Shown: piece after piece, positions 1-64,000 of the stretch
Layout: every line of letters starts with the position of its first letter
Position numbering within the stretch: position 1 is the first letter of the stretch
NCBI GenBank assembly: GCA_022749935.1
Contig: JAKIWQ010000001.1
Location: 1 to 64,000, forward strand
Direction of reading: 5' to 3'
Length of the DNA stretch: 64,000 nucleotides
DNA from: Thermoplasmata archaeon
Lineage (GTDB): Archaea > Thermoplasmatota > Thermoplasmata > Lutacidiplasmatales > UBA184
Made by a program: the position numbers and the translations under genes
Notes under the pieces: generated by a model
Seen by the model: only the letters and a program-made list of their open reading frames with translations
What the model was told of the DNA's origin: nothing
The model's database searches: none

Positions 1-1
1 C

Positions 2-517
2 GGGTTCTCGGGGACGACGGTCATCTACAATGCGACGTGGTTGTTCCAGGGAGGCCAGTGGACGCAGTTGGCCCTCCCGGGTCCGGACCCGTTGCGGAAC
101 CCGAGCCTGGTCTACGATGCGGCGGCGAATGCGAGCATCCTCTTCGGGGGGTTCGACGGAGTGAGCGGAGGGCCCTCCAATGCGACCTGGTCGTTCGCGG
201 GAGGCGCGTGGACGCTACTCACACCATCCGCCAGCCCACCGGCGCGATTCGCGAGCGGGGCGACCTACGACCCGGTGACGGGGGAGATCGTGCTGTTCGG
301 CGGGGTCACCTACCAGTTCTCGGCCAGCAACTACGCGTTGGACGATACGTGGACGTATGTCAACGGAACGTGGGTCAATGTGACGGGGATCTCCGCCACG
401 GCGCCGAGCCCTAGGGCGGCGGAGCGATTGGTATGGGATGCGGCGGACGGGTATGGGGTCCTGTTCGGCGGTCAGTCGAACGGGGTCCGCTACTCGGACA
501 CTTGGACCGTCTCCTAG
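2..517 (+). CDS. Kelch-repeat surface protein, C-terminal part (5' end outside window)
   Basis: The frame is open from the first bases of the window to TAG at 515-517, so this is the last ~171 residues of a longer protein; the ORF-track start at 41 is an internal TTG. The sequence repeats a Kelch-like unit: a glycine-rich strand such as ILFGGF, VLFGGV or VLFGGQ, followed by a tryptophan strand (TWSFAGG, DTWTYVNG, DTWTVS). Such units build beta-propeller blades. Several N-x-S/T sequons (NATW, NGTW, NVT) fit an extracellular glycosylated protein. No C-terminal membrane anchor is present; the chain ends right after the last blade. The ligand cannot be read from the sequence. Confidence 0.8.
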   Translation, partial: GFSGTTVIYNATWLFQGGQWTQLALPGPDPLRNPSLVYDAAANASILFGGFDGVSGGPSNATWSFAGGAWTLLTPSASPPARFASGATYDPVTGEIVLFGGVTYQFSASNYALDDTWTYVNGTWVNVTGISATAPSPRAAERLVWDAADGYGVLFGGQSNGVRYSDTWTVS

Positions 518-596
518 AGGCCGGGAACGCGGAAGCGTCGGCGGTCGAGGTGCGACCGACCGGACCCGACCGTCGGGGACCTCGCCGGCGCGACTC

Positions 597-603
597 GTTA
601 TCC
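597..603 (+). promoter_or_regulatory. TATA-like box for the GT2 gene
   Basis: GTTATCC lies 24-30 nt before the ATG at 627, the usual archaeal TATA-to-start distance for a leaderless transcript. The box is weak. Confidence 0.35.
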
Positions 604-626
604 GCCCTCAGCCTGCTCCCCGTCGG

Positions 627-1526
627 ATGACCGCGGGGCCCACCACGAGCACGACGCCTCCGGCGGCGGTCGTCCCCTGGTTCGCGGTCACGATGACCGT
701 CCGCAACAACGCGGGAACGATCGAGGAGTCCCTTCGGGCGATCCTGCCCCAACTGGAAGACGGTGGCGAGTTGGTCGTGGTCGACGCGCTCTCGGTCGAC
801 GGCACGCGGGAGATCCTGGACGCCCTCGCCCGGTCCGATCCTCGGGTCACCGTGATCGAGAAGAGGTGCAACCGCGGGGTCGGGCGCAACCTCGCGGTTC
901 GGGCCGCGCGGGCGCCGATCGTGCTGACCCAGGTGGATGGGGACAACCGGTACGCTCCCGCAGTGCTCCGGAACGTGGCCGCATATCTCCGGTCGCACCC
1001 GAGGACGGGCCTCCTGTTTACCGTGGGCTTGTCCGACCGGGATCCGTCGTTGACTCGCTTCTTCGCGTGGCGACGGGACGCGTTCGAACTCGCCGGAGGG
1101 TATCCGGATACGCAGGAGCGCGAAGACCCTCCCCTGCTCCTCCGGGCCTTCCGCGCGGGCTTGGTCACCGAACGGATCCTCCTCCCAAGGATCGCGGACG
1201 ATCTCAAGGCCCGACCGGTCCGGTATGCCCCGAACGTGGCCCCCTGGCGAAGGGGGCGGCACACGATGTGGGCCGCGCGGAAATTCCGCTTGATGGGTTT
1301 CCGGTTTCCGGAGTACGCCCGCTTGTTATGGTTGACCCATCGCACGCTCCCGCGATTCGGTGCCGGCCTCGCGATCGGGGGGGTGGCGTACCTCCAGGGG
1401 GCGGTGCTGCGGGACGGCCGGGAGTTCCTCGAACAGGACGACAAAGACCAGATTCCGGCGGCCGCCGAAGGTTCGGTCTCCGGGGGCATGCCACCTCCCC
1501 CAACGGATGGCAGCAACCTCCGATAG
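627..1526 (+). CDS. Family 2 glycosyltransferase
   Basis: A 299-residue protein with the GT-A fold hallmarks of family 2: an N-terminal strand (AVTMTVRNNAGTIEESL), a nucleotide-binding acidic residue in VVVDALSVDGT, and a DxD-type metal motif in QVDGDN near residue 100. A later EREDPPLLLR stretch resembles the ED acceptor-side motif of GT2 enzymes. It would transfer a sugar from a nucleotide-sugar donor; donor and acceptor are unknown. The ORF track extends 63 codons upstream into low-complexity sequence overlapping the Kelch gene; ATG 627 is preferred because the GT fold begins there and a TATA-like box sits at the right distance. No transmembrane helix is evident. Confidence 0.75.
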   Translation: MTAGPTTSTTPPAAVVPWFAVTMTVRNNAGTIEESLRAILPQLEDGGELVVVDALSVDGTREILDALARSDPRVTVIEKRCNRGVGRNLAVRAARAPIVLTQVDGDNRYAPAVLRNVAAYLRSHPRTGLLFTVGLSDRDPSLTRFFAWRRDAFELAGGYPDTQEREDPPLLLRAFRAGLVTERILLPRIADDLKARPVRYAPNVAPWRRGRHTMWAARKFRLMGFRFPEYARLLWLTHRTLPRFGAGLAIGGVAYLQGAVLRDGREFLEQDDKDQIPAAAEGSVSGGMPPPPTDGSNLR

Positions 1527-1917
1527 CGATCGGAGGATCGTCGGAGGAGGGCGGACGCGGCCGGATCGGGGCTGCCTAGCTCGCTCCCCCTGGATCATTC
1601 CGGTTGAGTGCGCGAGGCGGGTCGCCCAGTTGCCGGCCCCCGAGGAAGGATCACCCGGCTCCTCCTAGAGGGAAACACTTCGGTCCGTTGACCAAAGCGA
1701 ATAGTACCTGACCTGGTCTGCGAACCTACCCACGGAGCGAGATCGGCGGTTCCGCTCCCGGAATCGGTCAGGAACGAGCTTGAGGGACGCCCGTGGGACC
1801 CAGCCACGTTGGGCACGGTTCCCGGTCGTGGGCCCCGGCCTCGAAGGCGCCGAATTCCGACGCTCTGGATCTGCCTCGCCCGAGGGAAACAGGGGTCCCG
1901 TGCAAGATCCGAGTCAG
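1527..1917. other. Convergent intergenic region, no gene seen
   Basis: This 391 bp lies between the 3' ends of the GT2 gene and the adenylyltransferase-like gene. The ORFs listed here (1595..1921, 1780..2034 and others) are arginine/proline-rich and look like high-GC shadow frames. I see no tRNA and no clear hairpin terminator. Confidence 0.5.
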
Positions 1918-2775
1918 TCACAACCCCGTGGAATCCAGCAGGCGGTCGAGGTACATCGACATCCCCGCCCGGTCCTGGATCGGAGCACGGAATCGGAGAG
2001 CCTGCGCTACTTCATCGCTCAGCCAGAGGAATAGGGTCCGGTGTCCGCGGAGAGAATCCGCGATCGACTTCGCTTCATATCCAGCTACGGTCTCCGAAAA
2101 ATCTCGAACGGCCCGCGGGTCGGCCCAACGCTCGAAGAATCGCGCACCGTGCCAGAGGTCGCGGCCGCTCGGACCGTGAACGAGCGCATGCCAGCGCGCG
2201 GTTCGGACCAGGAGCATTCGGAGGTAGCCGTTGGTCGCCTCCAGGGCCGTGAGCAACTCTCCTCGGCGGAGCTTCTTCGCCGTCCAAATGAGGTGAAACC
2301 AGTAGTCGTTCACCAGGTTGGAGAAATCCGCCCACGTCGGTGGGACCGGGAGTGCCTCCTCTCCGGGCACGACTAGGTCGGAAGAGTCTTTGTTGACCAG
2401 CGTACGGAAACCCCGCTGGAGCACCTTGGCCGCCCGGGCGTCGGCCCCCACCAGTCCGACAAAACCTACCGGAAATACGGCGAAATCGACGTCCTGCCCG
2501 TCCTGGAAGAGCACCCGACGCTCCTCTCCCGAGTCCAGCGCGTTCCCTTCCGTGTGCGAGGTCCAGTACAATCCGAGACCACTGATCCAGCCCTCGTCCC
2601 GCAAGACCCGGTCGGGGTCGCGTGCGAAGACCGCAACGTCGATGTCCGAGAACGAGTCCGCCGGCACTTCCTTCCGTGCCTGTGAACCTACGACCAGGGC
2701 CAGGCGAATGTTCGCGTCATTCTCAGCCCAACGTTGGAGGCGGGCGATCCAGGAGGTCGCCGACGAGGGTCGCAT
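1918..2775 (-). CDS. Aminoglycoside 6-adenylyltransferase-like nucleotidyltransferase
   Basis: A 285-residue protein close in length to the streptomycin (AadE/ANT(6)) adenylyltransferase family. The nucleotidyltransferase signature is intact: GSQARKE followed by FSDIDVAVF supplies the G-S plus two metal-binding aspartates around residues 31-50, and the later DVDFAVF gives the third acidic strand. The C-terminal half (NDYWFHLIWTAKK and following) is helical, as in the family. In resistance enzymes AMP is moved from ATP to an aminoglycoside; in an archaeon the real substrate may differ, so resistance is not claimed. The gene stands alone, with a TATA-like box giving a leaderless start. Confidence 0.75.
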   Translation of the reverse strand: MRPSSATSWIARLQRWAENDANIRLALVVGSQARKEVPADSFSDIDVAVFARDPDRVLRDEGWISGLGLYWTSHTEGNALDSGEERRVLFQDGQDVDFAVFPVGFVGLVGADARAAKVLQRGFRTLVNKDSSDLVVPGEEALPVPPTWADFSNLVNDYWFHLIWTAKKLRRGELLTALEATNGYLRMLLVRTARWHALVHGPSGRDLWHGARFFERWADPRAVRDFSETVAGYEAKSIADSLRGHRTLFLWLSDEVAQALRFRAPIQDRAGMSMYLDRLLDSTGL

Positions 2776-2799
2776 GGTGACGCGACGGGCCCCTCGGTC

Positions 2800-2807
2800 A
2801 TAAACTT
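2800..2807 (-). promoter_or_regulatory. TATA-like box for the adenylyltransferase-like gene
   Basis: Reading the minus strand, AGTTTATG is centred about 28 nt before the ATG at 2775, consistent with a leaderless archaeal transcript. Confidence 0.45.
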
Positions 2808-2953
2808 TCGAGCACCCTCCTTCGACAAAGTACTCGCACGGTACGGGCGATGGGTGCGCATCCGTACCGCGTTGCCTCTCCGACGTGGCCGCCGCGCCGG
2901 GGGTCCGAACCGACCCACCGGTCGTCCCGGTCCGGTGTCTCGGCCGTGTCCGC

Positions 2954-3514
2954 TCAGGGGAGTCCGGCGCCCGTCCGCAGCGCTTGCACCTTGCGATGAA
3001 TCCCGATCGAACGGGCGACCAGGAGACCCGCGCTCAAGGAGAACAGCGCATCGATGACGCCGAGCGCGATCTGCTGTTGGACGGGAGGGTACCCGCCCGG
3101 GTTACTCCCGAACCCGAGCGCGCTAGGGAACAAGACCAGCGCCAGGGCCAACCGGAGGACGAAGGCCCCGAGAAACAACGCAGCGAGCGAGAAGCCGATC
3201 TGGTACGACACGGCTCCCGACGGGCCGCGCGTCACTCGCGTCATCCGCTCGGCGACGTCGGTAAAGGTCAGTGAGGTGACGATCAGGATCGCGACGTCCA
3301 GCGCGATCAAGTACGGCAGGGACCACGGTGTCAGGAGGATCGACTCGAGTTCGCTGACGCCCCAAAGTACGAGGATCAGAATGGGGAGGAAGATGAGTCG
3401 GGCGCTCGAGTACGCGACACCCTGCGTCATCGCGTACGAACGACGTACGATCAGAAGGACGATCACGACCTGAATGAAGACCGCTGTCAGCTCGGAGGAA
3501 GTTAGACCGGTCAC
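2954..3514 (-). CDS. Multi-pass membrane protein, CcdC/DUF1453-like
   Basis: I recognise no assigned function. From the GTG at 3514 the product is 186 residues with about five hydrophobic segments: an N-terminal helix ending before RRSYA, a helix around IFLPILILVLWGV, one at LIALDVAILIVTSL, one at LAALFLGAFVLRLALALVLF, and a last one near ALFSLSAGLLVAR. The order and the short polar loops resemble CcdC/DUF1453-type proteins, but this is a weak resemblance. The ORF track starts at 3580; the extra 22 residues are proline-rich and precede the first helix, so the internal GTG looks more likely. The C-terminus is short and basic. Confidence 0.5.
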   Translation of the reverse strand: MTGLTSSELTAVFIQVVIVLLIVRRSYAMTQGVAYSSARLIFLPILILVLWGVSELESILLTPWSLPYLIALDVAILIVTSLTFTDVAERMTRVTRGPSGAVSYQIGFSLAALFLGAFVLRLALALVLFPSALGFGSNPGGYPPVQQQIALGVIDALFSLSAGLLVARSIGIHRKVQALRTGAGLP

Positions 3515-3788
3515 TCTCGGACTCTGGGGCAGCGCAGCGGGGATGGGGTGGCAGGTAATGACACCTCTGCGAACCGGCAATGCGTGGGTCGGAAAATGCC
3601 GGTCATGGTTCGGAAGGTCGGTCGCACCCAGGTCGCCGGTGGTATTCCTTTCCGAATCTACGGCCCATGAACCGGAGCCCCACGGCCGTGGTACCTGTGG
3701 GGGACCCCGTCCGAAGGGTGCCCGTGGAGACGGGGCCCATCCACGACCTGCTCGGAGGGGTTCGATCGACCCACTCCGCGCGAAAGGG

Positions 3789-4244
3789 CTACCGGCGGTC
3801 GTCGCTCGATGGTCGAAGGGCAGGCCAAAAAGCGCCGATCATCAGTGCGTACGTGACGAATAAGGGGGACATCGCCACGACGATCGGACCGACCGAGGCG
3901 ATGAGAGCCACCCAATTGGTGACAAATTCTGTCAAGAGCTGGACGGCCAGATCGCCGACGACCAGGCCGGCGACCGTTGCGACGCCCAGGGACCAGGTGA
4001 ACCCACCCCAGCCGAGTGTGCTACACCACGGCGTGCCCACGTGTCGCGCCTCGTTCTTCAGGCCGTTGAAAAAGTTCCCGAACGCGAGGACGACCACACC
4101 TCCGACCGGCAACGCGATCCAGAAAGGGGCCGCCCCAGACCCTCCACCCCCCGTTGCAATGCTAAGAGCGCCGGTACCCGCGGTACCTCCGACCCAGAAC
4201 AGAACGCCGAGCCATGCCCACCCACGCGTGGATGGGATCGGCAT
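3789..4244 (-). CDS. Small hydrophobic membrane protein next to the IS left end
   Basis: Starting at ATG 4244 this gives about 151 residues with four hydrophobic stretches (around WLGVLFWVGG, FWIALPVGGVVVLAF, TWSLGVATVAGLVVG, and VTNWVALIASVGPIVVAM). No family is recognised. The ORF-track version begins at 4310, but its first ~20 residues are encoded inside the IS630 element (left end at 4249). The element therefore abuts the start codon: either it landed in the promoter or it removed the original 5' end. Expression of this gene is doubtful for that reason. Confidence 0.45.
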   Translation of the reverse strand: MPIPSTRGWAWLGVLFWVGGTAGTGALSIATGGGGSGAAPFWIALPVGGVVVLAFGNFFNGLKNEARHVGTPWCSTLGWGGFTWSLGVATVAGLVVGDLAVQLLTEFVTNWVALIASVGPIVVAMSPLFVTYALMIGAFWPALRPSSDDRR

Positions 4245-4248
4245 CCTA

Positions 4249-4270
4249 GTGCCGCTTCTAGCCAGGTAGT
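4249..4270 (+). repeat. IS630 left terminal inverted repeat
   Basis: GTGCCGCTTCTAGCCAGG... matches the reverse complement of 5392-5413 at 18 of 22 positions, with the first ten identical; it is preceded by TA. Confidence 0.8.
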
Positions 4271-4294
4271 TCGACATCCCGACCGAAAGAGCTA

Positions 4295-5416
4295 GTGCCG
4301 GGGAGCGCATGCTCCCCGAGCGTGGTGCGCCGCGTTCGATCGATCTCCAACGAGGAAGGGACGAAGCTCGCCCGACTCTGCCGCCACCCCAGCGATGCCA
4401 TCGAGCTCCACCGAGCGATGGTGATCCTCTCCAGTGCCCAGGGGTTCACTCCGCCCTACATCGCCCGACTCGTGGGCTACTCCCCCGACTGGGTTCGGAC
4501 CCTCATTCGAGAGTTCAACCTCCACGGGTTCAAGATGCTCAAGCCGAACTGGAAGGCCGGGGGGAACTGGAAGTTCACTCAGGAGCAGAAGGACCAACTG
4601 GTGGCGCTCGCCACTCGCCGGCCGAGGGACCTCGGCCTCCCCTACTCCCAGTGGTCCCTTTCACGACTGAGGGACGAGGCGAGGAACCAGCGTATCGTCG
4701 ACTCGATCTCGATCGAGTGGCTTCGCGTCGTGCTCGACGAGGCGGACATGAGTCACCAGTCGATCAAGAGCTGGAAGCAGTCCAGTGACCCCAAGTTCGA
4801 GGAGAAACGGAAGCGGATCGACCGGCTCACTCACAAGAAACACAACCCTCCGGTCGTGCTGAGCATGGACGAGATCGGTCCAATCTCCCTTCAGCCCCAT
4901 GGAGGTCAGGGGTGGTTCCGGTCGGGCCACCCCGAGCGGATCCCCTCCACCTACAAGCGACTCAAGGGCACTCGGTATCTCTACCTCACCCTCAACGTCT
5001 ACCACCAACAGCTGAGCGGTCGATTGTATCGGCACAAGGGAGGAGAGCCGTGGCTGGATTACGTCCAGCGAGAGGTAGAGCGGTACCCGAAGGACGAGGG
5101 GATCTACCTAATCCAGGACAACCTGAGCGCCCACTGGACCCCCGAAGTGCGAGAGTGGGCGAGGAACAACCGAGTGACCTTGGTGGCCTCGGCGACCCAG
5201 GCCAGTTGGATGAACCCGGTGGAGAGCCACGCAGGCGACCTCCAGAAACTCGTGCTGGCCGGGTCGAACTATAGCTCGTGGACCGAGGTTCGGAGAGAGG
5301 TAGCCCGAGCGATCTCCTTTCGGAACCGAGAGCGCGGGCTACGCAAGAAGCGGTTCCGCGACGCTCAGATGGGCAAATGGAAAATCCACCGACGACCTAT
5401 CTGGAAGCGGCACTAG
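4295..5416 (+). CDS. IS630-family transposase
   Basis: A 373-residue DDE transposase. The N-terminal part carries a helix-turn-helix (AIELHRAMVILSSAQGF, then PPYIARLVGYSPDWVRTLI) typical of IS630 DNA-binding domains. The catalytic triad is visible as VVLSMDEIG (D), YLIQDNLSAHW (D) and MNPVESHAG (E), in the expected order and spacing. Translation may start at GTG 4295 or at GTG 4322, since the conserved region only begins after the latter. The stop codon TAG at 5414-5416 is made from the flanking target-site TA plus one host base, so the reading frame ends only because of the insertion site. The gene cuts and joins the element DNA in cis. Confidence 0.9.
   Translation: MPGSACSPSVVRRVRSISNEEGTKLARLCRHPSDAIELHRAMVILSSAQGFTPPYIARLVGYSPDWVRTLIREFNLHGFKMLKPNWKAGGNWKFTQEQKDQLVALATRRPRDLGLPYSQWSLSRLRDEARNQRIVDSISIEWLRVVLDEADMSHQSIKSWKQSSDPKFEEKRKRIDRLTHKKHNPPVVLSMDEIGPISLQPHGGQGWFRSGHPERIPSTYKRLKGTRYLYLTLNVYHQQLSGRLYRHKGGEPWLDYVQREVERYPKDEGIYLIQDNLSAHWTPEVREWARNNRVTLVASATQASWMNPVESHAGDLQKLVLAGSNYSSWTEVRREVARAISFRNRERGLRKKRFRDAQMGKWKIHRRPIWKRH
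4300..4317 (+). promoter_or_regulatory. Hairpin inside the IS left end
   Basis: GGGGAGC-gcat-GCTCCCC forms a 7-bp stem with a 4-nt loop just after the GTG at 4295 and before the GTG at 4322. By analogy with other insertion sequences it may damp read-through expression from outside promoters; that role is inferred. Confidence 0.5.
5392..5413 (-). repeat. IS630 right terminal inverted repeat
   Basis: The reverse complement begins GTGCCGCTTC and pairs with the left repeat; it is followed by the TA target duplicate at 5414-5415. Confidence 0.8.
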
Positions 5417-5427
5417 CTGGTTCGACC

Positions 5428-8400
5428 ATGTGGAAGTCAAGGAGATCTTGCGGACGCGTCCATCCGAGTGGAAGGAACGTGTGGTGCTGTGAAGTGACGC
5501 GCACACGGAGTCGCGCCCAAGGTAATCGACGGCGCCCAACTGCGGTTGTCATAGTGGCCGTGCTCGCATTCTCTGTGGTGTGGGTGACGGGGCAGGGACA
5601 ACCCTTAGGCCCGATTGCGCCCGCAGGGGGGCCCGCCTCAATCCTAGGCGAATCCTTCGCAACTAGAGGGTCTCTCCCGACGACCGATTTTGATCGGAGC
5701 CACTCCGCACTCACCCGGTGGATCCCCACTTCTACCGCCTACACGCTCGATCCACTCAATGCAACCCTCTTGCAAGGCGAAATCAATCCACCCTCTCCGG
5801 GGTACTCGCAGGCCGTACTGGATGTTCCATCGCTCGGGGAGTTTGTCGTAGGAGACTCCGCGGGAGATTTCGCCTATGTCATCAATGCGAGCTCAGGCCA
5901 CGAAATTCGAGCCATAAACCTCGGTCCTCCGAGCTTGCAGTTTTACGGAAGCGACCCGATCGGTTTCGCATTCAATCCGGCCAAAGGGCTGCTCTACGTT
6001 TCGCTTCTCGGTGACAGTTCGGTTGCGTTTGTCAATCTCTCTTCGGGGAATGTGCTAATGAACCTCGCCCTCCCCGGTCATCCGTACGGGGTCGTCTTCG
6101 ATGTAGCGGACAATCAACTCTACACGACTAACGACACCGGGGTGTTCGCTCTTAACGGGACGACGGGTGCGGAGATCGGGTTCTTGGCAATCCATTGGGG
6201 TGTCACGCCCATAGTGATCGATCCATTAACGGACACCCTCCTAACCGCCGACAGCGGAAACAGCACGGTTTACGTGGTCAACATTTCAACATTTAGTGTG
6301 ACCACAAGATTCTACACGTCGCATAACGGTGGTGGCGTTGACCCAACCGCGTTGATTTTCGACCCTTATACGAAGCAGGTTTACACGGCCGATCAGGACG
6401 GAAATGTCAGCGTAATCAATGCCGAGACTTACCAACTCAATGCCACAACACCTGAGATAAATCTAGGCGGGTATCCCAACTCACTCGCCATCAACCCCGT
6501 CCGTCACGAAATCTACGTCAGTAGTTGCCATCAGTTCGGGTTCCGGTCCTGCGTATTCTACGATTCCAACGATTCCGTGGCGAGCTACACCCTTCCCAAC
6601 TCATGGCCGGGATGGCTCGCCTACGACGCCCCGACCAAGCACTTGTTGATCGACAACAACAACGACACGCTTTACCTTTTCAACGGCTCGAACGACCTAC
6701 AGGTCGGTTTCGTGCCGATGGTCACCTCGTACCTAGGGGGCGTACTCGACCCCTCAAACGGGCGCGAATACGTCGCGACGCCAGCGCTCGGAGGGGTATG
6801 CGTGCTACCAGGGACGGTCACGGTCTTGATGCCTGGCCCGGAGCCTTCCTTCGTCGCGACGGTACCGGTCGGGGACGGGCCGAGCCAGGTGGCATACGAC
6901 TCTGCCGACGACCGAGTCTTCGTCACGAATTACTGCTCAAACTCAGTGACAGTGATCGACCCTACGAATGACTCCATACTCCGGGCTAGTATCCCAGTAG
7001 GCTCCGAACCATACGGAGTCGCCTACGACTCTCTCAACGACACGATCTGGATTGCGAACTACAACTCACGGAACCTGACCGTACTGAATGGATCGACGCT
7101 CGCGACTGTTCGGACAGTCACCCTCCCGCAAGGGTATCCATATGACTTGGCAATCGATTCGATTTCCCAGTCGGTTTTCGTCTCTGACATTTTAGGCAAC
7201 TCTGTCACTGTGGTGAATTCGACCACCTACACCATCTCAGTTTCATCGATTCCCGTCGGATCCAGCCCCCAGGGGTTGCTTTACGATCCCCAGAACGGAG
7301 ACGTCTATGTCGCGAATGGTGGCTCCAACAACGTCACAGTACTGAATGCGGCAAACCGGAGTGTGGCCGGGTCCATCCGTACGGCAGGGGGGACCACAGC
7401 TCTAGCCCTCGACCCGATCGACCACCTTGTGTTTGCCACGGACGCGGGGGGAAGTCGAATCGTCGTCATCGACGCCCTTGACAATCAGGCGGAATTTCCG
7501 TCTCTTCCGGCCTCGGGAGAGCCGCAGGGCGTTGTGTACGTCCCGAACGACCACCAGTTGGACGTGCTGAATTTCGGTGCCAATGCGATCAACATTCTTG
7601 CCAACGTCCCGACGCTTTCAAACTTCACAGCGATCCCAGCTCAAACTGAAGTGGGCGACCCGTTCGCATTCTCTGTCGCGGCTTCGAACGGCACTCCTCC
7701 CTACGCATTCTCGTACTCTGGATTACCGCCTGGCTGCGCATCGGCCGACAGTATCGTCCTCGAGTGCACACCAACCCTCCCCGGCCACTTCGTTGTGACA
7801 CTGACCGCGGTTGACTCGGCGGGCTACTTCTGGTCCACCAGTGTCAACGTGTCGGTATGGACCCACCTAGGGTCCGGAAACCTCAGCCTGACGCCCTCGA
7901 CCATCGACTTGGGGATGACCTCGGACCTAGTCCTCACAGGCGCGGGTGGAGTTCCTCCGCTCAACTACTCGTACCAGGGACTCCCGACCGGTTGCGTTTC
8001 GTCCAACAATTCCACGTTGAGCTGCAAGCCCACGGAGGCGGGCATTTTCACTGTGGTTGGGACGGTGACAGACAATCTGGGAGTGGTCACCGTCGCTGGG
8101 ACGGATCTCGTTGTCGATCCGCTTCCTCAGGTGGAAGCTTTCGTCGCCAACCCTTCGACTGTTCCTGTGAACTCGTCCTTCCTCCTCCTCGCGAGTGTGT
8201 CTGGGGGCACCCCCCCTTTCAACTACTCGTACGACGGCCTCCCGCCCGGCTGCCACTCCTCTGACTCCACCGAACTGGAGTGCGTACCGACCGTTCCGGG
8301 GAGTTACACAGTCAGGCTCACTGCGAGCGACTCCCTCGGGGAGAGTGTGAACGGGAGCCTACCGCTCATCATATTGTCCTCACCGGTCGCGACGCCCCCT

Positions 8401-8832
8401 CCCCAGATCATCGCTTTCTTTGCAGACCCGTCGACGGTGACCATCGGAACTAATGTCACTCTCTACGTTATCCACACGGGTGGGACCCCTTCCTATTCCC
8501 TGGGTTGGGCGGGGCTTCCAGGTGGTTGTACGGCGAACACTCAAACATCCTCCACCATCACATGCCGTCCCACCCAGGTCGGGAACTTCACGCTTCGAGT
8601 CAATCTAACTGACTCGCTCGGTCGATCGGTCGAGGACCGGACATCCTTGACAGTGCTTCCGGTCGAGGTTAACGCGAAGGTTCCCCCTTCTGCCTCGGTG
8701 GTTTCAGAACTGACCCTCGCGTACGTTGCGTTTGCAGCCGCTGCCATTGGGGGCGTAGGCGGGGCGGTAGTTGCGGGTCTTGTGTCCCGGCGCAAACCAG
8801 AACCGGCGAAATCCGTGCCTCCCCCTAGATAG
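5428..8832 (+). CDS. Surface-anchored YVTN beta-propeller / Ig-like protein, paralogue 1
   Basis: About 1134 residues. After a basic leader (RAQGNRRRP) comes a signal helix (AVVIVAVLAFSVVW). The following ~650 residues carry repeated YVTN-type propeller units (VSVINAETY, VTVIDPTND, LTVLNGSTL, VTVVNSTTY) with motifs such as PVGSEPYGVAYD. Then come four Ig-like (He_PIG-type) units of the form PP..YSY.GLP.GC...C.PT..G.F.V, each with two cysteines that could pair. A C-terminal helix (YVAFAAAAIGGVGGAVVAGL) followed by RRK anchors it. Many N-x-S/T sequons imply glycosylation. Start ATG 5428 lies only 15 bp beyond the IS element; GTG 5494 is an alternative. The ORF track overextends it into the transposase. 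Close paralogue at 12309..15704. Function probably adhesion or surface sensing, not shown. Confidence 0.85.
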   Translation: MWKSRRSCGRVHPSGRNVWCCEVTRTRSRAQGNRRRPTAVVIVAVLAFSVVWVTGQGQPLGPIAPAGGPASILGESFATRGSLPTTDFDRSHSALTRWIPTSTAYTLDPLNATLLQGEINPPSPGYSQAVLDVPSLGEFVVGDSAGDFAYVINASSGHEIRAINLGPPSLQFYGSDPIGFAFNPAKGLLYVSLLGDSSVAFVNLSSGNVLMNLALPGHPYGVVFDVADNQLYTTNDTGVFALNGTTGAEIGFLAIHWGVTPIVIDPLTDTLLTADSGNSTVYVVNISTFSVTTRFYTSHNGGGVDPTALIFDPYTKQVYTADQDGNVSVINAETYQLNATTPEINLGGYPNSLAINPVRHEIYVSSCHQFGFRSCVFYDSNDSVASYTLPNSWPGWLAYDAPTKHLLIDNNNDTLYLFNGSNDLQVGFVPMVTSYLGGVLDPSNGREYVATPALGGVCVLPGTVTVLMPGPEPSFVATVPVGDGPSQVAYDSADDRVFVTNYCSNSVTVIDPTNDSILRASIPVGSEPYGVAYDSLNDTIWIANYNSRNLTVLNGSTLATVRTVTLPQGYPYDLAIDSISQSVFVSDILGNSVTVVNSTTYTISVSSIPVGSSPQGLLYDPQNGDVYVANGGSNNVTVLNAANRSVAGSIRTAGGTTALALDPIDHLVFATDAGGSRIVVIDALDNQAEFPSLPASGEPQGVVYVPNDHQLDVLNFGANAINILANVPTLSNFTAIPAQTEVGDPFAFSVAASNGTPPYAFSYSGLPPGCASADSIVLECTPTLPGHFVVTLTAVDSAGYFWSTSVNVSVWTHLGSGNLSLTPSTIDLGMTSDLVLTGAGGVPPLNYSYQGLPTGCVSSNNSTLSCKPTEAGIFTVVGTVTDNLGVVTVAGTDLVVDPLPQVEAFVANPSTVPVNSSFLLLASVSGGTPPFNYSYDGLPPGCHSSDSTELECVPTVPGSYTVRLTASDSLGESVNGSLPLIILSSPVATPPPQIIAFFADPSTVTIGTNVTLYVIHTGGTPSYSLGWAGLPGGCTANTQTSSTITCRPTQVGNFTLRVNLTDSLGRSVEDRTSLTVLPVEVNAKVPPSASVVSELTLAYVAFAAAAIGGVGGAVVAGLVSRRKPEPAKSVPPPR

Positions 8833-9014
8833 GGAAGCGGCCCTTATCGACTCTCAGACCGGCCCCGCATACTCACGAGGACGTGGGCAACGTCCTCGCC
8901 GTCGACCAACCCTCCTGAGACTCTCCTGGGCGACTGGCGTACGGCGGCGTGGTTCAAATCGCGGTTCGGGTTTTCGGAAGGACCTTCCCCAGGACGGATT
9001 GCGTGGGCGTCGGG

Positions 9015-9409
9015 TCACGATTCACATCAAGACGCCAATTGACGAATCCGTCAAGAAGAAGGCTGAGAGACGGAGCGTCGACCTGCGGTGTCGGAAAAGT
9101 CCTGCGCGGCGTCTAGGGATTCCTGAGGTGGGCGGCCCACTGCCTAACTGACGTGGTCCAGGCCTTCATGGCCACCGGGTGTTCGTGCGAATCTTCTGTT
9201 GTAGTCGGAGAGATGGGGCTGGGCCCGTCGTTCAAAGCGGGCAGTGGCGGAGGCGGTGGCCGGTGCCGCGTGTCCCGCCCCGTCCGGGTCACAACGGCCC
9301 ATCGGTTCCCGAAGGAAATGCCAGGTTTGGCGGGCGACAGATTCACCTCCTCGGGGGGTTCGAATACTCGCGACGGAACATTTCCACGAGGTGATTAGCG
9401 GGGCATGGA
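9015..9409 (+). repeat. Left copy of ~0.4 kb downstream repeat
   Basis: Direct repeat of about 15888..16286. Shared blocks include GATTCACATCA, ATTGACGAATCCGTCAAG, AAGGAAATGCCAGGT, GGTTCGAATACTCGC and a 24-bp identical end (9386-9409) that contains the 3' end of the initiator tRNA. The blocks between have diverged, so the duplication is not recent. Confidence 0.75.
9039..9054. repeat. Conserved inverted repeat TTGACG-aatc-CGTCAA (copy 1)
   Basis: A perfect 6-bp inverted repeat with a 4-nt spacer. It sits in a block conserved with 15914-15929, while neighbouring bases have drifted, which suggests a retained protein- or RNA-level signal. Confidence 0.6.
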
Positions 9410-9430
9410 GTCGAACCCCCGGGGGGTTCG
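9386..9430 (-). pseudogene. Fragment of the initiator tRNA 3' end
   Basis: ACGAGGTGATTAGCGGGGCA plus TGGA is identical to 16263-16286, which covers the acceptor 3' strand and the last T-arm bases of the intact initiator tRNA plus DNA downstream of it. Beyond 9409 the T-stem no longer pairs and the rest of the tRNA is missing, so this is a truncated relic. Confidence 0.65.
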
Positions 9431-9610
9431 AATATCGAGAAAAGTGGGGGACCAGCAGTCCTGGAGGCCATCACCTCTCGTCTTGGGTTCGGGCAATGAC
9501 ACGACTGGGATACCTTCCAAGAAGCAGCGATAACAATTCGACCCGGGCTAGTTCACTCGATTCGCCTGGGAACTTCCCACGAGGGCTCCCGGAGCCGTGC
9601 GGAGGCCCGC

Positions 9611-9979
9611 GTGGCGTTCCCGGACGCCGACAACGACGAGGAGGACGGGGTCGACTCTCGGCGGTTCAGCCTCATGGAGATCACGAGCGGCCTCCCAGAC
9701 GACTCGCGGGAGGCGGATGAGCGCGCTGCGGTGCGGAACCTACCCGACCTGCGCGCTCGCGTGAAGGCGGCCCGCCCCCTGGTCGCGAGCAGCCCGGGCG
9801 TGGCCGATACGCTCTCGCGCGACTGGCGCCATGCCGCGTGGTTCTACGCGCGATTCGGGATCACCGAGGGGCAGTTCAGAGGCAAGGGAGCCCTTGGGAC
9901 TCTCGACCCACTGGCTGAGAAGGGTGCCCTTCGAGGAATCGAAGAAACCTCGAAATCGGGTGTGGTCCACTGGAGGTAG
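9611..9979 (+). pseudogene. Relic or small hypothetical ORF with WF-ARFGI-EGQ motif
   Basis: The 122-residue frame (GTG start) has an acidic N-terminus (DADNDEEDG) and a motif DWRHAAWFYARFGITEGQ. The same motif recurs in broken form upstream (about 8920-8985, GDWRTAAWF..RFGFSEG) and downstream (about 15810-15865, RRKAAWFSVRYGIMEGQ). I do not recognise the family. Three related tails in different states of decay suggest remnants of a multiplied gene rather than a working protein, although this middle copy is still an open frame. No promoter is obvious. Confidence 0.4.
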
Positions 9980-10133
9980 GCGAACTGCCCAAGGGCCGCG
10001 GATGGGCCCCTGGCCGCACGCGTATGATATCGGGGAAAGTGCGTCTAACCCGTTCGTGTAATCGTTCTCGCCTGTTTTGCGCTCGAGCGAACAGATTTGA
10101 GGGGGAGAGGCATGCTCCCGGTTGGATGTGCCG

Positions 10134-12272
10134 ATGGCGGTAAGTCGCCGGAGGAGACAGGCCACGTCTCGTACCCTTTGCCTTGTTGTCCTGATTGTTG
10201 TAGTGGCGTCTTCCGTAGCAATGGGCAACACGACTCGTAAGGGCTCGCTTGCCGCCCCAACATCCCCTTCGTCACTTCTTCGGGCTGAGGACAACAACTC
10301 GTCATCCTCACTGCTGTTACCCTCTTTATCCATCTCCTCATTTGGAACTTGGCCGATGTACGATCAAAACCCCTTCCGCACAGGCGATCAGGGCATGGAG
10401 CGAACCCTAGCCCGGACGAACGCCAGTCTGCTCACAATTTCTCCCCACTTCCCATTCGCCCCCTCCTACCTTCGGGCGGTCGCCGGCTCAGTTGCCGTGG
10501 CGAACGGCACGGCGTACTTCCCTTCCGCCGGCGGGAACCTCGTAGCATTGAACGTGACGACAGGGACTATTCATGGGAGTAGCTCATGGGTTGCCAACAC
10601 CACTCACTTCGGGATTATCAACTGCTCCGGATCGCCAAGCGGGCTAGTTTCTACCCCGGCCATTTGGGGGAATCTTGCCATCGTAGGAACCGGGGGTGCA
10701 CTCGGAGCCCAGGGGTACGGATGGGTACGCGCATACAACGTTACCGGCCCGAACCCAGGCACGGCCCGGTGGTCCACAAACCTAACGGGGAGTGTCGGCG
10801 GTTCCTGGGCAGGTGCTTACACCTGGTCGAGCCCGGTGATCGCGGGTGGTGATGCCTACATTGGGCTCGCTAGTGGTTGTGACGCTCCTCTTGTGCAGGG
10901 CGCTCTCTTTCAGCTCAATGCCACGACCGGAAACATCCTCAACGTTGCACATATGGTCTCAACCGGCCAGACGGGCGCTGGAATCTGGAGCTCGCCGACT
11001 GTGGACCTTAAGAACCACACAGTCTGGGTAACCACCGGCAATGAGAACAAGCACCAGATCTACCAACAATATGCCCGTTCTCTCATCGCGTTAAATACCA
11101 GCACCTTCCAAGTCATCGGGCACGCCCAGGAAGGGACCCCTGGGACCGACCAAGACTTTGGAGCCGGCCCGACCCTGTTCTCGACTTCATCGGGGGTTCC
11201 TATGGTTGTCGCGGTCAACAAGAACGATTCTGCCTATGCCTTCGCCCGGAGCAACTTCACGGGCAACATGTCGCCGAACGGAGGGGTGAAGGGATGGGTG
11301 TGGGAGAAGTACATCGGCGGACCAACGACCCCGGGGGCGATCGCACCCGCTGCATTTGGAGACAGCCAACTTTACTTCGCTGGGGGGCCGGAAGGGTCAC
11401 AGGCTGGCAGCGTATGGGCCCTCGCCCCGAGCGGGGCCACAATCTGGCATGTCGGCGTGGGGGGTTACATCCGGGCCGGGGTAACGTATGCGGACGGGCT
11501 GGTCATCGCCGCAGCAATCGGTTCTTCGAACAACGCCTCTTCTGTTATCATTCTGAACGCTACCAACGGCAGGCTGATCGCTGAGTACAACGCGAGCGGG
11601 CAGGTCAACGGGGAGCCGGCAGTGGCGGACGGCCGCGTCTACTTCGGAACGGCGTGGGGAAACGCCGGTGGGCCGGACTTCTCGGCTCCCGGCTCGCTCT
11701 ACGCTCTTGAGATCCCCATCCACGCTCAACCCAATGCATACCCGGGGACCGTGCCTACTCCGGTGGTTGTGTTCGACGGCCTCGGTATCGGCGGGTCCCC
11801 TCCTTATTCCTGCGTATGGATCTTTGGCCCTGGGGCTAGGTCGAATCTCTGTGGCTTGGTGAGCTATTCGTACACCAGCACCGGGGTTTACGAAGCCAGC
11901 CTCTGGGTGAATGATTCGGTAAGCGAATCGTCCAGGTGGATCTATACTATTCAGGTCGTTGACAACGGGGGATGCCTCTTAGGGCATCCGTGTTCTAATT
12001 GGATTCTCGTTGGGAACTTCACGACGGGCGGCTGTTACGCTCAGCCCCCCTCGCTATTTTGTCCAGTGAATGGGCTGCTAGACTTCGCTTCGTACAGTTC
12101 GGGGGGGACGCCCCCCTATACGTATCTCTGGAACTTCGGAGACAGGACACAATCGGAACTCCCCACCCCGATTCACCAGTACTTGGAACCGGGTGAATAC
12201 ACGGTTACGCTGACCCTTACTGACAAGAATCACCTACAGGCCTCGACACAGTTCGTGGTCACGGCGACCTGA
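10134..12272 (+). CDS. Secreted PQQ-type beta-propeller protein with PKD domains
   Basis: About 712 residues from ATG 10134 (the ORF track uses a TTG 12 nt earlier). A twin-basic leader (SRRRRQ) and a signal helix (LCLVVLIVVVASSVA) direct export. Residues ~75-530 contain propeller units typical of PQQ-binding-like repeats (GNLVALNVTTG, GALFQLNATTG, GSVWALAPSG, SVIILNATNG), opening with the WPMYDQNPFRTG strand common in such proteins. Two PKD-like domains follow; the last is clear (GGTPPYTYLWNFGD ... TVTLTLTD). There is no C-terminal anchor, so it is probably released or held by partners. No catalytic dehydrogenase residues can be claimed. It ends 36 bp before paralogue 2 and may share its transcript. 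Confidence 0.8.
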   Translation: MAVSRRRRQATSRTLCLVVLIVVVASSVAMGNTTRKGSLAAPTSPSSLLRAEDNNSSSSLLLPSLSISSFGTWPMYDQNPFRTGDQGMERTLARTNASLLTISPHFPFAPSYLRAVAGSVAVANGTAYFPSAGGNLVALNVTTGTIHGSSSWVANTTHFGIINCSGSPSGLVSTPAIWGNLAIVGTGGALGAQGYGWVRAYNVTGPNPGTARWSTNLTGSVGGSWAGAYTWSSPVIAGGDAYIGLASGCDAPLVQGALFQLNATTGNILNVAHMVSTGQTGAGIWSSPTVDLKNHTVWVTTGNENKHQIYQQYARSLIALNTSTFQVIGHAQEGTPGTDQDFGAGPTLFSTSSGVPMVVAVNKNDSAYAFARSNFTGNMSPNGGVKGWVWEKYIGGPTTPGAIAPAAFGDSQLYFAGGPEGSQAGSVWALAPSGATIWHVGVGGYIRAGVTYADGLVIAAAIGSSNNASSVIILNATNGRLIAEYNASGQVNGEPAVADGRVYFGTAWGNAGGPDFSAPGSLYALEIPIHAQPNAYPGTVPTPVVVFDGLGIGGSPPYSCVWIFGPGARSNLCGLVSYSYTSTGVYEASLWVNDSVSESSRWIYTIQVVDNGGCLLGHPCSNWILVGNFTTGGCYAQPPSLFCPVNGLLDFASYSSGGTPPYTYLWNFGDRTQSELPTPIHQYLEPGEYTVTLTLTDKNHLQASTQFVVTAT

Positions 12273-12308
12273 GTCGAAGGCCCCACACGACGCAGGGCCG
12301 CGTGGGAA

Positions 12309-15300
12309 ATGTCGATATCCGACATCGGTGGACCGCATGGGAGAAGGAACGGACGTCGCGGAGGACGGTCATTTGATGCGTGTCGAACCTGGCGCGTACG
12401 TGGTACGGGGTGGGTACAAGCCATCCAGTCGACCCTTTTGATCATCCTTCTGGTTTCCTCCATCCCTTGGGGGACGATTCACTCACGGCCCTTTGATGTC
12501 CCCTCTAGCGGAGAGCGATCAGTCTCGACCTCGGCCGAGGTCGCGGCTGTTGCTCCGACTCACTCGGTACATGCTGAAGGGCGTACCGAGGTGACAAACT
12601 CGCGGTGGGCCCCTACCACAACCGCATACACCTTAGACCCGCTCAACAGGACTTTGATCCAGGGAGCGTTCAGCCCTCCCGCTCCTGGGTATCCGTGGGG
12701 CGCGCTCGACATCCCGTCACTTGGTGAAGTCGTTCTGGGCGACAGCCAAGGCGGCGATGTGTACCTGATAAATGCCACTAACGGCGGTGAAGTACGTGCA
12801 TTGCCTGTGGGCAACACGCCGGACGCATTCGCCTATGATCCGACCACAAGAATTCTGTACTGCACCCTGGCAGGAGGCGAAGATGACTCGATTTCGTTCG
12901 TGAATCTGTCCACCGGGGAGGTCGAAAGGACGTTGACAGGGATCCACAACGCCGGAGACTTGCTGTACGATTCATCGAACAATCTACTCTATGTAACGAA
13001 CTGGAGCGGACTGCTTGAATTGAATGGGTCGACAGGCTCGGTCGAATCCTACCTACCCATTCATTGGGGGGTCAAACCGCTCGTCCTCGACCCTCTCACT
13101 GGGTCTCTGTTCGTAGCAGATGCTGGCAATGGCACAGTCTACATAATCAACACGAGCCTGAATCAGGTAAAATCGAATCTGACGATCCATAACAGTGGCG
13201 GCGGCTCGGCGGTTGCGATGCTCTTCGATCCGCACAGCCGGCAGATCTACACGGCCGACTACGGAGACGGAAACGTGTCTGTTATCGACGCTACTTCTAT
13301 GAAGGTAAACCGGACCACCCCCGAAATCAATTTAGGAGGCGTGCTCACCTCCCTTGCCCTGAACCCCACGACCCATGAGGTGTATGTCAGTAACTGCGCC
13401 CCGCCCCCCCTCAACTTTCGAACCTGTATCATCTACGACTCAAATGACACTCTCGCGTCCCAGACACTCCCGGACTCCTTTCCGGCCTTCCTCGCGTACG
13501 ACTCGGCCTCGAGTCACCTGCGGGTCATCATCAACTACGAGTCGAGCTATGGGTTCAGCGGCTCGGACGACCGCCAAGTTGGTTTCGTATCGATCGTTAC
13601 CTCCTACCTCGGGGGGGCGTTGGATTCAGCGAACGGCCTCGAATACATTGCGACGCCGGCGCTGGGGGGGGTTTGCGTGCTCCCGGGGACGATCACCGTC
13701 CTGGATCCAAGCCCGAAACCTTCCTTCGTCGCTTCTCTGCCAGTCGGAGATGGTCCCAGCCAGGTGGCCTACGACTCAGCCGACGGTCGAATCTTTGTCA
13801 CGAATTACTGCTCGAATTCGGTGAGCGTGATTGACGCGACGAACGATTCGATAGTCCGCCTTGATCTCCCGGTCGGCTCCGAACCGTACGGGATCACCTT
13901 CGACTCTCTCAAGGACACAATTTGGATTGCGGACTACAATTCACAGAACCTGACAGTGCTCAACGGGTCCACGCTTGCGACGGTCCGGACGGTCACCTTG
14001 CCGCTAGCATATCCGTACGGTCTGGCAATCGACCCAACCGCACACTCGGTGTTCGTCTCGGATATTGTCGGCAACGCGGTGACCGTAGTGAATTCGACCA
14101 CCTATAGCATTTCAACCCTGATGATCCCAGTCGGATCTAGCCCCCAAGGGATCTTTTACGACCCCCAGAATGGAAATGTGTATGTTGCGAATGGTGGCTC
14201 GGACAACATCACGGTAATCAATGGCACGAACGATAGTGTAGTCGAGTCAATCGCGACCGCCGGAGGGACGACGGCCCTCGCCCTTGATCCGATCGACCAC
14301 CTGATCCTCGGCACCAACGCGGGGGGAAGTCGGATCATCGTGCTCGACGCACTCACAAACCTAGCGGAGTTCTCGAGTCTTCCAGCCTCCGGGAACCCGC
14401 AGGGGATCGTCTACGTCCCAACGGACCACCAGGTTGACGTGTTCAACTTCGGAGCCAGCGCCATCAACATTCTGGCCGACGCTCCGACCCTTTCCAACTT
14501 CACTGCGAACCCAGCCCAATCCGAGGTTGGGACCCTGCTTACCTTCTTCGCTATCGCCGCCAACGGCACTCCTCCCTACGCCTTCTCGTACTCCGGACTT
14601 CCCCCCGGATGCGCATCGACCGACAGCGTCGTCATCGCATGCACGCCCACCCTCCCGGGCCAGTTCGTTGTGACCCTCACCGTCGTTGACTCGGCGAGCT
14701 ACTTCTGGTCCGCCACTCTCAAAGTATCTGTGTGGACCCACTTAGGGTCCGGAGCCCTGAGCGTCAGACCCCCGACGATCGACTTGGGGATGACGACCAC
14801 GTTCGCCCTCACCGGGGCGGGTGGAGTACCGCCGGTCACTTACGCCTACCAGGGCCTCCCGTCCGGCTGCTCCTCCTCCGACAGTCCCTTCGTGAACTGC
14901 ACCCCTGCGGGGGTGGGCAGTTTCGTTGTGGTTGGGTTCGTGACGGACAATCTCGGTGTGGTTTCTGTCGCTGCGACTGGTCTTAGGGTGAATCCGCCGC
15001 CTCTGGTCGAGGCGTTCGTCAATACCCCCACTACCATTCTGGTGAACTCGTCCGTCCTCCTCCTCGCAAGTGTCTCTGGGGGTACTGCCCCCTTCAGCTA
15101 CTCGTATCGCGGGCTCCCACCCGGATGCTCCTCCACCGACTCCACCGCACTGGGCTGCACGCCTACCGTTCCGGGAAACTTCACCGTCACCCTCACCGCG
15201 AGTGATTCCCTAGGGCGAAGTGTGAACGCGAGCCTACCAATCACCGTCTTGCCCCCGCCGGTCGCGACACTTCCTCCACAGATCTCGGCCTTCTTTGCGG

Positions 15301-15704
15301 ACCCATCGACGGTGACGATCGGAACTAATGTCACTTTCTACGTGCTGCACACAGGTGGGACTCCCTCCTATACCCTGAGTTGGACGGGGCTCCCCGCTGC
15401 TTGTCTGGTGAACAATCAAACCGCCTCCACCCTAACATGCCGCCCCACTCAAGTCGGTAGTTTCTCGGTCCGGGTCAATCTGACCGATGCGCTCGGTCGA
15501 TCAGTGGAGAGCCGGACCTCCCTAACGGTGCTTGCGGCCGAGCCAAACGCCACGGTTCCCCCTGCCCCACCCGAAATCTTGGGATTGACTCTCGTCTACC
15601 TTGGGGTGATAGCCGCAGTTATCGGGGGCGTCGTGGGGGCAATCGCGACGCTTCTCATCTCGCGTGGCAGACAGAAGCCAAGGAATGATACCATGTCGAC
15701 GTAG
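12309..15704 (+). CDS. Surface-anchored YVTN beta-propeller / Ig-like protein, paralogue 2
   Basis: A 1131-residue protein colinear with 5428..8832 throughout: signal helix (STLLIILLVSSIPW), YVTN-type propeller units (PVGSEPYGITFD, LTVLNGSTLATVRTV, PVGSSPQGIFYD), four cysteine-paired Ig-like units (for example GGVPPVTYAYQGLPSGC), and a C-terminal helix (LVYLGVIAAVIGGVVGAIATLL) before SRGRQK. Long stretches are nearly identical to paralogue 1 (DPIDHL, GGTTALALD, PTLSNFTA), while the N-terminal ~70 residues differ, so the leader was replaced or diverged fast. Sequon density suggests N-glycosylation. The gene follows the PQQ/PKD protein by 36 bp, which suggests an operon of extracellular proteins. 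Confidence 0.85.
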   Translation: MSISDIGGPHGRRNGRRGGRSFDACRTWRVRGTGWVQAIQSTLLIILLVSSIPWGTIHSRPFDVPSSGERSVSTSAEVAAVAPTHSVHAEGRTEVTNSRWAPTTTAYTLDPLNRTLIQGAFSPPAPGYPWGALDIPSLGEVVLGDSQGGDVYLINATNGGEVRALPVGNTPDAFAYDPTTRILYCTLAGGEDDSISFVNLSTGEVERTLTGIHNAGDLLYDSSNNLLYVTNWSGLLELNGSTGSVESYLPIHWGVKPLVLDPLTGSLFVADAGNGTVYIINTSLNQVKSNLTIHNSGGGSAVAMLFDPHSRQIYTADYGDGNVSVIDATSMKVNRTTPEINLGGVLTSLALNPTTHEVYVSNCAPPPLNFRTCIIYDSNDTLASQTLPDSFPAFLAYDSASSHLRVIINYESSYGFSGSDDRQVGFVSIVTSYLGGALDSANGLEYIATPALGGVCVLPGTITVLDPSPKPSFVASLPVGDGPSQVAYDSADGRIFVTNYCSNSVSVIDATNDSIVRLDLPVGSEPYGITFDSLKDTIWIADYNSQNLTVLNGSTLATVRTVTLPLAYPYGLAIDPTAHSVFVSDIVGNAVTVVNSTTYSISTLMIPVGSSPQGIFYDPQNGNVYVANGGSDNITVINGTNDSVVESIATAGGTTALALDPIDHLILGTNAGGSRIIVLDALTNLAEFSSLPASGNPQGIVYVPTDHQVDVFNFGASAINILADAPTLSNFTANPAQSEVGTLLTFFAIAANGTPPYAFSYSGLPPGCASTDSVVIACTPTLPGQFVVTLTVVDSASYFWSATLKVSVWTHLGSGALSVRPPTIDLGMTTTFALTGAGGVPPVTYAYQGLPSGCSSSDSPFVNCTPAGVGSFVVVGFVTDNLGVVSVAATGLRVNPPPLVEAFVNTPTTILVNSSVLLLASVSGGTAPFSYSYRGLPPGCSSTDSTALGCTPTVPGNFTVTLTASDSLGRSVNASLPITVLPPPVATLPPQISAFFADPSTVTIGTNVTFYVLHTGGTPSYTLSWTGLPAACLVNNQTASTLTCRPTQVGSFSVRVNLTDALGRSVESRTSLTVLAAEPNATVPPAPPEILGLTLVYLGVIAAVIGGVVGAIATLLISRGRQKPRNDTMST

Positions 15705-16272
15705 CAGATGCCCGGCCTGTAAAGGCTGGTCAACCGGACTCGGACGTGTAGGCGGCCCGGGTGTAGGCAGCGACCCTCCAAAGTCTGTCCGGACCCCTCG
15801 CGCACGAGCGGCGCAAGGCGGCCTGGTTCTCCGTGCGGTACGGGATTATGGAGGGACAGTACCGAAGAGGGGGTTCCTTCCACGTCGGATCCCGATTCAC
15901 ATCATGACGCCGATTGACGAATCCGTCAAGAGAACGGCGGAAAGCCAGAGCCTAGATTGCCGGTGTGGGAAGACCCCCTTCACGAGGCTCATGGATTCCT
16001 GACTTCGGAGGCCCTTGGCCTGATAGCCGTAGTCCACGCCTCCATGGTCACCTGGGGTCTTGTGCCACTCTGCTATCATGGTCGGAAAGATTGGTGTGGC
16101 CCCGTCCGTCCAAACAGGCTGTGACGTAGGTCGTGGCCGGTGCCACTGGCTCCCGCCCCGTGCGGGTTCTACAGGCCTGACGGTTCCCTAAGGAAATGCC
16201 AGGTCTAGCGGGCGTCGGATTCACCTCCTCGAGGGTTCGAATACTCGCAACGGGGCGATTCTACGAGGTGAT
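15705..16272. other. Gene-poor region between paralogue 2 and the initiator tRNA
   Basis: No intact gene. It contains the third relic of the WF.VRYGI.EGQ motif (about 15810-15865), the second copy of the TTGACG/CGTCAA inverted repeat, and DNA related to 9015-9409. Confidence 0.6.
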
Positions 16273-16286
16273 TAGCGGGGCATGGA
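15888..16286 (+). repeat. Right copy of ~0.4 kb downstream repeat
   Basis: Direct repeat partner of 9015..9409, offset by about 6.87 kb; its last 14 bp lie in the initiator tRNA gene. Confidence 0.75.
15914..15929. repeat. Conserved inverted repeat TTGACG-aatc-CGTCAA (copy 2)
   Basis: Identical stem and spacer to 9039-9054. Confidence 0.6.
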
Positions 16287-16375
16287 TTTGAACCATGGAT
16301 CTACGGGTTATGAGCCCGTCGGGATTTCAGGACGGCCGGGATTCCCGGACGTTTTCCTGACTACCCTACCCCGCT
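16273..16375 (-). tRNA. Initiator tRNA-Met (CAT) with a ~29-nt D-loop insertion
   Basis: The 103-nt gene folds as follows: acceptor AGCGGGG/CCCCGCT with an A1:U72 pair, D-stem GGG/CCC, anticodon stem ACGGG/CCCGT with loop CTCATAA (anticodon CAT), and T-arm CATGG-TTCAAAT-CCATG, discriminator A. A1:U72 and three consecutive G:C pairs in the anticodon stem mark archaeal initiators. Without the insertion the tRNA aligns position by position with my memory of archaeal initiator tRNAs at about 74-75 nt. The insertion in the D-loop is described separately. CCA is not encoded. A TATA-like element stands 24-31 nt upstream. Confidence 0.85.
16325..16353 (-). other. Probable non-canonical intron in initiator tRNA D-loop
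   Basis: In the tRNA sense strand, exon bases TCAGG pair with intron bases CCTGA; a 3-nt bulge AAA follows on the 5' side and AAT on the 3' side, then the D-stem GGG/CCC. Inside, ACG/CGT and CCGGG/CCCGG stack under an AAT loop. This is a bulge-helix-bulge-like fold (relaxed, 5-bp central helix with an extra internal loop), the substrate type of archaeal tRNA splicing endonuclease. Cutting after the second base of each bulge removes 29 nt. Exact ends are ambiguous because of the A-runs. Confidence 0.65.
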
Positions 16376-16398
16376 GCGCGGCGCCCATGGAGGGCTCC

Positions 16399-16406
16399 GT
16401 ATATGA
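16399..16406 (-). promoter_or_regulatory. TATA-like box of the initiator tRNA
   Basis: TCATATAC on the minus strand lies 24-31 nt upstream of the tRNA 5' end, as usual for archaeal tRNA promoters. Confidence 0.55.
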
Positions 16407-16534
16407 GCTTCAACCTCGGCGGAGCGGACTCGATGGCCTCTCGATGGGTTCCTGTCGAAAGGGTCGTGCGTCGACCTCGTAGAATCACCGGGTGACCACA
16501 ATCCCATTTACTCCCCCGTCGCGAAGTGAAGGGC

Positions 16535-17569
16535 ATGCGGGTGGGTGCATTCTCCGTCGTCGAGTCCCGATCGGGCGCCTCGGCCGAACCGCTGGCGGAG
16601 CGCTTCGACGAGCTCCTCCGATTGGTCGAGACCTCGGAGCGCGCCGGGCTTACGTCCTTCTGGGTCGCGGAACATCACTTTCAATCGAGTGGATTGTGCC
16701 CATCTCCGCCCGTGTTGCTGGCGGCCGCCGGCCAGCGAACCGGGTCCATCCGGCTCGGGTCCCTCGTGTGCGTGCTCCCGTTTCATCGGCCGATCGACGT
16801 GGCCGAGGAGTACTCCCTGCTCGACGTGCTCCTTCACGGGAGGCTCAACCTGGGGGTCGGCTCCGGATACGTGCCGCTCGAACTCGACGCCTACGGGGTC
16901 CCGGGGGCGTCCAAGCGGGAATGGTTCGATCGAAACCTGGCGGAGGTACACGCGGCCCTCCGGGGAGAGGCGATCGGGATTCCCGGGGGCGGGTCGGTGC
17001 GACTAAACGTGCGCTCTCCTCAGATGCCCCATCCCCCGATTTGGGTAGCGGCCCAGCGTCGAGAAAGCGTTCCTCACGTCGCAAGGGCGGGACTGTCCAT
17101 CGCGTTCCTCCCGTACGCGACGTTTCAAGACCCTACCGAACTCGGAGCGTCGATCAGGGAGTACCGCAGGGCCCTGCCGGAGGGGGTCCAGGGGACGGTC
17201 TCCGTCGCGATGCCGGTCTACGTCGGAGAGGACACCGGACGGGCGACCCGGGCCCTCGATCGTCACCTCCAGAGTCGCCCGTCGTCGCAACAAGGGTTCT
17301 ACGAAGGGGCCGTGCGCCGGGGTCCTTCCCTCATTTCGGCCGCCGCGGTCGAGCGGGCCGGATTCGCCCTGTTCGGCCCATCGTCCGATCTCCCCGACCG
17401 TCTCGAGGAGTTTGACCGGCTCGGCGTGGACGAGATCCTGGGAATGTACGACATTGGGGACCTGCCGGCCGAACGGGTCGTCCAGTCGATCCGACGGATT
17501 GGCTCGGTCTGCCCGGGGGCCGTCGGCCTCGCGCCGATGGGGGTTCGTTCGACCGCCGCTGCGAGATAG
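16535..17569 (+). CDS. LLM-class flavin-dependent monooxygenase
   Basis: About 344 residues of the bacterial-luciferase-like TIM-barrel family, which uses reduced flavin and O2 (or F420 in archaeal relatives) to oxidise small substrates. Visible family motifs are SFWVAEHHF near residue 45, then RLGSLVCVLPFHRPIDVAEE, GRLNLGVGSGYVPLE, and a PPIWVAAQR segment around residue 175. The substrate is not deducible. ATG 16535 is chosen over GTG 16526 because the barrel strand starts there. It converges on the DUF1059 gene and has no operon partner on its strand. Confidence 0.8.
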   Translation: MRVGAFSVVESRSGASAEPLAERFDELLRLVETSERAGLTSFWVAEHHFQSSGLCPSPPVLLAAAGQRTGSIRLGSLVCVLPFHRPIDVAEEYSLLDVLLHGRLNLGVGSGYVPLELDAYGVPGASKREWFDRNLAEVHAALRGEAIGIPGGGSVRLNVRSPQMPHPPIWVAAQRRESVPHVARAGLSIAFLPYATFQDPTELGASIREYRRALPEGVQGTVSVAMPVYVGEDTGRATRALDRHLQSRPSSQQGFYEGAVRRGPSLISAAAVERAGFALFGPSSDLPDRLEEFDRLGVDEILGMYDIGDLPAERVVQSIRRIGSVCPGAVGLAPMGVRSTAAAR

Positions 17570-17615
17570 AAGAAGGGGCGGGGAAGGGGTTGGCTCCGGC
17601 GGTGTCGGGATCGAC

Positions 17616-17774
17616 CTACGGGTGCTTGGCCATTTTGAGGATTTCTGCCTCAGGCACATCCTTCTGGTGGGTGTGTTTGAGGTGCCACTGAACCGTGGCG
17701 ACCAGTTCCTTCTGGTCCTTCGAGACGACTTCGAACCCGTCGGCACACTCGACTTTCATCCTTCCGCATCCCAT
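17616..17774 (-). CDS. DUF1059 small protein
   Basis: A 52-residue protein matching the DUF1059 pattern: an early cysteine pair region (MGCGRMKVECADGF), a VVSKDQKELVATVQWH segment and a final HLKHTHQKD with clustered histidines. Family members are small, widespread in soil microbes and of unknown role; the Cys/His content hints at metal binding, which is inference. The ORF track extends it upstream to 17999, but that part is low complexity and the ATG at 17774 fits the family length. Confidence 0.7.
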   Translation of the reverse strand: MGCGRMKVECADGFEVVSKDQKELVATVQWHLKHTHQKDVPEAEILKMAKHP

Positions 17775-17902
17775 GGTTTCACTCTGCCCACCGTGCGGTG
17801 GACGAGGGGGAGTAGGACTCCGCCGGGATATAGGGGCTAGTAGTGGCCCCGAATGACAACAACCCGCGCTCTGCGGCGAAGGCGAGCCCCTCCGGCGGGC
17901 GA

Positions 17903-18769
17903 TTACCTCGTCCGGCGGACCTTCGGCCCGGGTTTTGCAGGGGGTCGGGTTCGAGGGGCTCGACGCACCCGCCACGTGGCCGGTCCCGCGCGTTCCCACA
18001 TCCCGTCAAAGTAGAGCCCTTGGCTCCGTATGAAATCGGGGTTGTCCGTCCAGATGGCCACCTCCTGCACTCCCCGTGCGTGTCCATTGGGAACCGGGAA
18101 GATCAGCACTTCCCGGTCGTCGACGATCGTCACGCGCGCCGATTGTGGGTAGAGCTGGCGGATCTCCAAGGAGGGGAACAACCGGCTCGACCGTTCGAAG
18201 CCGTGAAGGACGGACCGCACGCGGGGGTCGGATTCGACGATCATCCGGACGCGTCCTCCGGACCGGAGGAACCGGGGGATCTCTTGCTGGATCCCGTACT
18301 CGACCGAACGTCGAAGGCCACTGTGAGTGATCATGACGGACAGATTAGTCCGAGCTCGCTTCACCATCTCCCGTAGGAGGGGGTAGATCCCGGGCGCTCC
18401 TTGCAGGACTTGAAAGCGCGGCGCCCCCGCCTGGCTTTGATCGAGATAGGTGGGGAGCAGTTCGGTCAGTGCCGTCGCCAGCTTCTCGTCCTCGGTGACT
18501 CCGGAACGCTTGGTCTCGAGATGCTCGTCGAACAGGGTTCGGGGGGCGACGGGGACATAGCGTCGGGGGCGCTCGGCTGTCACTGTGACGGTCCCCCGGG
18601 CGCGGAGTGCATCCAACATGCGGTAGGCGACCACGCGGTCCGATCCGGCCTCCCGCGCCAGTTCCGGTGCGGTCGACGGTCCGCGTTGGAGCAGAGCGAG
18701 ATAGAGCTGGGCCTCCCGCTCGTTCAAGCCGAAGCGGACTAGCGACTGGATCATCTCGGTACGGTCCAC
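17903..18769 (-). CDS. TrmB-family transcriptional regulator
   Basis: A 288-residue protein. Residues ~5-65 form the winged helix of TrmB regulators (FGLNEREAQLYLALLQRGP, then TAPELAREAGSDRVVAYRMLDAL with a RGTV wing). The C-terminal part (from about residue 110) resembles the TrmB/phospholipase-D-like sensor region, with LREMVKRARTNLSVMI and RMIVESDPRVRS. TrmB proteins bind sugars or related ligands and control transport or metabolism genes. The start is GTG 18769; an ATG lies five codons later. The ligand and targets are unknown; the nearest genes on this strand are DUF1059 downstream and a VOC gene upstream. Confidence 0.8.
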   Translation of the reverse strand: MDRTEMIQSLVRFGLNEREAQLYLALLQRGPSTAPELAREAGSDRVVAYRMLDALRARGTVTVTAERPRRYVPVAPRTLFDEHLETKRSGVTEDEKLATALTELLPTYLDQSQAGAPRFQVLQGAPGIYPLLREMVKRARTNLSVMITHSGLRRSVEYGIQQEIPRFLRSGGRVRMIVESDPRVRSVLHGFERSSRLFPSLEIRQLYPQSARVTIVDDREVLIFPVPNGHARGVQEVAIWTDNPDFIRSQGLYFDGMWERAGPATWRVRRAPRTRPPAKPGPKVRRTR

Positions 18770-19035
18770 GGGAACTCAAACCTCGCCGCCGGGGACCCGA
18801 GTAGACGGTTGTCATTACAAAAGCTACGGGGTCACTCGATATCGAACGTCCCCCTCAGGCGCAGCCCGAGGGCCCGGATCGGGCGACGCGCACATCGGGC
18901 GCGCGATGGAGGCTCCGTGGTGCATCGCGACGGAGAGTCGGAAGACTCGCACCGTGCCGACCCGGTACGCCCGCCGAGTTTCACAGGACCGGGGGATGAC
19001 CCCCCATCCGGAGGTTCGACGGGCCCGCGAATGTT

Positions 19036-19425
19036 TCAGCCCTTGGGGGGCTGGTACAGACCCACCGTGTTTCCTTCGCTGTCCTTGAAGTAGCCCGTGA
19101 AGCCCATGCTGCCGTCTCCGATGGGCTGTTTCTTCTGGATGATCTTTCCCCCATTCTTCTCGACCGACTTCTCGGCCGCGGTCAGATCGTCCACGATGAT
19201 CGTCACGACCGGATGCTCAAGAGGGCCCCCGCGTTTCCCGATCCCGCCACCGATGGACCCAGGTTTGGTAGGCATTCCCTGGTCATCGACGGGTCCGGTG
19301 CTGACCATCGTGTAGTCCATCCCCGGCATCTCGTTCATCTTCCAGCCGAACGTCGTCGAGTAGAACTTTCGGGCGCGTTCGGGTTTGTCCGCGGGTATCT
19401 CAAAGTGGCCCACTTCTCCGGTCAT
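19036..19425 (-). CDS. VOC-family protein (glyoxalase/bleomycin-resistance fold)
   Basis: A 129-residue single-unit VOC protein. It opens with GEVGHFEIPADKPERARKFY and TFGWK, the usual first beta-alpha-beta unit, has a conserved PVVTIIVDDL centre, and ends with DSEGNTVGLYQPP, where the glutamate-like metal position normally falls. It resembles the common soil VOC group annotated only by fold. Substrate unknown. It stands alone between gaps of about 200-260 bp. Confidence 0.8.
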   Translation of the reverse strand: MTGEVGHFEIPADKPERARKFYSTTFGWKMNEMPGMDYTMVSTGPVDDQGMPTKPGSIGGGIGKRGGPLEHPVVTIIVDDLTAAEKSVEKNGGKIIQKKQPIGDGSMGFTGYFKDSEGNTVGLYQPPKG

Positions 19426-19620
19426 GGCTCTTCGGGCGAGGGAGTACCTCGGCGATTAAAGGAGTTCGGAGAGAGGGTGAAACGCCCGCCCCCGACCAGG
19501 CCGAAGAGTGGAGTCTGAGACCGCAGGCGCGTCCGGGTCGTGCGATGTCGCGCGGATCCTGGCCGCGGCGGAGACATCGTGGTCGACCCGGGGGTCGACC
19601 GGGAAGTACGAAGCCTAGGG

Positions 19621-20757
19621 TCAGCTCCCGGCCGGGTTGGCGATGCTGACCGAGTGGATGGCCGGGAACTGGTACGGGACCAGTCTCCACGTCTTTCCCG
19701 CGTCGGGGCTGACGAAGAGTTGGCCGGTCGTCGTACCGACGTAGATCCCCGCCGGATCGAGGTTATCGGCCGCGATCCCCTCCCGCTGCACCCCGAAGTC
19801 GCCGGGAAAGGCCTTCGGGGCGAGCAACTTTCGCCACGTGCGGGTCTTGTCGTTCCACTCCTGGACCTGGAAGTACCCTAGGCCTGTCGTGCGGCCCTTC
19901 CCGTCGAGGCGAACGAAGTAAGCCTTCCCGGGTGTGGAGGCCGGCGACGCGACTCCGAACCCGAAGTCTTCGCCCAGCGGCTTTCCGATCCGAACCCACT
20001 TCTCCATCCGGTCGTGGGAGACATACATTCCCCCGTGGTCCTGCCGATAGAACGTGTCAGGGTCCGCGGCGTCCGCGACCACGTGGTGGACGCACTGGCC
20101 GGTCTCCGGGTACTTGTTCGGAAGGAACGGCGCTTCCACCCCCTTGTTCTTGGGGGTCCAGCTCTGCCCCCCGTCGTCCGAGCGGAACGTTCCGACGGCG
20201 GACAATCCGACGTACAAGCGACGGGCATCCCGCGGGTCGAGGAGGATGGTGTGCAGACAGGGGCCGCCGAACCCTGGGGCCCAATCCTTCCTGCCGGGGT
20301 GGTTGTTCAGACTGTCGACGGGTTCCCAGCTGGCGCCGAGGTCCGAGCTTCGGAAGAGCAGATGGGGGTCGGCCCCGAGGTAGAGCGTCTTCGGTTCGCT
20401 GGCGATGCCGGGTTCGATGTGCCAGAGGTTGTTGATCGGCCGCTTCACGGGGGTCGCAGGGTCGGATTCGTTCATTTCCGGTTTGCGATCCTTCTTCGCG
20501 GGCGCCAGAGGCGTCGCGATCTCCTTCCAGGTCTTGCCCCAGTTCTTCGATCGTTGCACGGTGGGGCCCCAGAACCCATTGTTCACGGCCGCGTAGAGGT
20601 CCCCCGGGTGCCGGGGGTCCGCCACGACATGATAGATCTCCTCCCCTTCGTGGGACACGGGGCCCACCTTCCACGTCTTACGACGGGTGTCGCCCTCGAC
20701 CACGTAGGTCCCCTTCCGCGTTCCCACCAGAATCCGCAACCGATTGTCCTTCGGCAT
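19621..20757 (-). CDS. BNR/sialidase-type beta-propeller protein
   Basis: About 378 residues from the ATG at 20757. Asp-box (BNR) motifs recur through the chain: SKNWGKTWKE, SSDLGASWEP, SDDGGQSWTP, SPDAGKTWRL. These mark six- or seven-bladed propellers shared by sialidases and VPS10/YCF48-like proteins. The sialidase arginine triad cannot be assigned, so enzymatic activity is not claimed; similar bacterial genes are usually annotated as exo-alpha-sialidase by fold only. No signal peptide is visible, so the protein is likely cytoplasmic. It begins 13 bp after the MoaD-like gene, in the same orientation, indicating an operon. Confidence 0.75.
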   Translation of the reverse strand: MPKDNRLRILVGTRKGTYVVEGDTRRKTWKVGPVSHEGEEIYHVVADPRHPGDLYAAVNNGFWGPTVQRSKNWGKTWKEIATPLAPAKKDRKPEMNESDPATPVKRPINNLWHIEPGIASEPKTLYLGADPHLLFRSSDLGASWEPVDSLNNHPGRKDWAPGFGGPCLHTILLDPRDARRLYVGLSAVGTFRSDDGGQSWTPKNKGVEAPFLPNKYPETGQCVHHVVADAADPDTFYRQDHGGMYVSHDRMEKWVRIGKPLGEDFGFGVASPASTPGKAYFVRLDGKGRTTGLGYFQVQEWNDKTRTWRKLLAPKAFPGDFGVQREGIAADNLDPAGIYVGTTTGQLFVSPDAGKTWRLVPYQFPAIHSVSIANPAGS

Positions 20758-20770
20758 GTTCTCGATGTCC

Positions 20771-21040
20771 CTATCCTCCCGCAATCGAATGGAGGATATC
20801 TATGGTTCGGGCGCCGGTCAGGGGTGTGCCCACCCCCGTCGTCCCACTTACATCGACCCCGTCCACGAAGACCCGGACGTATCGGCGCAATTGTCCGGTC
20901 TCGTCCCGGACCTTGAACCGGAGACGGGGGTACCGCGTTTCCAGTACGTCAATCAGGTGCGCGACGGAATCCGCGGCCACCTGCTCCTTGCTCTTGGGGC
21001 CGAATTCCCGGAGCCATCCGTCGACGTGCACTTCGAGCAT
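20771..21040 (-). CDS. MoaD/ThiS-like ubiquitin-fold protein
   Basis: 89 residues from the ATG at 21040. It starts with the first beta-strand (MLEVHVDGWLREFG), has a VAHLIDVLETRYPRLRF helix, RVFVDGVDV, and ends in IAGG. A C-terminal di-glycine is the activation site in MoaD, ThiS and archaeal SAMP modifiers, where E1-like adenylation yields a thiocarboxylate or isopeptide. Role here could be sulfur carrier or protein modifier. The ORF track start at 21166 adds a non-conserved basic tail; ATG 21070 is an alternative. Paired with the BNR propeller gene, an association I recall from bacteria as well. Confidence 0.7.
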   Translation of the reverse strand: MLEVHVDGWLREFGPKSKEQVAADSVAHLIDVLETRYPRLRFKVRDETGQLRRYVRVFVDGVDVSGTTGVGTPLTGARTIDILHSIAGG

Positions 21041-21190
21041 GGGGGAAATGGGAGCTCGGGGCCTGCTCATGTCGGTTTCGCTCCGGGACACGGTTCGTCT
21101 CCGGCCGACGCGGCCCCTCTGTCGTCGCACTCCAGCGTCGGCGTGCCCCGCCCGGATAAAGGTCAATAGAATGGGGGCCGTCGGTAGGAG

Positions 21191-21646
21191 ATGATGGACG
21201 TATCATCCACCCCCGAGAAGGAGGGATCCCAGCCGAATCCGAAGCGAATCTCGATCGGATCCATTGTCGTCGATTGCACCAAGCTCGACCAGATGATCGC
21301 CTTCTGGAGCGAGGCGCTCCACTACGTTCCCCAAGGTCCCATCCGACCCGATGGGGTCATGTTGAAGGACCCCAAGGGTGGCGGCCCCAACCTGAACATG
21401 AGCCTGTCGAGCGAGGGCCCCCTCGCCGAATACCGGCTCCACCTGGACCTCTACGTCACCGACCCCCTCGCCGAAGCCGAGCGGCTGATCGGCCTAGGAG
21501 CGACGATGAACTTTCCGGCCGAGAAGGGCCGGGATTTCGTCACCCTCGCGGACCCCGACGGGAACCTATTCTGTTTGATCGACATCGATTGGCCCGCGGA
21601 ACGGAACTCCTGGGCGGACGACTGGGAGTTCGGACGGCGAACCTGA
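21191..21646 (+). CDS. VOC-family protein (glyoxalase-like)
   Basis: A 151-residue VOC protein of the glyoxalase-like group: ISIGSIVVDCTKLDQMIAFW opens the fold, LHLDLYVTDPLAEAE marks the second unit, and VTLADPDGNLFCLID is the conserved end strand. A short acidic N-terminus precedes the fold. ATG 21191 or the next codon (ATG 21194) may start it. A TATA-like GGATAAAGG lies about 35 nt upstream, shared with the divergent MoaD-like gene. Substrate unknown. Confidence 0.8.
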   Translation: MMDVSSTPEKEGSQPNPKRISIGSIVVDCTKLDQMIAFWSEALHYVPQGPIRPDGVMLKDPKGGGPNLNMSLSSEGPLAEYRLHLDLYVTDPLAEAERLIGLGATMNFPAEKGRDFVTLADPDGNLFCLIDIDWPAERNSWADDWEFGRRT

Positions 21647-21870
21647 GCCCCAGGCTACCGTTCCCACGCAGGGAGCCCGAGCGGACCGCCGAGATGGGTC
21701 TCTCGCTGGCCGTTGCTCCGGATGCGGCGAGGAGTGGTGGACGTACGGTCGGTCGTTCGAGACGCCCCCCCGGAACTCCCACGGAGCTCACGAACGGGCG
21801 AAGAGGGTGTCGGAGCTTCTACGACCGCTCAGGCCGGCGAGGAGGAGTGGTTGCGGATGGGGAAGTTGCG

Positions 21871-21943
21871 AGCCGCGGGAGGGATTTGAACCCTCGGCCT
21901 GCTCCTTACCAAGGAGCCGCTCTGCCAGCTGAGCCACCGCGGC
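21871..21943 (-). tRNA. tRNA-Thr (GGT)
   Basis: Acceptor GCCGCGG/CCGCGGC, D-arm GCTC...GAGC, anticodon stem GCTCC/GGAGC with loop TTGGTAA (anticodon GGT), T-arm GAGGG-TTCAAAT-CCCTC, discriminator T as common for archaeal tRNA-Thr. The 5' end is 1 nt after the stop codon of the enoyl-CoA hydratase gene, so it is probably processed from that transcript or driven from a promoter inside it. No intron. Confidence 0.95.
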
Positions 21944-21944
21944 G

Positions 21945-22847
21945 TCAGTCCCGACCCGACCCGTCGTCCCTCTTCCGCTTTCCGCTGGGGGTCGAGGCGC
22001 CAGGAGCATCGGGTGGTTCGCCCCAGGGAAACCCGAGCGAGGATTCGCTCCAGCCCGAGCGATCTCGAGCCGCGAGGGGCTTCTTCTCGAGAAACGCTTG
22101 CATGCCTTCCCGCTGGTCGCGGGTCCCGAACAGTCGGCTCCAGAGGTCGAGTTCGTAGTCGAGCGCCGCGTCGAGCGAGGGGTCGGCGGCCCGCAAGATC
22201 TCATACTTCGACGCGGCGAGCGCCAACGCCGGCTTACCCGCCAGCTCGACTCCGAACTCTACGGCGGTTCGCAGGAGGTCTTCTCGAGGAACGATCCGCT
22301 CGACCCAGCCGTCCGCGTGGGCCTCCGCGGCGGAGACCGGACGGCCGGTGTAGATCCATCGGCGCGCCTTGGCGACCCCGATGCGTCGGGGCAGGCGCTG
22401 CGAACCTCCCCATCCGGGCGTCACCCCGAGGTTGATCTCCGGTTGACCGAAGAGGGCATCGGGGCTGGCGAGAACGAAGTCGCACGCGAGAGCGACCTCG
22501 CAGCCGCCCCCGAGGCACACCCCGTGGACCGCAGCGATCACCGGGAGAGGGAGTCGCTCGATTCGTCGCGTGACCGCCTGACCGCGGGACCCGTGCACCC
22601 GGGCCTCGTCCGGGCCCATCCGGGCCATCTCGCGAATGTCGGCTCCCGCGGCGAACGCCTTCTCGGCCGCGCTCGCGAGGACGACCACTCGGACCCGAGG
22701 GTCCGCCTCGGCCTCCTCCAGCCGCTTCAGCAGGGCCTCGAGGACGGCTCGAGAGAGCACGTTCACGGGCGGGTGGTCGAGGGTGAGGACGAGGACGGCT
22801 CCCGTCCGTTCGGATCGGACGAGCGGACGAGCGACTTCGGTCGACAT
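21945..22847 (-). CDS. Enoyl-CoA hydratase/isomerase family protein
   Basis: A 300-residue crotonase. The CoA-binding and oxyanion-hole elements are visible: KAFAAGADIREM around residue 65 and HGVCLGGGCEVALACD around residue 108, followed by FGQPEINLGVTPGWGG carrying the catalytic glutamate of hydratases (E after GQP). The expected reaction is hydration of trans-2-enoyl-CoA. The C-terminal ~40 residues are a charged extension (SGKRKRDDGSGRD). A TATA-like CGCATAAATAGC stands 23-31 nt before the ATG, so the transcript is probably leaderless. tRNA-Thr follows directly. Confidence 0.88.
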   Translation of the reverse strand: MSTEVARPLVRSERTGAVLVLTLDHPPVNVLSRAVLEALLKRLEEAEADPRVRVVVLASAAEKAFAAGADIREMARMGPDEARVHGSRGQAVTRRIERLPLPVIAAVHGVCLGGGCEVALACDFVLASPDALFGQPEINLGVTPGWGGSQRLPRRIGVAKARRWIYTGRPVSAAEAHADGWVERIVPREDLLRTAVEFGVELAGKPALALAASKYEILRAADPSLDAALDYELDLWSRLFGTRDQREGMQAFLEKKPLAARDRSGWSESSLGFPWGEPPDAPGASTPSGKRKRDDGSGRD

Positions 22848-22867
22848 GCCGAGCGCCGACCCGAGCC

Positions 22868-22880
22868 GGGCTATTTATGC
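22868..22880 (-). promoter_or_regulatory. TATA-like element between hydratase and nop5
   Basis: CTATTTATGCG lies in the 127-bp divergent gap. It is correctly placed for a leaderless hydratase transcript and could also serve nop5, which would then have a leader of roughly 70 nt with a GGAGG site. Confidence 0.45.
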
Positions 22881-22974
22881 GCGGTGGCTTGCACGTCTCC
22901 GTGACGGAACCGCTCCCTCTACGACGCAGGACGTGGTCCGCCGGCGAGCCGGGGCGCTCCCGCCCGGGAGGACT

Positions 22975-24021
22975 GTGACGCCCACATTGGTCACCACCTG
23001 GTTCGGGGCCTTTCTCATCGAGGGTGAGACGGTGGTCCGAGCCGTCCCCTCCCCGCTCGACCCCGAGGCCCTCGGCGACCGGGCTCAGCGACGACGGGCG
23101 GGCGGGTTGACCCCCGAGGAGGATACTCTGTTGGGGGAGCGCGGATCCGCGGAATGGGTGACGCGCGATCGACGGGTCGCGGAACGCGGGGTTCGCTTCG
23201 ACCCCACGGCGGAGGAAGCCATCGACCCCTCGGGCTCCGGAATCGACGGTACGCTCCAGCGTCGTTTGCTCCTCCTCGAGGCGGAACGGGCGCTCGAGGT
23301 CGAGTGGGACCCGAGCATCCACGTCCAGGAGGCCGTGCGGGCGGCCGCCGACCTCGACCGAGTGCGAAACCTCATCGGCGAACGTCTCGGAACGTGGGTC
23401 TCTCGGGACCGGCCGGACGTCGATCCGGGCGACCACGACCGGGCGGCGCGCGAGGCGATGACCCCCGTCGACGCCTCGACCCTGGGCCCCCGGGACCCGT
23501 CGCTCGCCGAGGCACGGCGCAAGTTGGCCGAACTCTTCCGGGCCGTCGAGGGGACTCGGTTCGCCCTGACGCACGCGATCGAGGTGACGTCACCAGGGAG
23601 CGCTCCGAACGTAGCGTCGCTCCTCGGCCCCGAGTTATCCGCGCGGATGATCGCTCAGGCGGGTGGCCTGGACCGGCTGGCACGGCTCCCCTCGAGCACC
23701 GTCCAAGTTCTGGGAGCGGAGCGGGCTTTCTTCGAGCACCTCCGCGGACGGGCCCCCCCGCCCCGCCACGGGCTCCTCTTCCTCCATCCCGCGATCCAAT
23801 CCGCGCCGAAGTCCGAGCGGGGGAAGCTGGCCCGGGCCCTCGCGGGGAAGGTGTCCATCGCCGCCCGGCTGGACGTGGGGCGGGCCCCCATCCACCCCGA
23901 GCTCGCCCAAGCGTTCGACGCGCGACGCGGGGCGCTTAAGGCACGCCGTGGGGCCCCGCGCACCGCACGGAAGGACCGCCGTTCAGGCCTTCCACTTGAC
24001 CGTGCAGCCCGAGACCGTTAG
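22975..24021 (+). CDS. nop5: Nop5/Nop56-family C/D box RNP protein
   Basis: A 348-residue archaeal Nop5, scaffold of C/D box sRNPs that guide 2'-O-methylation by fibrillarin. The N-terminal domain begins VTTWFGAFLIEGE; a central coiled-coil precedes the Nop domain, where APNVASLLGPELSARMIAQAGGLDRLARLPSS is diagnostic, followed by VQVLGAERAFF and LFLHPAIQSAP. The basic C-terminal tail is normal. GTG 22975 is preferred: a GGAGG Shine-Dalgarno sequence lies just upstream and the N-domain starts there; the ORF track overextends into the divergent hydratase. Fibrillarin is not adjacent in this window. The 3' end overlaps the convergent thioredoxin-like gene by 39 bp. Confidence 0.88.
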   Translation: MTPTLVTTWFGAFLIEGETVVRAVPSPLDPEALGDRAQRRRAGGLTPEEDTLLGERGSAEWVTRDRRVAERGVRFDPTAEEAIDPSGSGIDGTLQRRLLLLEAERALEVEWDPSIHVQEAVRAAADLDRVRNLIGERLGTWVSRDRPDVDPGDHDRAAREAMTPVDASTLGPRDPSLAEARRKLAELFRAVEGTRFALTHAIEVTSPGSAPNVASLLGPELSARMIAQAGGLDRLARLPSSTVQVLGAERAFFEHLRGRAPPPRHGLLFLHPAIQSAPKSERGKLARALAGKVSIAARLDVGRAPIHPELAQAFDARRGALKARRGAPRTARKDRRSGLPLDRAARDR

Positions 24022-24534
24022 CTCCGCGGGCGTGACCGGGCGGTTCGCGAGGGCTTGGTCGAGGGCCCGCTCCAGGTACCGCTCGGTCACCCGTTCGGGA
24101 TGCTGATGGTCGTTGTCGATGCGGCCCTGGTAGAGGAGCTTTCGGTCGCGTCCGAAGAGCAGTGGATGGGGCGTCACCAGCGCCCCGTACGCGTGCGCGA
24201 CCGCCTGGGACTCGTCCACGAGGTAGGGGAAGGGGTAGCCTTTCTGCTGGGCTCGGAGGACCATCGCATCGAGGCGGTCTTCGGGATAGGCGCGGGCGTC
24301 GTTGGAGTTGATGAGCACGACTCCGAGGCCGCGGGACTCGTACCGTCGGCCCAGGTCGATCATCCGACCCTCCCACGCCTGGACGTAGGGGCAGTGGTTG
24401 CACCAGAACACGACGGCGAGGTACGGATACCGTTCGAAGTCGGCTAGGCGGTACGTCCTCCCGTCCACCCCCGGGAGCTCGAAGTCCGGGGCGCGGTCTC
24501 CGGGATGCAACGTGTACTGACCCAATTCCGCCAT
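23983..24534 (-). CDS. Thioredoxin-fold / peroxiredoxin-like protein (CxxC)
   Basis: A 183-residue AhpC-TSA/thioredoxin-like protein: HPGDRAPDFELPGVDG at the N-terminus, then FWCNHCPYV near residue 47, where two cysteines form a CxxC redox site, and GVVLINSNDARAYPEDR. A cis-proline-type segment follows (GALVTPHPLLF). Such proteins are annotated as thioredoxin-family proteins of unknown client. No signal peptide or membrane helix, so cytoplasmic. It converges on and overlaps nop5. Confidence 0.82.
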   Translation of the reverse strand: MAELGQYTLHPGDRAPDFELPGVDGRTYRLADFERYPYLAVVFWCNHCPYVQAWEGRMIDLGRRYESRGLGVVLINSNDARAYPEDRLDAMVLRAQQKGYPFPYLVDESQAVAHAYGALVTPHPLLFGRDRKLLYQGRIDNDHQHPERVTERYLERALDQALANRPVTPAELTVSGCTVKWKA

Positions 24535-24603
24535 GGGCCGCCGAGCGGCCGATGACCATTAGTCTATGCGCCGGCCGTCCCTCCACGGCCGAGGAGCTGC
24601 CCC

Positions 24604-25275
24604 GTGCCGAACGCGTGGGAGGTACGGATCGACCCCTCCGGGCCGCTGGACGGCGCTCTCGCGACCCAGGAGGCGCTCCTGGGTCGGGGAGGTCTCGCCG
24701 TTCACGTGGCGGCGGTCCAGACGACGGTCCTCTCCTACGGGGTCGGGATCTCGGCGGACGCTCCGTTCGTGCGGCACGCGGAGGCTCTCGGGGTCCGAGC
24801 GGTCCGACGTTCCTCCGGCGGGGCCGGAGTAGTTCACCTGGCTGGCGACTTGGTGTGGGGAGTCGTCCTCCCGCGGACCGACCCTCGGGTGGGCCGCGAC
24901 TTCGTGCGGGCCGCCCCCCGGTTCGGGGCCGGCCTCATCCGCGCGCTCGCCGCCCGCGGGCTTCGGTCGACCTGGGTCCCAGCCCCTGGCCTTTCGGAAG
25001 ACTGCTGTCCCCTGGGGAGGCTCGGTCACGTCCTCGAGGTCGGTGGAGGGATCGTCGCGGCCGTCGCCCAGCACGTCAACCGACAGGCCTTGCTCCACCA
25101 GGGGACCCTTTCCCGGTCGGTCGATCGAGCCCTCCTGACGGAGCTCTTCGCCTTCGTCGACCCCTCAGTCGCGGACCGGCTCACCGGAGTGAGAGAGTGC
25201 GGGGTCGAGGCGCCGGCCGCCGAGCTCGCCGGGGAAGTCGCCGCAGGTCTGGTCGCCGCGTTGGACGCCCGATAG
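24604..25275 (+). CDS. Lipoate-protein ligase A-like protein lacking the conserved lysine
   Basis: A 223-residue protein with the BPL/LplA fold signature RRSSGGAGVVHLAGDLVWGVVLP (the RRxxGG[GA]xVxH motif) around residue 68. In LplA/LipM enzymes a K-[IV]-x-G-x-x-Q motif follows and its lysine binds the lipoyl or octanoyl-AMP carboxylate; here the aligned stretch reads GGGIVAAVAQ, so isoleucine replaces lysine. ALLHQGTL, the next conserved strand, is present. It may be a divergent ligase, an octanoyltransferase-like enzyme or a non-catalytic homologue. GTG start. It lies alone between convergent neighbours. Confidence 0.65.
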   Translation: MPNAWEVRIDPSGPLDGALATQEALLGRGGLAVHVAAVQTTVLSYGVGISADAPFVRHAEALGVRAVRRSSGGAGVVHLAGDLVWGVVLPRTDPRVGRDFVRAAPRFGAGLIRALAARGLRSTWVPAPGLSEDCCPLGRLGHVLEVGGGIVAAVAQHVNRQALLHQGTLSRSVDRALLTELFAFVDPSVADRLTGVRECGVEAPAAELAGEVAAGLVAALDAR

Positions 25276-25285
25276 GACCCCGAGG

Positions 25286-26602
25286 CTACTTCGGGCGCGC
25301 GGACCAGAGCGTATCGGCCGCGGATTCGAGCCCGCGGCGGATGGCCTCCCAGTCGCCGCGGACCAGTCGGCGGTGGTCGACCACGCACGTCCCGTCCACG
25401 TAGACCGATTCGATGGCCTCCTCAGCAGCCGAGTACGCGAGGTGGGAGACCAGGACCTCCGGTCGAGCGGGCTGCAGCGTGGGATGATCGAGCCGGACGA
25501 GCGAGAAGTCGGCCTGCTTGCCGACCTCGATCGACCCGATCGCGTCGGCGCGGCCGAGCGCGCGGGCCCCTTCGATCGTGGCGAGGTCGAGGAGCTGCTG
25601 GGCCGGAAGGACGGTCGCGTCCCAATGGTGGTTCTTCTGGACCAGGCCCGCGAGGTGCATTTCCCGGAGCATCGAGAGCGAGTTGTTCGAGGCGACCGAG
25701 TCGGTCCCGAGTCCCACGGCTGCTCCCGCGGCCCTCAGTTCGACGATCGGCGCGACCCCTCCAGAAGCGAGCTTCAGATTCGAGCTCGCACAGTGGGCGA
25801 CGGCGACGCCCGCCTGGGCGAGGCGGGTGATCTCCCCACCGGTCAACCACACCGCATGGGCGGCGACCTGGCCCGGGCCGAGAAAGCCGATCTCGCCGAG
25901 CCAGTCGGCGGGGCGACGGCCCGTCTTGGCTTCGTGTTCGGAGACCTCCCGACGGGTCTCCGAGAGGTGGTAGTGGACGAGGGTCTTTTCCCGAACGGCG
26001 AGGTCCCTGGCCCCCAGCCAGGAATCCGCGCCGCAGACGTAGACTCCCTGGGGAGCGACGAGCGGCACGACCCGGGAGTGGTCGCGCCAGCGCGCGATGA
26101 ATCCCGCGGCGTTGTCCAGGGGTCGACCTTGCTGGGTCGTCATCTCGGGGTCGAGGACCGCCCACCCGAGGAATCCCCGGGCGCCGAGGGCCTCGACCGC
26201 CCGGGCGACGGCGTCCTGGAAGTAGTAGAGGTCGAGGAACGAGGTCGTTCCCCCGAGGAGCATCTCGGCGATTCCCGCGCGCGCGCCCGCTTCCACGTCC
26301 GCCTCGGTGCGGTGCGCGTCCACCGCGAACAACGTCTCGAGGAACCCCGCGAGTTCCCGGTCGTCCGCGATCCCGCGGAGCGGATGCATCGCGACGTGCG
26401 TGTGGAGGTTCACGAAGCCGGGGACCAGGGCGACGCCCGACGCGTCCACGACCTCCGCCCCTTCGCCGGGGGCGCGGGGTCCTACGTGGGTGAACCGACC
26501 CCCCTCGACGCGAACGTCCGCCCGCACCACGCGGCGCGTGGCGTCCTGGGTGACGACGAGGGCGTTCCGGAAGACCCGCGGGGCCGCGTGGGCCTCCGAC
26601 AT
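25286..26602 (-). CDS. Amidohydrolase: SAH/MTA (5'-deoxyadenosine) deaminase family
   Basis: A 438-residue metal-dependent deaminase of the MtaD/DadD group. Motifs: VNLHTHVAMHPLRG (HxH metal ligands) near residue 65, HYHLSETRREV, HAVWL, HCASSNLKLASG with the P.V.L. substrate loop, and GLGTDSVASNNSLSM (catalytic Asp). The expected reaction is deamination of S-adenosylhomocysteine, methylthioadenosine or 5'-deoxyadenosine to the inosyl product; which one cannot be told. Its ATG overlaps the stop codon of the CorA-like gene (ATGA), indicating translational coupling and one operon with gyrB. The ORF track start at 26830 is an overextension. Confidence 0.85.
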   Translation of the reverse strand: MSEAHAAPRVFRNALVVTQDATRRVVRADVRVEGGRFTHVGPRAPGEGAEVVDASGVALVPGFVNLHTHVAMHPLRGIADDRELAGFLETLFAVDAHRTEADVEAGARAGIAEMLLGGTTSFLDLYYFQDAVARAVEALGARGFLGWAVLDPEMTTQQGRPLDNAAGFIARWRDHSRVVPLVAPQGVYVCGADSWLGARDLAVREKTLVHYHLSETRREVSEHEAKTGRRPADWLGEIGFLGPGQVAAHAVWLTGGEITRLAQAGVAVAHCASSNLKLASGGVAPIVELRAAGAAVGLGTDSVASNNSLSMLREMHLAGLVQKNHHWDATVLPAQQLLDLATIEGARALGRADAIGSIEVGKQADFSLVRLDHPTLQPARPEVLVSHLAYSAAEEAIESVYVDGTCVVDHRRLVRGDWEAIRRGLESAADTLWSARPK

Positions 26603-27600
26603 CACGGAGGCCCCGCCGGGGGCGCCGAACTCAGCCGCTCTTCGGCCGCCGGAGTGTCCACCACCGACGGCTGGATCTCGGGGAGGTCCTTGAGGCCCTC
26701 CCTCGTCCGGGCCTCGATCGACCCGATCTCCCGGAGCATCGCCCGGACCCAGGAGCGGCTGAACACGATCGCGAACGGTGCGACCGCCAGCACGGCCAGG
26801 ATCACGTCGATCCAAAGGCCCGGGACCCACCCGGCGCTGGGCATTCCGAGGATGGTCGCCGCGGTGTTCGGGATGAGGACGACCGCGCTCACGAGCGCGA
26901 GGATGAGGGCGACGTAGGCGATCCCGAGCATCCGGATGTTCGAGATGTTGGCGACGGCCGCGATCTGGTTGGAGACCGAGCCGAGCCGGTTGGTCGCCTC
27001 CGACAGACGGTTGGATTCGGCCGCGTTGCGGAGCGCGAGGAGGTCCCGGATCGACTGGCCGAGCCCGTTCGAGAACTCATCGAGGTGGGAGAGCTCGGCT
27101 TGCACCCGAGGCAGGGCCTTCGCGAGACCCGGGAACCGTTCTCCCAGGGGCCCGTCCAATTCCTCGACGGCGATCGAGAACCGTCCGATCGCCTCCCGCA
27201 ACACGCGGAAGGTCCGGTGAAGGCCGCCGAGCTCGCGGATGGGAACGGTCTCCCACTTCGCCTCGACGCCATCGACCCGTTCCGCGAGGGACTCGAGTCG
27301 CTCGATGTAGGACCGGGCGGCGGCCTGGAACAGGTTCACGAGCTCGGCCGTAGGTCCGGAGAGGCGCAGCCCTTCGGCGAGGAGGCTCGACGCCGCTCGG
27401 GGTCCGATCCAACGGATTCCTTCTTTGGAGACCCAGACTCCGTGGGCCGTCGAGCGGCCGGCGGGGTCGAAGGTCGAGAGAAGGAGCACCGTTCCCGCGG
27501 CTCCGTGGAGGACCGGGCGGGAGGGGAGCTTCTCCGTGGGGTGGCCCACCGCGCGCAGCGCGTCGGCGACCGTTGCTTCCCCGTCGAGCGAGTCTGCCAC
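26602..27600 (-). CDS. CorA-like divalent-cation channel homologue with altered GMN motif
   Basis: A 332-residue protein with an N-terminal mixed domain, a long helical region (FQAAARSYIERLESLAERVDG, later LSEATNRLGSVSNQIAAVA) and two C-terminal membrane helices (GIAYVALILALVSAVVLIP and IDVILAVLAVAPFAIVF). That architecture, with the helix running straight into TM1, is CorA-like. At the pore entrance CorA has YGMN; here the aligned sequence is ILGMPSA, so the asparagine is absent. It may be a divergent transporter. Gene order gyrB, this gene, deaminase, with a 10-bp gap and an ATGA overlap, marks an operon. Confidence 0.6.
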   Translation of the reverse strand: MADSLDGEATVADALRAVGHPTEKLPSRPVLHGAAGTVLLLSTFDPAGRSTAHGVWVSKEGIRWIGPRAASSLLAEGLRLSGPTAELVNLFQAAARSYIERLESLAERVDGVEAKWETVPIRELGGLHRTFRVLREAIGRFSIAVEELDGPLGERFPGLAKALPRVQAELSHLDEFSNGLGQSIRDLLALRNAAESNRLSEATNRLGSVSNQIAAVANISNIRMLGIAYVALILALVSAVVLIPNTAATILGMPSAGWVPGLWIDVILAVLAVAPFAIVFSRSWVRAMLREIGSIEARTREGLKDLPEIQPSVVDTPAAEERLSSAPPAGPP

Positions 27601-27610
27601 GCCACCCCGC

Positions 27611-29584
<1,974 letters not shown>

Positions 29585-29720
29585 TTGGGCCGGGGTGGAA
29601 AATCGACCCCTCCGGGACCCCCCTTTCGGCCGTCGGAAACCGACCCGGAACCGGGTCCGGGTAGGTCCGGTTCGGAGAAGGATTCCGGCCCGAGTTCCCG
29701 GAGGATTTGGTCGCGACAAG

Positions 29721-29729
29721 ACCTAATAA
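29721..29729 (+). promoter_or_regulatory. TATA-like box of grpE
   Basis: ACCTAATAA lies 30-38 nt before ATG 29759, consistent with a leaderless transcript and with that ATG rather than the one at 29729. Confidence 0.4.
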
Positions 29730-29758
29730 TGCGGGCTTCCTCCTCGGCGCCGGTGGGC

Positions 29759-30313
29759 ATGTCGGACGAAACGAGGGAGACCCCTCCCGAGGAACCTCCC
29801 CCCTCTCCCCCGACCGAGGCGACCCCGCCGTTGGTGGGCGGGTCCGAGGACTGGTCGACCCGGTACAAGTACCTCCTCGCGGACTTCGAGAACTTCCGTC
29901 GACGGACCGAGCGGGAGCGGGAATCGATCACCCGTCAGGCCCGCGGTGCCCTGATCCGCGAGCTTCTCCCCATCTTCGAGGCGTTCCGCGCAGCCCGCGC
30001 CGCGGTCGCGGGTCTCCCTTCCGCGGACCCGGTCCGCCACGGTCTCGAACTCCTGGACCGAGAGTGGACGACGTTCCTGAAACATGAGGGCGTCGAACCG
30101 ATCGCCACGGTCGGACAGCCCTTCCGCCCCGAGGAGGAAGAGGCCGTGGGCGACGCCGTGCCCAGCGACTCGGTTCCTGCCGGGGCCGTCGCGGAGATCG
30201 TACAGCAGGGATACCGGTTCTTCGGCGGGATCCTCCGCCCCGCGAAGGTGATCGTCGCCCGGGCTTCGACGGAGGGGACGGCGGAGCTCGCGACCCCGGA
30301 GACCGCTCCATGA
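29759..30313 (+). CDS. grpE: GrpE nucleotide-exchange factor
   Basis: 184 residues. After a Pro/Glu-rich tail (ETPPEEPPPSPP) comes the long helix YLLADFENFRRRTERERE, the GrpE dimerisation signature, then RELLPIFEAF and the beta-wing ending (VAEIVQQGYRFFGGILRPAKVIV). GrpE drives ADP release from DnaK. Archaeal GrpE/DnaK systems occur in Thermoplasmatota among others. dnaK and dnaJ are not in this window; instead the stop codon overlaps the HMG-CoA reductase start (ATGA). The ORF track start at 29585 is an overextension. Confidence 0.9.
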   Translation: MSDETRETPPEEPPPSPPTEATPPLVGGSEDWSTRYKYLLADFENFRRRTERERESITRQARGALIRELLPIFEAFRAARAAVAGLPSADPVRHGLELLDREWTTFLKHEGVEPIATVGQPFRPEEEEAVGDAVPSDSVPAGAVAEIVQQGYRFFGGILRPAKVIVARASTEGTAELATPETAP

Positions 30314-31611
30314 ACGACTCTTCCGAGATCTCCGGATTTTACCGGAAGTCGATCGCGGAACGTCGGGCCGTCGCCCAGGAATGGGCGGGGCTCACCGAGC
30401 AGGAGGCCCGGGCGTGGGAGTTTCCGCCGGGGGTCGACCCCGGCACGTTTGACCGTATGATCGAGAACGTCATCGGCGTCATGCCGCTGCCGCTCGGGAT
30501 CGCCACGAACTTCCGGATCAACGAGAAGGACTACCTCATCCCGATGGCGATCGAGGAGCCCAGCGTGGTCGCGGCGGCCTCGAACGCCGCCAAGGTGGCC
30601 CGGGGCGGAGGGGGGTTCTTTGCCCAATCGACCGATCCGGTGATGATCGGCCAGGTCCAGATTATGGACGTTCACGACCCCTCCGCGGCGCGGCTCCGTA
30701 TCCTCCACCACCGCGACGAGCTCCTCGCCGCGGCGAACGCGAAGGACCCCGTGCTGGTCAAGTTCGGGGGCGGCGCGAAAGACCTGGAGGTCCGGATCCT
30801 TCCTTCCCCCCGGGGCGTCATGGTGGTCGTCCACCTCCTCGTGGACGCGCGGGACGCCGGCGGGATGAACGCGGTGAACACGATGTGCGAGGCCCTGGCG
30901 CCGGAGCTCGCGCGCTTGGCCGGGGGTCGGTCGGTGTTACGCATCATCTCCAACCTGGCCATCCACCGGCTCGCCCGCGCTCGGGCTACGTTCCACGCCG
31001 ACCAATTGAAGACGGAGACGATGACCGGCGCGGAGGTCGTGGACGGAATCCTGGACGCCTATGCGTTTGCGGTGGCCGACCCGTTCCGCTGCGCGACCCA
31101 CAACAAGGGGATCATGAACGGGATCTCCAGTGTCGTGATCGCGACCGGGAATGACTACCGGGCGATCGAGAGCGGCGCCCACACGTTCGCGGCGTGGCAA
31201 GCCGCAACCGCCGGTGCCGTCGTCCGTCCGCTCACCACGTACGAGAAGGACCGGGACGGGAACCTCGTGGGGACCATCGAATTCCCTGCCCCGGTCGGAT
31301 TGATCGGAGGGGCCACAGCGGTCCACCCGACCGCGAAGGCGAACGTGAAGCTCCTGCGCCTCAAGTCGGCCCGCGAACTGGGGGAAGTGCTGGCCGCCGT
31401 CGGCCTGGCGCAGAATTTCTCGGCGCTCCGCGCGCTCGCCACCGAAGGGATCCAGCGGGGCCACATGGAACTGCACGCCCGAAACCTCGCGGCGAGCGCC
31501 GGCGCCCGGCCCGACGAGGTCGACCGCGTGGTGGCCCGCCTGGTGAGCGAGCATGCCATCCGCTTCGACCGGGCGAAAGCCATCCTCGACGAGCTCCGGG
31601 CCGCGGGATGA
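30310..31611 (+). CDS. hmgA: Class II hydroxymethylglutaryl-CoA reductase
   Basis: 433 residues, length and motifs of class II (bacterial-type) HMG-CoA reductase, which makes or degrades mevalonate; in archaea it feeds isoprenoid lipid synthesis. Catalytic residues are all present: Glu83 in IEEPSVVAA, Lys266 in THNKGIMNG, Asp282 in IATGND, and His385 in GHMELHARN; VDARDAGGMNAVNT is the nucleotide-binding loop. Archaeal class II enzymes are known in Thermoplasmatales and Archaeoglobales and are thought to be of bacterial origin. Coupled by ATGA overlaps to grpE upstream and pdxT downstream. Confidence 0.95.
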   Translation: MNDSSEISGFYRKSIAERRAVAQEWAGLTEQEARAWEFPPGVDPGTFDRMIENVIGVMPLPLGIATNFRINEKDYLIPMAIEEPSVVAAASNAAKVARGGGGFFAQSTDPVMIGQVQIMDVHDPSAARLRILHHRDELLAAANAKDPVLVKFGGGAKDLEVRILPSPRGVMVVVHLLVDARDAGGMNAVNTMCEALAPELARLAGGRSVLRIISNLAIHRLARARATFHADQLKTETMTGAEVVDGILDAYAFAVADPFRCATHNKGIMNGISSVVIATGNDYRAIESGAHTFAAWQAATAGAVVRPLTTYEKDRDGNLVGTIEFPAPVGLIGGATAVHPTAKANVKLLRLKSARELGEVLAAVGLAQNFSALRALATEGIQRGHMELHARNLAASAGARPDEVDRVVARLVSEHAIRFDRAKAILDELRAAG

Positions 31612-32210
31612 AGGTCGGAGTCCTCGCCCTCCAAGGGGACGTTCCGGAGCACCTGCGCGCCCTCGAGGGCGTCCTGCCCAAAGGGTCGCTCGTCCCGGTG
31701 CGACGACCGGACGAGCTCTCGCATCTCGGTGCCCTCTTCCTGCCCGGAGGCGAGTCGACCACGATCGCCCGTTTGCTGTCCGAGTCCGGACTCTGGACCG
31801 CCCTCGCGGCAAAACTCGCGGACGGCCTGCCGGTGCTCGCGACCTGCGCCGGCCTCATCCTCCTCGCTCGCGACCTCGCGCCGAGCGTGGGGGGTCAGGA
31901 CCCTCCGACCTTTGGTCTGCTGGACGTCCGGGTCCGACGGAACGACTACGGCACGCAGCGCGAGTCGTTCGAAGCCGACGTGCGGGTAGAGGGGGTCGCC
32001 GGTCGGCCGTTCCCCGGCGTATTCATCCGGGCCCCGCGGATCCAGGCGGTCGGAGCCGATGCGCGACCGATCGCCTGGCGAGGCGAGGAAGTGGTCGGAG
32101 TGCGTGCAGGTCCGGTCTGGGGTCTGGCTTTCCATCCCGAGCTCTCCGGGGACCCCCGGATCCACCAACTGTTCCTGCGGGCCGCGTCGCGCGCGCACTA
32201 CCGCACGTAA
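31608..32210 (+). CDS. pdxT: PdxT glutaminase subunit of PLP synthase
   Basis: 200 residues, class I glutamine amidotransferase fold: VGVLALQGDVPEHL start, FLPGGESTTI (oxyanion loop), catalytic Cys80 in LATCAGLILLA, and the His176-Glu178 pair in AFHPEL. It releases ammonia from glutamine for PdxS in pyridoxal-phosphate synthesis. pdxS is not in the window, which is less usual since the pair is often adjacent. The ATG overlaps the HMG-CoA reductase stop. The ORF track start at 31194 is an overextension. The 3' end overlaps the convergent DUF131 gene by 13 bp. Confidence 0.93.
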   Translation: MKVGVLALQGDVPEHLRALEGVLPKGSLVPVRRPDELSHLGALFLPGGESTTIARLLSESGLWTALAAKLADGLPVLATCAGLILLARDLAPSVGGQDPPTFGLLDVRVRRNDYGTQRESFEADVRVEGVAGRPFPGVFIRAPRIQAVGADARPIAWRGEEVVGVRAGPVWGLAFHPELSGDPRIHQLFLRAASRAHYRT

Positions 32211-32605
32211 AGCGCCCAGATCACGAGGAGCAGGAGCGCGGCCCCGACCGCGGCCACCGCGAGCTTCGTCGTGGTCGGGACCGACTTCCAGCTTCCGAAG
32301 AAGACCGGGACGGGTCCGATCAGCACGAAACCGCCCACCTCCGCCGAAGGGACCTCCTCGCGCGCCCGGGCTGCGGGGGCACCGACCGGCCGCTCGACCG
32401 GTTCGGGCCAGGGAAGCGCGAGCGGCAGTGTCAGGAAACCCGCGAGCAGGAGGACGACCCCGCCCAGGAATTCGGCCGACGAGCCAAAAAAGATGGGCAG
32501 TACCACGAGGAGCGCTACCGACGCGGACCCTCGAACCAGAGAGTCTGCGATGAGGGCAGCCCCCGCCACGAACAGGGCCAGCGGGAGCAGCGCGGCGCGG
32601 CCCAT
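32198..32605 (-). CDS. DUF131 archaeal membrane protein
   Basis: 135 residues with two N-terminal hydrophobic helices (LPLALFVAGAALIADSL, EFLGGVVLLLAGFLTLPLAL), the DUF131 signature GGFVLIGPVPVFFGS, and a final helix (LAVAAVGAALLLLVIWALYV). The family is archaea-specific and of unknown function. ATG 32605 is preferred; a GTG at 32617 is possible. Last gene of the minus-strand cluster that runs from the PAC2 gene. Confidence 0.8.
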   Translation of the reverse strand: MGRAALLPLALFVAGAALIADSLVRGSASVALLVVLPIFFGSSAEFLGGVVLLLAGFLTLPLALPWPEPVERPVGAPAARAREEVPSAEVGGFVLIGPVPVFFGSWKSVPTTTKLAVAAVGAALLLLVIWALYVR

Positions 32606-32648
32606 GCCCGGCGACACGTCGCTCCCGGGACAAGAGAATGCCGACGCG

Positions 32649-33674
32649 CTAGTGGTAGGTGTCGAACCGGTAGGGTTCGAGGGGGAGCTCGCCGAGAGCC
32701 ATCAGGAATTCCGGCGGCGTGAGGACCGGCTTGGGGTAGTTCGGGCCATCGTCCAAGGCGATCCGCGGGCATGCCGTGTTCACGTACGCGTCGAGGGCTC
32801 TCCCCTCCAGGTCCCGGGGGTCGAGCCGGTCGAACGTGATGAGCTCCGCTTCCCGCCCTCGGGCACGGGCCCGTTCCTGCAGTGCAAGTGCCGTAGCCGA
32901 ACGATTCTGCCCCCCGAACGTGGAGACCAGGATCCCCCACCGTCGAGCGTCGCGGACCGAGGCGACGGCCAGGAGACGTCGTCGGATGAGCCCGGCCCGG
33001 TCGATCGGCGGCTCGAGCACGTTCTGCAGGGGGTCGAGCGACCACACGGGGCGGTCGACGGCAAAGGCGAGGCCTATCGGGTGGAACCGGCCCGTACCGA
33101 GAAAGACAAACCCTTCGACCTCTCCGGCCACCGCCTCCGCCCCGGTGTAGTTACAGCCGAGGGCCTGGGCCGCGTAGGCGAGGCGTCGGTCGCCCCGCTC
33201 GATCCGCACGTGATAGCCCCGCCGGCGCAGTTCCTCCGAGAGCGGCGACACCAGGTCGAGGTGCTGGACCGATGCGACCAGTCCGAGCTGATGCGGTAGG
33301 TGGGCGCCGTCGATCAGGTCCGCGAGCGCCCCGGGGTCCCCGCCGGGTTCTCGCATTTCTACGAAGTACGTAGGGCGGGGGAGCGAGACGTTCGGGATCG
33401 GGGCATGCCCGAGGACCACGGCGACGTCCGCGCGGGGCGCCTCATCCTTCGAGGGGAAGTCGCACGCGCCGAAGCAGGGACGTGCCCCCAGCACCACGGT
33501 GGCACCCGTCTCGGACCGGATCCGGTCGACGAGTTCGGTGGCGTTCCGGACGAGCCCCGCGGGCACCTGGAGGATGATCCGCCGGGGGTGGGCTTCCCGG
33601 AGCGCCTCGAACAACTCCGGGCCGACCCGGGGAAAGACCCATGCGTCCTCGGCCGGATGCGTCGTCTCCCCCAT
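32649..33674 (-). CDS. dph2: Diphthamide biosynthesis enzyme Dph2
   Basis: 341 residues, archaeal Dph2: a non-classical radical-SAM enzyme that attaches a 3-amino-3-carboxypropyl group to the conserved histidine of elongation factor 2. The three domain-specific cysteines that hold the 4Fe-4S cluster are present in ARPCFGACD, QALGCNYTG and VNTACPRIALDD. The sequence RIILQVPAGL opens the first repeat domain. It sits in a translation-themed cluster with NAC and a CBS-HPF protein, 27 bp after the Nudix gene. Confidence 0.92.
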   Translation of the reverse strand: MGETTHPAEDAWVFPRVGPELFEALREAHPRRIILQVPAGLVRNATELVDRIRSETGATVVLGARPCFGACDFPSKDEAPRADVAVVLGHAPIPNVSLPRPTYFVEMREPGGDPGALADLIDGAHLPHQLGLVASVQHLDLVSPLSEELRRRGYHVRIERGDRRLAYAAQALGCNYTGAEAVAGEVEGFVFLGTGRFHPIGLAFAVDRPVWSLDPLQNVLEPPIDRAGLIRRRLLAVASVRDARRWGILVSTFGGQNRSATALALQERARARGREAELITFDRLDPRDLEGRALDAYVNTACPRIALDDGPNYPKPVLTPPEFLMALGELPLEPYRFDTYH

Positions 33675-33701
33675 ACGGGGTTGCCGAGCCGGAGGAGGCG
33701 G

Positions 33702-34190
33702 CTAAGCGTTGCGGGCGGCCCGCCCGACGGACCCGACGAGGAGCGCGACGGCCTCCCGGTTATCCCCGTAATGGAGCCGGGTCGCCGCCTCCGCCGGGGT
33801 CACCCATTCAAACGCGTCATGTTCGGGGCTCAGTCGCGGCGCGAACCCCGTGGGCACCTCGACGGCATAGGCATGCAGGCGCCACACCTCCCCGTTGTCG
33901 GCCCGAAAGGGTACTTGCCAATCCAGGGACCGGAGGTCGATCGGGTCGGCCAGCCCTGTTTCCTCGAGGAGCTCCCGGCGAATCGCCGCGTCGAGGGTCG
34001 GGTCCTCCGGATCCACCTTCCCGCTGACGGGCACCCAGATCGAGCCCCGCGCGGGGGGCCGCCGGAAGAGGAGGACTTGGAGCGGGTCGCGGGAGTACAG
34101 GTATCCTTCCACGCACTCCCGGGCGATCGGTTCGTCCGGCCCGGGGGGTCCCTTTCGAACCGGTGGAACGGCGGAGGTCGTCCGGTCCAT
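33702..34190 (-). CDS. Nudix hydrolase
   Basis: 162 residues. The Nudix box reads GKVDPEDPTLDAAIRRELLEETGL; it fits GX5EX7REUXEEXGU except that the first glutamate is aspartate, while REL-LEETG with the metal-binding glutamates is intact. The rest (FRRPPARGSIWVPVSG; HAYAVEVP; HDAFEWVTPAEA) resembles dinucleotide or NTP-type Nudix enzymes. Substrate unknown. It lies 15 bp after the NAC gene and before dph2. Confidence 0.85.
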   Translation of the reverse strand: MDRTTSAVPPVRKGPPGPDEPIARECVEGYLYSRDPLQVLLFRRPPARGSIWVPVSGKVDPEDPTLDAAIRRELLEETGLADPIDLRSLDWQVPFRADNGEVWRLHAYAVEVPTGFAPRLSPEHDAFEWVTPAEAATRLHYGDNREAVALLVGSVGRAARNA

Positions 34191-34205
34191 CGGAGTCGAA
34201 AGGAC

Positions 34206-34607
34206 CTAGCGGCTCCGCGTCATGAGCTTCATGATCGCTTCCGCCGGCTCTCCGGAGGATTGAAACAGGGCCTCGATGGCTTCTGAACGGGACACCTCGG
34301 CCTGGTCCATGACGAGTTGAACATCCTCCTCAGGGGGCCCGGCGGCCGGCGTCGGGACCGCTGCGCCACCGGTCGAACTCGGCAAGGGTCCGGCCGAACG
34401 GGCCCGGATCTCCGGGGTGCCCACCACCTGGTACGTCCGTACGCCCTGGACGGTGAGCGCCGTCACTTCGGGGGATTTGAAGATGTGGTCCTTGGTCTTG
34501 GTCCGAACGATGACCTCCTCGACGCCGGGGATCTCCTCGGTCGTCATCCCGAGGCGGCGCATCATCATCTCCATCTGGCGCTGGTTGCGGGGGCCGCCCG
34601 GGATCAT
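34206..34607 (-). CDS. nac: Archaeal nascent polypeptide-associated complex protein (NAC)
   Basis: 133 residues: a Met/Arg-rich N-terminus (RQMEMMMRRLGM) that contacts the ribosome, a NAC beta-barrel (VEEVIVRTKTKDHIF, TALTVQGVRTYQVVG), a Pro/Ala linker, and a UBA domain (DVQLVMDQAEVSRSEAIEAL, EPAEAIMKL). Archaeal NAC is a homodimer that shields nascent chains at the tunnel exit. The ORF track hides it in a 545-residue overextension. It starts 8 bp after the CBS-HPF stop codon, so both are likely cotranscribed. Confidence 0.93.
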   Translation of the reverse strand: MIPGGPRNQRQMEMMMRRLGMTTEEIPGVEEVIVRTKTKDHIFKSPEVTALTVQGVRTYQVVGTPEIRARSAGPLPSSTGGAAVPTPAAGPPEEDVQLVMDQAEVSRSEAIEALFQSSGEPAEAIMKLMTRSR

Positions 34608-34615
34608 GGGGTCCT

Positions 34616-35854
34616 CTACGGTTCCTCGTCCTCGGTCGCCGACCGGATCCGTCGCTCGAGTTCCGGGTCCACGACCTCGGTCTCGTCCTCCGCCCCCGAC
34701 TTGGGGCGCCGACGACCCTTCGTCCGCCGGGTTTCGCGGGTGCGCTGGACCTGGGACGTAAGTTCGTCCATCAGGCCCGAGATGCCGGCCATGAGGTTCC
34801 ACCCCGTGTGCGAGGCGTAGAAGATCCCGGTGTCGGTGTGGAGTCGCGCCTCGACCGTGAGGTCGGACGTCCGATGCGTCGAGTGGGGGCTCAGGTGAAG
34901 GCTGAGGAGGATCGGCCGGACGTGGTGCGCGATCCGTTTGAGGGACCCCGCGACCAGGTGGTCGATGTCGGCCAGCAGCGCCGGGTCGCTCGACCCGCGA
35001 AGCCCCGTGACCTCGACGTAGACGTCCTCGACCCCGCCTTTCCCGTGCGCCGGCGCGACGCTCCCCACCACGAGACTGAGCAGGTCGGTTTGCGCCAGGA
35101 TCCGCGTCGGGCGTCCGTTCTCGAGCACGAACACGCTCGAGATCTTTTCCCGAGTCATGAGCCGCGCGGCGTCCAGCGCGTCGGAGCCCACCGCGACCGT
35201 GAATGCGGGGGAGCGCATGATGGAGGTGACCTCGACGTCCAGGGCCGAGCCTCGGGTCACGACATCGAGCTTCCCGCCCACCGTCGGGCGCCAGAGGATC
35301 GCGCCAAGGTCCTCGAGTCCCACAGCCCCGACCAGCTTGCCCCTTTTGTCGACGACCGGAAGGGCGTGCTCTTCGAGGAGCCGGATCTGACCGATGAGAT
35401 GGCGGATCGTATCGTTCTCCCGGACGAAGTACGACGCCGACCGGCCGATCTTCTCCACCGGCGCGCGGGCCAATCCCGAGAGGCCAGGGAGGGCGCGGAC
35501 GAGGTCGGTACGACTGATGACGCCGAGAAGTTCCCCGCGCCGTCCCACGACCGGGGCGGCCCGGAGCCCGGTCGCGAGCAGTTCGGCCGCCACCTCCGGA
35601 AGGGTCGAACCCGGCGTGACGAGGGGAGGCACCACCAACAGGTGGCCGACTTTCGTCGCCACCGACCGGCTCGACCGACGGGCGATCGTCTCGAACGTGA
35701 TCATCCCCAGGAGGCGGGAGCGTTGCAGGACAGGGATCTCGTGGATGTTCCGGGAGCGCATGAGGCCGAGGGCGCGGGAGATCGGCGCGTCGTGGGGCAG
35801 GGTTACCGGGCGGGCGGTCATCAGGTCCCCCGCGAGGGGCCATGCAACGGGCAT
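34616..35854 (-). CDS. Four-CBS-domain protein with C-terminal HPF (S30AE)-like domain
   Basis: 412 residues from ATG 35854 (the track uses a TTG 9 nt upstream). Four CBS motifs are visible, each with a nucleotide-loop pattern: DLMTARPVTLPHDA, VPPLVTPGSTLPEVA, VRENDTIRHLIGQI and SIMRSPAFTVAVGSDAL, ending in strands such as PVVDKRGKLVGAVGLEDL. CBS pairs bind adenylates. The last ~120 residues (VYVEVTGLRGSSD through LTVEARLHTDTGIFYAS to LMAGISGLMDELTSQVQRTRE) follow the S30AE/HPF pattern, beta strands plus amphipathic helix, of ribosome hibernation factors. A basic tail (RRTKGRRRPK) follows. The neighbour is NAC, another ribosome-bound protein, so an energy-sensing ribosome factor is a reasonable inference. 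Confidence 0.75.
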   Translation of the reverse strand: MPVAWPLAGDLMTARPVTLPHDAPISRALGLMRSRNIHEIPVLQRSRLLGMITFETIARRSSRSVATKVGHLLVVPPLVTPGSTLPEVAAELLATGLRAAPVVGRRGELLGVISRTDLVRALPGLSGLARAPVEKIGRSASYFVRENDTIRHLIGQIRLLEEHALPVVDKRGKLVGAVGLEDLGAILWRPTVGGKLDVVTRGSALDVEVTSIMRSPAFTVAVGSDALDAARLMTREKISSVFVLENGRPTRILAQTDLLSLVVGSVAPAHGKGGVEDVYVEVTGLRGSSDPALLADIDHLVAGSLKRIAHHVRPILLSLHLSPHSTHRTSDLTVEARLHTDTGIFYASHTGWNLMAGISGLMDELTSQVQRTRETRRTKGRRRPKSGAEDETEVVDPELERRIRSATEDEEP

Positions 35855-35907
35855 GGTCGCCAATCCGGGGCGTAGGCTTTAGCGACTACGGTTCGAATCG
35901 CATCCGG

Positions 35908-36414
35908 TCACGGGAGCGGACGGGCCATCTGGTACCCGTTCTCGCCGTCGGAGTAGTACCCCTTCAAGAGGTCGATGACCGAGTACTGGTATCGTGCGTA
36001 GAACCGGATGGCGGTGGCGTTCGACACGCGGACCTCGAGCGTGACCCGCCGGTACCCGCGATCCCGGCACCGGTCGAGAAACGTCCGCATGAGGAGGTGG
36101 CCGACACCAACCTCCCGATGCTGGCGATCGACCGCGAACATGAGGACCCGCGCCTCCCGCTCGACCTGGGAGACGCCGAGGAGGAATCCGACCGGAACTT
36201 CGTCCGGGTTGGCCGCGACCAGAAACCCCTCGGGCCACTCCCCGCTTAAGGAGGGGTAGAGCCCGGGATCGTAGTGTTCGTGGAGGGAGTCGGCGACGAT
36301 CGCGGCGATGAACGGGACGTCACTCGGCCGGAACCCCCGGAGAGTGACGGCCAGCCGGTCCTCGGGCAACGGAACGGCCCGGGGGGACGGAGCGGTATCA
36401 GCGATACATCTCAC
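35908..36414 (-). CDS. GNAT N-acetyltransferase, RimI/Ard1-like
   Basis: 168 residues of the GNAT fold: VTLRGFRPSDVPFIAAIV, then VLMFAVDRQHREVGVGHLLM, where R/Q-x-x-G-x-G/A binds the acetyl-CoA pyrophosphate, and VTLEVRVSNATAIRFYARYQY, the RimI-type closing signature. Such enzymes acetylate protein N-termini; archaeal RimI/Ard1 has broad N-terminal specificity. It overlaps the PAC2 gene by 17 bp, so the two are coupled; the next gene, CBS-HPF, begins 54 bp on. Confidence 0.82.
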   Translation of the reverse strand: MRCIADTAPSPRAVPLPEDRLAVTLRGFRPSDVPFIAAIVADSLHEHYDPGLYPSLSGEWPEGFLVAANPDEVPVGFLLGVSQVEREARVLMFAVDRQHREVGVGHLLMRTFLDRCRDRGYRRVTLEVRVSNATAIRFYARYQYSVIDLLKGYYSDGENGYQMARPLP

Positions 36415-37174
36415 CCGGCCCTTCGGGTTCGGCGGAACGCATCGCCGACATCGATTGCTTGGTCTGCTGGAGGGTCTTCCGGACCCCTTCTTCGATCTCG
36501 CGCGCCTTCTCCCGCAGGGGTTTCGTGTCGAGGGCGAGCAAGGGGACGAGCGGGTTCAGCGTCTCGATGACCTTCGCGGCCGCCCGCGCGTCCGGGTAGT
36601 CCTTGTGCGCCTGCGCCACGAAGCACAGGACCGGTATGGTCCGGTTGATCGCGCCCAGCAGCAGGCCGCCGGCCAACCCGGTCACGACCCCGTTGGCCGC
36701 CGCGAACTGGTACTTTTCGAGGAGCGGCGCGGCGGCCCGATTCGTCATGGCCACCACGCGGGCGTCCCCGCCGACCTCGGTCTCGATCGGTTGGCCCTCG
36801 ATCGCGACCACGAGCTGGACTCCCTTGGCCTCGGCCCAGTCGAGGAGTACTCGGCCGAGCTCGTTCAGCATCCCGGGCGACGGTTGGATGTCGGCGATCA
36901 GGACGACGAGCTGGTCACACGACCGGTCGATGCCGCAGACGAGCTTGCTCGCATAGAATCGGACTGGTGCGCTCACGACGCCCTCCTCCATGACGACGGT
37001 GGGCGGAAACTCTTCGCTGATCATGTAGGCAATCGGGCTCATGTCGAGCGCGTGGACAAGATAGGAGACCGCGACGGAGCCGACCAGCCCGTGCGTAGGA
37101 AACCCGACGACGAGCATCGCCCCCTTCAGCGGCTCGTCCCGGGTGTCGACGATGTGGATGTTCGAGGCGCCCAT
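36398..37174 (-). CDS. PAC2-family protein (proteasome assembly chaperone-like)
   Basis: 258 residues of the archaeal PAC2/PbaB group. Key motifs are MLVVGFPTHGLVGSVAVSYLV near the start, SEEFPPTVVMEEG, and GVVTGLAGGLLLGAINRTIP. Homologues PbaA/PbaB act on proteasome assembly or as ATP-independent chaperones. A C-terminal amphipathic helix (REKAREIEEGVRKTLQQTKQ) fits the family. First gene of the seven-gene minus-strand cluster; the upstream 260 bp is the divergent region with the glycan operon. Confidence 0.87.
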   Translation of the reverse strand: MGASNIHIVDTRDEPLKGAMLVVGFPTHGLVGSVAVSYLVHALDMSPIAYMISEEFPPTVVMEEGVVSAPVRFYASKLVCGIDRSCDQLVVLIADIQPSPGMLNELGRVLLDWAEAKGVQLVVAIEGQPIETEVGGDARVVAMTNRAAAPLLEKYQFAAANGVVTGLAGGLLLGAINRTIPVLCFVAQAHKDYPDARAAAKVIETLNPLVPLLALDTKPLREKAREIEEGVRKTLQQTKQSMSAMRSAEPEGPGEMYR

Positions 37175-37392
37175 GTGGTCTGGTTACTGGAGGGCCCCGA
37201 GTTCCTACCGTTCGTCCACTTATTGGTCTTTGGTTGGGAAGATCCGGGCCGCAGCGAAAGGCGTTTTCGAGCGAATTGTAAGACGTTCCGCGGGGAGCGT
37301 ATCGAGGAAGAATGAGAACAGCTGTCTCATTTCAGCCCGAAACCTGGCACGTTACGTGATATCACTGCAGGTGGACCGACGGCGGCCTAACG

Positions 37393-37399
37393 CTTAAAG
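37393..37399 (+). promoter_or_regulatory. TATA-like box of the sulfoquinovose/glycan operon
   Basis: CTTAAAG lies 36-42 nt before ATG 37435, leaving a short leader of about 10-15 nt. The preceding 200 bp of the divergent gap shows no gene. Confidence 0.35.
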
Positions 37400-37434
37400 A
37401 GGGGGACCGAGCATTCACAGTCCGCTCCGAAGCT

Positions 37435-38679
37435 ATGAAAGTCCTGATTACTGGCGTGGATGGGTACTCCGGTTGGCCTCTCGCCCTGCATCTTCTCGCC
37501 CGCGGACACGAAGTGGTCGGAATTGACAATTTCGTCACGCGGAAGCGCGTGAAGGAGGTCGGGAGCTGGTCCGCGACCCCGATCCCCACGTTCGCGAAAC
37601 GCCAGGTCGCCGTCCGGGAGATCATGGGGAAGGAGCTCGGGTTCTACCGCGGCGACCTGCAGAACTACGACTTCGTCCACCACGTCCTCCAGGCCGAGCA
37701 CCCGGACGCGATCGTCCATCTCGCCGAGCAGCGGAGCGCGCCCTACTCGATGATCGATGTCCACCACGCGGTCGCGACCCAGGTGGAGAATCTCACCGGT
37801 ACGCTGCACATCCTCTACGCCATGAAGGAAGCCTGCCCCGACGCCCATCTCGTCAAGATGGGGACGATGGGAGAGTACGGGACCCCGAACACCGACATCC
37901 CCGAGGGATTCTTCGATGTCGAGTTCCACGGTAGAAAGGACCACCTGCCCTTCCCGCGCCAGGGCGGCTCGTGGTACCACTGGAGCAAGGTCTTCGACTC
38001 CGGGGACGTCATGTTCGCGGCGAAGATCTTCAACCTGCGCGCGACGGACGTGATGCAGGGCGTCATCTACGGCATCCGGACGCCGGAGATCACGGACGAC
38101 CGGCTCCTCACACGGTTCGATTTCGACGAGACGTGGGGGACGGCCCTGAACCGGTTCATCGCCCAGGCCGTTCTCGGTTCGCCCATCACGCCGTACGGCC
38201 GGGGCGAGCAGAAGCGGGGATTCTTGGCGCTCGAGGATTCTATGCAATCCCTCCGCCTGGCCGTCGAACACCCGGCCGCTCCCGGCGAGTATCGCGTGTT
38301 CAATCAGTTCGACGCATCCTACTCGGTCAACGAGCTCGCCGACCGGGTCGCCCGCATCGCCGGCGAATTCGACCTCAAACCGGTCATCGAGCACCCCGCC
38401 GACCCCCGGGTGGAGGCCGAGCAACACTACTACCAGCCGATCCACGAGCACCTCCCGGCGCTCGGGTACCGCCGCACCCGCGAACTCGACGAGGTCGTGC
38501 GGGAGATCTTTACCGACTTGCTCCGGTTCCGCCGGCGACTCGAGGCTGGGCGCCACGTGGTCGTTCCGACGGTCCAGTGGCGCGTACCGGACAGCCGACC
38601 GTTGCTCAAGGCCCGGGCGGCGCCCGAGGCTCCGCTTCCCACGCACCCAGGGTCCCCCTCGTTGGACAGTCCGGCCTAA
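37435..38679 (+). CDS. UDP-sulfoquinovose synthase homologue (SQD1/SqdB/Agl3-like)
   Basis: 414 residues, an extended short-chain dehydrogenase. NAD-binding glycines are in VLITGVDGYSGW. The SQD1 catalytic set is visible: Thr144 in MGTMGEYGTPN, and Tyr181-x3-Lys185 in WYHWSK. Long stretches mirror SQD1: HLAEQRSAPYSMID, LRATDVMQGVIYG, GTALNRFIAQAVLG, and RVEAEQHYY. The reaction combines UDP-glucose and sulfite to UDP-sulfoquinovose. In Sulfolobales the homologue Agl3 supplies this sugar to S-layer N-glycans. The C-terminal ~40 residues are a Pro/Ala/Arg tail. A GalU-like gene follows 11 bp later, which fits UDP-glucose supply. Confidence 0.85.
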   Translation: MKVLITGVDGYSGWPLALHLLARGHEVVGIDNFVTRKRVKEVGSWSATPIPTFAKRQVAVREIMGKELGFYRGDLQNYDFVHHVLQAEHPDAIVHLAEQRSAPYSMIDVHHAVATQVENLTGTLHILYAMKEACPDAHLVKMGTMGEYGTPNTDIPEGFFDVEFHGRKDHLPFPRQGGSWYHWSKVFDSGDVMFAAKIFNLRATDVMQGVIYGIRTPEITDDRLLTRFDFDETWGTALNRFIAQAVLGSPITPYGRGEQKRGFLALEDSMQSLRLAVEHPAAPGEYRVFNQFDASYSVNELADRVARIAGEFDLKPVIEHPADPRVEAEQHYYQPIHEHLPALGYRRTRELDEVVREIFTDLLRFRRRLEAGRHVVVPTVQWRVPDSRPLLKARAAPEAPLPTHPGSPSLDSPA

Positions 38680-38690
38680 TTCGGGAGCCG

Positions 38691-39584
38691 ATGCACGCGG
38701 TCATCACCCTCGCCGGTGAAGGCACGCGCATGCTCCCCTGGAGCCGGGGGCTGCGGAAGGAGTTCCTTCCGCTCTACGATCGTGGCACGAACGGCTCGTT
38801 GGTCCTGAAGCCGGTCGCCCACCTCGTCGTGGAATCCCTGGTCGGGGCCGGCGCCCAGCTGGTGACCATCGTCGTCCAGCCCCGGGACGCCGGGTTCGTG
38901 CAGAACTATTTCACCATCGACCACAACTTCCTCAACCGGCACAAGCGCCACCCCGACCGGTTGGTCGAGACCCGGAGGTTCTATCGGACCCTGGACGAGG
39001 TCCGTTTCGTCTTCACTTCCCAGCCCCGCCCGGCAGGTTTCGGGGACGCGGTCCTCCGCACCCAGGGCGTCGTGGGACACAACCCGTTCCTCCTCCACGC
39101 GGGCGACGGGATCGTCGTCGAGCGCCACCGGGGCGCCGCCCTTCGGGCGATGTCCGAGCTGCGCGAGCGGGAGAACCTGGACGCGGTGGTCCTCGCCCGG
39201 CGCGTGAAGAACCCTCGCCACTACGGGGTGATGGAGGGGCGGCCCGGCAAGAAGGTCGGCGAGTACCCCCGGCTCGATGTGACCCGGATGGTCGAGAAGC
39301 CGGACCGGCCGAGGAGCCATTGGGCCGCCGCGGCCGTCTACACGTTCGGCCCCCGGCTGTTCCCCGCCCTGGAGGCCGTCCGGAAGGAGAAGCGGTCGCC
39401 GGAGCTCGAGCTCACCGACGGGATCCAGAAGATGATCTCCGACGGGGGACGCGTGGCGGCCCTCCTGATCAGCCCCCGAACCGGGACCTGGAGGTCCGTG
39501 GGTTCCCCCGAGGGGTACGGGCACGCGCTCGCTCAGACCCGCCGTGAGGCCGAACGGGCGGCCGGTGCCGCTCGGAACGATTAA
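38691..39584 (+). CDS. Nucleotidyltransferase, GalU-like (UTP-glucose-1-phosphate uridylyltransferase)
   Basis: 297 residues. The signature is AVITLAGEGTRMLPWSRGLRKEFLPLYD (GxGTR...K-E), then RPAGFGDAVLRTQGVVGHNPFLLHAGDG with the aspartate of the metal site, VKNPRHYGVME and MVEKPDRPRSHWA. This is the GalU pattern rather than RmlA, so UDP-glucose is the likely product, though another NDP-sugar is possible. The ORF track merges it with a shadow frame starting at 37971; the ATG at 38691 is the real start. It lies between the sulfoquinovose synthase and an M20 hydrolase in one orientation. Confidence 0.82.
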   Translation: MHAVITLAGEGTRMLPWSRGLRKEFLPLYDRGTNGSLVLKPVAHLVVESLVGAGAQLVTIVVQPRDAGFVQNYFTIDHNFLNRHKRHPDRLVETRRFYRTLDEVRFVFTSQPRPAGFGDAVLRTQGVVGHNPFLLHAGDGIVVERHRGAALRAMSELRERENLDAVVLARRVKNPRHYGVMEGRPGKKVGEYPRLDVTRMVEKPDRPRSHWAAAAVYTFGPRLFPALEAVRKEKRSPELELTDGIQKMISDGGRVAALLISPRTGTWRSVGSPEGYGHALAQTRREAERAAGAARND

Positions 39585-39654
39585 GACACTTCCGGCGTTG
39601 GCGGCGCGTCGTCTACGAGGGGCGCTGCCTCCTCGGGACCAGGTCGGAATCTCG

Positions 39655-40737
39655 ATGAAACGCCAGATGGTCGATATGCTGGCGGAGCTGATCAAGATCC
39701 CGAGCGACCCGACGTCCGACAAGCAGGAGGTGCTGGACTACGTCCAGTCGTTCACCGACCAGATCCACATGCGGAACACCCTCTTCGGGGACGCCCAGGC
39801 GCCGAGCCTGCTCGCGGAATACGGGCAGGGCGGCGTGGTCCTGTCCGGACATCTCGACACTCCCCCCATCGGGGACTACTGGAGCTTCTCCCAGAGCCAG
39901 CTCGCCTCCGGAAGGATGTACGGCCGTGGCGCCGCCGACATGAAGGGGACGGTGGTCGCGATGCTCGAGGCGGCGCAAGACCTCGTGACCCGGAAGATCC
40001 CCGTCGTCCTCGCGTTCACGACCGACGAGGAGACGACCATGCAGGGCGCGATCGCCCTCTCCAAGACCCTCCCGCTCCGCCGAGCCAAGGCGGTCGTGGT
40101 CGGCGAGCCGACCGGCCTCCGCGTCGCGCATGCCGAGAAGGGAGTGTTGGACCTCGCGATCGAGACCCGCGGGAAGGCGGCCCACGGCGCCATGCCGCAT
40201 CTCGGGGAGAACGCCATCGGCAAGATGATGCGGATCCTGCGCGGGCTCGAGTCGTTCAAGGGCCGGATCGCCCACCCCGAGCTCGGGTCGGTCACCATGA
40301 ACCTTGGTACGTTCCACGGAGGAAGCCGTCTCAACGTCGTCCCCAACAAGTGCACGAGCGAGGTCGATATCCGGTTCCCCCCGCCCTACACCCCCGAACA
40401 GCTCTACCAGGAGGTCGAGGAGCACCTGCGGCGGATCAAGACCCCGTTCACGCTCCGGCGGATCCTGACGATGCCGGCGGTCCAGATCGACCCAAACGCC
40501 GAGCACGTCCGCATCCTCCGCGAGGTGGCCCAGGCCGAGACCACCGTCCTCGTCCACGCCTCCGAGGCGGTGCACTACACCCAGGTAAACCCGCGGGTCG
40601 TGATCTTCGGGGCTGGTGAGGAGGAGCTCTCCCACCAGGCCAACGAGTACGTCAAGGTCGAGGCGGTCGCCCGCGCCACGGAAGTCTACAAGAAATATGC
40701 CCAGCGGCTGGCCGCGGCCCGCTCCTCCTCATCGTAG
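39655..40737 (+). CDS. M20-family metallohydrolase (ArgE/DapE/LysK-like)
   Basis: 360 residues of the zinc peptidase M20 family. Metal ligands and catalytic residues: SGHLDTPPIGDYW (His, Asp), GRGAADMKGTVVAML (bridging Asp), TDEETTMQGA (catalytic Glu pair), VGEPTGLRVAHAEKG (Glu), and a final His in EELSHQANEYV. Dimerisation domain in the middle (KAAHGAMPHLGENAI). Members remove acyl groups from amino acids such as acetylornithine, N-acyl-lysine or succinyl-diaminopimelate; the substrate is open. ATG 39655 is preferred over the track start at 39544, which runs into galU. Its presence within a glycan operon is unexplained. Confidence 0.85.
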   Translation: MKRQMVDMLAELIKIPSDPTSDKQEVLDYVQSFTDQIHMRNTLFGDAQAPSLLAEYGQGGVVLSGHLDTPPIGDYWSFSQSQLASGRMYGRGAADMKGTVVAMLEAAQDLVTRKIPVVLAFTTDEETTMQGAIALSKTLPLRRAKAVVVGEPTGLRVAHAEKGVLDLAIETRGKAAHGAMPHLGENAIGKMMRILRGLESFKGRIAHPELGSVTMNLGTFHGGSRLNVVPNKCTSEVDIRFPPPYTPEQLYQEVEEHLRRIKTPFTLRRILTMPAVQIDPNAEHVRILREVAQAETTVLVHASEAVHYTQVNPRVVIFGAGEEELSHQANEYVKVEAVARATEVYKKYAQRLAAARSSSS

Positions 40738-40771
40738 GCACCTCCGGTCGACGGCCGGCTCCGGCAACGGC

Positions 40772-40779
40772 GTTATCAA
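40772..40779 (+). promoter_or_regulatory. TATA-like box before the GT4 pair
   Basis: GTTATCAA lies 26-33 nt before GTG 40805, consistent with a separate leaderless start for the two GT4 genes. Confidence 0.4.
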
Positions 40780-40804
40780 GGGACCGGCGCGGTACCTCCT
40801 TCCG

Positions 40805-41983
40805 GTGAAGATCGCCCAGGTCTCGATGCGATTCCCCCCCGGGCCGGGGGGCGTCGAGCGGCATGTCGCCGAGATCTCCGGCCGCCTCGGGGCTCGGGGC
40901 CACCGGGTCGACGTGTTCACGAGCGAGCTGTACCGGGAATTTCCGATGCAACGACTCGGCCCGGACGTCCCCCGCGAAGAGGCTCGCCCTTTCGGGAACG
41001 TCCACCGCCTCCCGGTCCGGTCCCTTCCCGGACCGCTCCACTACCCGTTCTTCCGCGGTCTGGAATCCGCGCTTTCTCGTCAGCAGCCGGAGGTCGTCCA
41101 CGTCCACACCTACGGGACCCACCAGGTGGCGGTCGCCGGCCGGTACGGCCGGGCGACGGGCACGCCGTTCGTCCTCACGGCCCACTTTCATCCGATCTGG
41201 TCGATCGAGGGGGGTTGGGTACGCCACCGACTCCGAGGGTTCTACGACCGACGCCTGGCCGGACCGATCGTGCGCGCGGCCGCGCGGGTGATCGTGCAGA
41301 CCCGGGAGGAGGAGCGGCTCCTCCGATCGCTCGGGCTCGAGCTCCCACCGGTCCACGTCATCCCGCCGGGATACGCTCCCCTCGCCGCGACGGCCCCCGG
41401 CGGTACGTTTCGCGCGCGGTACGGGATCACCGGACCCTACCTGCTGTTCGTCGGCCGACTCGCGTCGAACAAGGGGTTGCTCCCGCTCCTCGAAGCGTTC
41501 AGGACCGTGGCGCACGACGCACCCAGCGCGACGCTCGTGCTCATCGGGGAGGACGGCGGGATGCGGACCTCGGTCGAGGCGGCCGCGGTCCGGCTCGGCC
41601 TCGGAGAGCGGGTGCGGATCCTCGGCCACGTGCCGGACGACGCCGTGCTGGCCGATGCGTACCGCGACGCGCGGCTCACCGTACTTCCGAGCGAGTACGA
41701 GGCGTTCGGTCTCGTCCTCCTCGAGTCGCTGGCGCAAGGGACGCCCGTCGTCGCGTCCCGGGTCGGGGGAATCCCCGAGTTCGTCCCGGACGGCCAGGCC
41801 GGCCTGCTCGTGACCCCGAACGACCCCTCCGAACTCGCCCGAGCGATCCTCCGGCTCTGGGACGACACGTCGCTCGCCGGCCGGCTCGGCGCCTACGGAC
41901 GGGAGGTGGTGGTCCCCCAGTACACGTGGGATCGGTTGGTCGACCGGCTCGAAGGGGTCTACCGAGACGTGGTGGGCCCGTGA
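40805..41983 (+). CDS. Family 4 glycosyltransferase (first of pair)
   Basis: 392 residues, GT-B fold. N-terminal Rossmann glycine loop in FPPGPGGVERHVAEIS; HVHTYGTHQVAV; then the donor-binding domain with YLLFVGRLASNKGLLPLLEAF, and the E-x7-E motif of GT4 in PSEYEAFGLVLLESLAQGTPVVAS. It transfers an NDP-sugar, retaining configuration; specificity unknown. GTG start, because the conserved first strand (KIAQVSMRF) begins there. Its stop overlaps the next GT4 start (GTGA), so the two are translationally coupled. Confidence 0.88.
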   Translation: MKIAQVSMRFPPGPGGVERHVAEISGRLGARGHRVDVFTSELYREFPMQRLGPDVPREEARPFGNVHRLPVRSLPGPLHYPFFRGLESALSRQQPEVVHVHTYGTHQVAVAGRYGRATGTPFVLTAHFHPIWSIEGGWVRHRLRGFYDRRLAGPIVRAAARVIVQTREEERLLRSLGLELPPVHVIPPGYAPLAATAPGGTFRARYGITGPYLLFVGRLASNKGLLPLLEAFRTVAHDAPSATLVLIGEDGGMRTSVEAAAVRLGLGERVRILGHVPDDAVLADAYRDARLTVLPSEYEAFGLVLLESLAQGTPVVASRVGGIPEFVPDGQAGLLVTPNDPSELARAILRLWDDTSLAGRLGAYGREVVVPQYTWDRLVDRLEGVYRDVVGP

Positions 41984-43134
41984 AGATCGCGCAAGTGACC
42001 CTGCGATTCGACGCCCCGGGGGGCGTCGAGACGAATGTCCGCGAAGTGGCGCGCCTGCTGAAGGCGTCGGGGGAAGACGTGACGGTGTACGCGAGCGACC
42101 TCTACGACGAAGCGCGCTGGGACCGGCGAGACCACTACGCTCCGGTAGTGGACGGGGTGCCGGTCCGTCGCTTCCCCGTGCGGAAGCGACTCGTCCCGGG
42201 CCTGACGATGCCCATGATGGTGGGTCTGATGGACGCCCTCTCCGAGAGCGGGTCCGACGTGCTGCATGCGCACTCGCACCGGTACGGCCATGTGCTCGAG
42301 ACCGCGGCGGTCGCCGAACGGCGAGGGATCCCGTTGGTCGTGACGACGCACTACCACCCCGCCGACCACCGGGAGCCCGCGTGGAAACGTGGGATGCTCC
42401 GATTGCAGGACGTCGGGTTCGGGGCGACCGCGTACCGAATCGCCCGGGCGCTGGTCGTGGAGACCGAACGCGAGGCCGGTCTCGTGCGCGAGTTCGCCCC
42501 GGCCGACCGGATCCGTGTGATACCGCCCGGCATCGACCTGGCCCGCTGGTGCGCACCGGGGCGGGAGGACCCACCTCCGGGCTTGCCTCCGGAATACTTC
42601 CTCTTCTTCGGACGCGTCGCCTCCAACAAGGGCGTCCCCTCGCTGGTCGAGGCGATCGCCCGTCTCCCGGCCGCCGCGCGACGGCCGCTCGTGCTCATGG
42701 GGCCCGACTGGGGGGAGCGTGCGGCCATCGAGGAGCGCGCGCGGGCCCTCGGCGTCGAGCGGGAGGTCGTGTTCCTCGGTCACGTCGAACCGCTCGAATC
42801 GGCTCGCGCCGTCGTGCGAGGCGCCCGGGCACTCGTCCTGCCGTCGGAGTGGGAGGCGTTCGGCCTCGTCCTCCTGATCGCGATGGCGGTCGGGACGCCG
42901 ATCGTCGCGACCGCGGTCGGAGGGGTCCCGGAGGTGCTGGATCGAGGACGGGCCGGACTCCTCGTTCCCTATGGGGATGGACCGGCGCTGACCGAGGCGC
43001 TGCGGCAGGTCATCGAGGACCCCGAGTCCGCCCGCGGCCGCGTCCGCGCCGGCCGGGAGCGGGTGCTACAATTCGACTGGTCGGTGGCGGCCGAGCGTCA
43101 CCGTGCCCTCTACCGGGAGGTCGTGGGGAGCTGA
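41980..43134 (+). CDS. Family 4 glycosyltransferase (second of pair)
   Basis: 384 residues, same GT-B architecture and clearly related to its upstream neighbour: KIAQVTLRFDAPGGVETNVREVA, LHAHSHRYGHVLE, YFLFFGRVASNKGVPSLVEAI, and the GT4 E-x7-E motif in PSEWEAFGLVLLIAMAVGTPIVAT. The GTG start lies inside the previous stop codon. The pair probably adds successive sugars to one glycan; given the upstream UDP-sulfoquinovose and GalU genes, an N-glycan or glycolipid head group is a possible target. Confidence 0.88.
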   Translation: MKIAQVTLRFDAPGGVETNVREVARLLKASGEDVTVYASDLYDEARWDRRDHYAPVVDGVPVRRFPVRKRLVPGLTMPMMVGLMDALSESGSDVLHAHSHRYGHVLETAAVAERRGIPLVVTTHYHPADHREPAWKRGMLRLQDVGFGATAYRIARALVVETEREAGLVREFAPADRIRVIPPGIDLARWCAPGREDPPPGLPPEYFLFFGRVASNKGVPSLVEAIARLPAAARRPLVLMGPDWGERAAIEERARALGVEREVVFLGHVEPLESARAVVRGARALVLPSEWEAFGLVLLIAMAVGTPIVATAVGGVPEVLDRGRAGLLVPYGDGPALTEALRQVIEDPESARGRVRAGRERVLQFDWSVAAERHRALYREVVGS

Positions 43135-43253
43135 GCCGGCGGCCTCGCGAGGCGACGCAGTTCTTCTCCCACGTGGGCGAGGTCGCTGCCGGCCGACCCG
43201 GGGCGCAACCGGGCCGCGGCCACGAAGAGACGCCCGATGAGTCCGACCATCAT
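43110..43253 (-). CDS. Possible 47-residue small protein coupled to aminotransferase
   Basis: ATG 43253 overlaps the aminotransferase TGA (ATGATG around the stop), and the frame runs 47 codons to 43110, overlapping the convergent GT4 end by 25 bp. It starts MMVGLIGRLFVAAARL, a short amphipathic stretch. No family is known to me; codon-level evidence is weak. Confidence 0.25.
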   Translation of the reverse strand: MMVGLIGRLFVAAARLRPGSAGSDLAHVGEELRRLARPPAQLPTTSR

Positions 43254-44383
43254 CGGTCCACCCTCTCCTCCGCGAATGCGCGAATGATCCCCAGTCCGAG
43301 CCGGAGCTTTTCCCGGGACGCCGCGAACGACAGGCGGAGATGGGAGGCCCCGAGAGAGCCGAACGCGTCGCCGGGGGTGGTGATCACGCCCCGCGCGAGG
43401 ATCGCGGTCGCCGCCTCGGTCGCGGTCAGTCCCCAGTCGACTTTCGGGAATGCGTAGAACGCTCCCGCCGGCGGAACGAGGGTGACCCCGGGGATCGTAC
43501 GAAGGAGTCGAAGTAGGAGGGAGCGCCGGGCCTTGAATTCCCGGACCATCGCGCGGGTCGCGGCGTTTCCCGCTTCGAAGCCGGCGAGGATCGCGGTCTG
43601 GGCCGGGGTCGGAGGGCAGGCCATGATGTGGTAGTGGATCTTGTTCAACTCGATCGCGAGGGGCTTGGCCGCGACCAGGAAACCGAGCCGCCAGCCGGTG
43701 ACGGCGAACGTCTTGGAGAACGAGTTCACGACCACGGTGCGATCGTACTTTCCCCAGAACGAGGAGAATCGACCTTCGTAGACGATCTCCTCGTAGACCT
43801 CGTCCGAGACGATCGCGAGGTGGTGTCGGTCGGCGAACTCGACGATCCGTTCGACCGTCGACTCCGGGAGGAGAGAGCCCGTCGGGTTCGAGGGGCTGTT
43901 CACCACGATCGCACGGGTCTTCGGAGTGACGAGCCGTTCGAGGGCGTTGAGGTCCGGTTGGTACTGACGTTTTTCGAGGAGGGGATAGGGGACCGGGACC
44001 GCACCGGCGAGGCGGGCGTGCGGGCCGTAGAGGACGAACCCCGGGTTCGGAACCAGGACTTCGTCCCCCGGGTCGTAGAGCGTGAGCGCGGTCGTCATGA
44101 GGCCCTCCGAGCCGCTCGCGGTGACGATGACGTTCTCCCGTACCGTCCGCGGGTCCCGGTCGGTGTACCGCGCGGCGATCTGGTCCCGCAGGGCGGAGAG
44201 GCCGGCGCTGGGGCCGTAGTGGTTCCCTCCGGTCCGGACCGCCTGGCAAAGGGCGGCGATCACCTCCGGCGGTGGGTCGAAATCCGGCTCGCCCAGGCCG
44301 AGGTTGATGGAGTTCGGGGGGGCCGACTCGAACATCCGCCGGATGCCGGAGATCTCGACGCGGCGCGCGCGCTCGGCGACCAT
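43250..44383 (-). CDS. Class I/II PLP-dependent aminotransferase (aspartate-type)
   Basis: 377 residues, fold type I. NLGLGEPDFDPP near the start binds the substrate carboxylate; NHYGPSAGLSALRDQIA follows; the PLP lysine is in VVVNSFSKTFAVTGWRLGF; SNPTGSLL and SDEVYEEIVYEG carry the Asn/Asp/Tyr cofactor contacts; HLRLSFAAS holds the C-terminal arginine. This is the AspC/AlaT-like group with broad amino-acid specificity; the exact donor is unknown. Divergent from metG across a 139-bp gap. Confidence 0.9.
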   Translation of the reverse strand: MVAERARRVEISGIRRMFESAPPNSINLGLGEPDFDPPPEVIAALCQAVRTGGNHYGPSAGLSALRDQIAARYTDRDPRTVRENVIVTASGSEGLMTTALTLYDPGDEVLVPNPGFVLYGPHARLAGAVPVPYPLLEKRQYQPDLNALERLVTPKTRAIVVNSPSNPTGSLLPESTVERIVEFADRHHLAIVSDEVYEEIVYEGRFSSFWGKYDRTVVVNSFSKTFAVTGWRLGFLVAAKPLAIELNKIHYHIMACPPTPAQTAILAGFEAGNAATRAMVREFKARRSLLLRLLRTIPGVTLVPPAGAFYAFPKVDWGLTATEAATAILARGVITTPGDAFGSLGASHLRLSFAASREKLRLGLGIIRAFAEERVDR

Positions 44384-44510
44384 TCGCGCGGCGACGGAGG
44401 GACCCCTCTTTATCGTTGCTTCCGCCGTGCTAGTGCGCGACGTCTCCGCCGGTGAGGAGGGGCCTCCGGCGCGGCCAAACGTTTAGGACCGGCCCCGGTC
44501 TATCGAGTGC

Positions 44511-44515
44511 GGAGG
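44511..44515 (+). promoter_or_regulatory. Shine-Dalgarno sequence of metG
   Basis: GGAGG ends 7 nt before the ATG at 44523, supporting that start; a TTTAGG TATA-like sequence lies near 44482. Confidence 0.5.
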
Positions 44516-44522
44516 ACCCCCC

Positions 44523-46787
44523 ATGGCCCGGATACTGATCGGCGTCGCCTGGCCGTACGCGAACGGGCCCTTCCACATCGGACACCTGGCCGGAGCCTAC
44601 CTGCCCGGCGATATCTTCGCCCGGTTCCACCGGCTTCGGGGCGATGAAGTGTTGATGGTCTCGGGATCTGACATGCACGGCACCCCCATCCTCGTGACCG
44701 CGGAGCGGGAGCACCGGACCCCCTCCGAGGTCTCCGAGCAGTACCACGAGGTCAACCGCGCGGCGTTCTCCCGCCTCGGGTTCACGTTCGATTGCTACAC
44801 CACAACCCGCACGATCGTCCACGAGAAGACCGTCCAAGAGGTCTTTCTCGCGCTGCTCGAGCACGGGTTCGTTTCCCGCCAGACCGAGGAGGGAGCGTTC
44901 TGCCCCCAGCACCGTCGGTTCCTCCCCGACCGGTACCTGGTCGGGACGTGCCCGAATTGCGGGTTTGAGAGCGCTCGGGGCGACGAGTGCGACCGGTGTG
45001 GTCGGCCGCTCGAGCCCCGGCAGCTCGGCCATCCCCGCTGTCTCCTCTGCAATACGCCAGCGGAGTTCCGGCCCAGCGAACACTTCTATCTCCGACTGGA
45101 CCTACTCCAGCCCCAACTCACCGAGTACCTCTCCCGGCAACCGCACTGGCGTGCCGGGACCCGCCGCGTCGCGGAGAACTTCCTCACCGAAGGACTCCGT
45201 CCCACCCCGATCACTCGGGACTTGGATTGGGGCGTCTCGATACCCCTCGACGGCTACCCCTCGAAGCGGTTCTACGTGTGGTTCGACGCCCTCATCGGGT
45301 ACCTCTCGGCCTCCAAGGAGTGGGCCATCCGAGCAGGCCGCCCGGAGGCGTGGCGACGCTACTGGGACGAAGGGGAACCCGTCCGTTCGTACTACTTCAT
45401 CGGCAAGGACAACAAGTTCCACCACTCGATCCTCTGGCCCGGGGTCCTGCTCGGCCACGGCGGCCTGTCCCTTCCGTTTGACGTCCCGGCGAACGAATGG
45501 CTCCTCATCGGAGGCAAAAAACCTTCGAAGTCCCGTCCCACCGAGGCTACGGCGTTCATTCCGTCGCTCCTGGAACACTTCTCGCCGGACGTCATCCGGT
45601 TCTACAGCGCCCTCCTCGCGCCCCAGAACCACGACACCGAGCTCGACTGGGATGAGGTCGGCAAGGTTCGGGACGAGGTCCTCGCCAACCAGTTCGGCAA
45701 CCTCGTGCAACGGTCCCTGGTCCTCTGTCGAGACCGGTACTCGGGGCGCGTCCCGTCGCCCCCCGACTCCTGGAACGGGGAGGGCGCAGGTGGCGTCGGA
45801 CTCCGACTCCGGGAGGCGCACGCCCAGATCACCGCGGAGTTTGAGGCGGTCCACCTGAAGGAAGCCCTCGACCGGACGTTGGATGAGGTGCGAGGGGCCA
45901 ACCGGAGCTTCCACGAGGCGAAGCCTTGGCAACTCTCGGACCCGGAGAGAGCTCGAGTCGTGTACGAGACGGTCTGGACCCTTCGGGCCCTCGCCACGTG
46001 GCTCTCGCCGGTGATCCCGTTCGCGTGCGCGGACACCTTCCGCATGCTCGGGTTTGCGGACGGGCCCGGGGCCGGAGACTGGGACCGGGCGCTCGAGCCG
46101 GTCCCCGGAGGTCAGGCCCTGGGCGAGATCCGACCGCTCTTCCCGAAGCCCGAGTCGGCCCGCGCCCTGGGGTCCACCGCCCCCGTCGTTGCGGCCGATA
46201 CGGTCGTTGTGGCTCCGCCATTGGCCGTGCGGTCGGGCGTCGTCCTTCGCGCCGCCCCCCACCCTTCCGCGGACCGTCTTCTCGTCCTCGAGGTCGATGC
46301 GGGCGAAGCGAACCCGCGGTCGATCGTCGCGGGCATCCGGGCCAACTACGGGCCCGACACGCTGGTCGGTCGACCGATCGTCTTCCTGTCGAATCTCGCC
46401 GCGCGGACGATCCGGGGGGTACCGTCGCAGGGGATGGTCCTCGCGGCAGACACGGGTGAGCGTCCGGTCCTCCTGTCACCGCCTCCGGGGGTCCGGCCGG
46501 GAGAGTTCGTGGAGGGCCGTTCGGCGTCGGACCGCACAATCACCCACGCGGAGTTCATGTCGTACGGACTGGTCGTCGCGAGGGTTCTAGGGGCTCCCGC
46601 CGCCGGTCGGTCGGTCGTGGAGAGCCGGGGAACTCCCGAAGAAGTCGACGGTGACTGGAACGAGGGGACTCAAGTGATCGTGGTCCGACGACCACCCGAT
46701 GCGGTCGGGGCGAAGGTTCTCTCGTTCGGCCCCGGCCGGCCCGTCCGACCGAGCGAAGACATCGCGGTGGGGGCGGTGGTCCGATGA
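44523..46787 (+). CDS. metG: Methionyl-tRNA synthetase with C-terminal tRNA-binding domain
   Basis: 754 residues. The HIGH-type motif is PFHIGHLAG near residue 20; the connective-peptide zinc ligands are CPQH, CPNC, CDRC and CLLC; the KMSKS loop reads KKPSKSR, with Pro for Met. An anticodon-binding helical domain follows, then an EMAP/Trbp111 OB-fold (from about residue 575; VVLRAAPHPSADRLLVLEVD, IRGVPSQGMVLAAD, VRPGEFVEGR). Fusion of the OB-fold to MetRS is common. It charges both initiator and elongator tRNA-Met; the interrupted initiator tRNA lies ~28 kb away. Its stop overlaps the PHP gene start. Confidence 0.96.
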   Translation: MARILIGVAWPYANGPFHIGHLAGAYLPGDIFARFHRLRGDEVLMVSGSDMHGTPILVTAEREHRTPSEVSEQYHEVNRAAFSRLGFTFDCYTTTRTIVHEKTVQEVFLALLEHGFVSRQTEEGAFCPQHRRFLPDRYLVGTCPNCGFESARGDECDRCGRPLEPRQLGHPRCLLCNTPAEFRPSEHFYLRLDLLQPQLTEYLSRQPHWRAGTRRVAENFLTEGLRPTPITRDLDWGVSIPLDGYPSKRFYVWFDALIGYLSASKEWAIRAGRPEAWRRYWDEGEPVRSYYFIGKDNKFHHSILWPGVLLGHGGLSLPFDVPANEWLLIGGKKPSKSRPTEATAFIPSLLEHFSPDVIRFYSALLAPQNHDTELDWDEVGKVRDEVLANQFGNLVQRSLVLCRDRYSGRVPSPPDSWNGEGAGGVGLRLREAHAQITAEFEAVHLKEALDRTLDEVRGANRSFHEAKPWQLSDPERARVVYETVWTLRALATWLSPVIPFACADTFRMLGFADGPGAGDWDRALEPVPGGQALGEIRPLFPKPESARALGSTAPVVAADTVVVAPPLAVRSGVVLRAAPHPSADRLLVLEVDAGEANPRSIVAGIRANYGPDTLVGRPIVFLSNLAARTIRGVPSQGMVLAADTGERPVLLSPPPGVRPGEFVEGRSASDRTITHAEFMSYGLVVARVLGAPAAGRSVVESRGTPEEVDGDWNEGTQVIVVRRPPDAVGAKVLSFGPGRPVRPSEDIAVGAVVR

Positions 46788-47464
46788 GTGACGGCCCCCG
46801 ACTCGACCTGCACGTGCATTCCCGGTACTCCCCCGACTCCACGTTGAGGCTCGAGCAGTTGGTGGCGCGACTGCCGTACACCGGCCTGCGGGGATTCGCT
46901 CTCACGGACCACAACTCGGTAGGCGGACATGCGGAGCTGGCCGAGCTCCGACGAGCGCACCCCAGCTACGTATTCCTCCCGGGCGTGGAGGTCTCGACCC
47001 TCGAAGGACATCTCCTGGCGTACGGCGTAACCGAACGTCCTCCCTCACGCCGGCCTCTCGCCGAATCCATCGAATGGGTTCGGGCGCACGGGGGGGAGCC
47101 GGTACTCGCCCACCCGTTCCGACTCGTGCACGGGGTGGGTCGGCGCCTCGCCGAGACGGCTCCGGTGAGGGCCCTCGAAGCACGCAACGGACACAACTCG
47201 GAAGTGGCGAACGCAAAGGCGGAGTTGGTCGGGGCCCGACGTGGGATCGGTATGACGGGCGGGGGCGATGTGCACGCGCTCGCCGAGCTCGGCCGGGCGT
47301 ACACCTTCTTTCCCGAGGGGGCCAGTAAGGTGGACGACCTCCTCGAGGCGCTGCGGCGAGGTCATACGCAGCCGGGCGGACGGTCCCTGGCCTGGCCGGG
47401 ACGTGTCCGGCTGAGCCTTGCAACAGGCCTGAAGTTCTTCACGCGCGGACTTCGGCCCCTGTAG
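46784..47464 (+). CDS. PHP-domain phosphoesterase
   Basis: 226 residues. Metal-binding motifs of the PHP fold: LDLHVHSRYSPDS (HxH), FALTDHNSVGGH, LPGVEVSTLEGH, and GGGDVHALAELG near the end, with PVLAHPFRL in the middle. PHP enzymes hydrolyse phosphoesters, with known substrates including histidinol phosphate and nucleotides; the substrate here is unknown. It shares an ATGA overlap with metG, so it is cotranslated with the synthetase. Confidence 0.85.
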   Translation: MSDGPRLDLHVHSRYSPDSTLRLEQLVARLPYTGLRGFALTDHNSVGGHAELAELRRAHPSYVFLPGVEVSTLEGHLLAYGVTERPPSRRPLAESIEWVRAHGGEPVLAHPFRLVHGVGRRLAETAPVRALEARNGHNSEVANAKAELVGARRGIGMTGGGDVHALAELGRAYTFFPEGASKVDDLLEALRRGHTQPGGRSLAWPGRVRLSLATGLKFFTRGLRPL

Positions 47465-47487
47465 TCGACGGCACGCCTCCCTGAGGG

Positions 47488-47494
47488 CTTTAAG
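47488..47494 (+). promoter_or_regulatory. TATA-like box of tRNA-Cys
   Basis: CTTTAAG lies 24-30 nt upstream of the tRNA 5' end. Confidence 0.5.
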
Positions 47495-47517
47495 GGGAAG
47501 GTCCTTGGGCCCGCCGC

Positions 47518-47590
47518 GCCAAGGTGGCAGAATGGTTAATGCGACGGACTGCAGATCCGTTTCCTGGGGGTTCGATTCCCTCCCTTGGCT
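47518..47590 (+). tRNA. tRNA-Cys (GCA)
   Basis: Acceptor GCCAAGG/CCTTGGC, anticodon stem ACGGA/TCCGT with loop CTGCAGA (anticodon GCA), T-arm GGGGG-TTCGATT-CCCTC, discriminator T as expected for tRNA-Cys. D-arm GCAG...ATGC is compact. No intron and no encoded CCA. Confidence 0.95.
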
Positions 47591-48153
47591 CGCAGTCCTT
47601 GTACTTCCGGTAAGAGGGTAGGTTCCTTGACTCTGGTCGGCGGGACACCGTTCCTCGTGAGGTCCCGGCGCACCGCGGCGTGCGATGGTCTCCACCTACG
47701 GAAGAAGAGTCGGGCCCTTCGGGTGTCCGCCCTTTAGCGGAGCCCGGGTGGACGGGCCCGATTCCAGTCGGGTCGGCTTAGAATCCCGGACTCCCTAGAT
47801 CCCGCTACAGATCGAGGGATCGAGATCGAACTGCGAGGCGGGCATGGACCTCGCCGCACGGCTGGAGTTTCCCTGCCGCGAGCTGCCGCAGCAACTGCCG
47901 AATCGTCGGCTCCCTGGTCCGGGAAAAATAGGGTGCTTGCTCCGGGACCGGGAAGGTCTGTTCCGAGTCTCGCGTTAGGAGTTCCCCTTAGGATCGGTCC
48001 GCCTCGGCTCGCACCGCCTCTGCGCAGCGCCGTACCTCCTCGAGGGGCGCGGCCGGCTCGGCACGGGGCCCGATTTCGTCGGGCGCGACCACGCAATAAC
48101 TGCAACGTCGGAACCTTATTTGTAGGATAACTCGTTCCGGGGCCGAGGCAACC
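47591..48153. other. Intergenic region upstream of the secreted protein, no gene seen
   Basis: 563 bp without a convincing reading frame or RNA gene. Near the right end CCTTATTTG (48114-48122) stands 32-40 nt before the TTG start at 48154 and is a candidate TATA box. The long minus-strand ORF 47734..50256 is a shadow of the secreted protein gene. Confidence 0.5.
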
Positions 48154-50358
48154 TTGAGCGCCCGCGAGCACACAAAAACCCGTTTGGCCGTCCTCTCGGT
48201 AGTCGTTTTGGCCGGTCTGGTACTGAGCGGGGTCGCCATCGGTCCCAGTCAGGCCAGCAATCGTGGATCCTCGGCGCCCGCCGTCCCGGCGCCCCCCGTG
48301 AGCCCCCCGGGCTCGCTGGCCAGGGTCACCACCACCACCCTGCATGCCCAAGGGCCGACCTATGCCGGTCCGGCCAGTCGAGCGATCATCGGTCCCTTTC
48401 CAGGGACTCCCTCGGCTGCCAGCCCGGCGCTCACGAATGAAATGAACCGCCAGCTGATCAAGGCGCCGATCCCTCTTCCCACGCCACGAGAGAAGGCCCT
48501 GTCGAACTACCATGGGGCCATGGGGTCCATCTCGGGTTCGATCGCACTCCCCTCGGTGAGTTGCGTGCCCTTGGGAGCCGGTTGCGACTCCATCAGCACC
48601 AGCTCGGGGGGCGCCACGGGCGTGAAGGGACTGAACGCGATCGACAGCAGCGGAATCTACGGGCTGACCGTCGAGCCCGCGGACCAGGGATTGTGTGCAG
48701 GCAACGGCTACGTGATGGAGGACAACAACATCGGAGAGCTCGAGGTGTTCCACTCGTCCTCGCTGAGCCATGCCTCCTCCGACATTTCGCTGGACAGTGT
48801 GATGGGCCTCCCCAACATCCCGGCGAGCATGGGAGGGCCGTGGAGCAGCGGAGGGGACACCTCGTGCCTCTATGACTACAACGACGGCGGTCACTGGTTC
48901 ATCACGGAGATCGTCTCGAACAGCTCCTGGGCCGTTGCCGGACCGTTCGGTGGTTGCTTTGCGGGCAAGGCTCTCGGCTGCTGGGAAGGGATCGCCGTGA
49001 GCACGAGCTCCAATCCCCTCGGTTCCTACAACGTGTATTTCATGAACGCCAACTACAATTCGTCCGAGCCCGGGTACCCGTACCTGCTCAACGATTTCGC
49101 CAAGATCGGGTCGACGCAGGACGCCTTCCTCGTGTTCTACGACGAATTCCCGCTTCTCTACCCGAGCGTCCCCGGGCTGGGCGGTGGGTTCCTGAACGGC
49201 GCCCAGGAGTTCGCGATCAACAAGAAGGCGTTGGAGTTGGGTCTCCCGGTGACCACCTCGTTCGGTTCTCCGAACCCCTACTTCACGATGGCGATCGAGA
49301 ACATGGGGCTCCTTGCGACTCCCAACGGGTCGTGTGCGAGCACCGGGGGATTCTATTGCTGGTTCCAGGTGATACCGGCGCAATCGCCCGACCCGACGCA
49401 GTTCGACAACACCCACGGCGGCTCGGGGTTCATGCTCGAATCGTTCGACTTTGTCGGGCAGGGAGATAACCGGATCGCCATCTTTGACTGGACGGGGCTG
49501 AAGAATCTGAACAGCTACGCGTGCGGTCAATGCACCAGCATTCACTTCGGCGGCCAGGAATTCGACAGAGTGAATCCGTACTTTGACCCCGGTGTGGTCG
49601 CTCCGCAGAAGGACGGCAAGATCCCCCTCGGTCACGCGTGCGTCGCCTACGGACTCAACAGTTCGAAGGTCTCCAAGTGTCCGGAGGGTGGAATCGCTTC
49701 CAACGGAGACGGGTTCACCCAGGCGTCGTTCGCTGGAGATCACGTGTGGGGAGCCCAGAGCACCGAGATCGACCAAACCTTCGCCACCGGAAGCGGCTGC
49801 CCGTGCACGGAGACCCACCTCGGGGTCGCCTACGACGTGATCGGAACGAAGAGCTTCGACAACCGCGGGGTGTTCAAACTCACGAACCAGGGATACATCT
49901 CTGGGGCGCACGAGGAGCTGGAATTCCCGGCGATGGCCGGCGAGGGCTCTTCGGCGGCTGACGGGGGTAACCTCGGCGCCCTGATCACCTTCGCATTGAA
50001 CGGTGACGGCGGACCCTCTGGGGCAGACCACGGGGGATTCTTCCCGAGCACGGCGTACGGATGGCTGACCGCCTCCGGTACCGGTTTGACGGGGAAGGTC
50101 ATTTACGTCGCCGACCTCGGCAAGGCGCCGCAGGACGGGTTCTCCGAGTACCAAGGATTCCCGGGGGCGACGCGACCTCGCTGGGGAGACTACAGCGAGG
50201 CAATTTTCGTGCCCAACTCGGGCGGGGCGGTCTACTTCGCGACCAACTACATCCAATCCCCGAACTGCAGCGCGGCCACCTTCCTGGTGGACCCGTCGTG
50301 CGGTGGGACTCGGGACCCGTTTGCGAATTGGGGGACCTCAGTGAACTTCGCCACGTAA
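48154..50358 (+). CDS. Large secreted protein of unknown function
   Basis: 734 residues from a TTG start. Basic residues (TKTR) and a hydrophobic helix (LAVLSVVVLAGLVLSGVAI) form a signal peptide; a Ser/Pro/Thr-rich linker follows. The body is Gly/Ser/Asn-rich with aromatic strands (WFITEIVSNSSW, YNVYFMNANYNSS, IAIFDWTGLKNLNSYACG, VIYVADLGKAPQDGF), at least ten cysteines and several sequons, suggesting an all-beta extracellular fold stabilised by disulfides. No C-terminal anchor. A WGDYSEAIFVPN stretch near the end resembles strands seen in large beta-propeller hydrolases, but I cannot name a family. It could be an extracellular enzyme or cell-surface component. Confidence 0.75.
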   Translation: MSAREHTKTRLAVLSVVVLAGLVLSGVAIGPSQASNRGSSAPAVPAPPVSPPGSLARVTTTTLHAQGPTYAGPASRAIIGPFPGTPSAASPALTNEMNRQLIKAPIPLPTPREKALSNYHGAMGSISGSIALPSVSCVPLGAGCDSISTSSGGATGVKGLNAIDSSGIYGLTVEPADQGLCAGNGYVMEDNNIGELEVFHSSSLSHASSDISLDSVMGLPNIPASMGGPWSSGGDTSCLYDYNDGGHWFITEIVSNSSWAVAGPFGGCFAGKALGCWEGIAVSTSSNPLGSYNVYFMNANYNSSEPGYPYLLNDFAKIGSTQDAFLVFYDEFPLLYPSVPGLGGGFLNGAQEFAINKKALELGLPVTTSFGSPNPYFTMAIENMGLLATPNGSCASTGGFYCWFQVIPAQSPDPTQFDNTHGGSGFMLESFDFVGQGDNRIAIFDWTGLKNLNSYACGQCTSIHFGGQEFDRVNPYFDPGVVAPQKDGKIPLGHACVAYGLNSSKVSKCPEGGIASNGDGFTQASFAGDHVWGAQSTEIDQTFATGSGCPCTETHLGVAYDVIGTKSFDNRGVFKLTNQGYISGAHEELEFPAMAGEGSSAADGGNLGALITFALNGDGGPSGADHGGFFPSTAYGWLTASGTGLTGKVIYVADLGKAPQDGFSEYQGFPGATRPRWGDYSEAIFVPNSGGAVYFATNYIQSPNCSAATFLVDPSCGGTRDPFANWGTSVNFAT

Positions 50359-50369
50359 GCCACCCCTCC

Positions 50370-50392
50370 GCGGGTGACCCGGGGTCACCCGC
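50370..50392 (+). terminator. 10-bp hairpin downstream of the secreted protein gene
   Basis: GCGGGTGACC-cgg-GGTCACCCGC is a perfect inverted repeat 12 nt after the stop codon. No T-run follows, so a role in transcript end formation or stability is only suggested by position. Confidence 0.35.
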
Positions 50393-50603
50393 CCCCAACC
50401 CCTTCCTCTGCCCTTCGCCCGAATCCCGTGCGGGGTCGACCTGCTCGGTGGAGTGCCGCACGCGGTGACCTCTGGCCTTCCATGTCATCCCGATAGGGTC
50501 CCCGGAAAGGCCCCTGTCACCTCCGAGACGACCGGGGCGTGGGCGGCCGCCCGATCGACGGGCTCGGACGGCGCATTACTCGGGTGAAAGGGTGCGACGT
50601 GGG

Positions 50604-50611
50604 CCTTTATC
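50604..50611 (+). promoter_or_regulatory. TATA-like box of the cNMP-binding gene
   Basis: CCTTTATC lies 25-32 nt before ATG 50636, consistent with a leaderless transcript. Confidence 0.5.
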
Positions 50612-50635
50612 TCTGCCGTCCATGTCGGTGCTGAA

Positions 50636-51076
50636 ATGGCGAACCCCGAGCGGATTGCGATGGCCCGAACCCTCGACCTTCTGGGCGCGGTTCCCCTCTT
50701 CGCGAGCGTGAACAAGCGCCAGCTTCGCATGATCGCGGACACCGCCAAGGACCGGTCGATCCGGGCCGACGAAGTGATCGTGCGGGCCGGCGAGAAGGGA
50801 GTCGGATTGTTCGTGATCTTGGAGGGCCAGGTCTCGGTGGAAAAATCGGGGAAGCAGGTCGCTCGCCTCGGACCGGGCAAGTTCTTCGGCGAGATGGCCC
50901 TCCTCGATGACGAACCGAGGACGGCGGATGTCCGCGCTGCGACGCCCGTGCGGTGCCTCGTCCTCTCCCGATGGGAGTTCTGGGGTGCCGTCTCGAAAGA
51001 GCCGGAAGTCATTCGGAACCTACTGGTCGAAACGGTCCGCCGACTTCGTTCCACCTCGCCGGGCCTCACCGAGTAG
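50636..51076 (+). CDS. Stand-alone cyclic-nucleotide-binding domain protein
   Basis: 146 residues made of one CNB domain. DLLGAVPLFASVNKRQL opens the fold; the phosphate-binding cassette is GKFFGEMALLDDEPRTADV, with the Glu and Arg that contact the cyclic phosphate and ribose. The final helix region (EFWGAVSKEPEVIRNLLVETVRRLRS) is the hinge helix. No DNA-binding domain is attached, so it could act on a partner protein. The class III cyclase gene converges on it from 91 bp away, which suggests that its ligand is made next door. Confidence 0.85.
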   Translation: MANPERIAMARTLDLLGAVPLFASVNKRQLRMIADTAKDRSIRADEVIVRAGEKGVGLFVILEGQVSVEKSGKQVARLGPGKFFGEMALLDDEPRTADVRAATPVRCLVLSRWEFWGAVSKEPEVIRNLLVETVRRLRSTSPGLTE

Positions 51077-51167
51077 ACGGGCGCCCTCGTTCCGCGCCCG
51101 TGCCTGAAGGCTCCACCCTCCGCGGATCACCGGTCGCGTACGTCCGCCGAAGTGAGTCCCACGGGGC

Positions 51168-51944
51168 CTAGCTGACCGGGACTCCGGATCTTCCGGGGAG
51201 CAGACCCGTGTGCGAGGACGCGTTCGTCCCGTGGGTCGCCGCCGAGAAGACCAACTCGTACGCGACCTGACCTCGTGGGTACTCCTTCGTTCGGACGCTG
51301 CTACGTTCTACCCGGATCCCCGCCTCCCCGAGGCGATCGCGTTCCCGCTCAAACTTCTCACCGAGGTACACGTTCACGAGCGTCTGGTGGGCCTTGGCCC
51401 CGGCGACCATCCGGGTCGCCCCGACGATCGGACTCCCCACTAGGGTGAGGTTGCCGCCCACGAGGACGAGCTCGCAAGGACCCGAATCAGCCCCGAGCGA
51501 GAGGCCCACGCCCACCGGGAAGTTGCGGGAGTTGCGTCGGAGGTTGGCGATCAGACTTTCCGCGGCGGGCAGCACCGACCGGCAGAACTCCGGCACTTCT
51601 CCGAGGTCGGGGTGGTCGGCTTCCGGTCGGACCCAGTACGCCACGAACCCGTCCCCCGTGAACCGGTCGAACCATCCTCCGCTATCGTTGGCGAGGCTCC
51701 TCACCGCCTCGGTAAAGCCGATGATGAACCGAGCGTAGAGGGACGTTTGGACCGCCTCCTTCAGTACCATCGCCGACATCCGGAGGTCCCCGACGACCAC
51801 GTCGGCCTCCACCGGCGTGGAACCGCCGGTCAGGATGTTCGTGACCGCCACCTCGCCCAGCCGAACCCGGGCGTCGACGGGACCGTGCCGGGAAAGGACG
51901 GAGTCGAGCTCGGTTGCAGGTCCGGATTCACCCTCCCGGCTCAT
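51168..51944 (-). CDS. Class III nucleotidyl cyclase-like protein
   Basis: 258 residues from ATG 51944. The cyclase homology domain is recognisable: first metal Asp in VVVGDLRMSAMVLKEA, then RFIIGFTEAVRSL, second metal Asp in DRFTGDGFVAYW, and FPVGVGLSLGADSG followed by LVGSPIVGATRMVAGA, the equivalent of the G-D-P-V-N-x-A-x-R motif. The transition-state Arg is kept, but the Asn is Val. Both metal aspartates argue for activity, probably cAMP or cGMP formation; the Asn loss leaves doubt. No membrane or sensor domain is present. The track start at 52031 adds 29 non-conserved residues. Convergent partner: CNB protein. Confidence 0.75.
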   Translation of the reverse strand: MSREGESGPATELDSVLSRHGPVDARVRLGEVAVTNILTGGSTPVEADVVVGDLRMSAMVLKEAVQTSLYARFIIGFTEAVRSLANDSGGWFDRFTGDGFVAYWVRPEADHPDLGEVPEFCRSVLPAAESLIANLRRNSRNFPVGVGLSLGADSGPCELVLVGGNLTLVGSPIVGATRMVAGAKAHQTLVNVYLGEKFERERDRLGEAGIRVERSSVRTKEYPRGQVAYELVFSAATHGTNASSHTGLLPGRSGVPVS

Positions 51945-51969
51945 CCACTCAGGTGACCCTCTGGGTCCC

Positions 51970-51976
51970 GTTAAGG
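51970..51976 (-). promoter_or_regulatory. TATA-like box of the cyclase gene
   Basis: CCTTAAC on the minus strand lies 26-32 nt before ATG 51944 and favours that start over 52031. Confidence 0.4.
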
Positions 51977-52042
51977 TACGTTCATGCGAACCCGGTCCGG
52001 CGAAGTACGTCGGTGAGAGGGAGGATTCCATTCCCCGTCGAC

Positions 52043-52570
52043 TTAGTTCCCACGCGAGCGCTTGGGGGGACGGACCGGGCGTCCCCGAGACGACCGTCTT
52101 GGTCCGGCACTGTTCGTCCGGGTCTTTCGGGAGAGGGTCCGGGGTTGTCGCGGAACCGGGAACAACGTCGGCAGGCTGCCCGGGCTAGAAGGACCGCAGG
52201 AACACAGCCCGATCCCGTCGGGGTCCTCCACGAAGAGGAGCTGGGCCGGACCGTCCACGAACCCCACCTTCGACTTGGCCCCGGCCCGGATCACGGATCG
52301 TAGCCACCGCCGGGGATCGGAAACATAGAACCCAAAGTGGTCGAATTCCGTGCCCGGACGGAACCGTTCGTAAAACGCGGTCCCGGGCGGGTAGTAGTTG
52401 AGCTCGATACGATGGGGCGAGCCCGGGAAGACCAGATGGACCCACCTTCCCCCGTGGGAGAACCCCCCTCGCTTCACGACCCGGAATCCGAGACGACGGT
52501 AGAACCGGACCGAACGCTCGAGGTTCCGGACCCGAATGCCGGAGTACATGAACCGGACTTCGTACGACAT
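52043..52570 (-). CDS. VOC-family protein with basic C-terminal tail
   Basis: About 175 residues. The first ~125 form a VOC unit: FMYSGIRVRNLERSVRFYRRLGF, WVHLVFPGSPHRIELNYY, FDHFGFYVSDPRRWLRSV, and LLFVEDPDGIGLCSC. Metal-ligand-like His and Glu residues sit at the usual strand positions. The final ~45 residues are basic and proline-rich (RTLSRKTRTNSAGPRRSSRG) and may be disordered. ATG 52570 is chosen over GTG 52588. Substrate unknown. Confidence 0.78.
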   Translation of the reverse strand: MSYEVRFMYSGIRVRNLERSVRFYRRLGFRVVKRGGFSHGGRWVHLVFPGSPHRIELNYYPPGTAFYERFRPGTEFDHFGFYVSDPRRWLRSVIRAGAKSKVGFVDGPAQLLFVEDPDGIGLCSCGPSSPGSLPTLFPVPRQPRTLSRKTRTNSAGPRRSSRGRPVRPPKRSRGN

Positions 52571-52957
52571 CGAGGGGGGAGGGGGCACCCCCGTTCATAG
52601 CTCTTGTACGGTGGATCCTGACGACCGAAGTCGATTCCTCGGGACGGCCCCCCGTCGCGCCGCCGCGAGGACCACGGCCCCGGGCCTTGGATTCGGTCGA
52701 AGGACGGTTCTTAATCCCTCATGATCGAGCCGATGATGTTAGACCGGAGTGAGTGCGAGCACGCGGGGAGTGCGACCTACTCACCAGGCTGATCGGATTG
52801 AATCGACCCGTTCGTTAAGAACTGCTGAAGGTATCAGTTCGCCCGAGGAGCAGGTACGGGGGGAGCGTCGCCCGTTCGGGCTCAGCTGGACGGCTGGTGG
52901 CCGAGAAATGCGGTCGTCCTGAAGACCCTGTTCCGTGTACTGTTCGGATTCATCTGG
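52571..52957. other. Gap upstream of the DoxX-like gene, possible missed N-terminus
   Basis: No separate gene is seen. The last ~130 bp are in frame with the DoxX-like gene after a TGA at 52826-52828 and encode a membrane-helix-like stretch (VVLKTLFRVLFGFIW) but no ATG, GTG or TTG. Confidence 0.5.
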
Positions 52958-53404
52958 GTGATCGACGGGTCCCTCAAGTTCGCCCCCGGGTTTGTGGATG
53001 CCTTCAGCGGCAAGGTCTCGGGGGCCGGTCAGCCGGCGTGGCTCCAGGGTTGGTTTGCCTTCTGGAGCACGCAAGTGAACGGCAATCCCGCGTTCTGGGT
53101 CTACCTTACCGGATCGCTCGAACTCGCCCTCGGTCTGGCGCTGGTATTCGGCTTCATGCGGAAGGCCGCCTACGCCGGCGGTGCCCTCCTGAGCCTCTTC
53201 ATCTGGGCCGTTCCCGAGGGTTTTGGGGGTCCGTACGGGCCAGGGTCGACGGACATCGGGACGGGCGCGATGTATGCCTTGCTCTTTCTCGCGCTCATCC
53301 TCATCAACGCTACCTACGGACCCAGCCGTTGGAGCCTCGACTATCTGATCGAACGTCGGTTCCCTGCGTGGGCTCGCATCGCGGAATTCGTTCCCCGTAC
53401 CTAA
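52958..53404 (+). CDS. DoxX/DoxD-like membrane protein, N-terminus uncertain
   Basis: From GTG 52958 the product is 148 residues with three hydrophobic helices (FWVYLTGSLELALGLALVF, AAYAGGALLSLFIWAV, GAMYALLFLALILINA). The family, which includes the DoxD part of archaeal thiosulfate:quinone oxidoreductase, normally has four helices; the missing first helix with its VIDGSLKFAPGF end lies directly upstream in frame. No standard start codon exists before the TGA at 52826, so a CTG start (for example 52886 or 52919), a non-standard start or a sequencing error is possible. Substrate unknown. Confidence 0.6.
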   Translation: MIDGSLKFAPGFVDAFSGKVSGAGQPAWLQGWFAFWSTQVNGNPAFWVYLTGSLELALGLALVFGFMRKAAYAGGALLSLFIWAVPEGFGGPYGPGSTDIGTGAMYALLFLALILINATYGPSRWSLDYLIERRFPAWARIAEFVPRT

Positions 53405-53551
53405 ATCGTGGAACCCGGGTAGGTCGTCCGTGGCGGTGGCGTACGCCCGGGCCACCCACTCGGTCGCGGCGGAGAACGCTCGACAGGGTTCGGTGCGCTC
53501 GGCGGAGACTCACGCCCGTCCCGGGAAGGGAGCCATCGCGGCCCGTCCGAC

Positions 53552-53559
53552 TTTATATC
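53552..53559 (+). promoter_or_regulatory. TATA box of the HTH_10 regulator
   Basis: TTTATATC is one of the best TATA matches in the window. It predicts transcription start near 53578-53585, where an ATG begins a seven-codon upstream ORF (MSPSDPH) in frame with but ahead of the regulator. Confidence 0.55.
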
Positions 53560-53646
53560 TGAACAAGCGGTCCACCGATGTCGCCGTCCGACCCGCACTG
53601 AACGACGGGGCCCGGAAACGGCGGGAGGAGTTCCGCGTCCGAACGA

Positions 53647-54402
53647 GTGCCCCGACGGGCGGAGCGTCCGGTCGCTCCTCCGGCGGCGGAACGGTCCACG
53701 CGCGCCCGTCTCGAACGGTTGCGAACCTCCTCCGACGAACCCCGTGAGGACCGTCTCTTCCTCGCGACGCTTCGAATCCGTATCCCGAGAGACATCTGGA
53801 CGGGCCCCTTTTCCTCGGCCCACCCTCACATCCGGCTTGAAGCGTTGAACCGGACCGACGTCACTCCGGGGCTCTCCGTCTCGGACTACTGGATCAGCGG
53901 TTCGCCTCCGGGAGTCTGGGCCCACGAGATCGGGGAGTTCCCGGATGTCGTGAAGGCGGAGAGCCTCGCCGAGGTCGGTGACGGATGTCTCTATCGTATC
54001 ACGTACAAGAATCCCCCCATCATCTACCTCTACCGCAAGCTGCGACTTCCCCTCCAGTTCCCGCTCCGGCTCCAGGCGGGGTACATCGCCTGGGAGATCG
54101 TGGCCCGATACAGTGAGTTCCAGGAGATCATGGAGCACGCCAAGATGGCCGACCCGGCCGTGTCCATCGTGTCGATCCGTCGCCGCCCGCTTCGGAGCCA
54201 CCTTCCGCTCCTCACGGATGCCCAGCACCATCTGTTGGACCAGGCGATGGCCGCCGGCTATTTTGCGGTCCCCCGGGGGATCACCCTGACCGCGCTGGCC
54301 CGGAAGCTGGGACGGAGCAAATCGGGTCTTTCCGAGACCATCGCCCTCATCGAGAAGAAGCTGTTCGAGACGGCCCTTCGCCCGGACATGGCCCTCGCCT
54401 AG
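53647..54402 (+). CDS. HTH_10 (Bat-type) transcriptional regulator
   Basis: 251 residues. The C-terminal HTH_10 domain, an archaeal type first seen in bacterio-opsin activator Bat, is diagnostic: LTDAQHHLLDQAMAAGYFAVPRGITLTALARKLGRSKSGLSETI. The N-terminal ~190 residues (LATLRIRIPRDIWTGPFSS, RLEALNRTD, WISGSPPGVW) form the sensor part found in such regulators; ligand unknown. The start is GTG 53647; an in-frame TGA at 53599 rules out a start at the upstream ATG. It likely controls nearby genes; the next gene begins 122 bp downstream. Confidence 0.85.
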   Translation: MPRRAERPVAPPAAERSTRARLERLRTSSDEPREDRLFLATLRIRIPRDIWTGPFSSAHPHIRLEALNRTDVTPGLSVSDYWISGSPPGVWAHEIGEFPDVVKAESLAEVGDGCLYRITYKNPPIIYLYRKLRLPLQFPLRLQAGYIAWEIVARYSEFQEIMEHAKMADPAVSIVSIRRRPLRSHLPLLTDAQHHLLDQAMAAGYFAVPRGITLTALARKLGRSKSGLSETIALIEKKLFETALRPDMALA

Positions 54403-54524
54403 CCGCCAACCCCCCCGGAAACCCCGGGCGCCCGACCGAACCCGTTCGGTGGGCCGAACGAGTTCGGCCTCGCCTCATCCCCTGAACGGCGGTAGAAGGT
54501 TTCGGAGCAGACCCGGCATCGCAG

Positions 54525-55256
54525 ATGGGCGCCGTGAACACGTGCGGGGGGGTTCCGCCCCCGGTCGGCTCGATCTTGATCTCGGGGGTCGGCGAACGGT
54601 CGATCTCGATCCTCGTGGCCGCTCTCGCCCGGAGGGACCCGTACCCGTTCGGGTGGGCCGATTGTTCGCGGGCCGGCCAGGTGTGGGACGCCGTAGCGCA
54701 GCGGCTTCTCGCGGAGGGATCGGACCGGAGCCGAGAAGTCCCCATGGACCTGGACGAACTCCGTCCACCGCCGTCCCCCGAGGAGGCGCTCTCGCGACTC
54801 GTCGCGCCCGACCCCGCGCCCACCCCCCTAGAGTCCCGGCTCGCGGCCTTCCTTCGTCTCCCCGTGCTCTTCCAACGGCTGGCGTCGCGCACCGCAACCC
54901 CGAGCGGGAGGTCGGCGATCGTCCTCACGAACGTGGACTCGCTTCCTGCGAACCTCATGGAAGCCGCCCTGGGGCCGCTCGAAATCCACGAGACGCTCCA
55001 CGCGGAGGGAGTGACCCTCCTCGTCACATTCCGCGGAACGCCCCCCAGTCGGCTCGAGGGAGTGTTCGACCAAGGGTACCGCGTCGAAGCTCCCGTCGGC
55101 TCCGACTGGCAGGAGGCCCGTGTGGCCCGCGCCCGCGGGAATCCCGCCGACGGGTTACCCCCGAGCGGCCTGTTACGGGAGTGGCTCCCGTCGCTGGGGC
55201 TCACCGAACTGCACCTCGACCGATTGGGCGACTCGCCGGGTCCCCGTCCCCGTTAG
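54525..55256 (+). CDS. Unrecognised protein, possibly degenerate RecA/KaiC-like
   Basis: 243 residues. It opens with a strand-loop-helix (SILISGVGERSISILVAAL) at the place of a Walker A motif but without GK[ST]; later SAIVLTNVDSLPANLME resembles a Walker B strand, and GVTLLVTFRG a third core strand. This resembles inactive RecA-like proteins that accompany HTH_10 regulators in haloarchaea, as I remember them; the match is weak. No membrane helix or signal peptide. It follows the regulator in the same direction, so a regulatory partnership is possible. Confidence 0.5.
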   Translation: MGAVNTCGGVPPPVGSILISGVGERSISILVAALARRDPYPFGWADCSRAGQVWDAVAQRLLAEGSDRSREVPMDLDELRPPPSPEEALSRLVAPDPAPTPLESRLAAFLRLPVLFQRLASRTATPSGRSAIVLTNVDSLPANLMEAALGPLEIHETLHAEGVTLLVTFRGTPPSRLEGVFDQGYRVEAPVGSDWQEARVARARGNPADGLPPSGLLREWLPSLGLTELHLDRLGDSPGPRPR

Positions 55257-55349
55257 GCTTCTCCCCGACCGGAGCCGGCTCCGCCCAGAGGAGACGTCGG
55301 CCCATCGCTCGCGCATCAAGTTGAATACCCCCCTTCAGTTCGGCCCGGC

Positions 55350-57860
55350 GTGAAGGTCCGGGAGTACGCCCTGGACCTCGAGGTCGAATCCGCCACAGGG
55401 GTGTTCCGGGGCGACCTGACCCTGAGTGGCTCCGACCTCCGGGGATTGGTCGAGCTCGACTCCGAGGACCTGGACGTCAGCTCGGCCAGTGTCGACGGAA
55501 CCCCCGTCCCCTTCTCGGTTGATCCGACCCGCCAAAAGCTCATCGTGGACGCGGGGGACCGGGACGGCTCTCAACTCCGAGTGTTCTACACCGGGGCGGC
55601 CTCGCGCAAGAGCCTGTCCGGATTGTACTTCTCCTCCTCGGGCGAATTCCCCGTGCTGACCACTATGATGGAGCCGATCTCATGCCGTCGCCTGTTGCCG
55701 TGTCTCGACGTACCGGATGCGAAGGCCGTTTTTCGGCTGAGCGTCACGACCGAAGTCGGGCTGACGGTGATCTCGAACGCCGACCTGGTCGGTGCCGAGC
55801 CCTCCGGGGGCCGACAGAAGTGGACGTTCGCTCGGACACCGCCGATGGCGACCTACCTGCTCTACCTGGGCATCGGGCCGTTCGAAACGATGGAGTGCGT
55901 CCACGACGGGGTTCGGATCATCGCCGCCACCCTACCGGGCAAGGTAGCGCGTACGCGGGGCCTGCTGGAATCCGCGGGCCCGCTGCTTCAGGCCTACGGA
56001 GAGTACTACGGCCAGCGGTACCCCCTCTCGAAGTTGCACCTGGTCGGGGTCCCGGACCTGTGGGCCGGCGCGATGGAGAACTGGGGCGCGATCGCGTTTC
56101 CCGAGCTCGGGCTCCTCGTGGACGCGGCGACCAGTCCCGCGATCCGACGCTGGGCGATGGAGACGCTCGCGCACGAGATTGCGCACCAGTGGTTTGGAAA
56201 CCTCGTGACCATGCGGTCGTTCAACGACCTCTGGTTGAACGAGAGTTTCGCGACGTTCGTGGCCGCGAAGATGGAGGCGCGACTCGGCATGCGGACGGAT
56301 GCGTGGAGCGAGTTTCTCGTACGGATCAGCCCGGCCTACTTTGGAGATTCGCTCGCGAGCACGCATCCCATCCAGATGGACATTACCGACCCCAAGACCA
56401 TCGCCGAAAGCACCGATGAGATCACCTACTTCAAGGGTGCCAGCGTCGTCCGGATGATCGAGGCCTACCTCGGCGAGGACGTCTTCCGCCGAGGTGTAGC
56501 CGCCTACCTCGAGCGATACCAGTACGGGAATGCCCGGGGCGACGACCTGTGGGCGATCCTGGAATCGGTCTCGGGCGAACCCGTGACGGAGGTACTCCGT
56601 GCCTGGGTGGAGCGACCCGGGTTCCCGGTCGTACGGGCGAGTCTTCGAGGGGCTGCGCTGCAGCTGGAGCAATCGCGGTTCCGGTTCGGACCCGCCCGGC
56701 CCGAGGAGCCCCCCTGGCCCATTCCCCTGACGCTGACGGTAGGAGGTGTGACGCAGCGGCTGGTGCTCGGCTCCCACAAGACGGAGCTCCCGTACGATGG
56801 GTCGGCTAAGCTGCGCATCAACCCCGGGCGCTCCGCGTTTGTCCGGGTCTGGTTCGCCTCCGAGCTCCGGGCGGGAATCCTGCGGGACCTTCCGACGATG
56901 GACGGGGCGGAGCGATGGGCCATCCTCAATGACGGGTGGGCGTTTCTCCTGTCCGGCGACTCGAGTCTCCCGGAAGTCCTCGAGCTGGTGCATGCCGCTC
57001 GGGCGTGTTCGGACTATCCGAGCGTGTGGGAGCTGGCGCACTCCCTCGCCGCACTCGAGATGATCGCCGGGGAGGACGCCGCCTTCCGGGAGGCCGCCCT
57101 GACCTTTTACCGAACCCAGTTGGACCGCCTCACCCTCGACGAGCGTCCCGGCGAACCCGACACGGACCCGGTGCTCCGGGAACAATTGGCCCTGAACTTG
57201 GCCCGGCTCGATGAGGGATTTGCCGAGGAGCTCGCCCATCGGTTCGACACGATCGATCGACTCGCAGCAGCCCTCCGGCCCGCGGTCGTGTACGCGTTCG
57301 CTCGGACGCGAGGGGAGGGGGCCTACGCCCCTCTCCTCGCACGGGCGCGCTCGACCGCCGATGAGGACGGGGCGTTGCAGAGCGGCGAAGCCCTCGGCGG
57401 CATGCCCACGGAGGAGCTGCTCGTGCGCGCGCTCGAGGCCTCCCTCGAACCGGGCATGCGGGCCACCGTGACCTACGAGATTATCACCGGTGTCGCACGA
57501 AATCGACGAGGCGGAAGCCTCGCCTGGGCCTGGTTGAAGAAAAACCTCCGGGAGATGGAGGACCGTGCGAGGGGGAGTTGGGCGCTCGCCCGCTTGCTCG
57601 AGCGAACGATTCCCCTCGTCGGGCTCGGACGGAGGGAGGAGGTGGAGCGCTACTTTGCCTCCGAAAGCTTCCCCGAGGCGGCGAACGGGATTCGAAAGTC
57701 GCTCGAAGTGCTCTCCCTCGAAACGCGTCTTGCTTCCCGGATCCTGACGGCGGGTCGGGCCCCCGCCATCGGAGCGGCCACGGAGCCCGGGGCCCCCCGC
57801 CCCGTCCTCGCGGCCGGTGTACGGGCCGGTGGACGCTTGGATCGGCGACCTAGCGGTTGA
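55350..57860 (+). CDS. M1-family zinc aminopeptidase (tricorn-factor-like)
   Basis: 836 residues. GAMENWGA near residue 240 recognises the substrate N-terminus; HEIAHQWFGN with LWLNESFATF (HEXXH-x18-E) near residue 275 binds zinc; a C-terminal helical domain follows. The N-terminal beta domain begins YALDLEVES. The length and pattern match the tricorn-interacting factors F2/F3 of Thermoplasma, which trim peptides from the proteasome or tricorn. Cytoplasmic, no signal peptide. GTG 55350 is the first codon of the fold. A low-complexity Pro/Ala/Arg end extends past the last helix. Confidence 0.92.
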   Translation: MKVREYALDLEVESATGVFRGDLTLSGSDLRGLVELDSEDLDVSSASVDGTPVPFSVDPTRQKLIVDAGDRDGSQLRVFYTGAASRKSLSGLYFSSSGEFPVLTTMMEPISCRRLLPCLDVPDAKAVFRLSVTTEVGLTVISNADLVGAEPSGGRQKWTFARTPPMATYLLYLGIGPFETMECVHDGVRIIAATLPGKVARTRGLLESAGPLLQAYGEYYGQRYPLSKLHLVGVPDLWAGAMENWGAIAFPELGLLVDAATSPAIRRWAMETLAHEIAHQWFGNLVTMRSFNDLWLNESFATFVAAKMEARLGMRTDAWSEFLVRISPAYFGDSLASTHPIQMDITDPKTIAESTDEITYFKGASVVRMIEAYLGEDVFRRGVAAYLERYQYGNARGDDLWAILESVSGEPVTEVLRAWVERPGFPVVRASLRGAALQLEQSRFRFGPARPEEPPWPIPLTLTVGGVTQRLVLGSHKTELPYDGSAKLRINPGRSAFVRVWFASELRAGILRDLPTMDGAERWAILNDGWAFLLSGDSSLPEVLELVHAARACSDYPSVWELAHSLAALEMIAGEDAAFREAALTFYRTQLDRLTLDERPGEPDTDPVLREQLALNLARLDEGFAEELAHRFDTIDRLAAALRPAVVYAFARTRGEGAYAPLLARARSTADEDGALQSGEALGGMPTEELLVRALEASLEPGMRATVTYEIITGVARNRRGGSLAWAWLKKNLREMEDRARGSWALARLLERTIPLVGLGRREEVERYFASESFPEAANGIRKSLEVLSLETRLASRILTAGRAPAIGAATEPGAPRPVLAAGVRAGGRLDRRPSG

Positions 57861-58039
57861 ACTCAGAGCCGAGCGAGTCGAGAGTGAGGCGCCCGCCGCG
57901 CCTCCGGCCCAGATGGTCGAGCCACGCACGGCCTCGGCGGGGTGTGGCCCGATCCGCCCCCTCGACGGGCTCAACGCCTATGTAGGCCAGTCTAGTGGAC
58001 CGCCGAGTTCGTGCGGGCCGTCGCACGGGAGAGGTCAGG

Positions 58040-58717
58040 ATGGGAGAACCGGTCGTGGTCGGAGAAGAGGTCTGGAAGGTCTACGGCGCGGGGGACACGG
58101 AGGTGAACGCCCTCCAGGGACTCACGGTCGAGATCCAGCGCGGCGAGATGGTCGCCGTCATGGGACCGTCGGGATGCGGTAAGACGACCTTTCTCAATTG
58201 CTTCTCCGGGCTCGACGCGATCTCCCGGGGGCGAGTCCTCATCGGCGGGGTGGACGTGCACGCGATGCCGGACGCGAAGCGGAGTGAGTTTCGAGCGAAA
58301 CGGACCGGCTTCGTGTTCCAGGCCTACAACCTCCTCCCCGTCCTCAGTGCGGTGGAGAACGTCGAGATGCCTCTGCTCATCTCCGGGTCGGGCGCGAAGG
58401 ACGCCCGCCGGCAGGCGAGCGAGATCCTGAACCAGTTGGGGCTCGGGGACCGACTGGGGCACCGACCTTCCGAGCTCTCCGGCGGGCAGCAGCAGCGCGT
58501 CTCCCTTGCTCGTGCTTTGGTCTCCCATCCAGCGATCGTCTGGGCGGACGAACCCACCGGCAATCTCGACGACGAGGGGTCCCGTCAGGTGACCACGCTG
58601 CTGCGCAAGCTGAACCGGGACTACGGTCAGACGATGGTGGTCGTCACGCACGACGCGGAAGTGGCGGCGGGCTGCGACCGGACGCTCAAGATGCGCGACG
58701 GGCGATTCATCAGCTAG
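58040..58717 (+). CDS. ABC transporter ATPase, MacB/LolD type
   Basis: 225 residues. Walker [11 protein letters not shown]-loop [15 protein letters not shown] signature [15 protein letters not shown], Walker [13 protein letters not shown], and H-loop VVVTHD are all intact. The sequence GNLD following Walker B is typical of the MacB/LolD subfamily, which powers a mechanotransmission exporter rather than a channel. ATG 58040 is chosen since AGGTCA lies just upstream and the ABC fold starts there. The FtsX-like permease begins 17 bp after it. Confidence 0.93.
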
Positions 58718-58733
58718 GCGGGGGTCCTCCCGG

Positions 58734-61688
58734 ATGGTCGATTCCACCCTCGTGGTCGGCGCCCTCATCCTCGCCGTCGTGGGCGTCATCGCTCTCGTCT
58801 TCGCCCTCGGTCACCGCCTCGCCTTGCGCATCGCGCTGCGGAACGTCCGAAGGGGCCGCGCCCGGACGGTGCTCCTCATCCTCGGATTGCTCGTGGGCAC
58901 GACCATCATTTCCGGGAGTTTGATCGTCGGCTCCACCGTCCAGGCGCTGAGCGTCCACTACACCTACCTCGGTGGTGGGTATGTGGACGAGTCGATCTAC
59001 GCCCTCTCCCCTACCGGCGGGTACGCTCCCTTCTCCGTGGCGGCTTCCCACGATGTTGCTCTCGCCGCCCAGGGTCATCCCGGTATCGCAGGGGTGACTC
59101 CCATGATCATCGCGACCACGCAAGCCTACGACCATACGACCGGGATTCCAGAGACCGCGCTGAACCTCATCGCTTCGAACTCCTCGGAGAGCGGGAATCT
59201 CGGCTCGTTCATGTCGACCTCCGGAGGGATGCTCTCGGGGCCCAGCGCGGGTCAGGTGTTCCTGGACGATCAGACCGCCCAAGCCCTCGGGGCCTCGGTC
59301 GGAGATTCTCTCGAGCTCTACGGGCCGACCCCGATCGGTGTGACGGTCAGCGCCATCGTTCAGGAGAACCTCCGGGGGGGCTACCTCACGGCGGGTCTCG
59401 CTCCGGGGAACGTCTTCCTCGACCTCCCCACGGCCCAGACCCTGGAGAACCTTTCGGGGCACGTCAACTTCATCGCGATCACCAACGCCGGGTCCCAGCA
59501 GGACGGGATCGCCCTTTCGGACACCGTCAGCGGCTACCTCAACACGACCCTGGCGACGATCCCTTTGGCGGCGGGACTGACCGTGCACGAGCCGCTCAAG
59601 GACGGCATCGCCGCGGCCGATGTGTCGGGGTCCAGCATCCAGACGATCTTCCTCGTGCTCGGGTTGTTCTCGATCGTCGCGGGAGCGATGCTGATCGTCG
59701 GGATCTTCGTCATGCTCGCGGAAGAACGCAAGGGGGAGATGGGCATGCTCCGGGCCGTCGGGATGCGGCGGCGGGAGTTGGTGTTCGTCTACTATTTCGA
59801 AGGCCTCGTCTACGCCGTCGGGAGCGCTCTCGCGGGAACGTTGCTCGGCGTCCTGGTCGGGTACTTCCTCACCTACACGTTCAGTCTTCTCTTCTCCTCC
59901 GGCGGCCTCACGTCGGCGGCGATCCTCCAGTCGTTCAACGTCTCCACCGACGATCTCGTGATCAGTTACGTGACCGGCTTCCTGCTGACGGTCGTGACCG
60001 TGGCGATCGCCAGCTCTCGCGTCAGCCGGCTCAACATCGTCCAGGCCATCCGGGACCTCCCCTCGCCGCCCCCTCCGGTCCGGCTCTACACCACCCTGGG
60101 GTACGTGGGAGTGGCGCTGACGATCGTCGGCGCCCTCGTGCTCCTACCCAATGCCCAGGGAACCTCGGACATCTCCCTGCCGATCCTCGGCGGGGGCATG
60201 ATGATCCTCGGGTTGGGGCTCATCGCCTCCCGGTTCGTCCGCAACCGGATCGCGTTCAGCCTGGTCGGAGTGGCCCTCCTGGTCTGGGCCGGAGCCGAGC
60301 CGTTGCACCGTGTCGTCCTCGGTCAGGCGCACACGGGAGGGATCTTCATCGTGTTCGTGGAAGGGATTCTGATGGTCTCGGGGGCGCTCCTCCTCTACGT
60401 ATTCAATTCGAACACGCTCATCGCCGCGCTCTTGCGCGTCGCCGGACGCGGAGCCCGGGGCGCCCCGATCGCCCGGGTCGGCCTCGCCTACCCCGGCCGT
60501 CGACCGGCCCGAACGGCGATCAACCTCACCATCTTTGCGCTCGTGACGTTCACCATGGTCGCGATCGCCTGCTTCGGCGCCACGGTCCAGGCCAACCTGA
60601 ACAACACGATCCAGAGCGAGACCGGAGGGTACACGTACTTTGGGGTCTCGACCCAGCCGATCCCTACCCTCCCGGAGCAGGTCGCCAACAACCCGACCTT
60701 GAACGGGGAATACGCGGTCACGGTGCCCCTGATTTCCGGGGCGATCCAAGTGAACATCACCGGGTCGACGCCGAACCCGTACACCGATTCGCTCTACTCG
60801 GCTCCGGGCAATCAGTCGAGCACGTCCAGTTTCTATGCGACGAGCCAGTTTCCGTTCACGGCGACCTGGGAGGGATGGTCGCCCTCGGCCGTACTGGCGG
60901 AGCTCGCGTCCAACCGATCCGTGGCCCTCGTCGACCAGAACTACGCCCCCGCGACCTCCTCCGTCGGAGGAGGTCCGAGCGCGCCTCACCCCTCGATCGA
61001 GGTCGGCGGACTCATGGAACTCACCCCTCCGGGAAGTTCGAACCACCTCACCGTTCGGGTCATCGGAATCCTCTCCCAGAGCGTGCTCACGGGAGTCTGG
61101 ATCAATCCCGGCGCCGCGGAAACGCTCGGTTACTCGAACGAGACCGCCTTTCTGCTGACGCTCCGGTCGGGGGTATCGACGACCCTGGCCTCCCAGGACG
61201 CGAAACGAGAGTTCTTCCGCGACGGGCTCGTCCTCTTCGAAATCGCCCAGATCCTGGAGACGTCCATCGCCTCCACGGAGGGGATCATCGGCCTCCTCGA
61301 GATCTTCGTCGGACTCGGTCTGGGGGTCGGGATCGCCGCGATGGGGATCCTCGCGCTCCGGGCGGTGGTCGAGCGCCGTCGCGAGATCGGGATGCTGCGC
61401 GCGATGGGATTCACCCAGCGGGCGATCTTGAAGACCTTCTTCATCGAGTACTCGTTCATCACGCTCCTGGGGCTCGGGATCGGGACGTCGCTCGGCATCC
61501 TCATCGTCTACAACCTGTCCACGAGTCCGAGCGCGGCGGCCTCGGGCGTCTCGTTCTTCGCGATTCCCGTCCTCAACATCGTGCTCATTCTGGTCGTGGC
61601 GTACGGGCTCGCCATGCTCGCGATCGCCGTCCCCTCGATCCGCGCGTCCCGGATCCCGCCGGCGGAAGCGGTCCGGGCCACCGAATAG
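58734..61688 (+). CDS. Two-domain FtsX-like ABC permease
   Basis: 984 residues. An N-terminal helix (VVGALILAVVGVIALVFAL) leads into a long periplasm-like outer domain. FtsX cores lie around residues 300-440 (IFLVLGLFSIVAGAMLIVGIFV, EMGMLRAVGMRRRELV) and 845-980 (LEIFVGLGLGVGIAAMGIL, EIGMLRAMGFTQRAIL), ending in PSIRASRIPPAEAVRATE, the coupling tail. Further membrane helices separate them. The extracytoplasmic parts are rich in Ser/Thr and sequons. With its ATPase it likely moves lipoproteins, peptides or drugs, or signals envelope stress. Cargo unknown. Confidence 0.9.
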   Translation: MVDSTLVVGALILAVVGVIALVFALGHRLALRIALRNVRRGRARTVLLILGLLVGTTIISGSLIVGSTVQALSVHYTYLGGGYVDESIYALSPTGGYAPFSVAASHDVALAAQGHPGIAGVTPMIIATTQAYDHTTGIPETALNLIASNSSESGNLGSFMSTSGGMLSGPSAGQVFLDDQTAQALGASVGDSLELYGPTPIGVTVSAIVQENLRGGYLTAGLAPGNVFLDLPTAQTLENLSGHVNFIAITNAGSQQDGIALSDTVSGYLNTTLATIPLAAGLTVHEPLKDGIAAADVSGSSIQTIFLVLGLFSIVAGAMLIVGIFVMLAEERKGEMGMLRAVGMRRRELVFVYYFEGLVYAVGSALAGTLLGVLVGYFLTYTFSLLFSSGGLTSAAILQSFNVSTDDLVISYVTGFLLTVVTVAIASSRVSRLNIVQAIRDLPSPPPPVRLYTTLGYVGVALTIVGALVLLPNAQGTSDISLPILGGGMMILGLGLIASRFVRNRIAFSLVGVALLVWAGAEPLHRVVLGQAHTGGIFIVFVEGILMVSGALLLYVFNSNTLIAALLRVAGRGARGAPIARVGLAYPGRRPARTAINLTIFALVTFTMVAIACFGATVQANLNNTIQSETGGYTYFGVSTQPIPTLPEQVANNPTLNGEYAVTVPLISGAIQVNITGSTPNPYTDSLYSAPGNQSSTSSFYATSQFPFTATWEGWSPSAVLAELASNRSVALVDQNYAPATSSVGGGPSAPHPSIEVGGLMELTPPGSSNHLTVRVIGILSQSVLTGVWINPGAAETLGYSNETAFLLTLRSGVSTTLASQDAKREFFRDGLVLFEIAQILETSIASTEGIIGLLEIFVGLGLGVGIAAMGILALRAVVERRREIGMLRAMGFTQRAILKTFFIEYSFITLLGLGIGTSLGILIVYNLSTSPSAAASGVSFFAIPVLNIVLILVVAYGLAMLAIAVPSIRASRIPPAEAVRATE

Positions 61689-61786
61689 CGCCGCCCCCGA
61701 CCCCACGGCGGGTCCTCTGCCCTCGGGCCGGGCTCGAGGGCGAGGGCCGCCCGTCGGGTTCAAGTACCCAACCACTCTGCTCGGGC

Positions 61787-62797
61787 GTGGCCGGCCCCTC
61801 GAACCCTTCGTCGGCGGGCGGGGTTCTCCTTCGCGAACTCCGGCGATCCGACCGCGATTCGTTTCTCGAGGTGATGAGTGGGAACTACGGTCCGTTCGAA
61901 GCGATGCTCGGATTCCGTTCCGAAGGCGCTTCGGAGTTCCGCGGGCTCTTCGGTCCGGGGACCTGGTTCCTACTTCGGTTCCTGAACTTGCTCGGGCGGC
62001 CTCCCCTGAGATTCCTGGTGGCGGCCCAGGAAGGTAGGATCGTCGGCACGACGCTGATCGTGCCCTGGGAAAGATCGGGGTACGTCCTCGGGGTGGGGGT
62101 TCGTCCCTCCCATCGCCGACAGGGCCTGGCGGGTCGGCTGGTCGCCTGGGCGGAGGAGCTCGCCCTCCAGCGCGGGAAGGAGTGGGCGGTCCTGGATGTG
62201 GAGGAGGACAATCTCCCTGCGGTGACGTTGTACCTCGCCCGCCAGTACGGGACCATCCAGAAGACCCTCTGGTTCCGTTGCGCCCCGCCGGCGGGGCAGG
62301 CCGGTGCGGATCCTCCCTCCGCCCAGGTGGAGGTCGTCGGGAAGGCCGGTAGGAAGGGGGCCGCGCTCTGGTGCGCGCGGCAGGTCCCCGCCACCGTCAC
62401 CTCGGTGCTTCCGCCCTCCGCAGCGCGTCTTTCGCATCTCGAGTCGCTCGGTCAGTTCCCGGGAGTCACCCGAGAGACGTGGGCGGCCGGCCCGCACGAC
62501 GCCCGAGTCGGTTACCTCGCAGCGTATTGGAGAGGGAAGGAACGACCCGGGGTTCTCTTCCTTCCCGCGCTGGGTGCGCAGGCTACCCGGGCGGATGTCC
62601 TGCGACTCGTTCAGGAGGGAGTCGCCTGGCTGCGCTCTCGCGGAAGTCCCGAGGTCCTCCTGGCCGTGCCGGACCCGGCGAGGAGCGCCTTACCCTTTCT
62701 CGCGGAACAGGGATTCTCCCCTCAGCTCACGACCCTGACCATGGCACGGCGCCTGCGCGGCGCCGGGTCGCCCGCGCCGGCACCAAAGCGTCCGTGA
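61787..62797 (+). CDS. GNAT acetyltransferase with extended C-terminal half
   Basis: 336 residues. The N-terminal GNAT unit shows VLLRELRRSDRDSFLEVM, GYVLGVGVRPSHRRQGLAGRLVAW with the acetyl-CoA-binding R-R-x-G-x-A, and WAVLDVEEDNLPAVTLYLARQY. The second half (GYLAAYWRGKERPGVLFLPAL, VAWLRSRGSPEVLLAVPD) looks like a decayed second GNAT unit. Acceptor unknown. GTG 61787 is preferred: it begins the fold and lies ~27 nt after TTCAAGTAC, a weak TATA candidate; the track overextends into the permease. Confidence 0.75.
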   Translation: MAGPSNPSSAGGVLLRELRRSDRDSFLEVMSGNYGPFEAMLGFRSEGASEFRGLFGPGTWFLLRFLNLLGRPPLRFLVAAQEGRIVGTTLIVPWERSGYVLGVGVRPSHRRQGLAGRLVAWAEELALQRGKEWAVLDVEEDNLPAVTLYLARQYGTIQKTLWFRCAPPAGQAGADPPSAQVEVVGKAGRKGAALWCARQVPATVTSVLPPSAARLSHLESLGQFPGVTRETWAAGPHDARVGYLAAYWRGKERPGVLFLPALGAQATRADVLRLVQEGVAWLRSRGSPEVLLAVPDPARSALPFLAEQGFSPQLTTLTMARRLRGAGSPAPAPKRP

Positions 62798-63152
62798 GAC
62801 GATGGGTGTCCCACACCCCCTGTCGTGTTTGGAGGACGAGGACCGAGCCTTGGGTTGACCGCCTCCCCGCCCGGGCCGGCGCGGCGCCCCTCCGCGAAGG
62901 CGGAATCGAGTGGGTGCTCGCGGACCCCCGAGTCCGTGCCCAAGGTCCCGGCTCCTCTCCTCCGGCGAACCACCTCCGCGACCGGGACAACACCCCGGCC
63001 GTGCCGTGGCTCGGGACCCGGTTGGGCCTCGGCGCGACGGACACCGAGCCCCTCCCTTTTTCCGCCCCAACGGCGGTTGTCGAACGGCCTCCTTGGGCCC
63101 CGTACGGCCCTTCATGTAGGTCCAACGGGGTCGGCCCGCGAGTGGGTTTCCC
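62798..63152. other. Intergenic region, no gene seen
   Basis: 355 bp. The listed ORFs are arginine/proline-rich shadows. A pyrimidine-rich CCCTCCCTTTTTCCGCC stretch at about 63050 may help end upstream transcription. Confidence 0.45.
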
Positions 63153-63557
63153 ATGGCAGATATCACGGACGCACAGGCGTGGAGCGCGATCGAACACGCG
63201 ACGAAGAAGGCGAAAGATCTCGGAACCAAGATGGACATCGCCGTCGTGGACGCCGGGGCGAACCTGAAGGCGTTCCTTCGGATGGACGATGCGTGGTTGG
63301 GGAGCATCGACATCTCGATCAAGAAGGCCCGGACCGCGCGGTTCTTCAACATGAACACCGGCGAGATCGGGAAGCTCTCGCAACCGGGCGGCCCTCTCTA
63401 CAACATCGAGCATTCGAACGGGGGCTTGATCTCGTTCCCGGGGGGGATCCCCCTCAAGAACGCGAAGGGCGAGGTCGTCGGGGCGATCGGAGTCAGCGGG
63501 AGTACGGTCGAGCACGACCACGAGGTCGCGGCCGCCGGCGCGAAGGCCGTCGCCTAA
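63153..63557 (+). CDS. GlcG/HbpS-family (DUF336) protein
   Basis: 134 residues. Family hallmarks: an N-terminal helix ([19 protein letters not shown]), [31 protein letters not shown], and the ending [28 protein letters not shown]-type segment [12 protein letters not shown] matches the conserved core. Relatives bind heme or degraded-heme products (HbpS) or accompany glycolate genes (GlcG); the role here is open. No signal peptide. It is followed 33 bp later by an alcohol dehydrogenase, likely cotranscribed. Confidence 0.85.
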
Positions 63558-63580
63558 CGACCCGGGCGATACGACCGCAC

Positions 63581-63585
63581 GGAGG
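63581..63585 (+). promoter_or_regulatory. Shine-Dalgarno sequence of the alcohol dehydrogenase gene
   Basis: GGAGG ends 5 nt before ATG 63591, supporting that start and an internal position in a transcript with the GlcG-like gene. Confidence 0.6.
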
Positions 63586-63590
63586 TCCCG

Positions 63591-64000
63591 ATGAAAGCGA
63601 ATGTCTACCTCGGCCCGTACAAACTCGCCATCCAGGACAAGCCGAAGCCCAAGATCGAGAAGCCGACCGACGTCATACTCAAGATCACCGCGACGTGCAT
63701 TTGTGGCTCGGACCTCCATCTCTATCACGGCCTCATCAGCCCGGACCTACCGGGGCAGACGCTTGGGCACGAGAACGTCGGGGTGGTGGACGAGGTCGGC
63801 TCCGCCGTCCAGCGGGTCAAGAAGGGGGACCGAGTGGTCGTCCCGTTCAACATCAGCTGCGGGGCGTGTCAATTCTGCAACAACGGCCTCTGGTCGATGT
63901 GCGACAACGCCAACCCGTTCAACCCCAAAGGTCCGGGCGCGGCGTTCGGCTACGCGAAGCTCCTCGGCGGGTACGACGGGGGCCAGGCCGAGTTCCTCCG
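63591..64000 (+). CDS. Zinc-dependent alcohol dehydrogenase, N-terminal part (runs off window)
   Basis: The first ~136 residues are in the window. The catalytic zinc site is visible in TCICGSDLHLYHG and GHENVGVVDEVG, with VKKGDRVVVPF and the structural-zinc loop CGACQFCNNGLWSMCDN following, all as in medium-chain dehydrogenases of the formaldehyde-dehydrogenase or glutathione-independent group. It oxidises an alcohol or aldehyde adduct with NAD(P). Missing from the ORF track because it has no stop codon within the window. Confidence 0.9.
   Translation, partial: MKANVYLGPYKLAIQDKPKPKIEKPTDVILKITATCICGSDLHLYHGLISPDLPGQTLGHENVGVVDEVGSAVQRVKKGDRVVVPFNISCGACQFCNNGLWSMCDNANPFNPKGPGAAFGYAKLLGGYDGGQAEFL

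Follow-up and report, generated by a model that had tools for sequence, protein, structure and literature searches.

How can two related, very large surface-protein genes come to stand one behind the other beside an initiator tRNA gene, when only one of the two copies keeps the tRNA? The window analysed here, i.e. the whole stretch of 64,000 nucleotides from a Thermoplasmata archaeon, carries two such genes, A and B, in its left part (Table 1). Their stop codons, at 8832 and 15704, are 6,872 bp apart, and an identical block of 24 nt, ACGAGGTGATTAGCGGGGCATGGA, recurs after 6,877 bp. Both spacings had been read correctly in the preliminary description, as had the place of the PQQ/PKD gene between the copies and the extent of the homology, which was said to cover the surface gene and a stretch after it and to end inside the initiator tRNA. 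Two blocks of about 4 kb (5428-9417 and about 12.33-16.294 kb) match at an offset of 6,875-6,878 with about 74% nucleotide identity over most of their length; a single BLASTN alignment joins 6679-9417 to 13554-16294 (2,771 bp, 73.8% identity), and the 5′ portions of the genes align at about 59-72% identity. The homology breaks at 9417 and 16294, within the T-arm of the minus-strand tRNA with the anticodon CAT. The proposed 6.87-kb period of a duplicated module holds as a spacing (6.88 kb) and fails as the length of a repeated unit, since nothing upstream of copy A (left of 5428) corresponds to the sequence 9418-12308, which comprises a small-gene fragment and the PQQ/PKD gene. The whole inter-repeat unit is therefore not present twice, as it would be after a simple tandem duplication.

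Table 1. Features of the duplicated surface-gene locus at tRNA-iMet (positions in the window).
Feature	Position	Strand	Remarks
Right part of the ~21.7-kb insert	1..16272		insert between the UspA/Zn-ribbon genes (ancestral; contig C23) and tRNA-iMet
IS630-type element, intact	4247..5415	+	DDE_3 transposase 4295-5416; TA target duplication; gene A follows after 11 bp
Surface gene A	5428..8832	+	YVTN/NHL beta-propeller and PKD-type domains; 5428 is the first ATG past the IS (the ORF caller places the start at 5278, inside the IS)
Decayed small-gene remnant past copy A	8878..9003	+	same small gene as the family of 9611..9979
Trailer X, left	9008..9395		non-coding; ~76% identical to right copy
Stem-loop and GGGTTCGAATA(C) motif	9356..9366	+	further copies at 9424-9434 and 16233-16243
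24-nt block, left	9386..9409		identical to 16263-16286
Displaced tRNA-iMet 3′ fragment	9396..9417	-	22 nt, T-loop to 3′ end, 20/22 identical
Palindrome TCGAACCCCCGGGGGGTTCGA	9411..9431		spans the homology break point
Small-gene-family fragment	9611..9979	+	elsewhere the family sits downstream of YVTN surface genes
PQQ_2/PKD gene	10122..12272	+	in G093 and G029, too, a homologue immediately precedes the surface gene
Surface gene B	12309..15704	+	family of A; 63% amino-acid identity to A
Decayed small-gene remnant past copy B	15704..15880	+	same small gene; 2 internal stops
Trailer X, right	15883..16272		abuts tRNA 3′ end
24-nt block, right	16263..16286		identical to 9386-9409
Intact initiator tRNA (CAT), docking gene	16273..16375	-	~26-nt D-loop insertion/intron; body nearly invariant in 20 genomes

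The tRNA gene at the right end is a genuine tRNA-iMet; ARAGORN run without introns misses it because of the D-loop insertion. As had been claimed, only the right copy keeps the tRNA, and the left one ends in a 22-nt piece of it. With 6 mismatches, the next best match to this fragment in the window belongs to another tRNA. Neither the window nor the flanks of 21 relatives (20 by one count) yielded a further 3′ piece of tRNA-iMet, and there was none comparable in contig C23 or in the genome AcS1-67. Left of 9396, both in the window's own contig (C1) and in the C23 part, nothing matches the fragment with fewer than 7 mismatches; the outer (left) end of the module of gene A and the surroundings of the Zn-ribbon gene likewise yielded no fragment. 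A survey covered 26 tRNAs and 263 kb of sequence downstream of them: the tail of the tRNA (at most 3 mismatches in 20) is repeated four times, each time downstream and in sense orientation, and never antisense or upstream.

What does the locus look like in the relatives? The empty site, which the preliminary description had proposed to look for, exists: 14 congeners have a compact, ancestral arrangement UspA-(Zn-ribbon)-tRNA-iMet. In the present genome about 21.7 kb are inserted there, between the UspA/Zn-ribbon genes on contig C23 and the tRNA; C23 and C1 share an exact end overlap of 11 bp, across which a Kelch reading frame is continuous. The same site carries other insertions in AcS1-67, G028, G012, G032, G019 and G022. 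In AcS1-67, where the tRNA is identical in 103 of 103 positions, the insert is a different one, of 4.7 kb, without surface genes, trailer or fragment. Precise excision of the unit 9396-16294 alone was not seen among the relatives' loci. Nowhere among the genomes examined do both copies occur as independent orthologous loci, the observation against which the proposal had been set; among them, this genome alone has the junction. The comparison of these loci indicates that mobile DNA has docked at tRNA-iMet repeatedly in this Thermoplasmata genus. As to the neighbouring parts, single pairs of PQQ and surface genes occur in congeners at positions away from tRNA-iMet, the small-gene fragment has 87% nucleotide identity to G093 over 9665-9881, and a scan of genome contigs with surface protein B gave no confirmed match.

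Integrases are found at the same tRNA in relatives. In G019, G022 and G032 a divergent tyrosine-recombinase gene begins 33-45 bp past the 3′ end of tRNA-iMet. Nine aligned members of this family share invariant R170, K214, Y301xxR304, H331 and Y339, and the family matches the phrog_1 integrase and, weakly, XerA in searches of PHROGs, NCBIfam and PDB profiles; Pfam gives nothing, and the cut-offs of Pfam and NCBIfam are not reached. Outer att sites for the three elements were not found in the sequence running to the contig ends. Elsewhere in G019 (contig C146), the att core of this integrase family reaches from the T-loop to the tRNA 3′ end and has further copies at about +12.8 and +17.4 kb; between the two outer cores lies a comparable surface-gene cassette, a lone YVTN gene of 978 aa without an integrase, which points away from the tRNA, in contrast to surface gene B. 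The earlier statement that no integrase is visible in the window stands for its left 16.4 kb: a maximum-sensitivity hmmsearch with the family HMM over 1-16400 and over positions 1-6500 of C23 revealed neither an integrase nor a recognisable remnant, and the PF00589 members of this genome are on other contigs.

Between the decayed small gene and the tRNA end, both copies carry the trailer that we call X. No third copy turned up in this genome and no full match among 77 congeners, both of which gave short weak hits only; phages gave none. That it is a decayed integrase gene was ruled out by hmmsearch --max; a coding region is ruled out by indels of 1-2 nt between the copies, which disrupt the frames in the alignment, and Rfam gives no RNA match. 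A tRNA-like fold on the plus strand at 16154-16262 has a long acceptor-like stem in the right copy only and no tRNA call, and is treated as chance. Motifs related to GGGTTCGAATA(C) lie about 12 nt beyond tRNA 3′ ends, ahead of integrase genes. The GTTCRAATAC motifs within X are oriented opposite to those at tRNA-integrase junctions and, in the window, point opposite to the tRNA; the motif is therefore taken as a lead to an element end and not as proof of one.

The phylogeny of the two surface genes is mosaic. Over the N-terminal part (aa 100-410), A groups with the gene of another species, G093, and a grouping of A with B is rejected (AU p about 0.013 for amino acids, 0.0007 for nucleotides). 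Over the C-terminal part (aa 411-1133), A with B is preferred, significantly on codon positions 1+2 (AU p about 0.011-0.015) and not significantly on amino acids (AU p = 0.2). The copies are thus not mutually closest along their whole length.

How, then, was the array formed? The locus suggests that it was built by tRNA-targeting mobile DNA, with the tRNA serving as docking point for surface genes. The account to which we incline, with some reserve, is that two related cassettes without integrase, each made of a PQQ/PKD gene, a YVTN/PKD surface gene, the small gene and trailer X, were stacked head-to-tail at tRNA-iMet through recombination in the T-arm and later partly homogenised by gene conversion. 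The second cassette would have entered between the first one and the tRNA; it would have restored an intact tRNA at the right and left behind the former 3′ end, now the fragment 9396-9417. The likeliest agent would be a tyrosine integrase acting in trans or since lost; recombination through the shared trailer might have served instead. Later gene conversion would have increased the similarity of the C-terminal halves and of the trailers, and the left cassette probably lost its PQQ gene and gained the IS630 insertion. Against this account it is to be noted that trailer X occupies the usual place of the integrase, that the tested insert sequence holds no integrase and cassette A no outer fragment, and that the GTTCRAATAC orientation, the C-terminal amino-acid test and the opposite directions of B and the G019 gene do not fit well.

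The preliminary description had left a choice between a tandem duplication and the integration of an element at the 3′ end of the tRNA. A recent plain tandem duplication is disfavoured, because the inter-copy unit is unrepeated and the N-terminal third does not place A and B as sisters. A more elaborate duplication in situ, in which ordinary recombination or replication template switching copied the surface gene, the trailer and the neighbouring tRNA 3′ end alongside, the PQQ side was later lost at the left and the N-terminus of B was replaced from another paralogue, would need no site-specific integrase. We regard it as rather unlikely, even if the 4-kb homology is collinear with a constant offset, the T-arm and the palindromic junction are plausible break hotspots, the C-terminal parts of A and B group together and no integrase was found in the insert; its difficulties are the sequence unrepeated at the left, the rejected sisterhood in the N-terminal third, a T-loop break that matches the att core known in the genus, and the independent insertions at tRNA-iMet in several relatives.

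Integration at the tRNA 3′ end, in turn, is supported by the compact site in 14 relatives, the differing inserts, the three abutting integrases and a sister element whose att core has the same position, and does not survive as a single event. If one integrative element (9396-16294) had been captured once beside an unrelated older surface gene, there would be a fragment on one side, an intact tRNA on the other, and PQQ and B in between, as observed. This is improbable: the element lacks an integrase, and the second trailer X, absent elsewhere in the genome, contradicts it. The homology runs on for 4 kb left of the fragment and takes in that trailer, so that the left gene cannot be called unrelated. 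Such homology is beyond what one integration could leave; two related insertions at the least, or one insertion together with a duplication, would be needed. Least probable is a chimeric join of two strains' copies of one locus in assembly or binning; the assembly is MAG-like, with 97 contigs, but the copies are merely about 74% identical and both on one contig of 108 kb, the right flank shows synteny with that of relatives, and both the overlap and the reading frame connect the left contig end to C23.

The stacked cassettes share much with the tRNA/tmRNA-anchored genomic islands defined by Islander (PMC4383910): the target tRNA is intact at one end, a displaced 3′ fragment lies in direct orientation at the opposite one, the cargo varies, and relatives show an empty site. 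Unlike those islands, the locus has no integrase gene within, two related modules are stacked, and the outer end of the older, left module has no recognisable fragment. Archaeal pNOB8-type integrases have the pattern R...YxxR...Y (PMC8371274), which is also found in the tRNA-iMet integrases of G019, G022 and G032; as in that type, the genus's tRNA-abutting integrases have invariant R, K, YVLR, H and Y, their gene is kept intact beside the tRNA, and the G019 att core starts in the T-loop, whereas they fall below the Pfam and NCBIfam cut-offs and none is in the window's insert. According to the part of PMC8371274 that concerns tandem integrated archaeal elements (citing Redder et al. 2009), several elements can share a tRNA locus and exchange modules by homologous recombination, giving mosaics. 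The units stacked here resemble these, but are surface-gene cassettes in which no genes for replication or integration can be recognised. A tendency to gain genes beside tRNAs is also reported for the Thermoplasmatales, where 40-50% of recent gene clusters adjoin tRNA genes (PMC2718499); by a word search, that paper makes no mention of tandem copies, and stacked surface-gene cassettes bounded by tRNA fragments do not seem to be described there.

In this poorly known, uncultured Thermoplasmata genus, tRNA-iMet thus appears as a shared insertion hotspot, and this window and G019:C146 are two independent examples of large surface-protein genes between tRNA 3′ cores without an integrase. It might be, although we find this rather doubtful, that surface-protein genes of the genus travel as cassettes that lack an integrase and have tRNA 3′ cores at their borders. 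Resident recombinases that target tRNAs would mobilise them in trans, and they would pile up head-to-tail beside the tRNAs; gene conversion among the stacked genes would there give mosaic surface proteins, in effect a tRNA-anchored archaeal locus of surface variation. If integrase-less cassettes do move in trans, this would explain how very large beta-propeller/PKD surface proteins are swapped and diversified.

The duplicated surface-protein blocks ending in the initiator tRNA (tRNA-iMet), as set out in the preliminary description, are borne out: direct repeats run in register at an offset of 6,875-6,878 nt, and BLASTN aligns 6679-9417 with 13554-16294 as one 2,771-bp segment of 73.8% identity, while the remainder of the two surface-protein genes, A (left) and B (right), aligns more weakly. 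Their proteins are 63% identical, far closer to each other than either is to its more than a dozen other relatives in the genome. Each gene is followed by the decayed remnant of a small gene and then by a non-coding trailer of ~390 bp, which occurs only twice genome-wide. The last 100 bp ahead of the homology end are 86% identical between the blocks. Homology terminates within the minus-strand tRNA (anticodon CAT), of which the left block retains 22 nt that span the T-loop to the 3′ end and differ at 2 positions; the second-best match to this piece in the window has 6 mismatches. An intact IS630-type element with a TA target duplication is found 11 bp ahead of the gene A start. Also present is an uncharacterised small gene family (GLRWDP...WHG / RARVKAARALVA...FGITEGQFR) with no Pfam match, which has many partial copies and is directly 3′ of a YVTN surface gene at several loci.

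Positions of features (window coordinates unless a contig or locus is named)
Feature	Position	Strand	Remark
Streptomycin-adenylyltransferase-like gene	1918-2775	-	PF04439
IS630-type element	4247-5415
Gene A	5428-8832		long secreted YVTN/NHL-propeller + PKD-type protein
Gene B	12309-15704		long secreted YVTN/NHL-propeller + PKD-type protein
Stem-loop + GTTCRAATAC motif	9356, 9424, 16233	+	strand opposite tRNA-iMet
Junction palindrome	9411-9431		perfect
Small gene family	9611-9979; L112 1150-1809; L119, L122, L123
tRNA-iMet	16273-16375	-
PQQ/PKD surface gene	G000:C23 7194-9998 (L134)
Recombinase-family copies, window genome	C12:105374; C38:2-949		beside tRNA-Arg genes
Lone YVTN surface gene	L170 (G019:C146) 13136-17694		bracketed by two tRNA 3′ cores

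ARAGORN overlooks or miscalls tRNA-iMet because of a ~26-nt insertion in its D-loop. A comparison of 20 genomes shows a tRNA body with almost no change, variation being confined to this insertion (~26-30 nt with a variable hairpin, in the window and at loci L070-L089); it is probably a non-canonical tRNA intron, so that tRNA finders overlook the gene or call it wrongly. Of 78 genomes of the genus, 20 were looked at for the tRNA-iMet locus. In all 20 conservation ends at the tRNA 3′ end, and their flanks, searched up to 14 kb, hold no second fragment of it. In 14 of the 20, a distance of 0.1-1.9 kb separates UspA from the tRNA, in most cases with a Zn-ribbon gene between them; UspA stands behind ribosomal protein L10e and, contig reach permitting, PAN ATPase. 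In the window genome the 16.3 kb to the left of tRNA-iMet lack this cluster, which is located close to the beginning of a different contig, C23. Reversed C23 and the start of the window contig overlap by 11 identical bp, and a single Kelch-protein reading frame continues across them; if this join is assumed, the insert from Zn-ribbon gene to tRNA-iMet would be ~21.7 kb. The streptomycin-adenylyltransferase-like gene is within this insert, and a further PQQ/PKD surface gene stands between PAN ATPase and L10e, beside the same ancestral cluster. The closest relative found at the locus, MAG AcS1-67 (tRNA identical at 103/103), has there an unrelated 4.7-kb insert without surface gene, trailer or tRNA fragment, with, judged from its sequence, a putative metal-type regulator and putative ABC-transporter genes. 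The genome G028 has ~8 kb at the locus, and G012 a YVTN surface gene.

How did the two blocks come to stand side by side? A simple tandem duplication expects the segment between the copies also upstream of A, and A and B as sisters throughout. Neither is found, since 9418-12308 has no counterpart left of A and, over residues 100-410, A clusters with G093, the AU test rejecting A+B (p = 0.013 for amino acids, 0.0007 for nucleotides). Over residues 411-1133 A+B is preferred, significantly for codon positions 1+2, not for amino acids. A-B synonymous divergence, saturated across the 5′ half, drops to about 0.6-0.8 across the 3′ half. Together with the 86% identity of the last 100 bp, this mosaic fits two gene lineages that came to lie side by side and have since been homogenised in part. 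An in-situ duplication in which the N-terminal part of B was later replaced would also produce this signal; we hold it to be the less likely course. The PQQ-surface pair, single-copy in G093 and G029 without a tRNA nearby, is an older arrangement.

In three genomes (G019, G022, G032) a same-strand gene begins 33-45 bp beyond the tRNA-iMet 3′ end. Its family is present in 31 of the 78 genomes, mostly abutting 3′ ends of many tRNA kinds (L139-L168), and twice in the window genome. Pfam does not recognize it and no NCBIfam match exceeds the cut-off. R, K, YxxR, H and Y are invariant among nine members, and PHROG integrase models, the P. abyssi recombinase structure 4a8e and, weakly, XerA-type models are matched. 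These are divergent tyrosine recombinases of the pNOB8-type pattern (PMC8371274). The stem-loop with GTTCRAATAC, with only 12 occurrences in 903 kb, sits in most cases some 12 nt beyond a tRNA 3′ end, ahead of an integrase; both trailers have it, and the junction has a shortened copy. The window copies and the palindrome may be old element ends or promoters. On G019:C146, the core (tRNA 3′ piece) from a recombinase-family element, ATCCCAGCACGGGCGTCT, runs from the T-loop to just beyond the tRNA 3′ end, with further copies some 12.8 and 17.4 kb onward (+). The interval that the two outer cores enclose contains one 978-aa YVTN surface gene alone and no integrase. At the same tRNA, a 12.8-kb integrase/D5-helicase/IS66 element precedes the bracketed gene.

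Integration at the tRNA 3′ end, also proposed in the preliminary description, is supported in part. It gains from the displaced tRNA fragment and the compact site in relatives, and loses from two island features missing here, an integrase and an outer fragment; for that reason the locus is described as working like an integrative island and not classed as one. We lean towards surface-gene cassettes, stacked at tRNA-iMet and lacking an integrase, over in-situ duplication. G019:C146 parallels the window independently, with the same core sub-location, cargo of the same kind and, again, no integrase.
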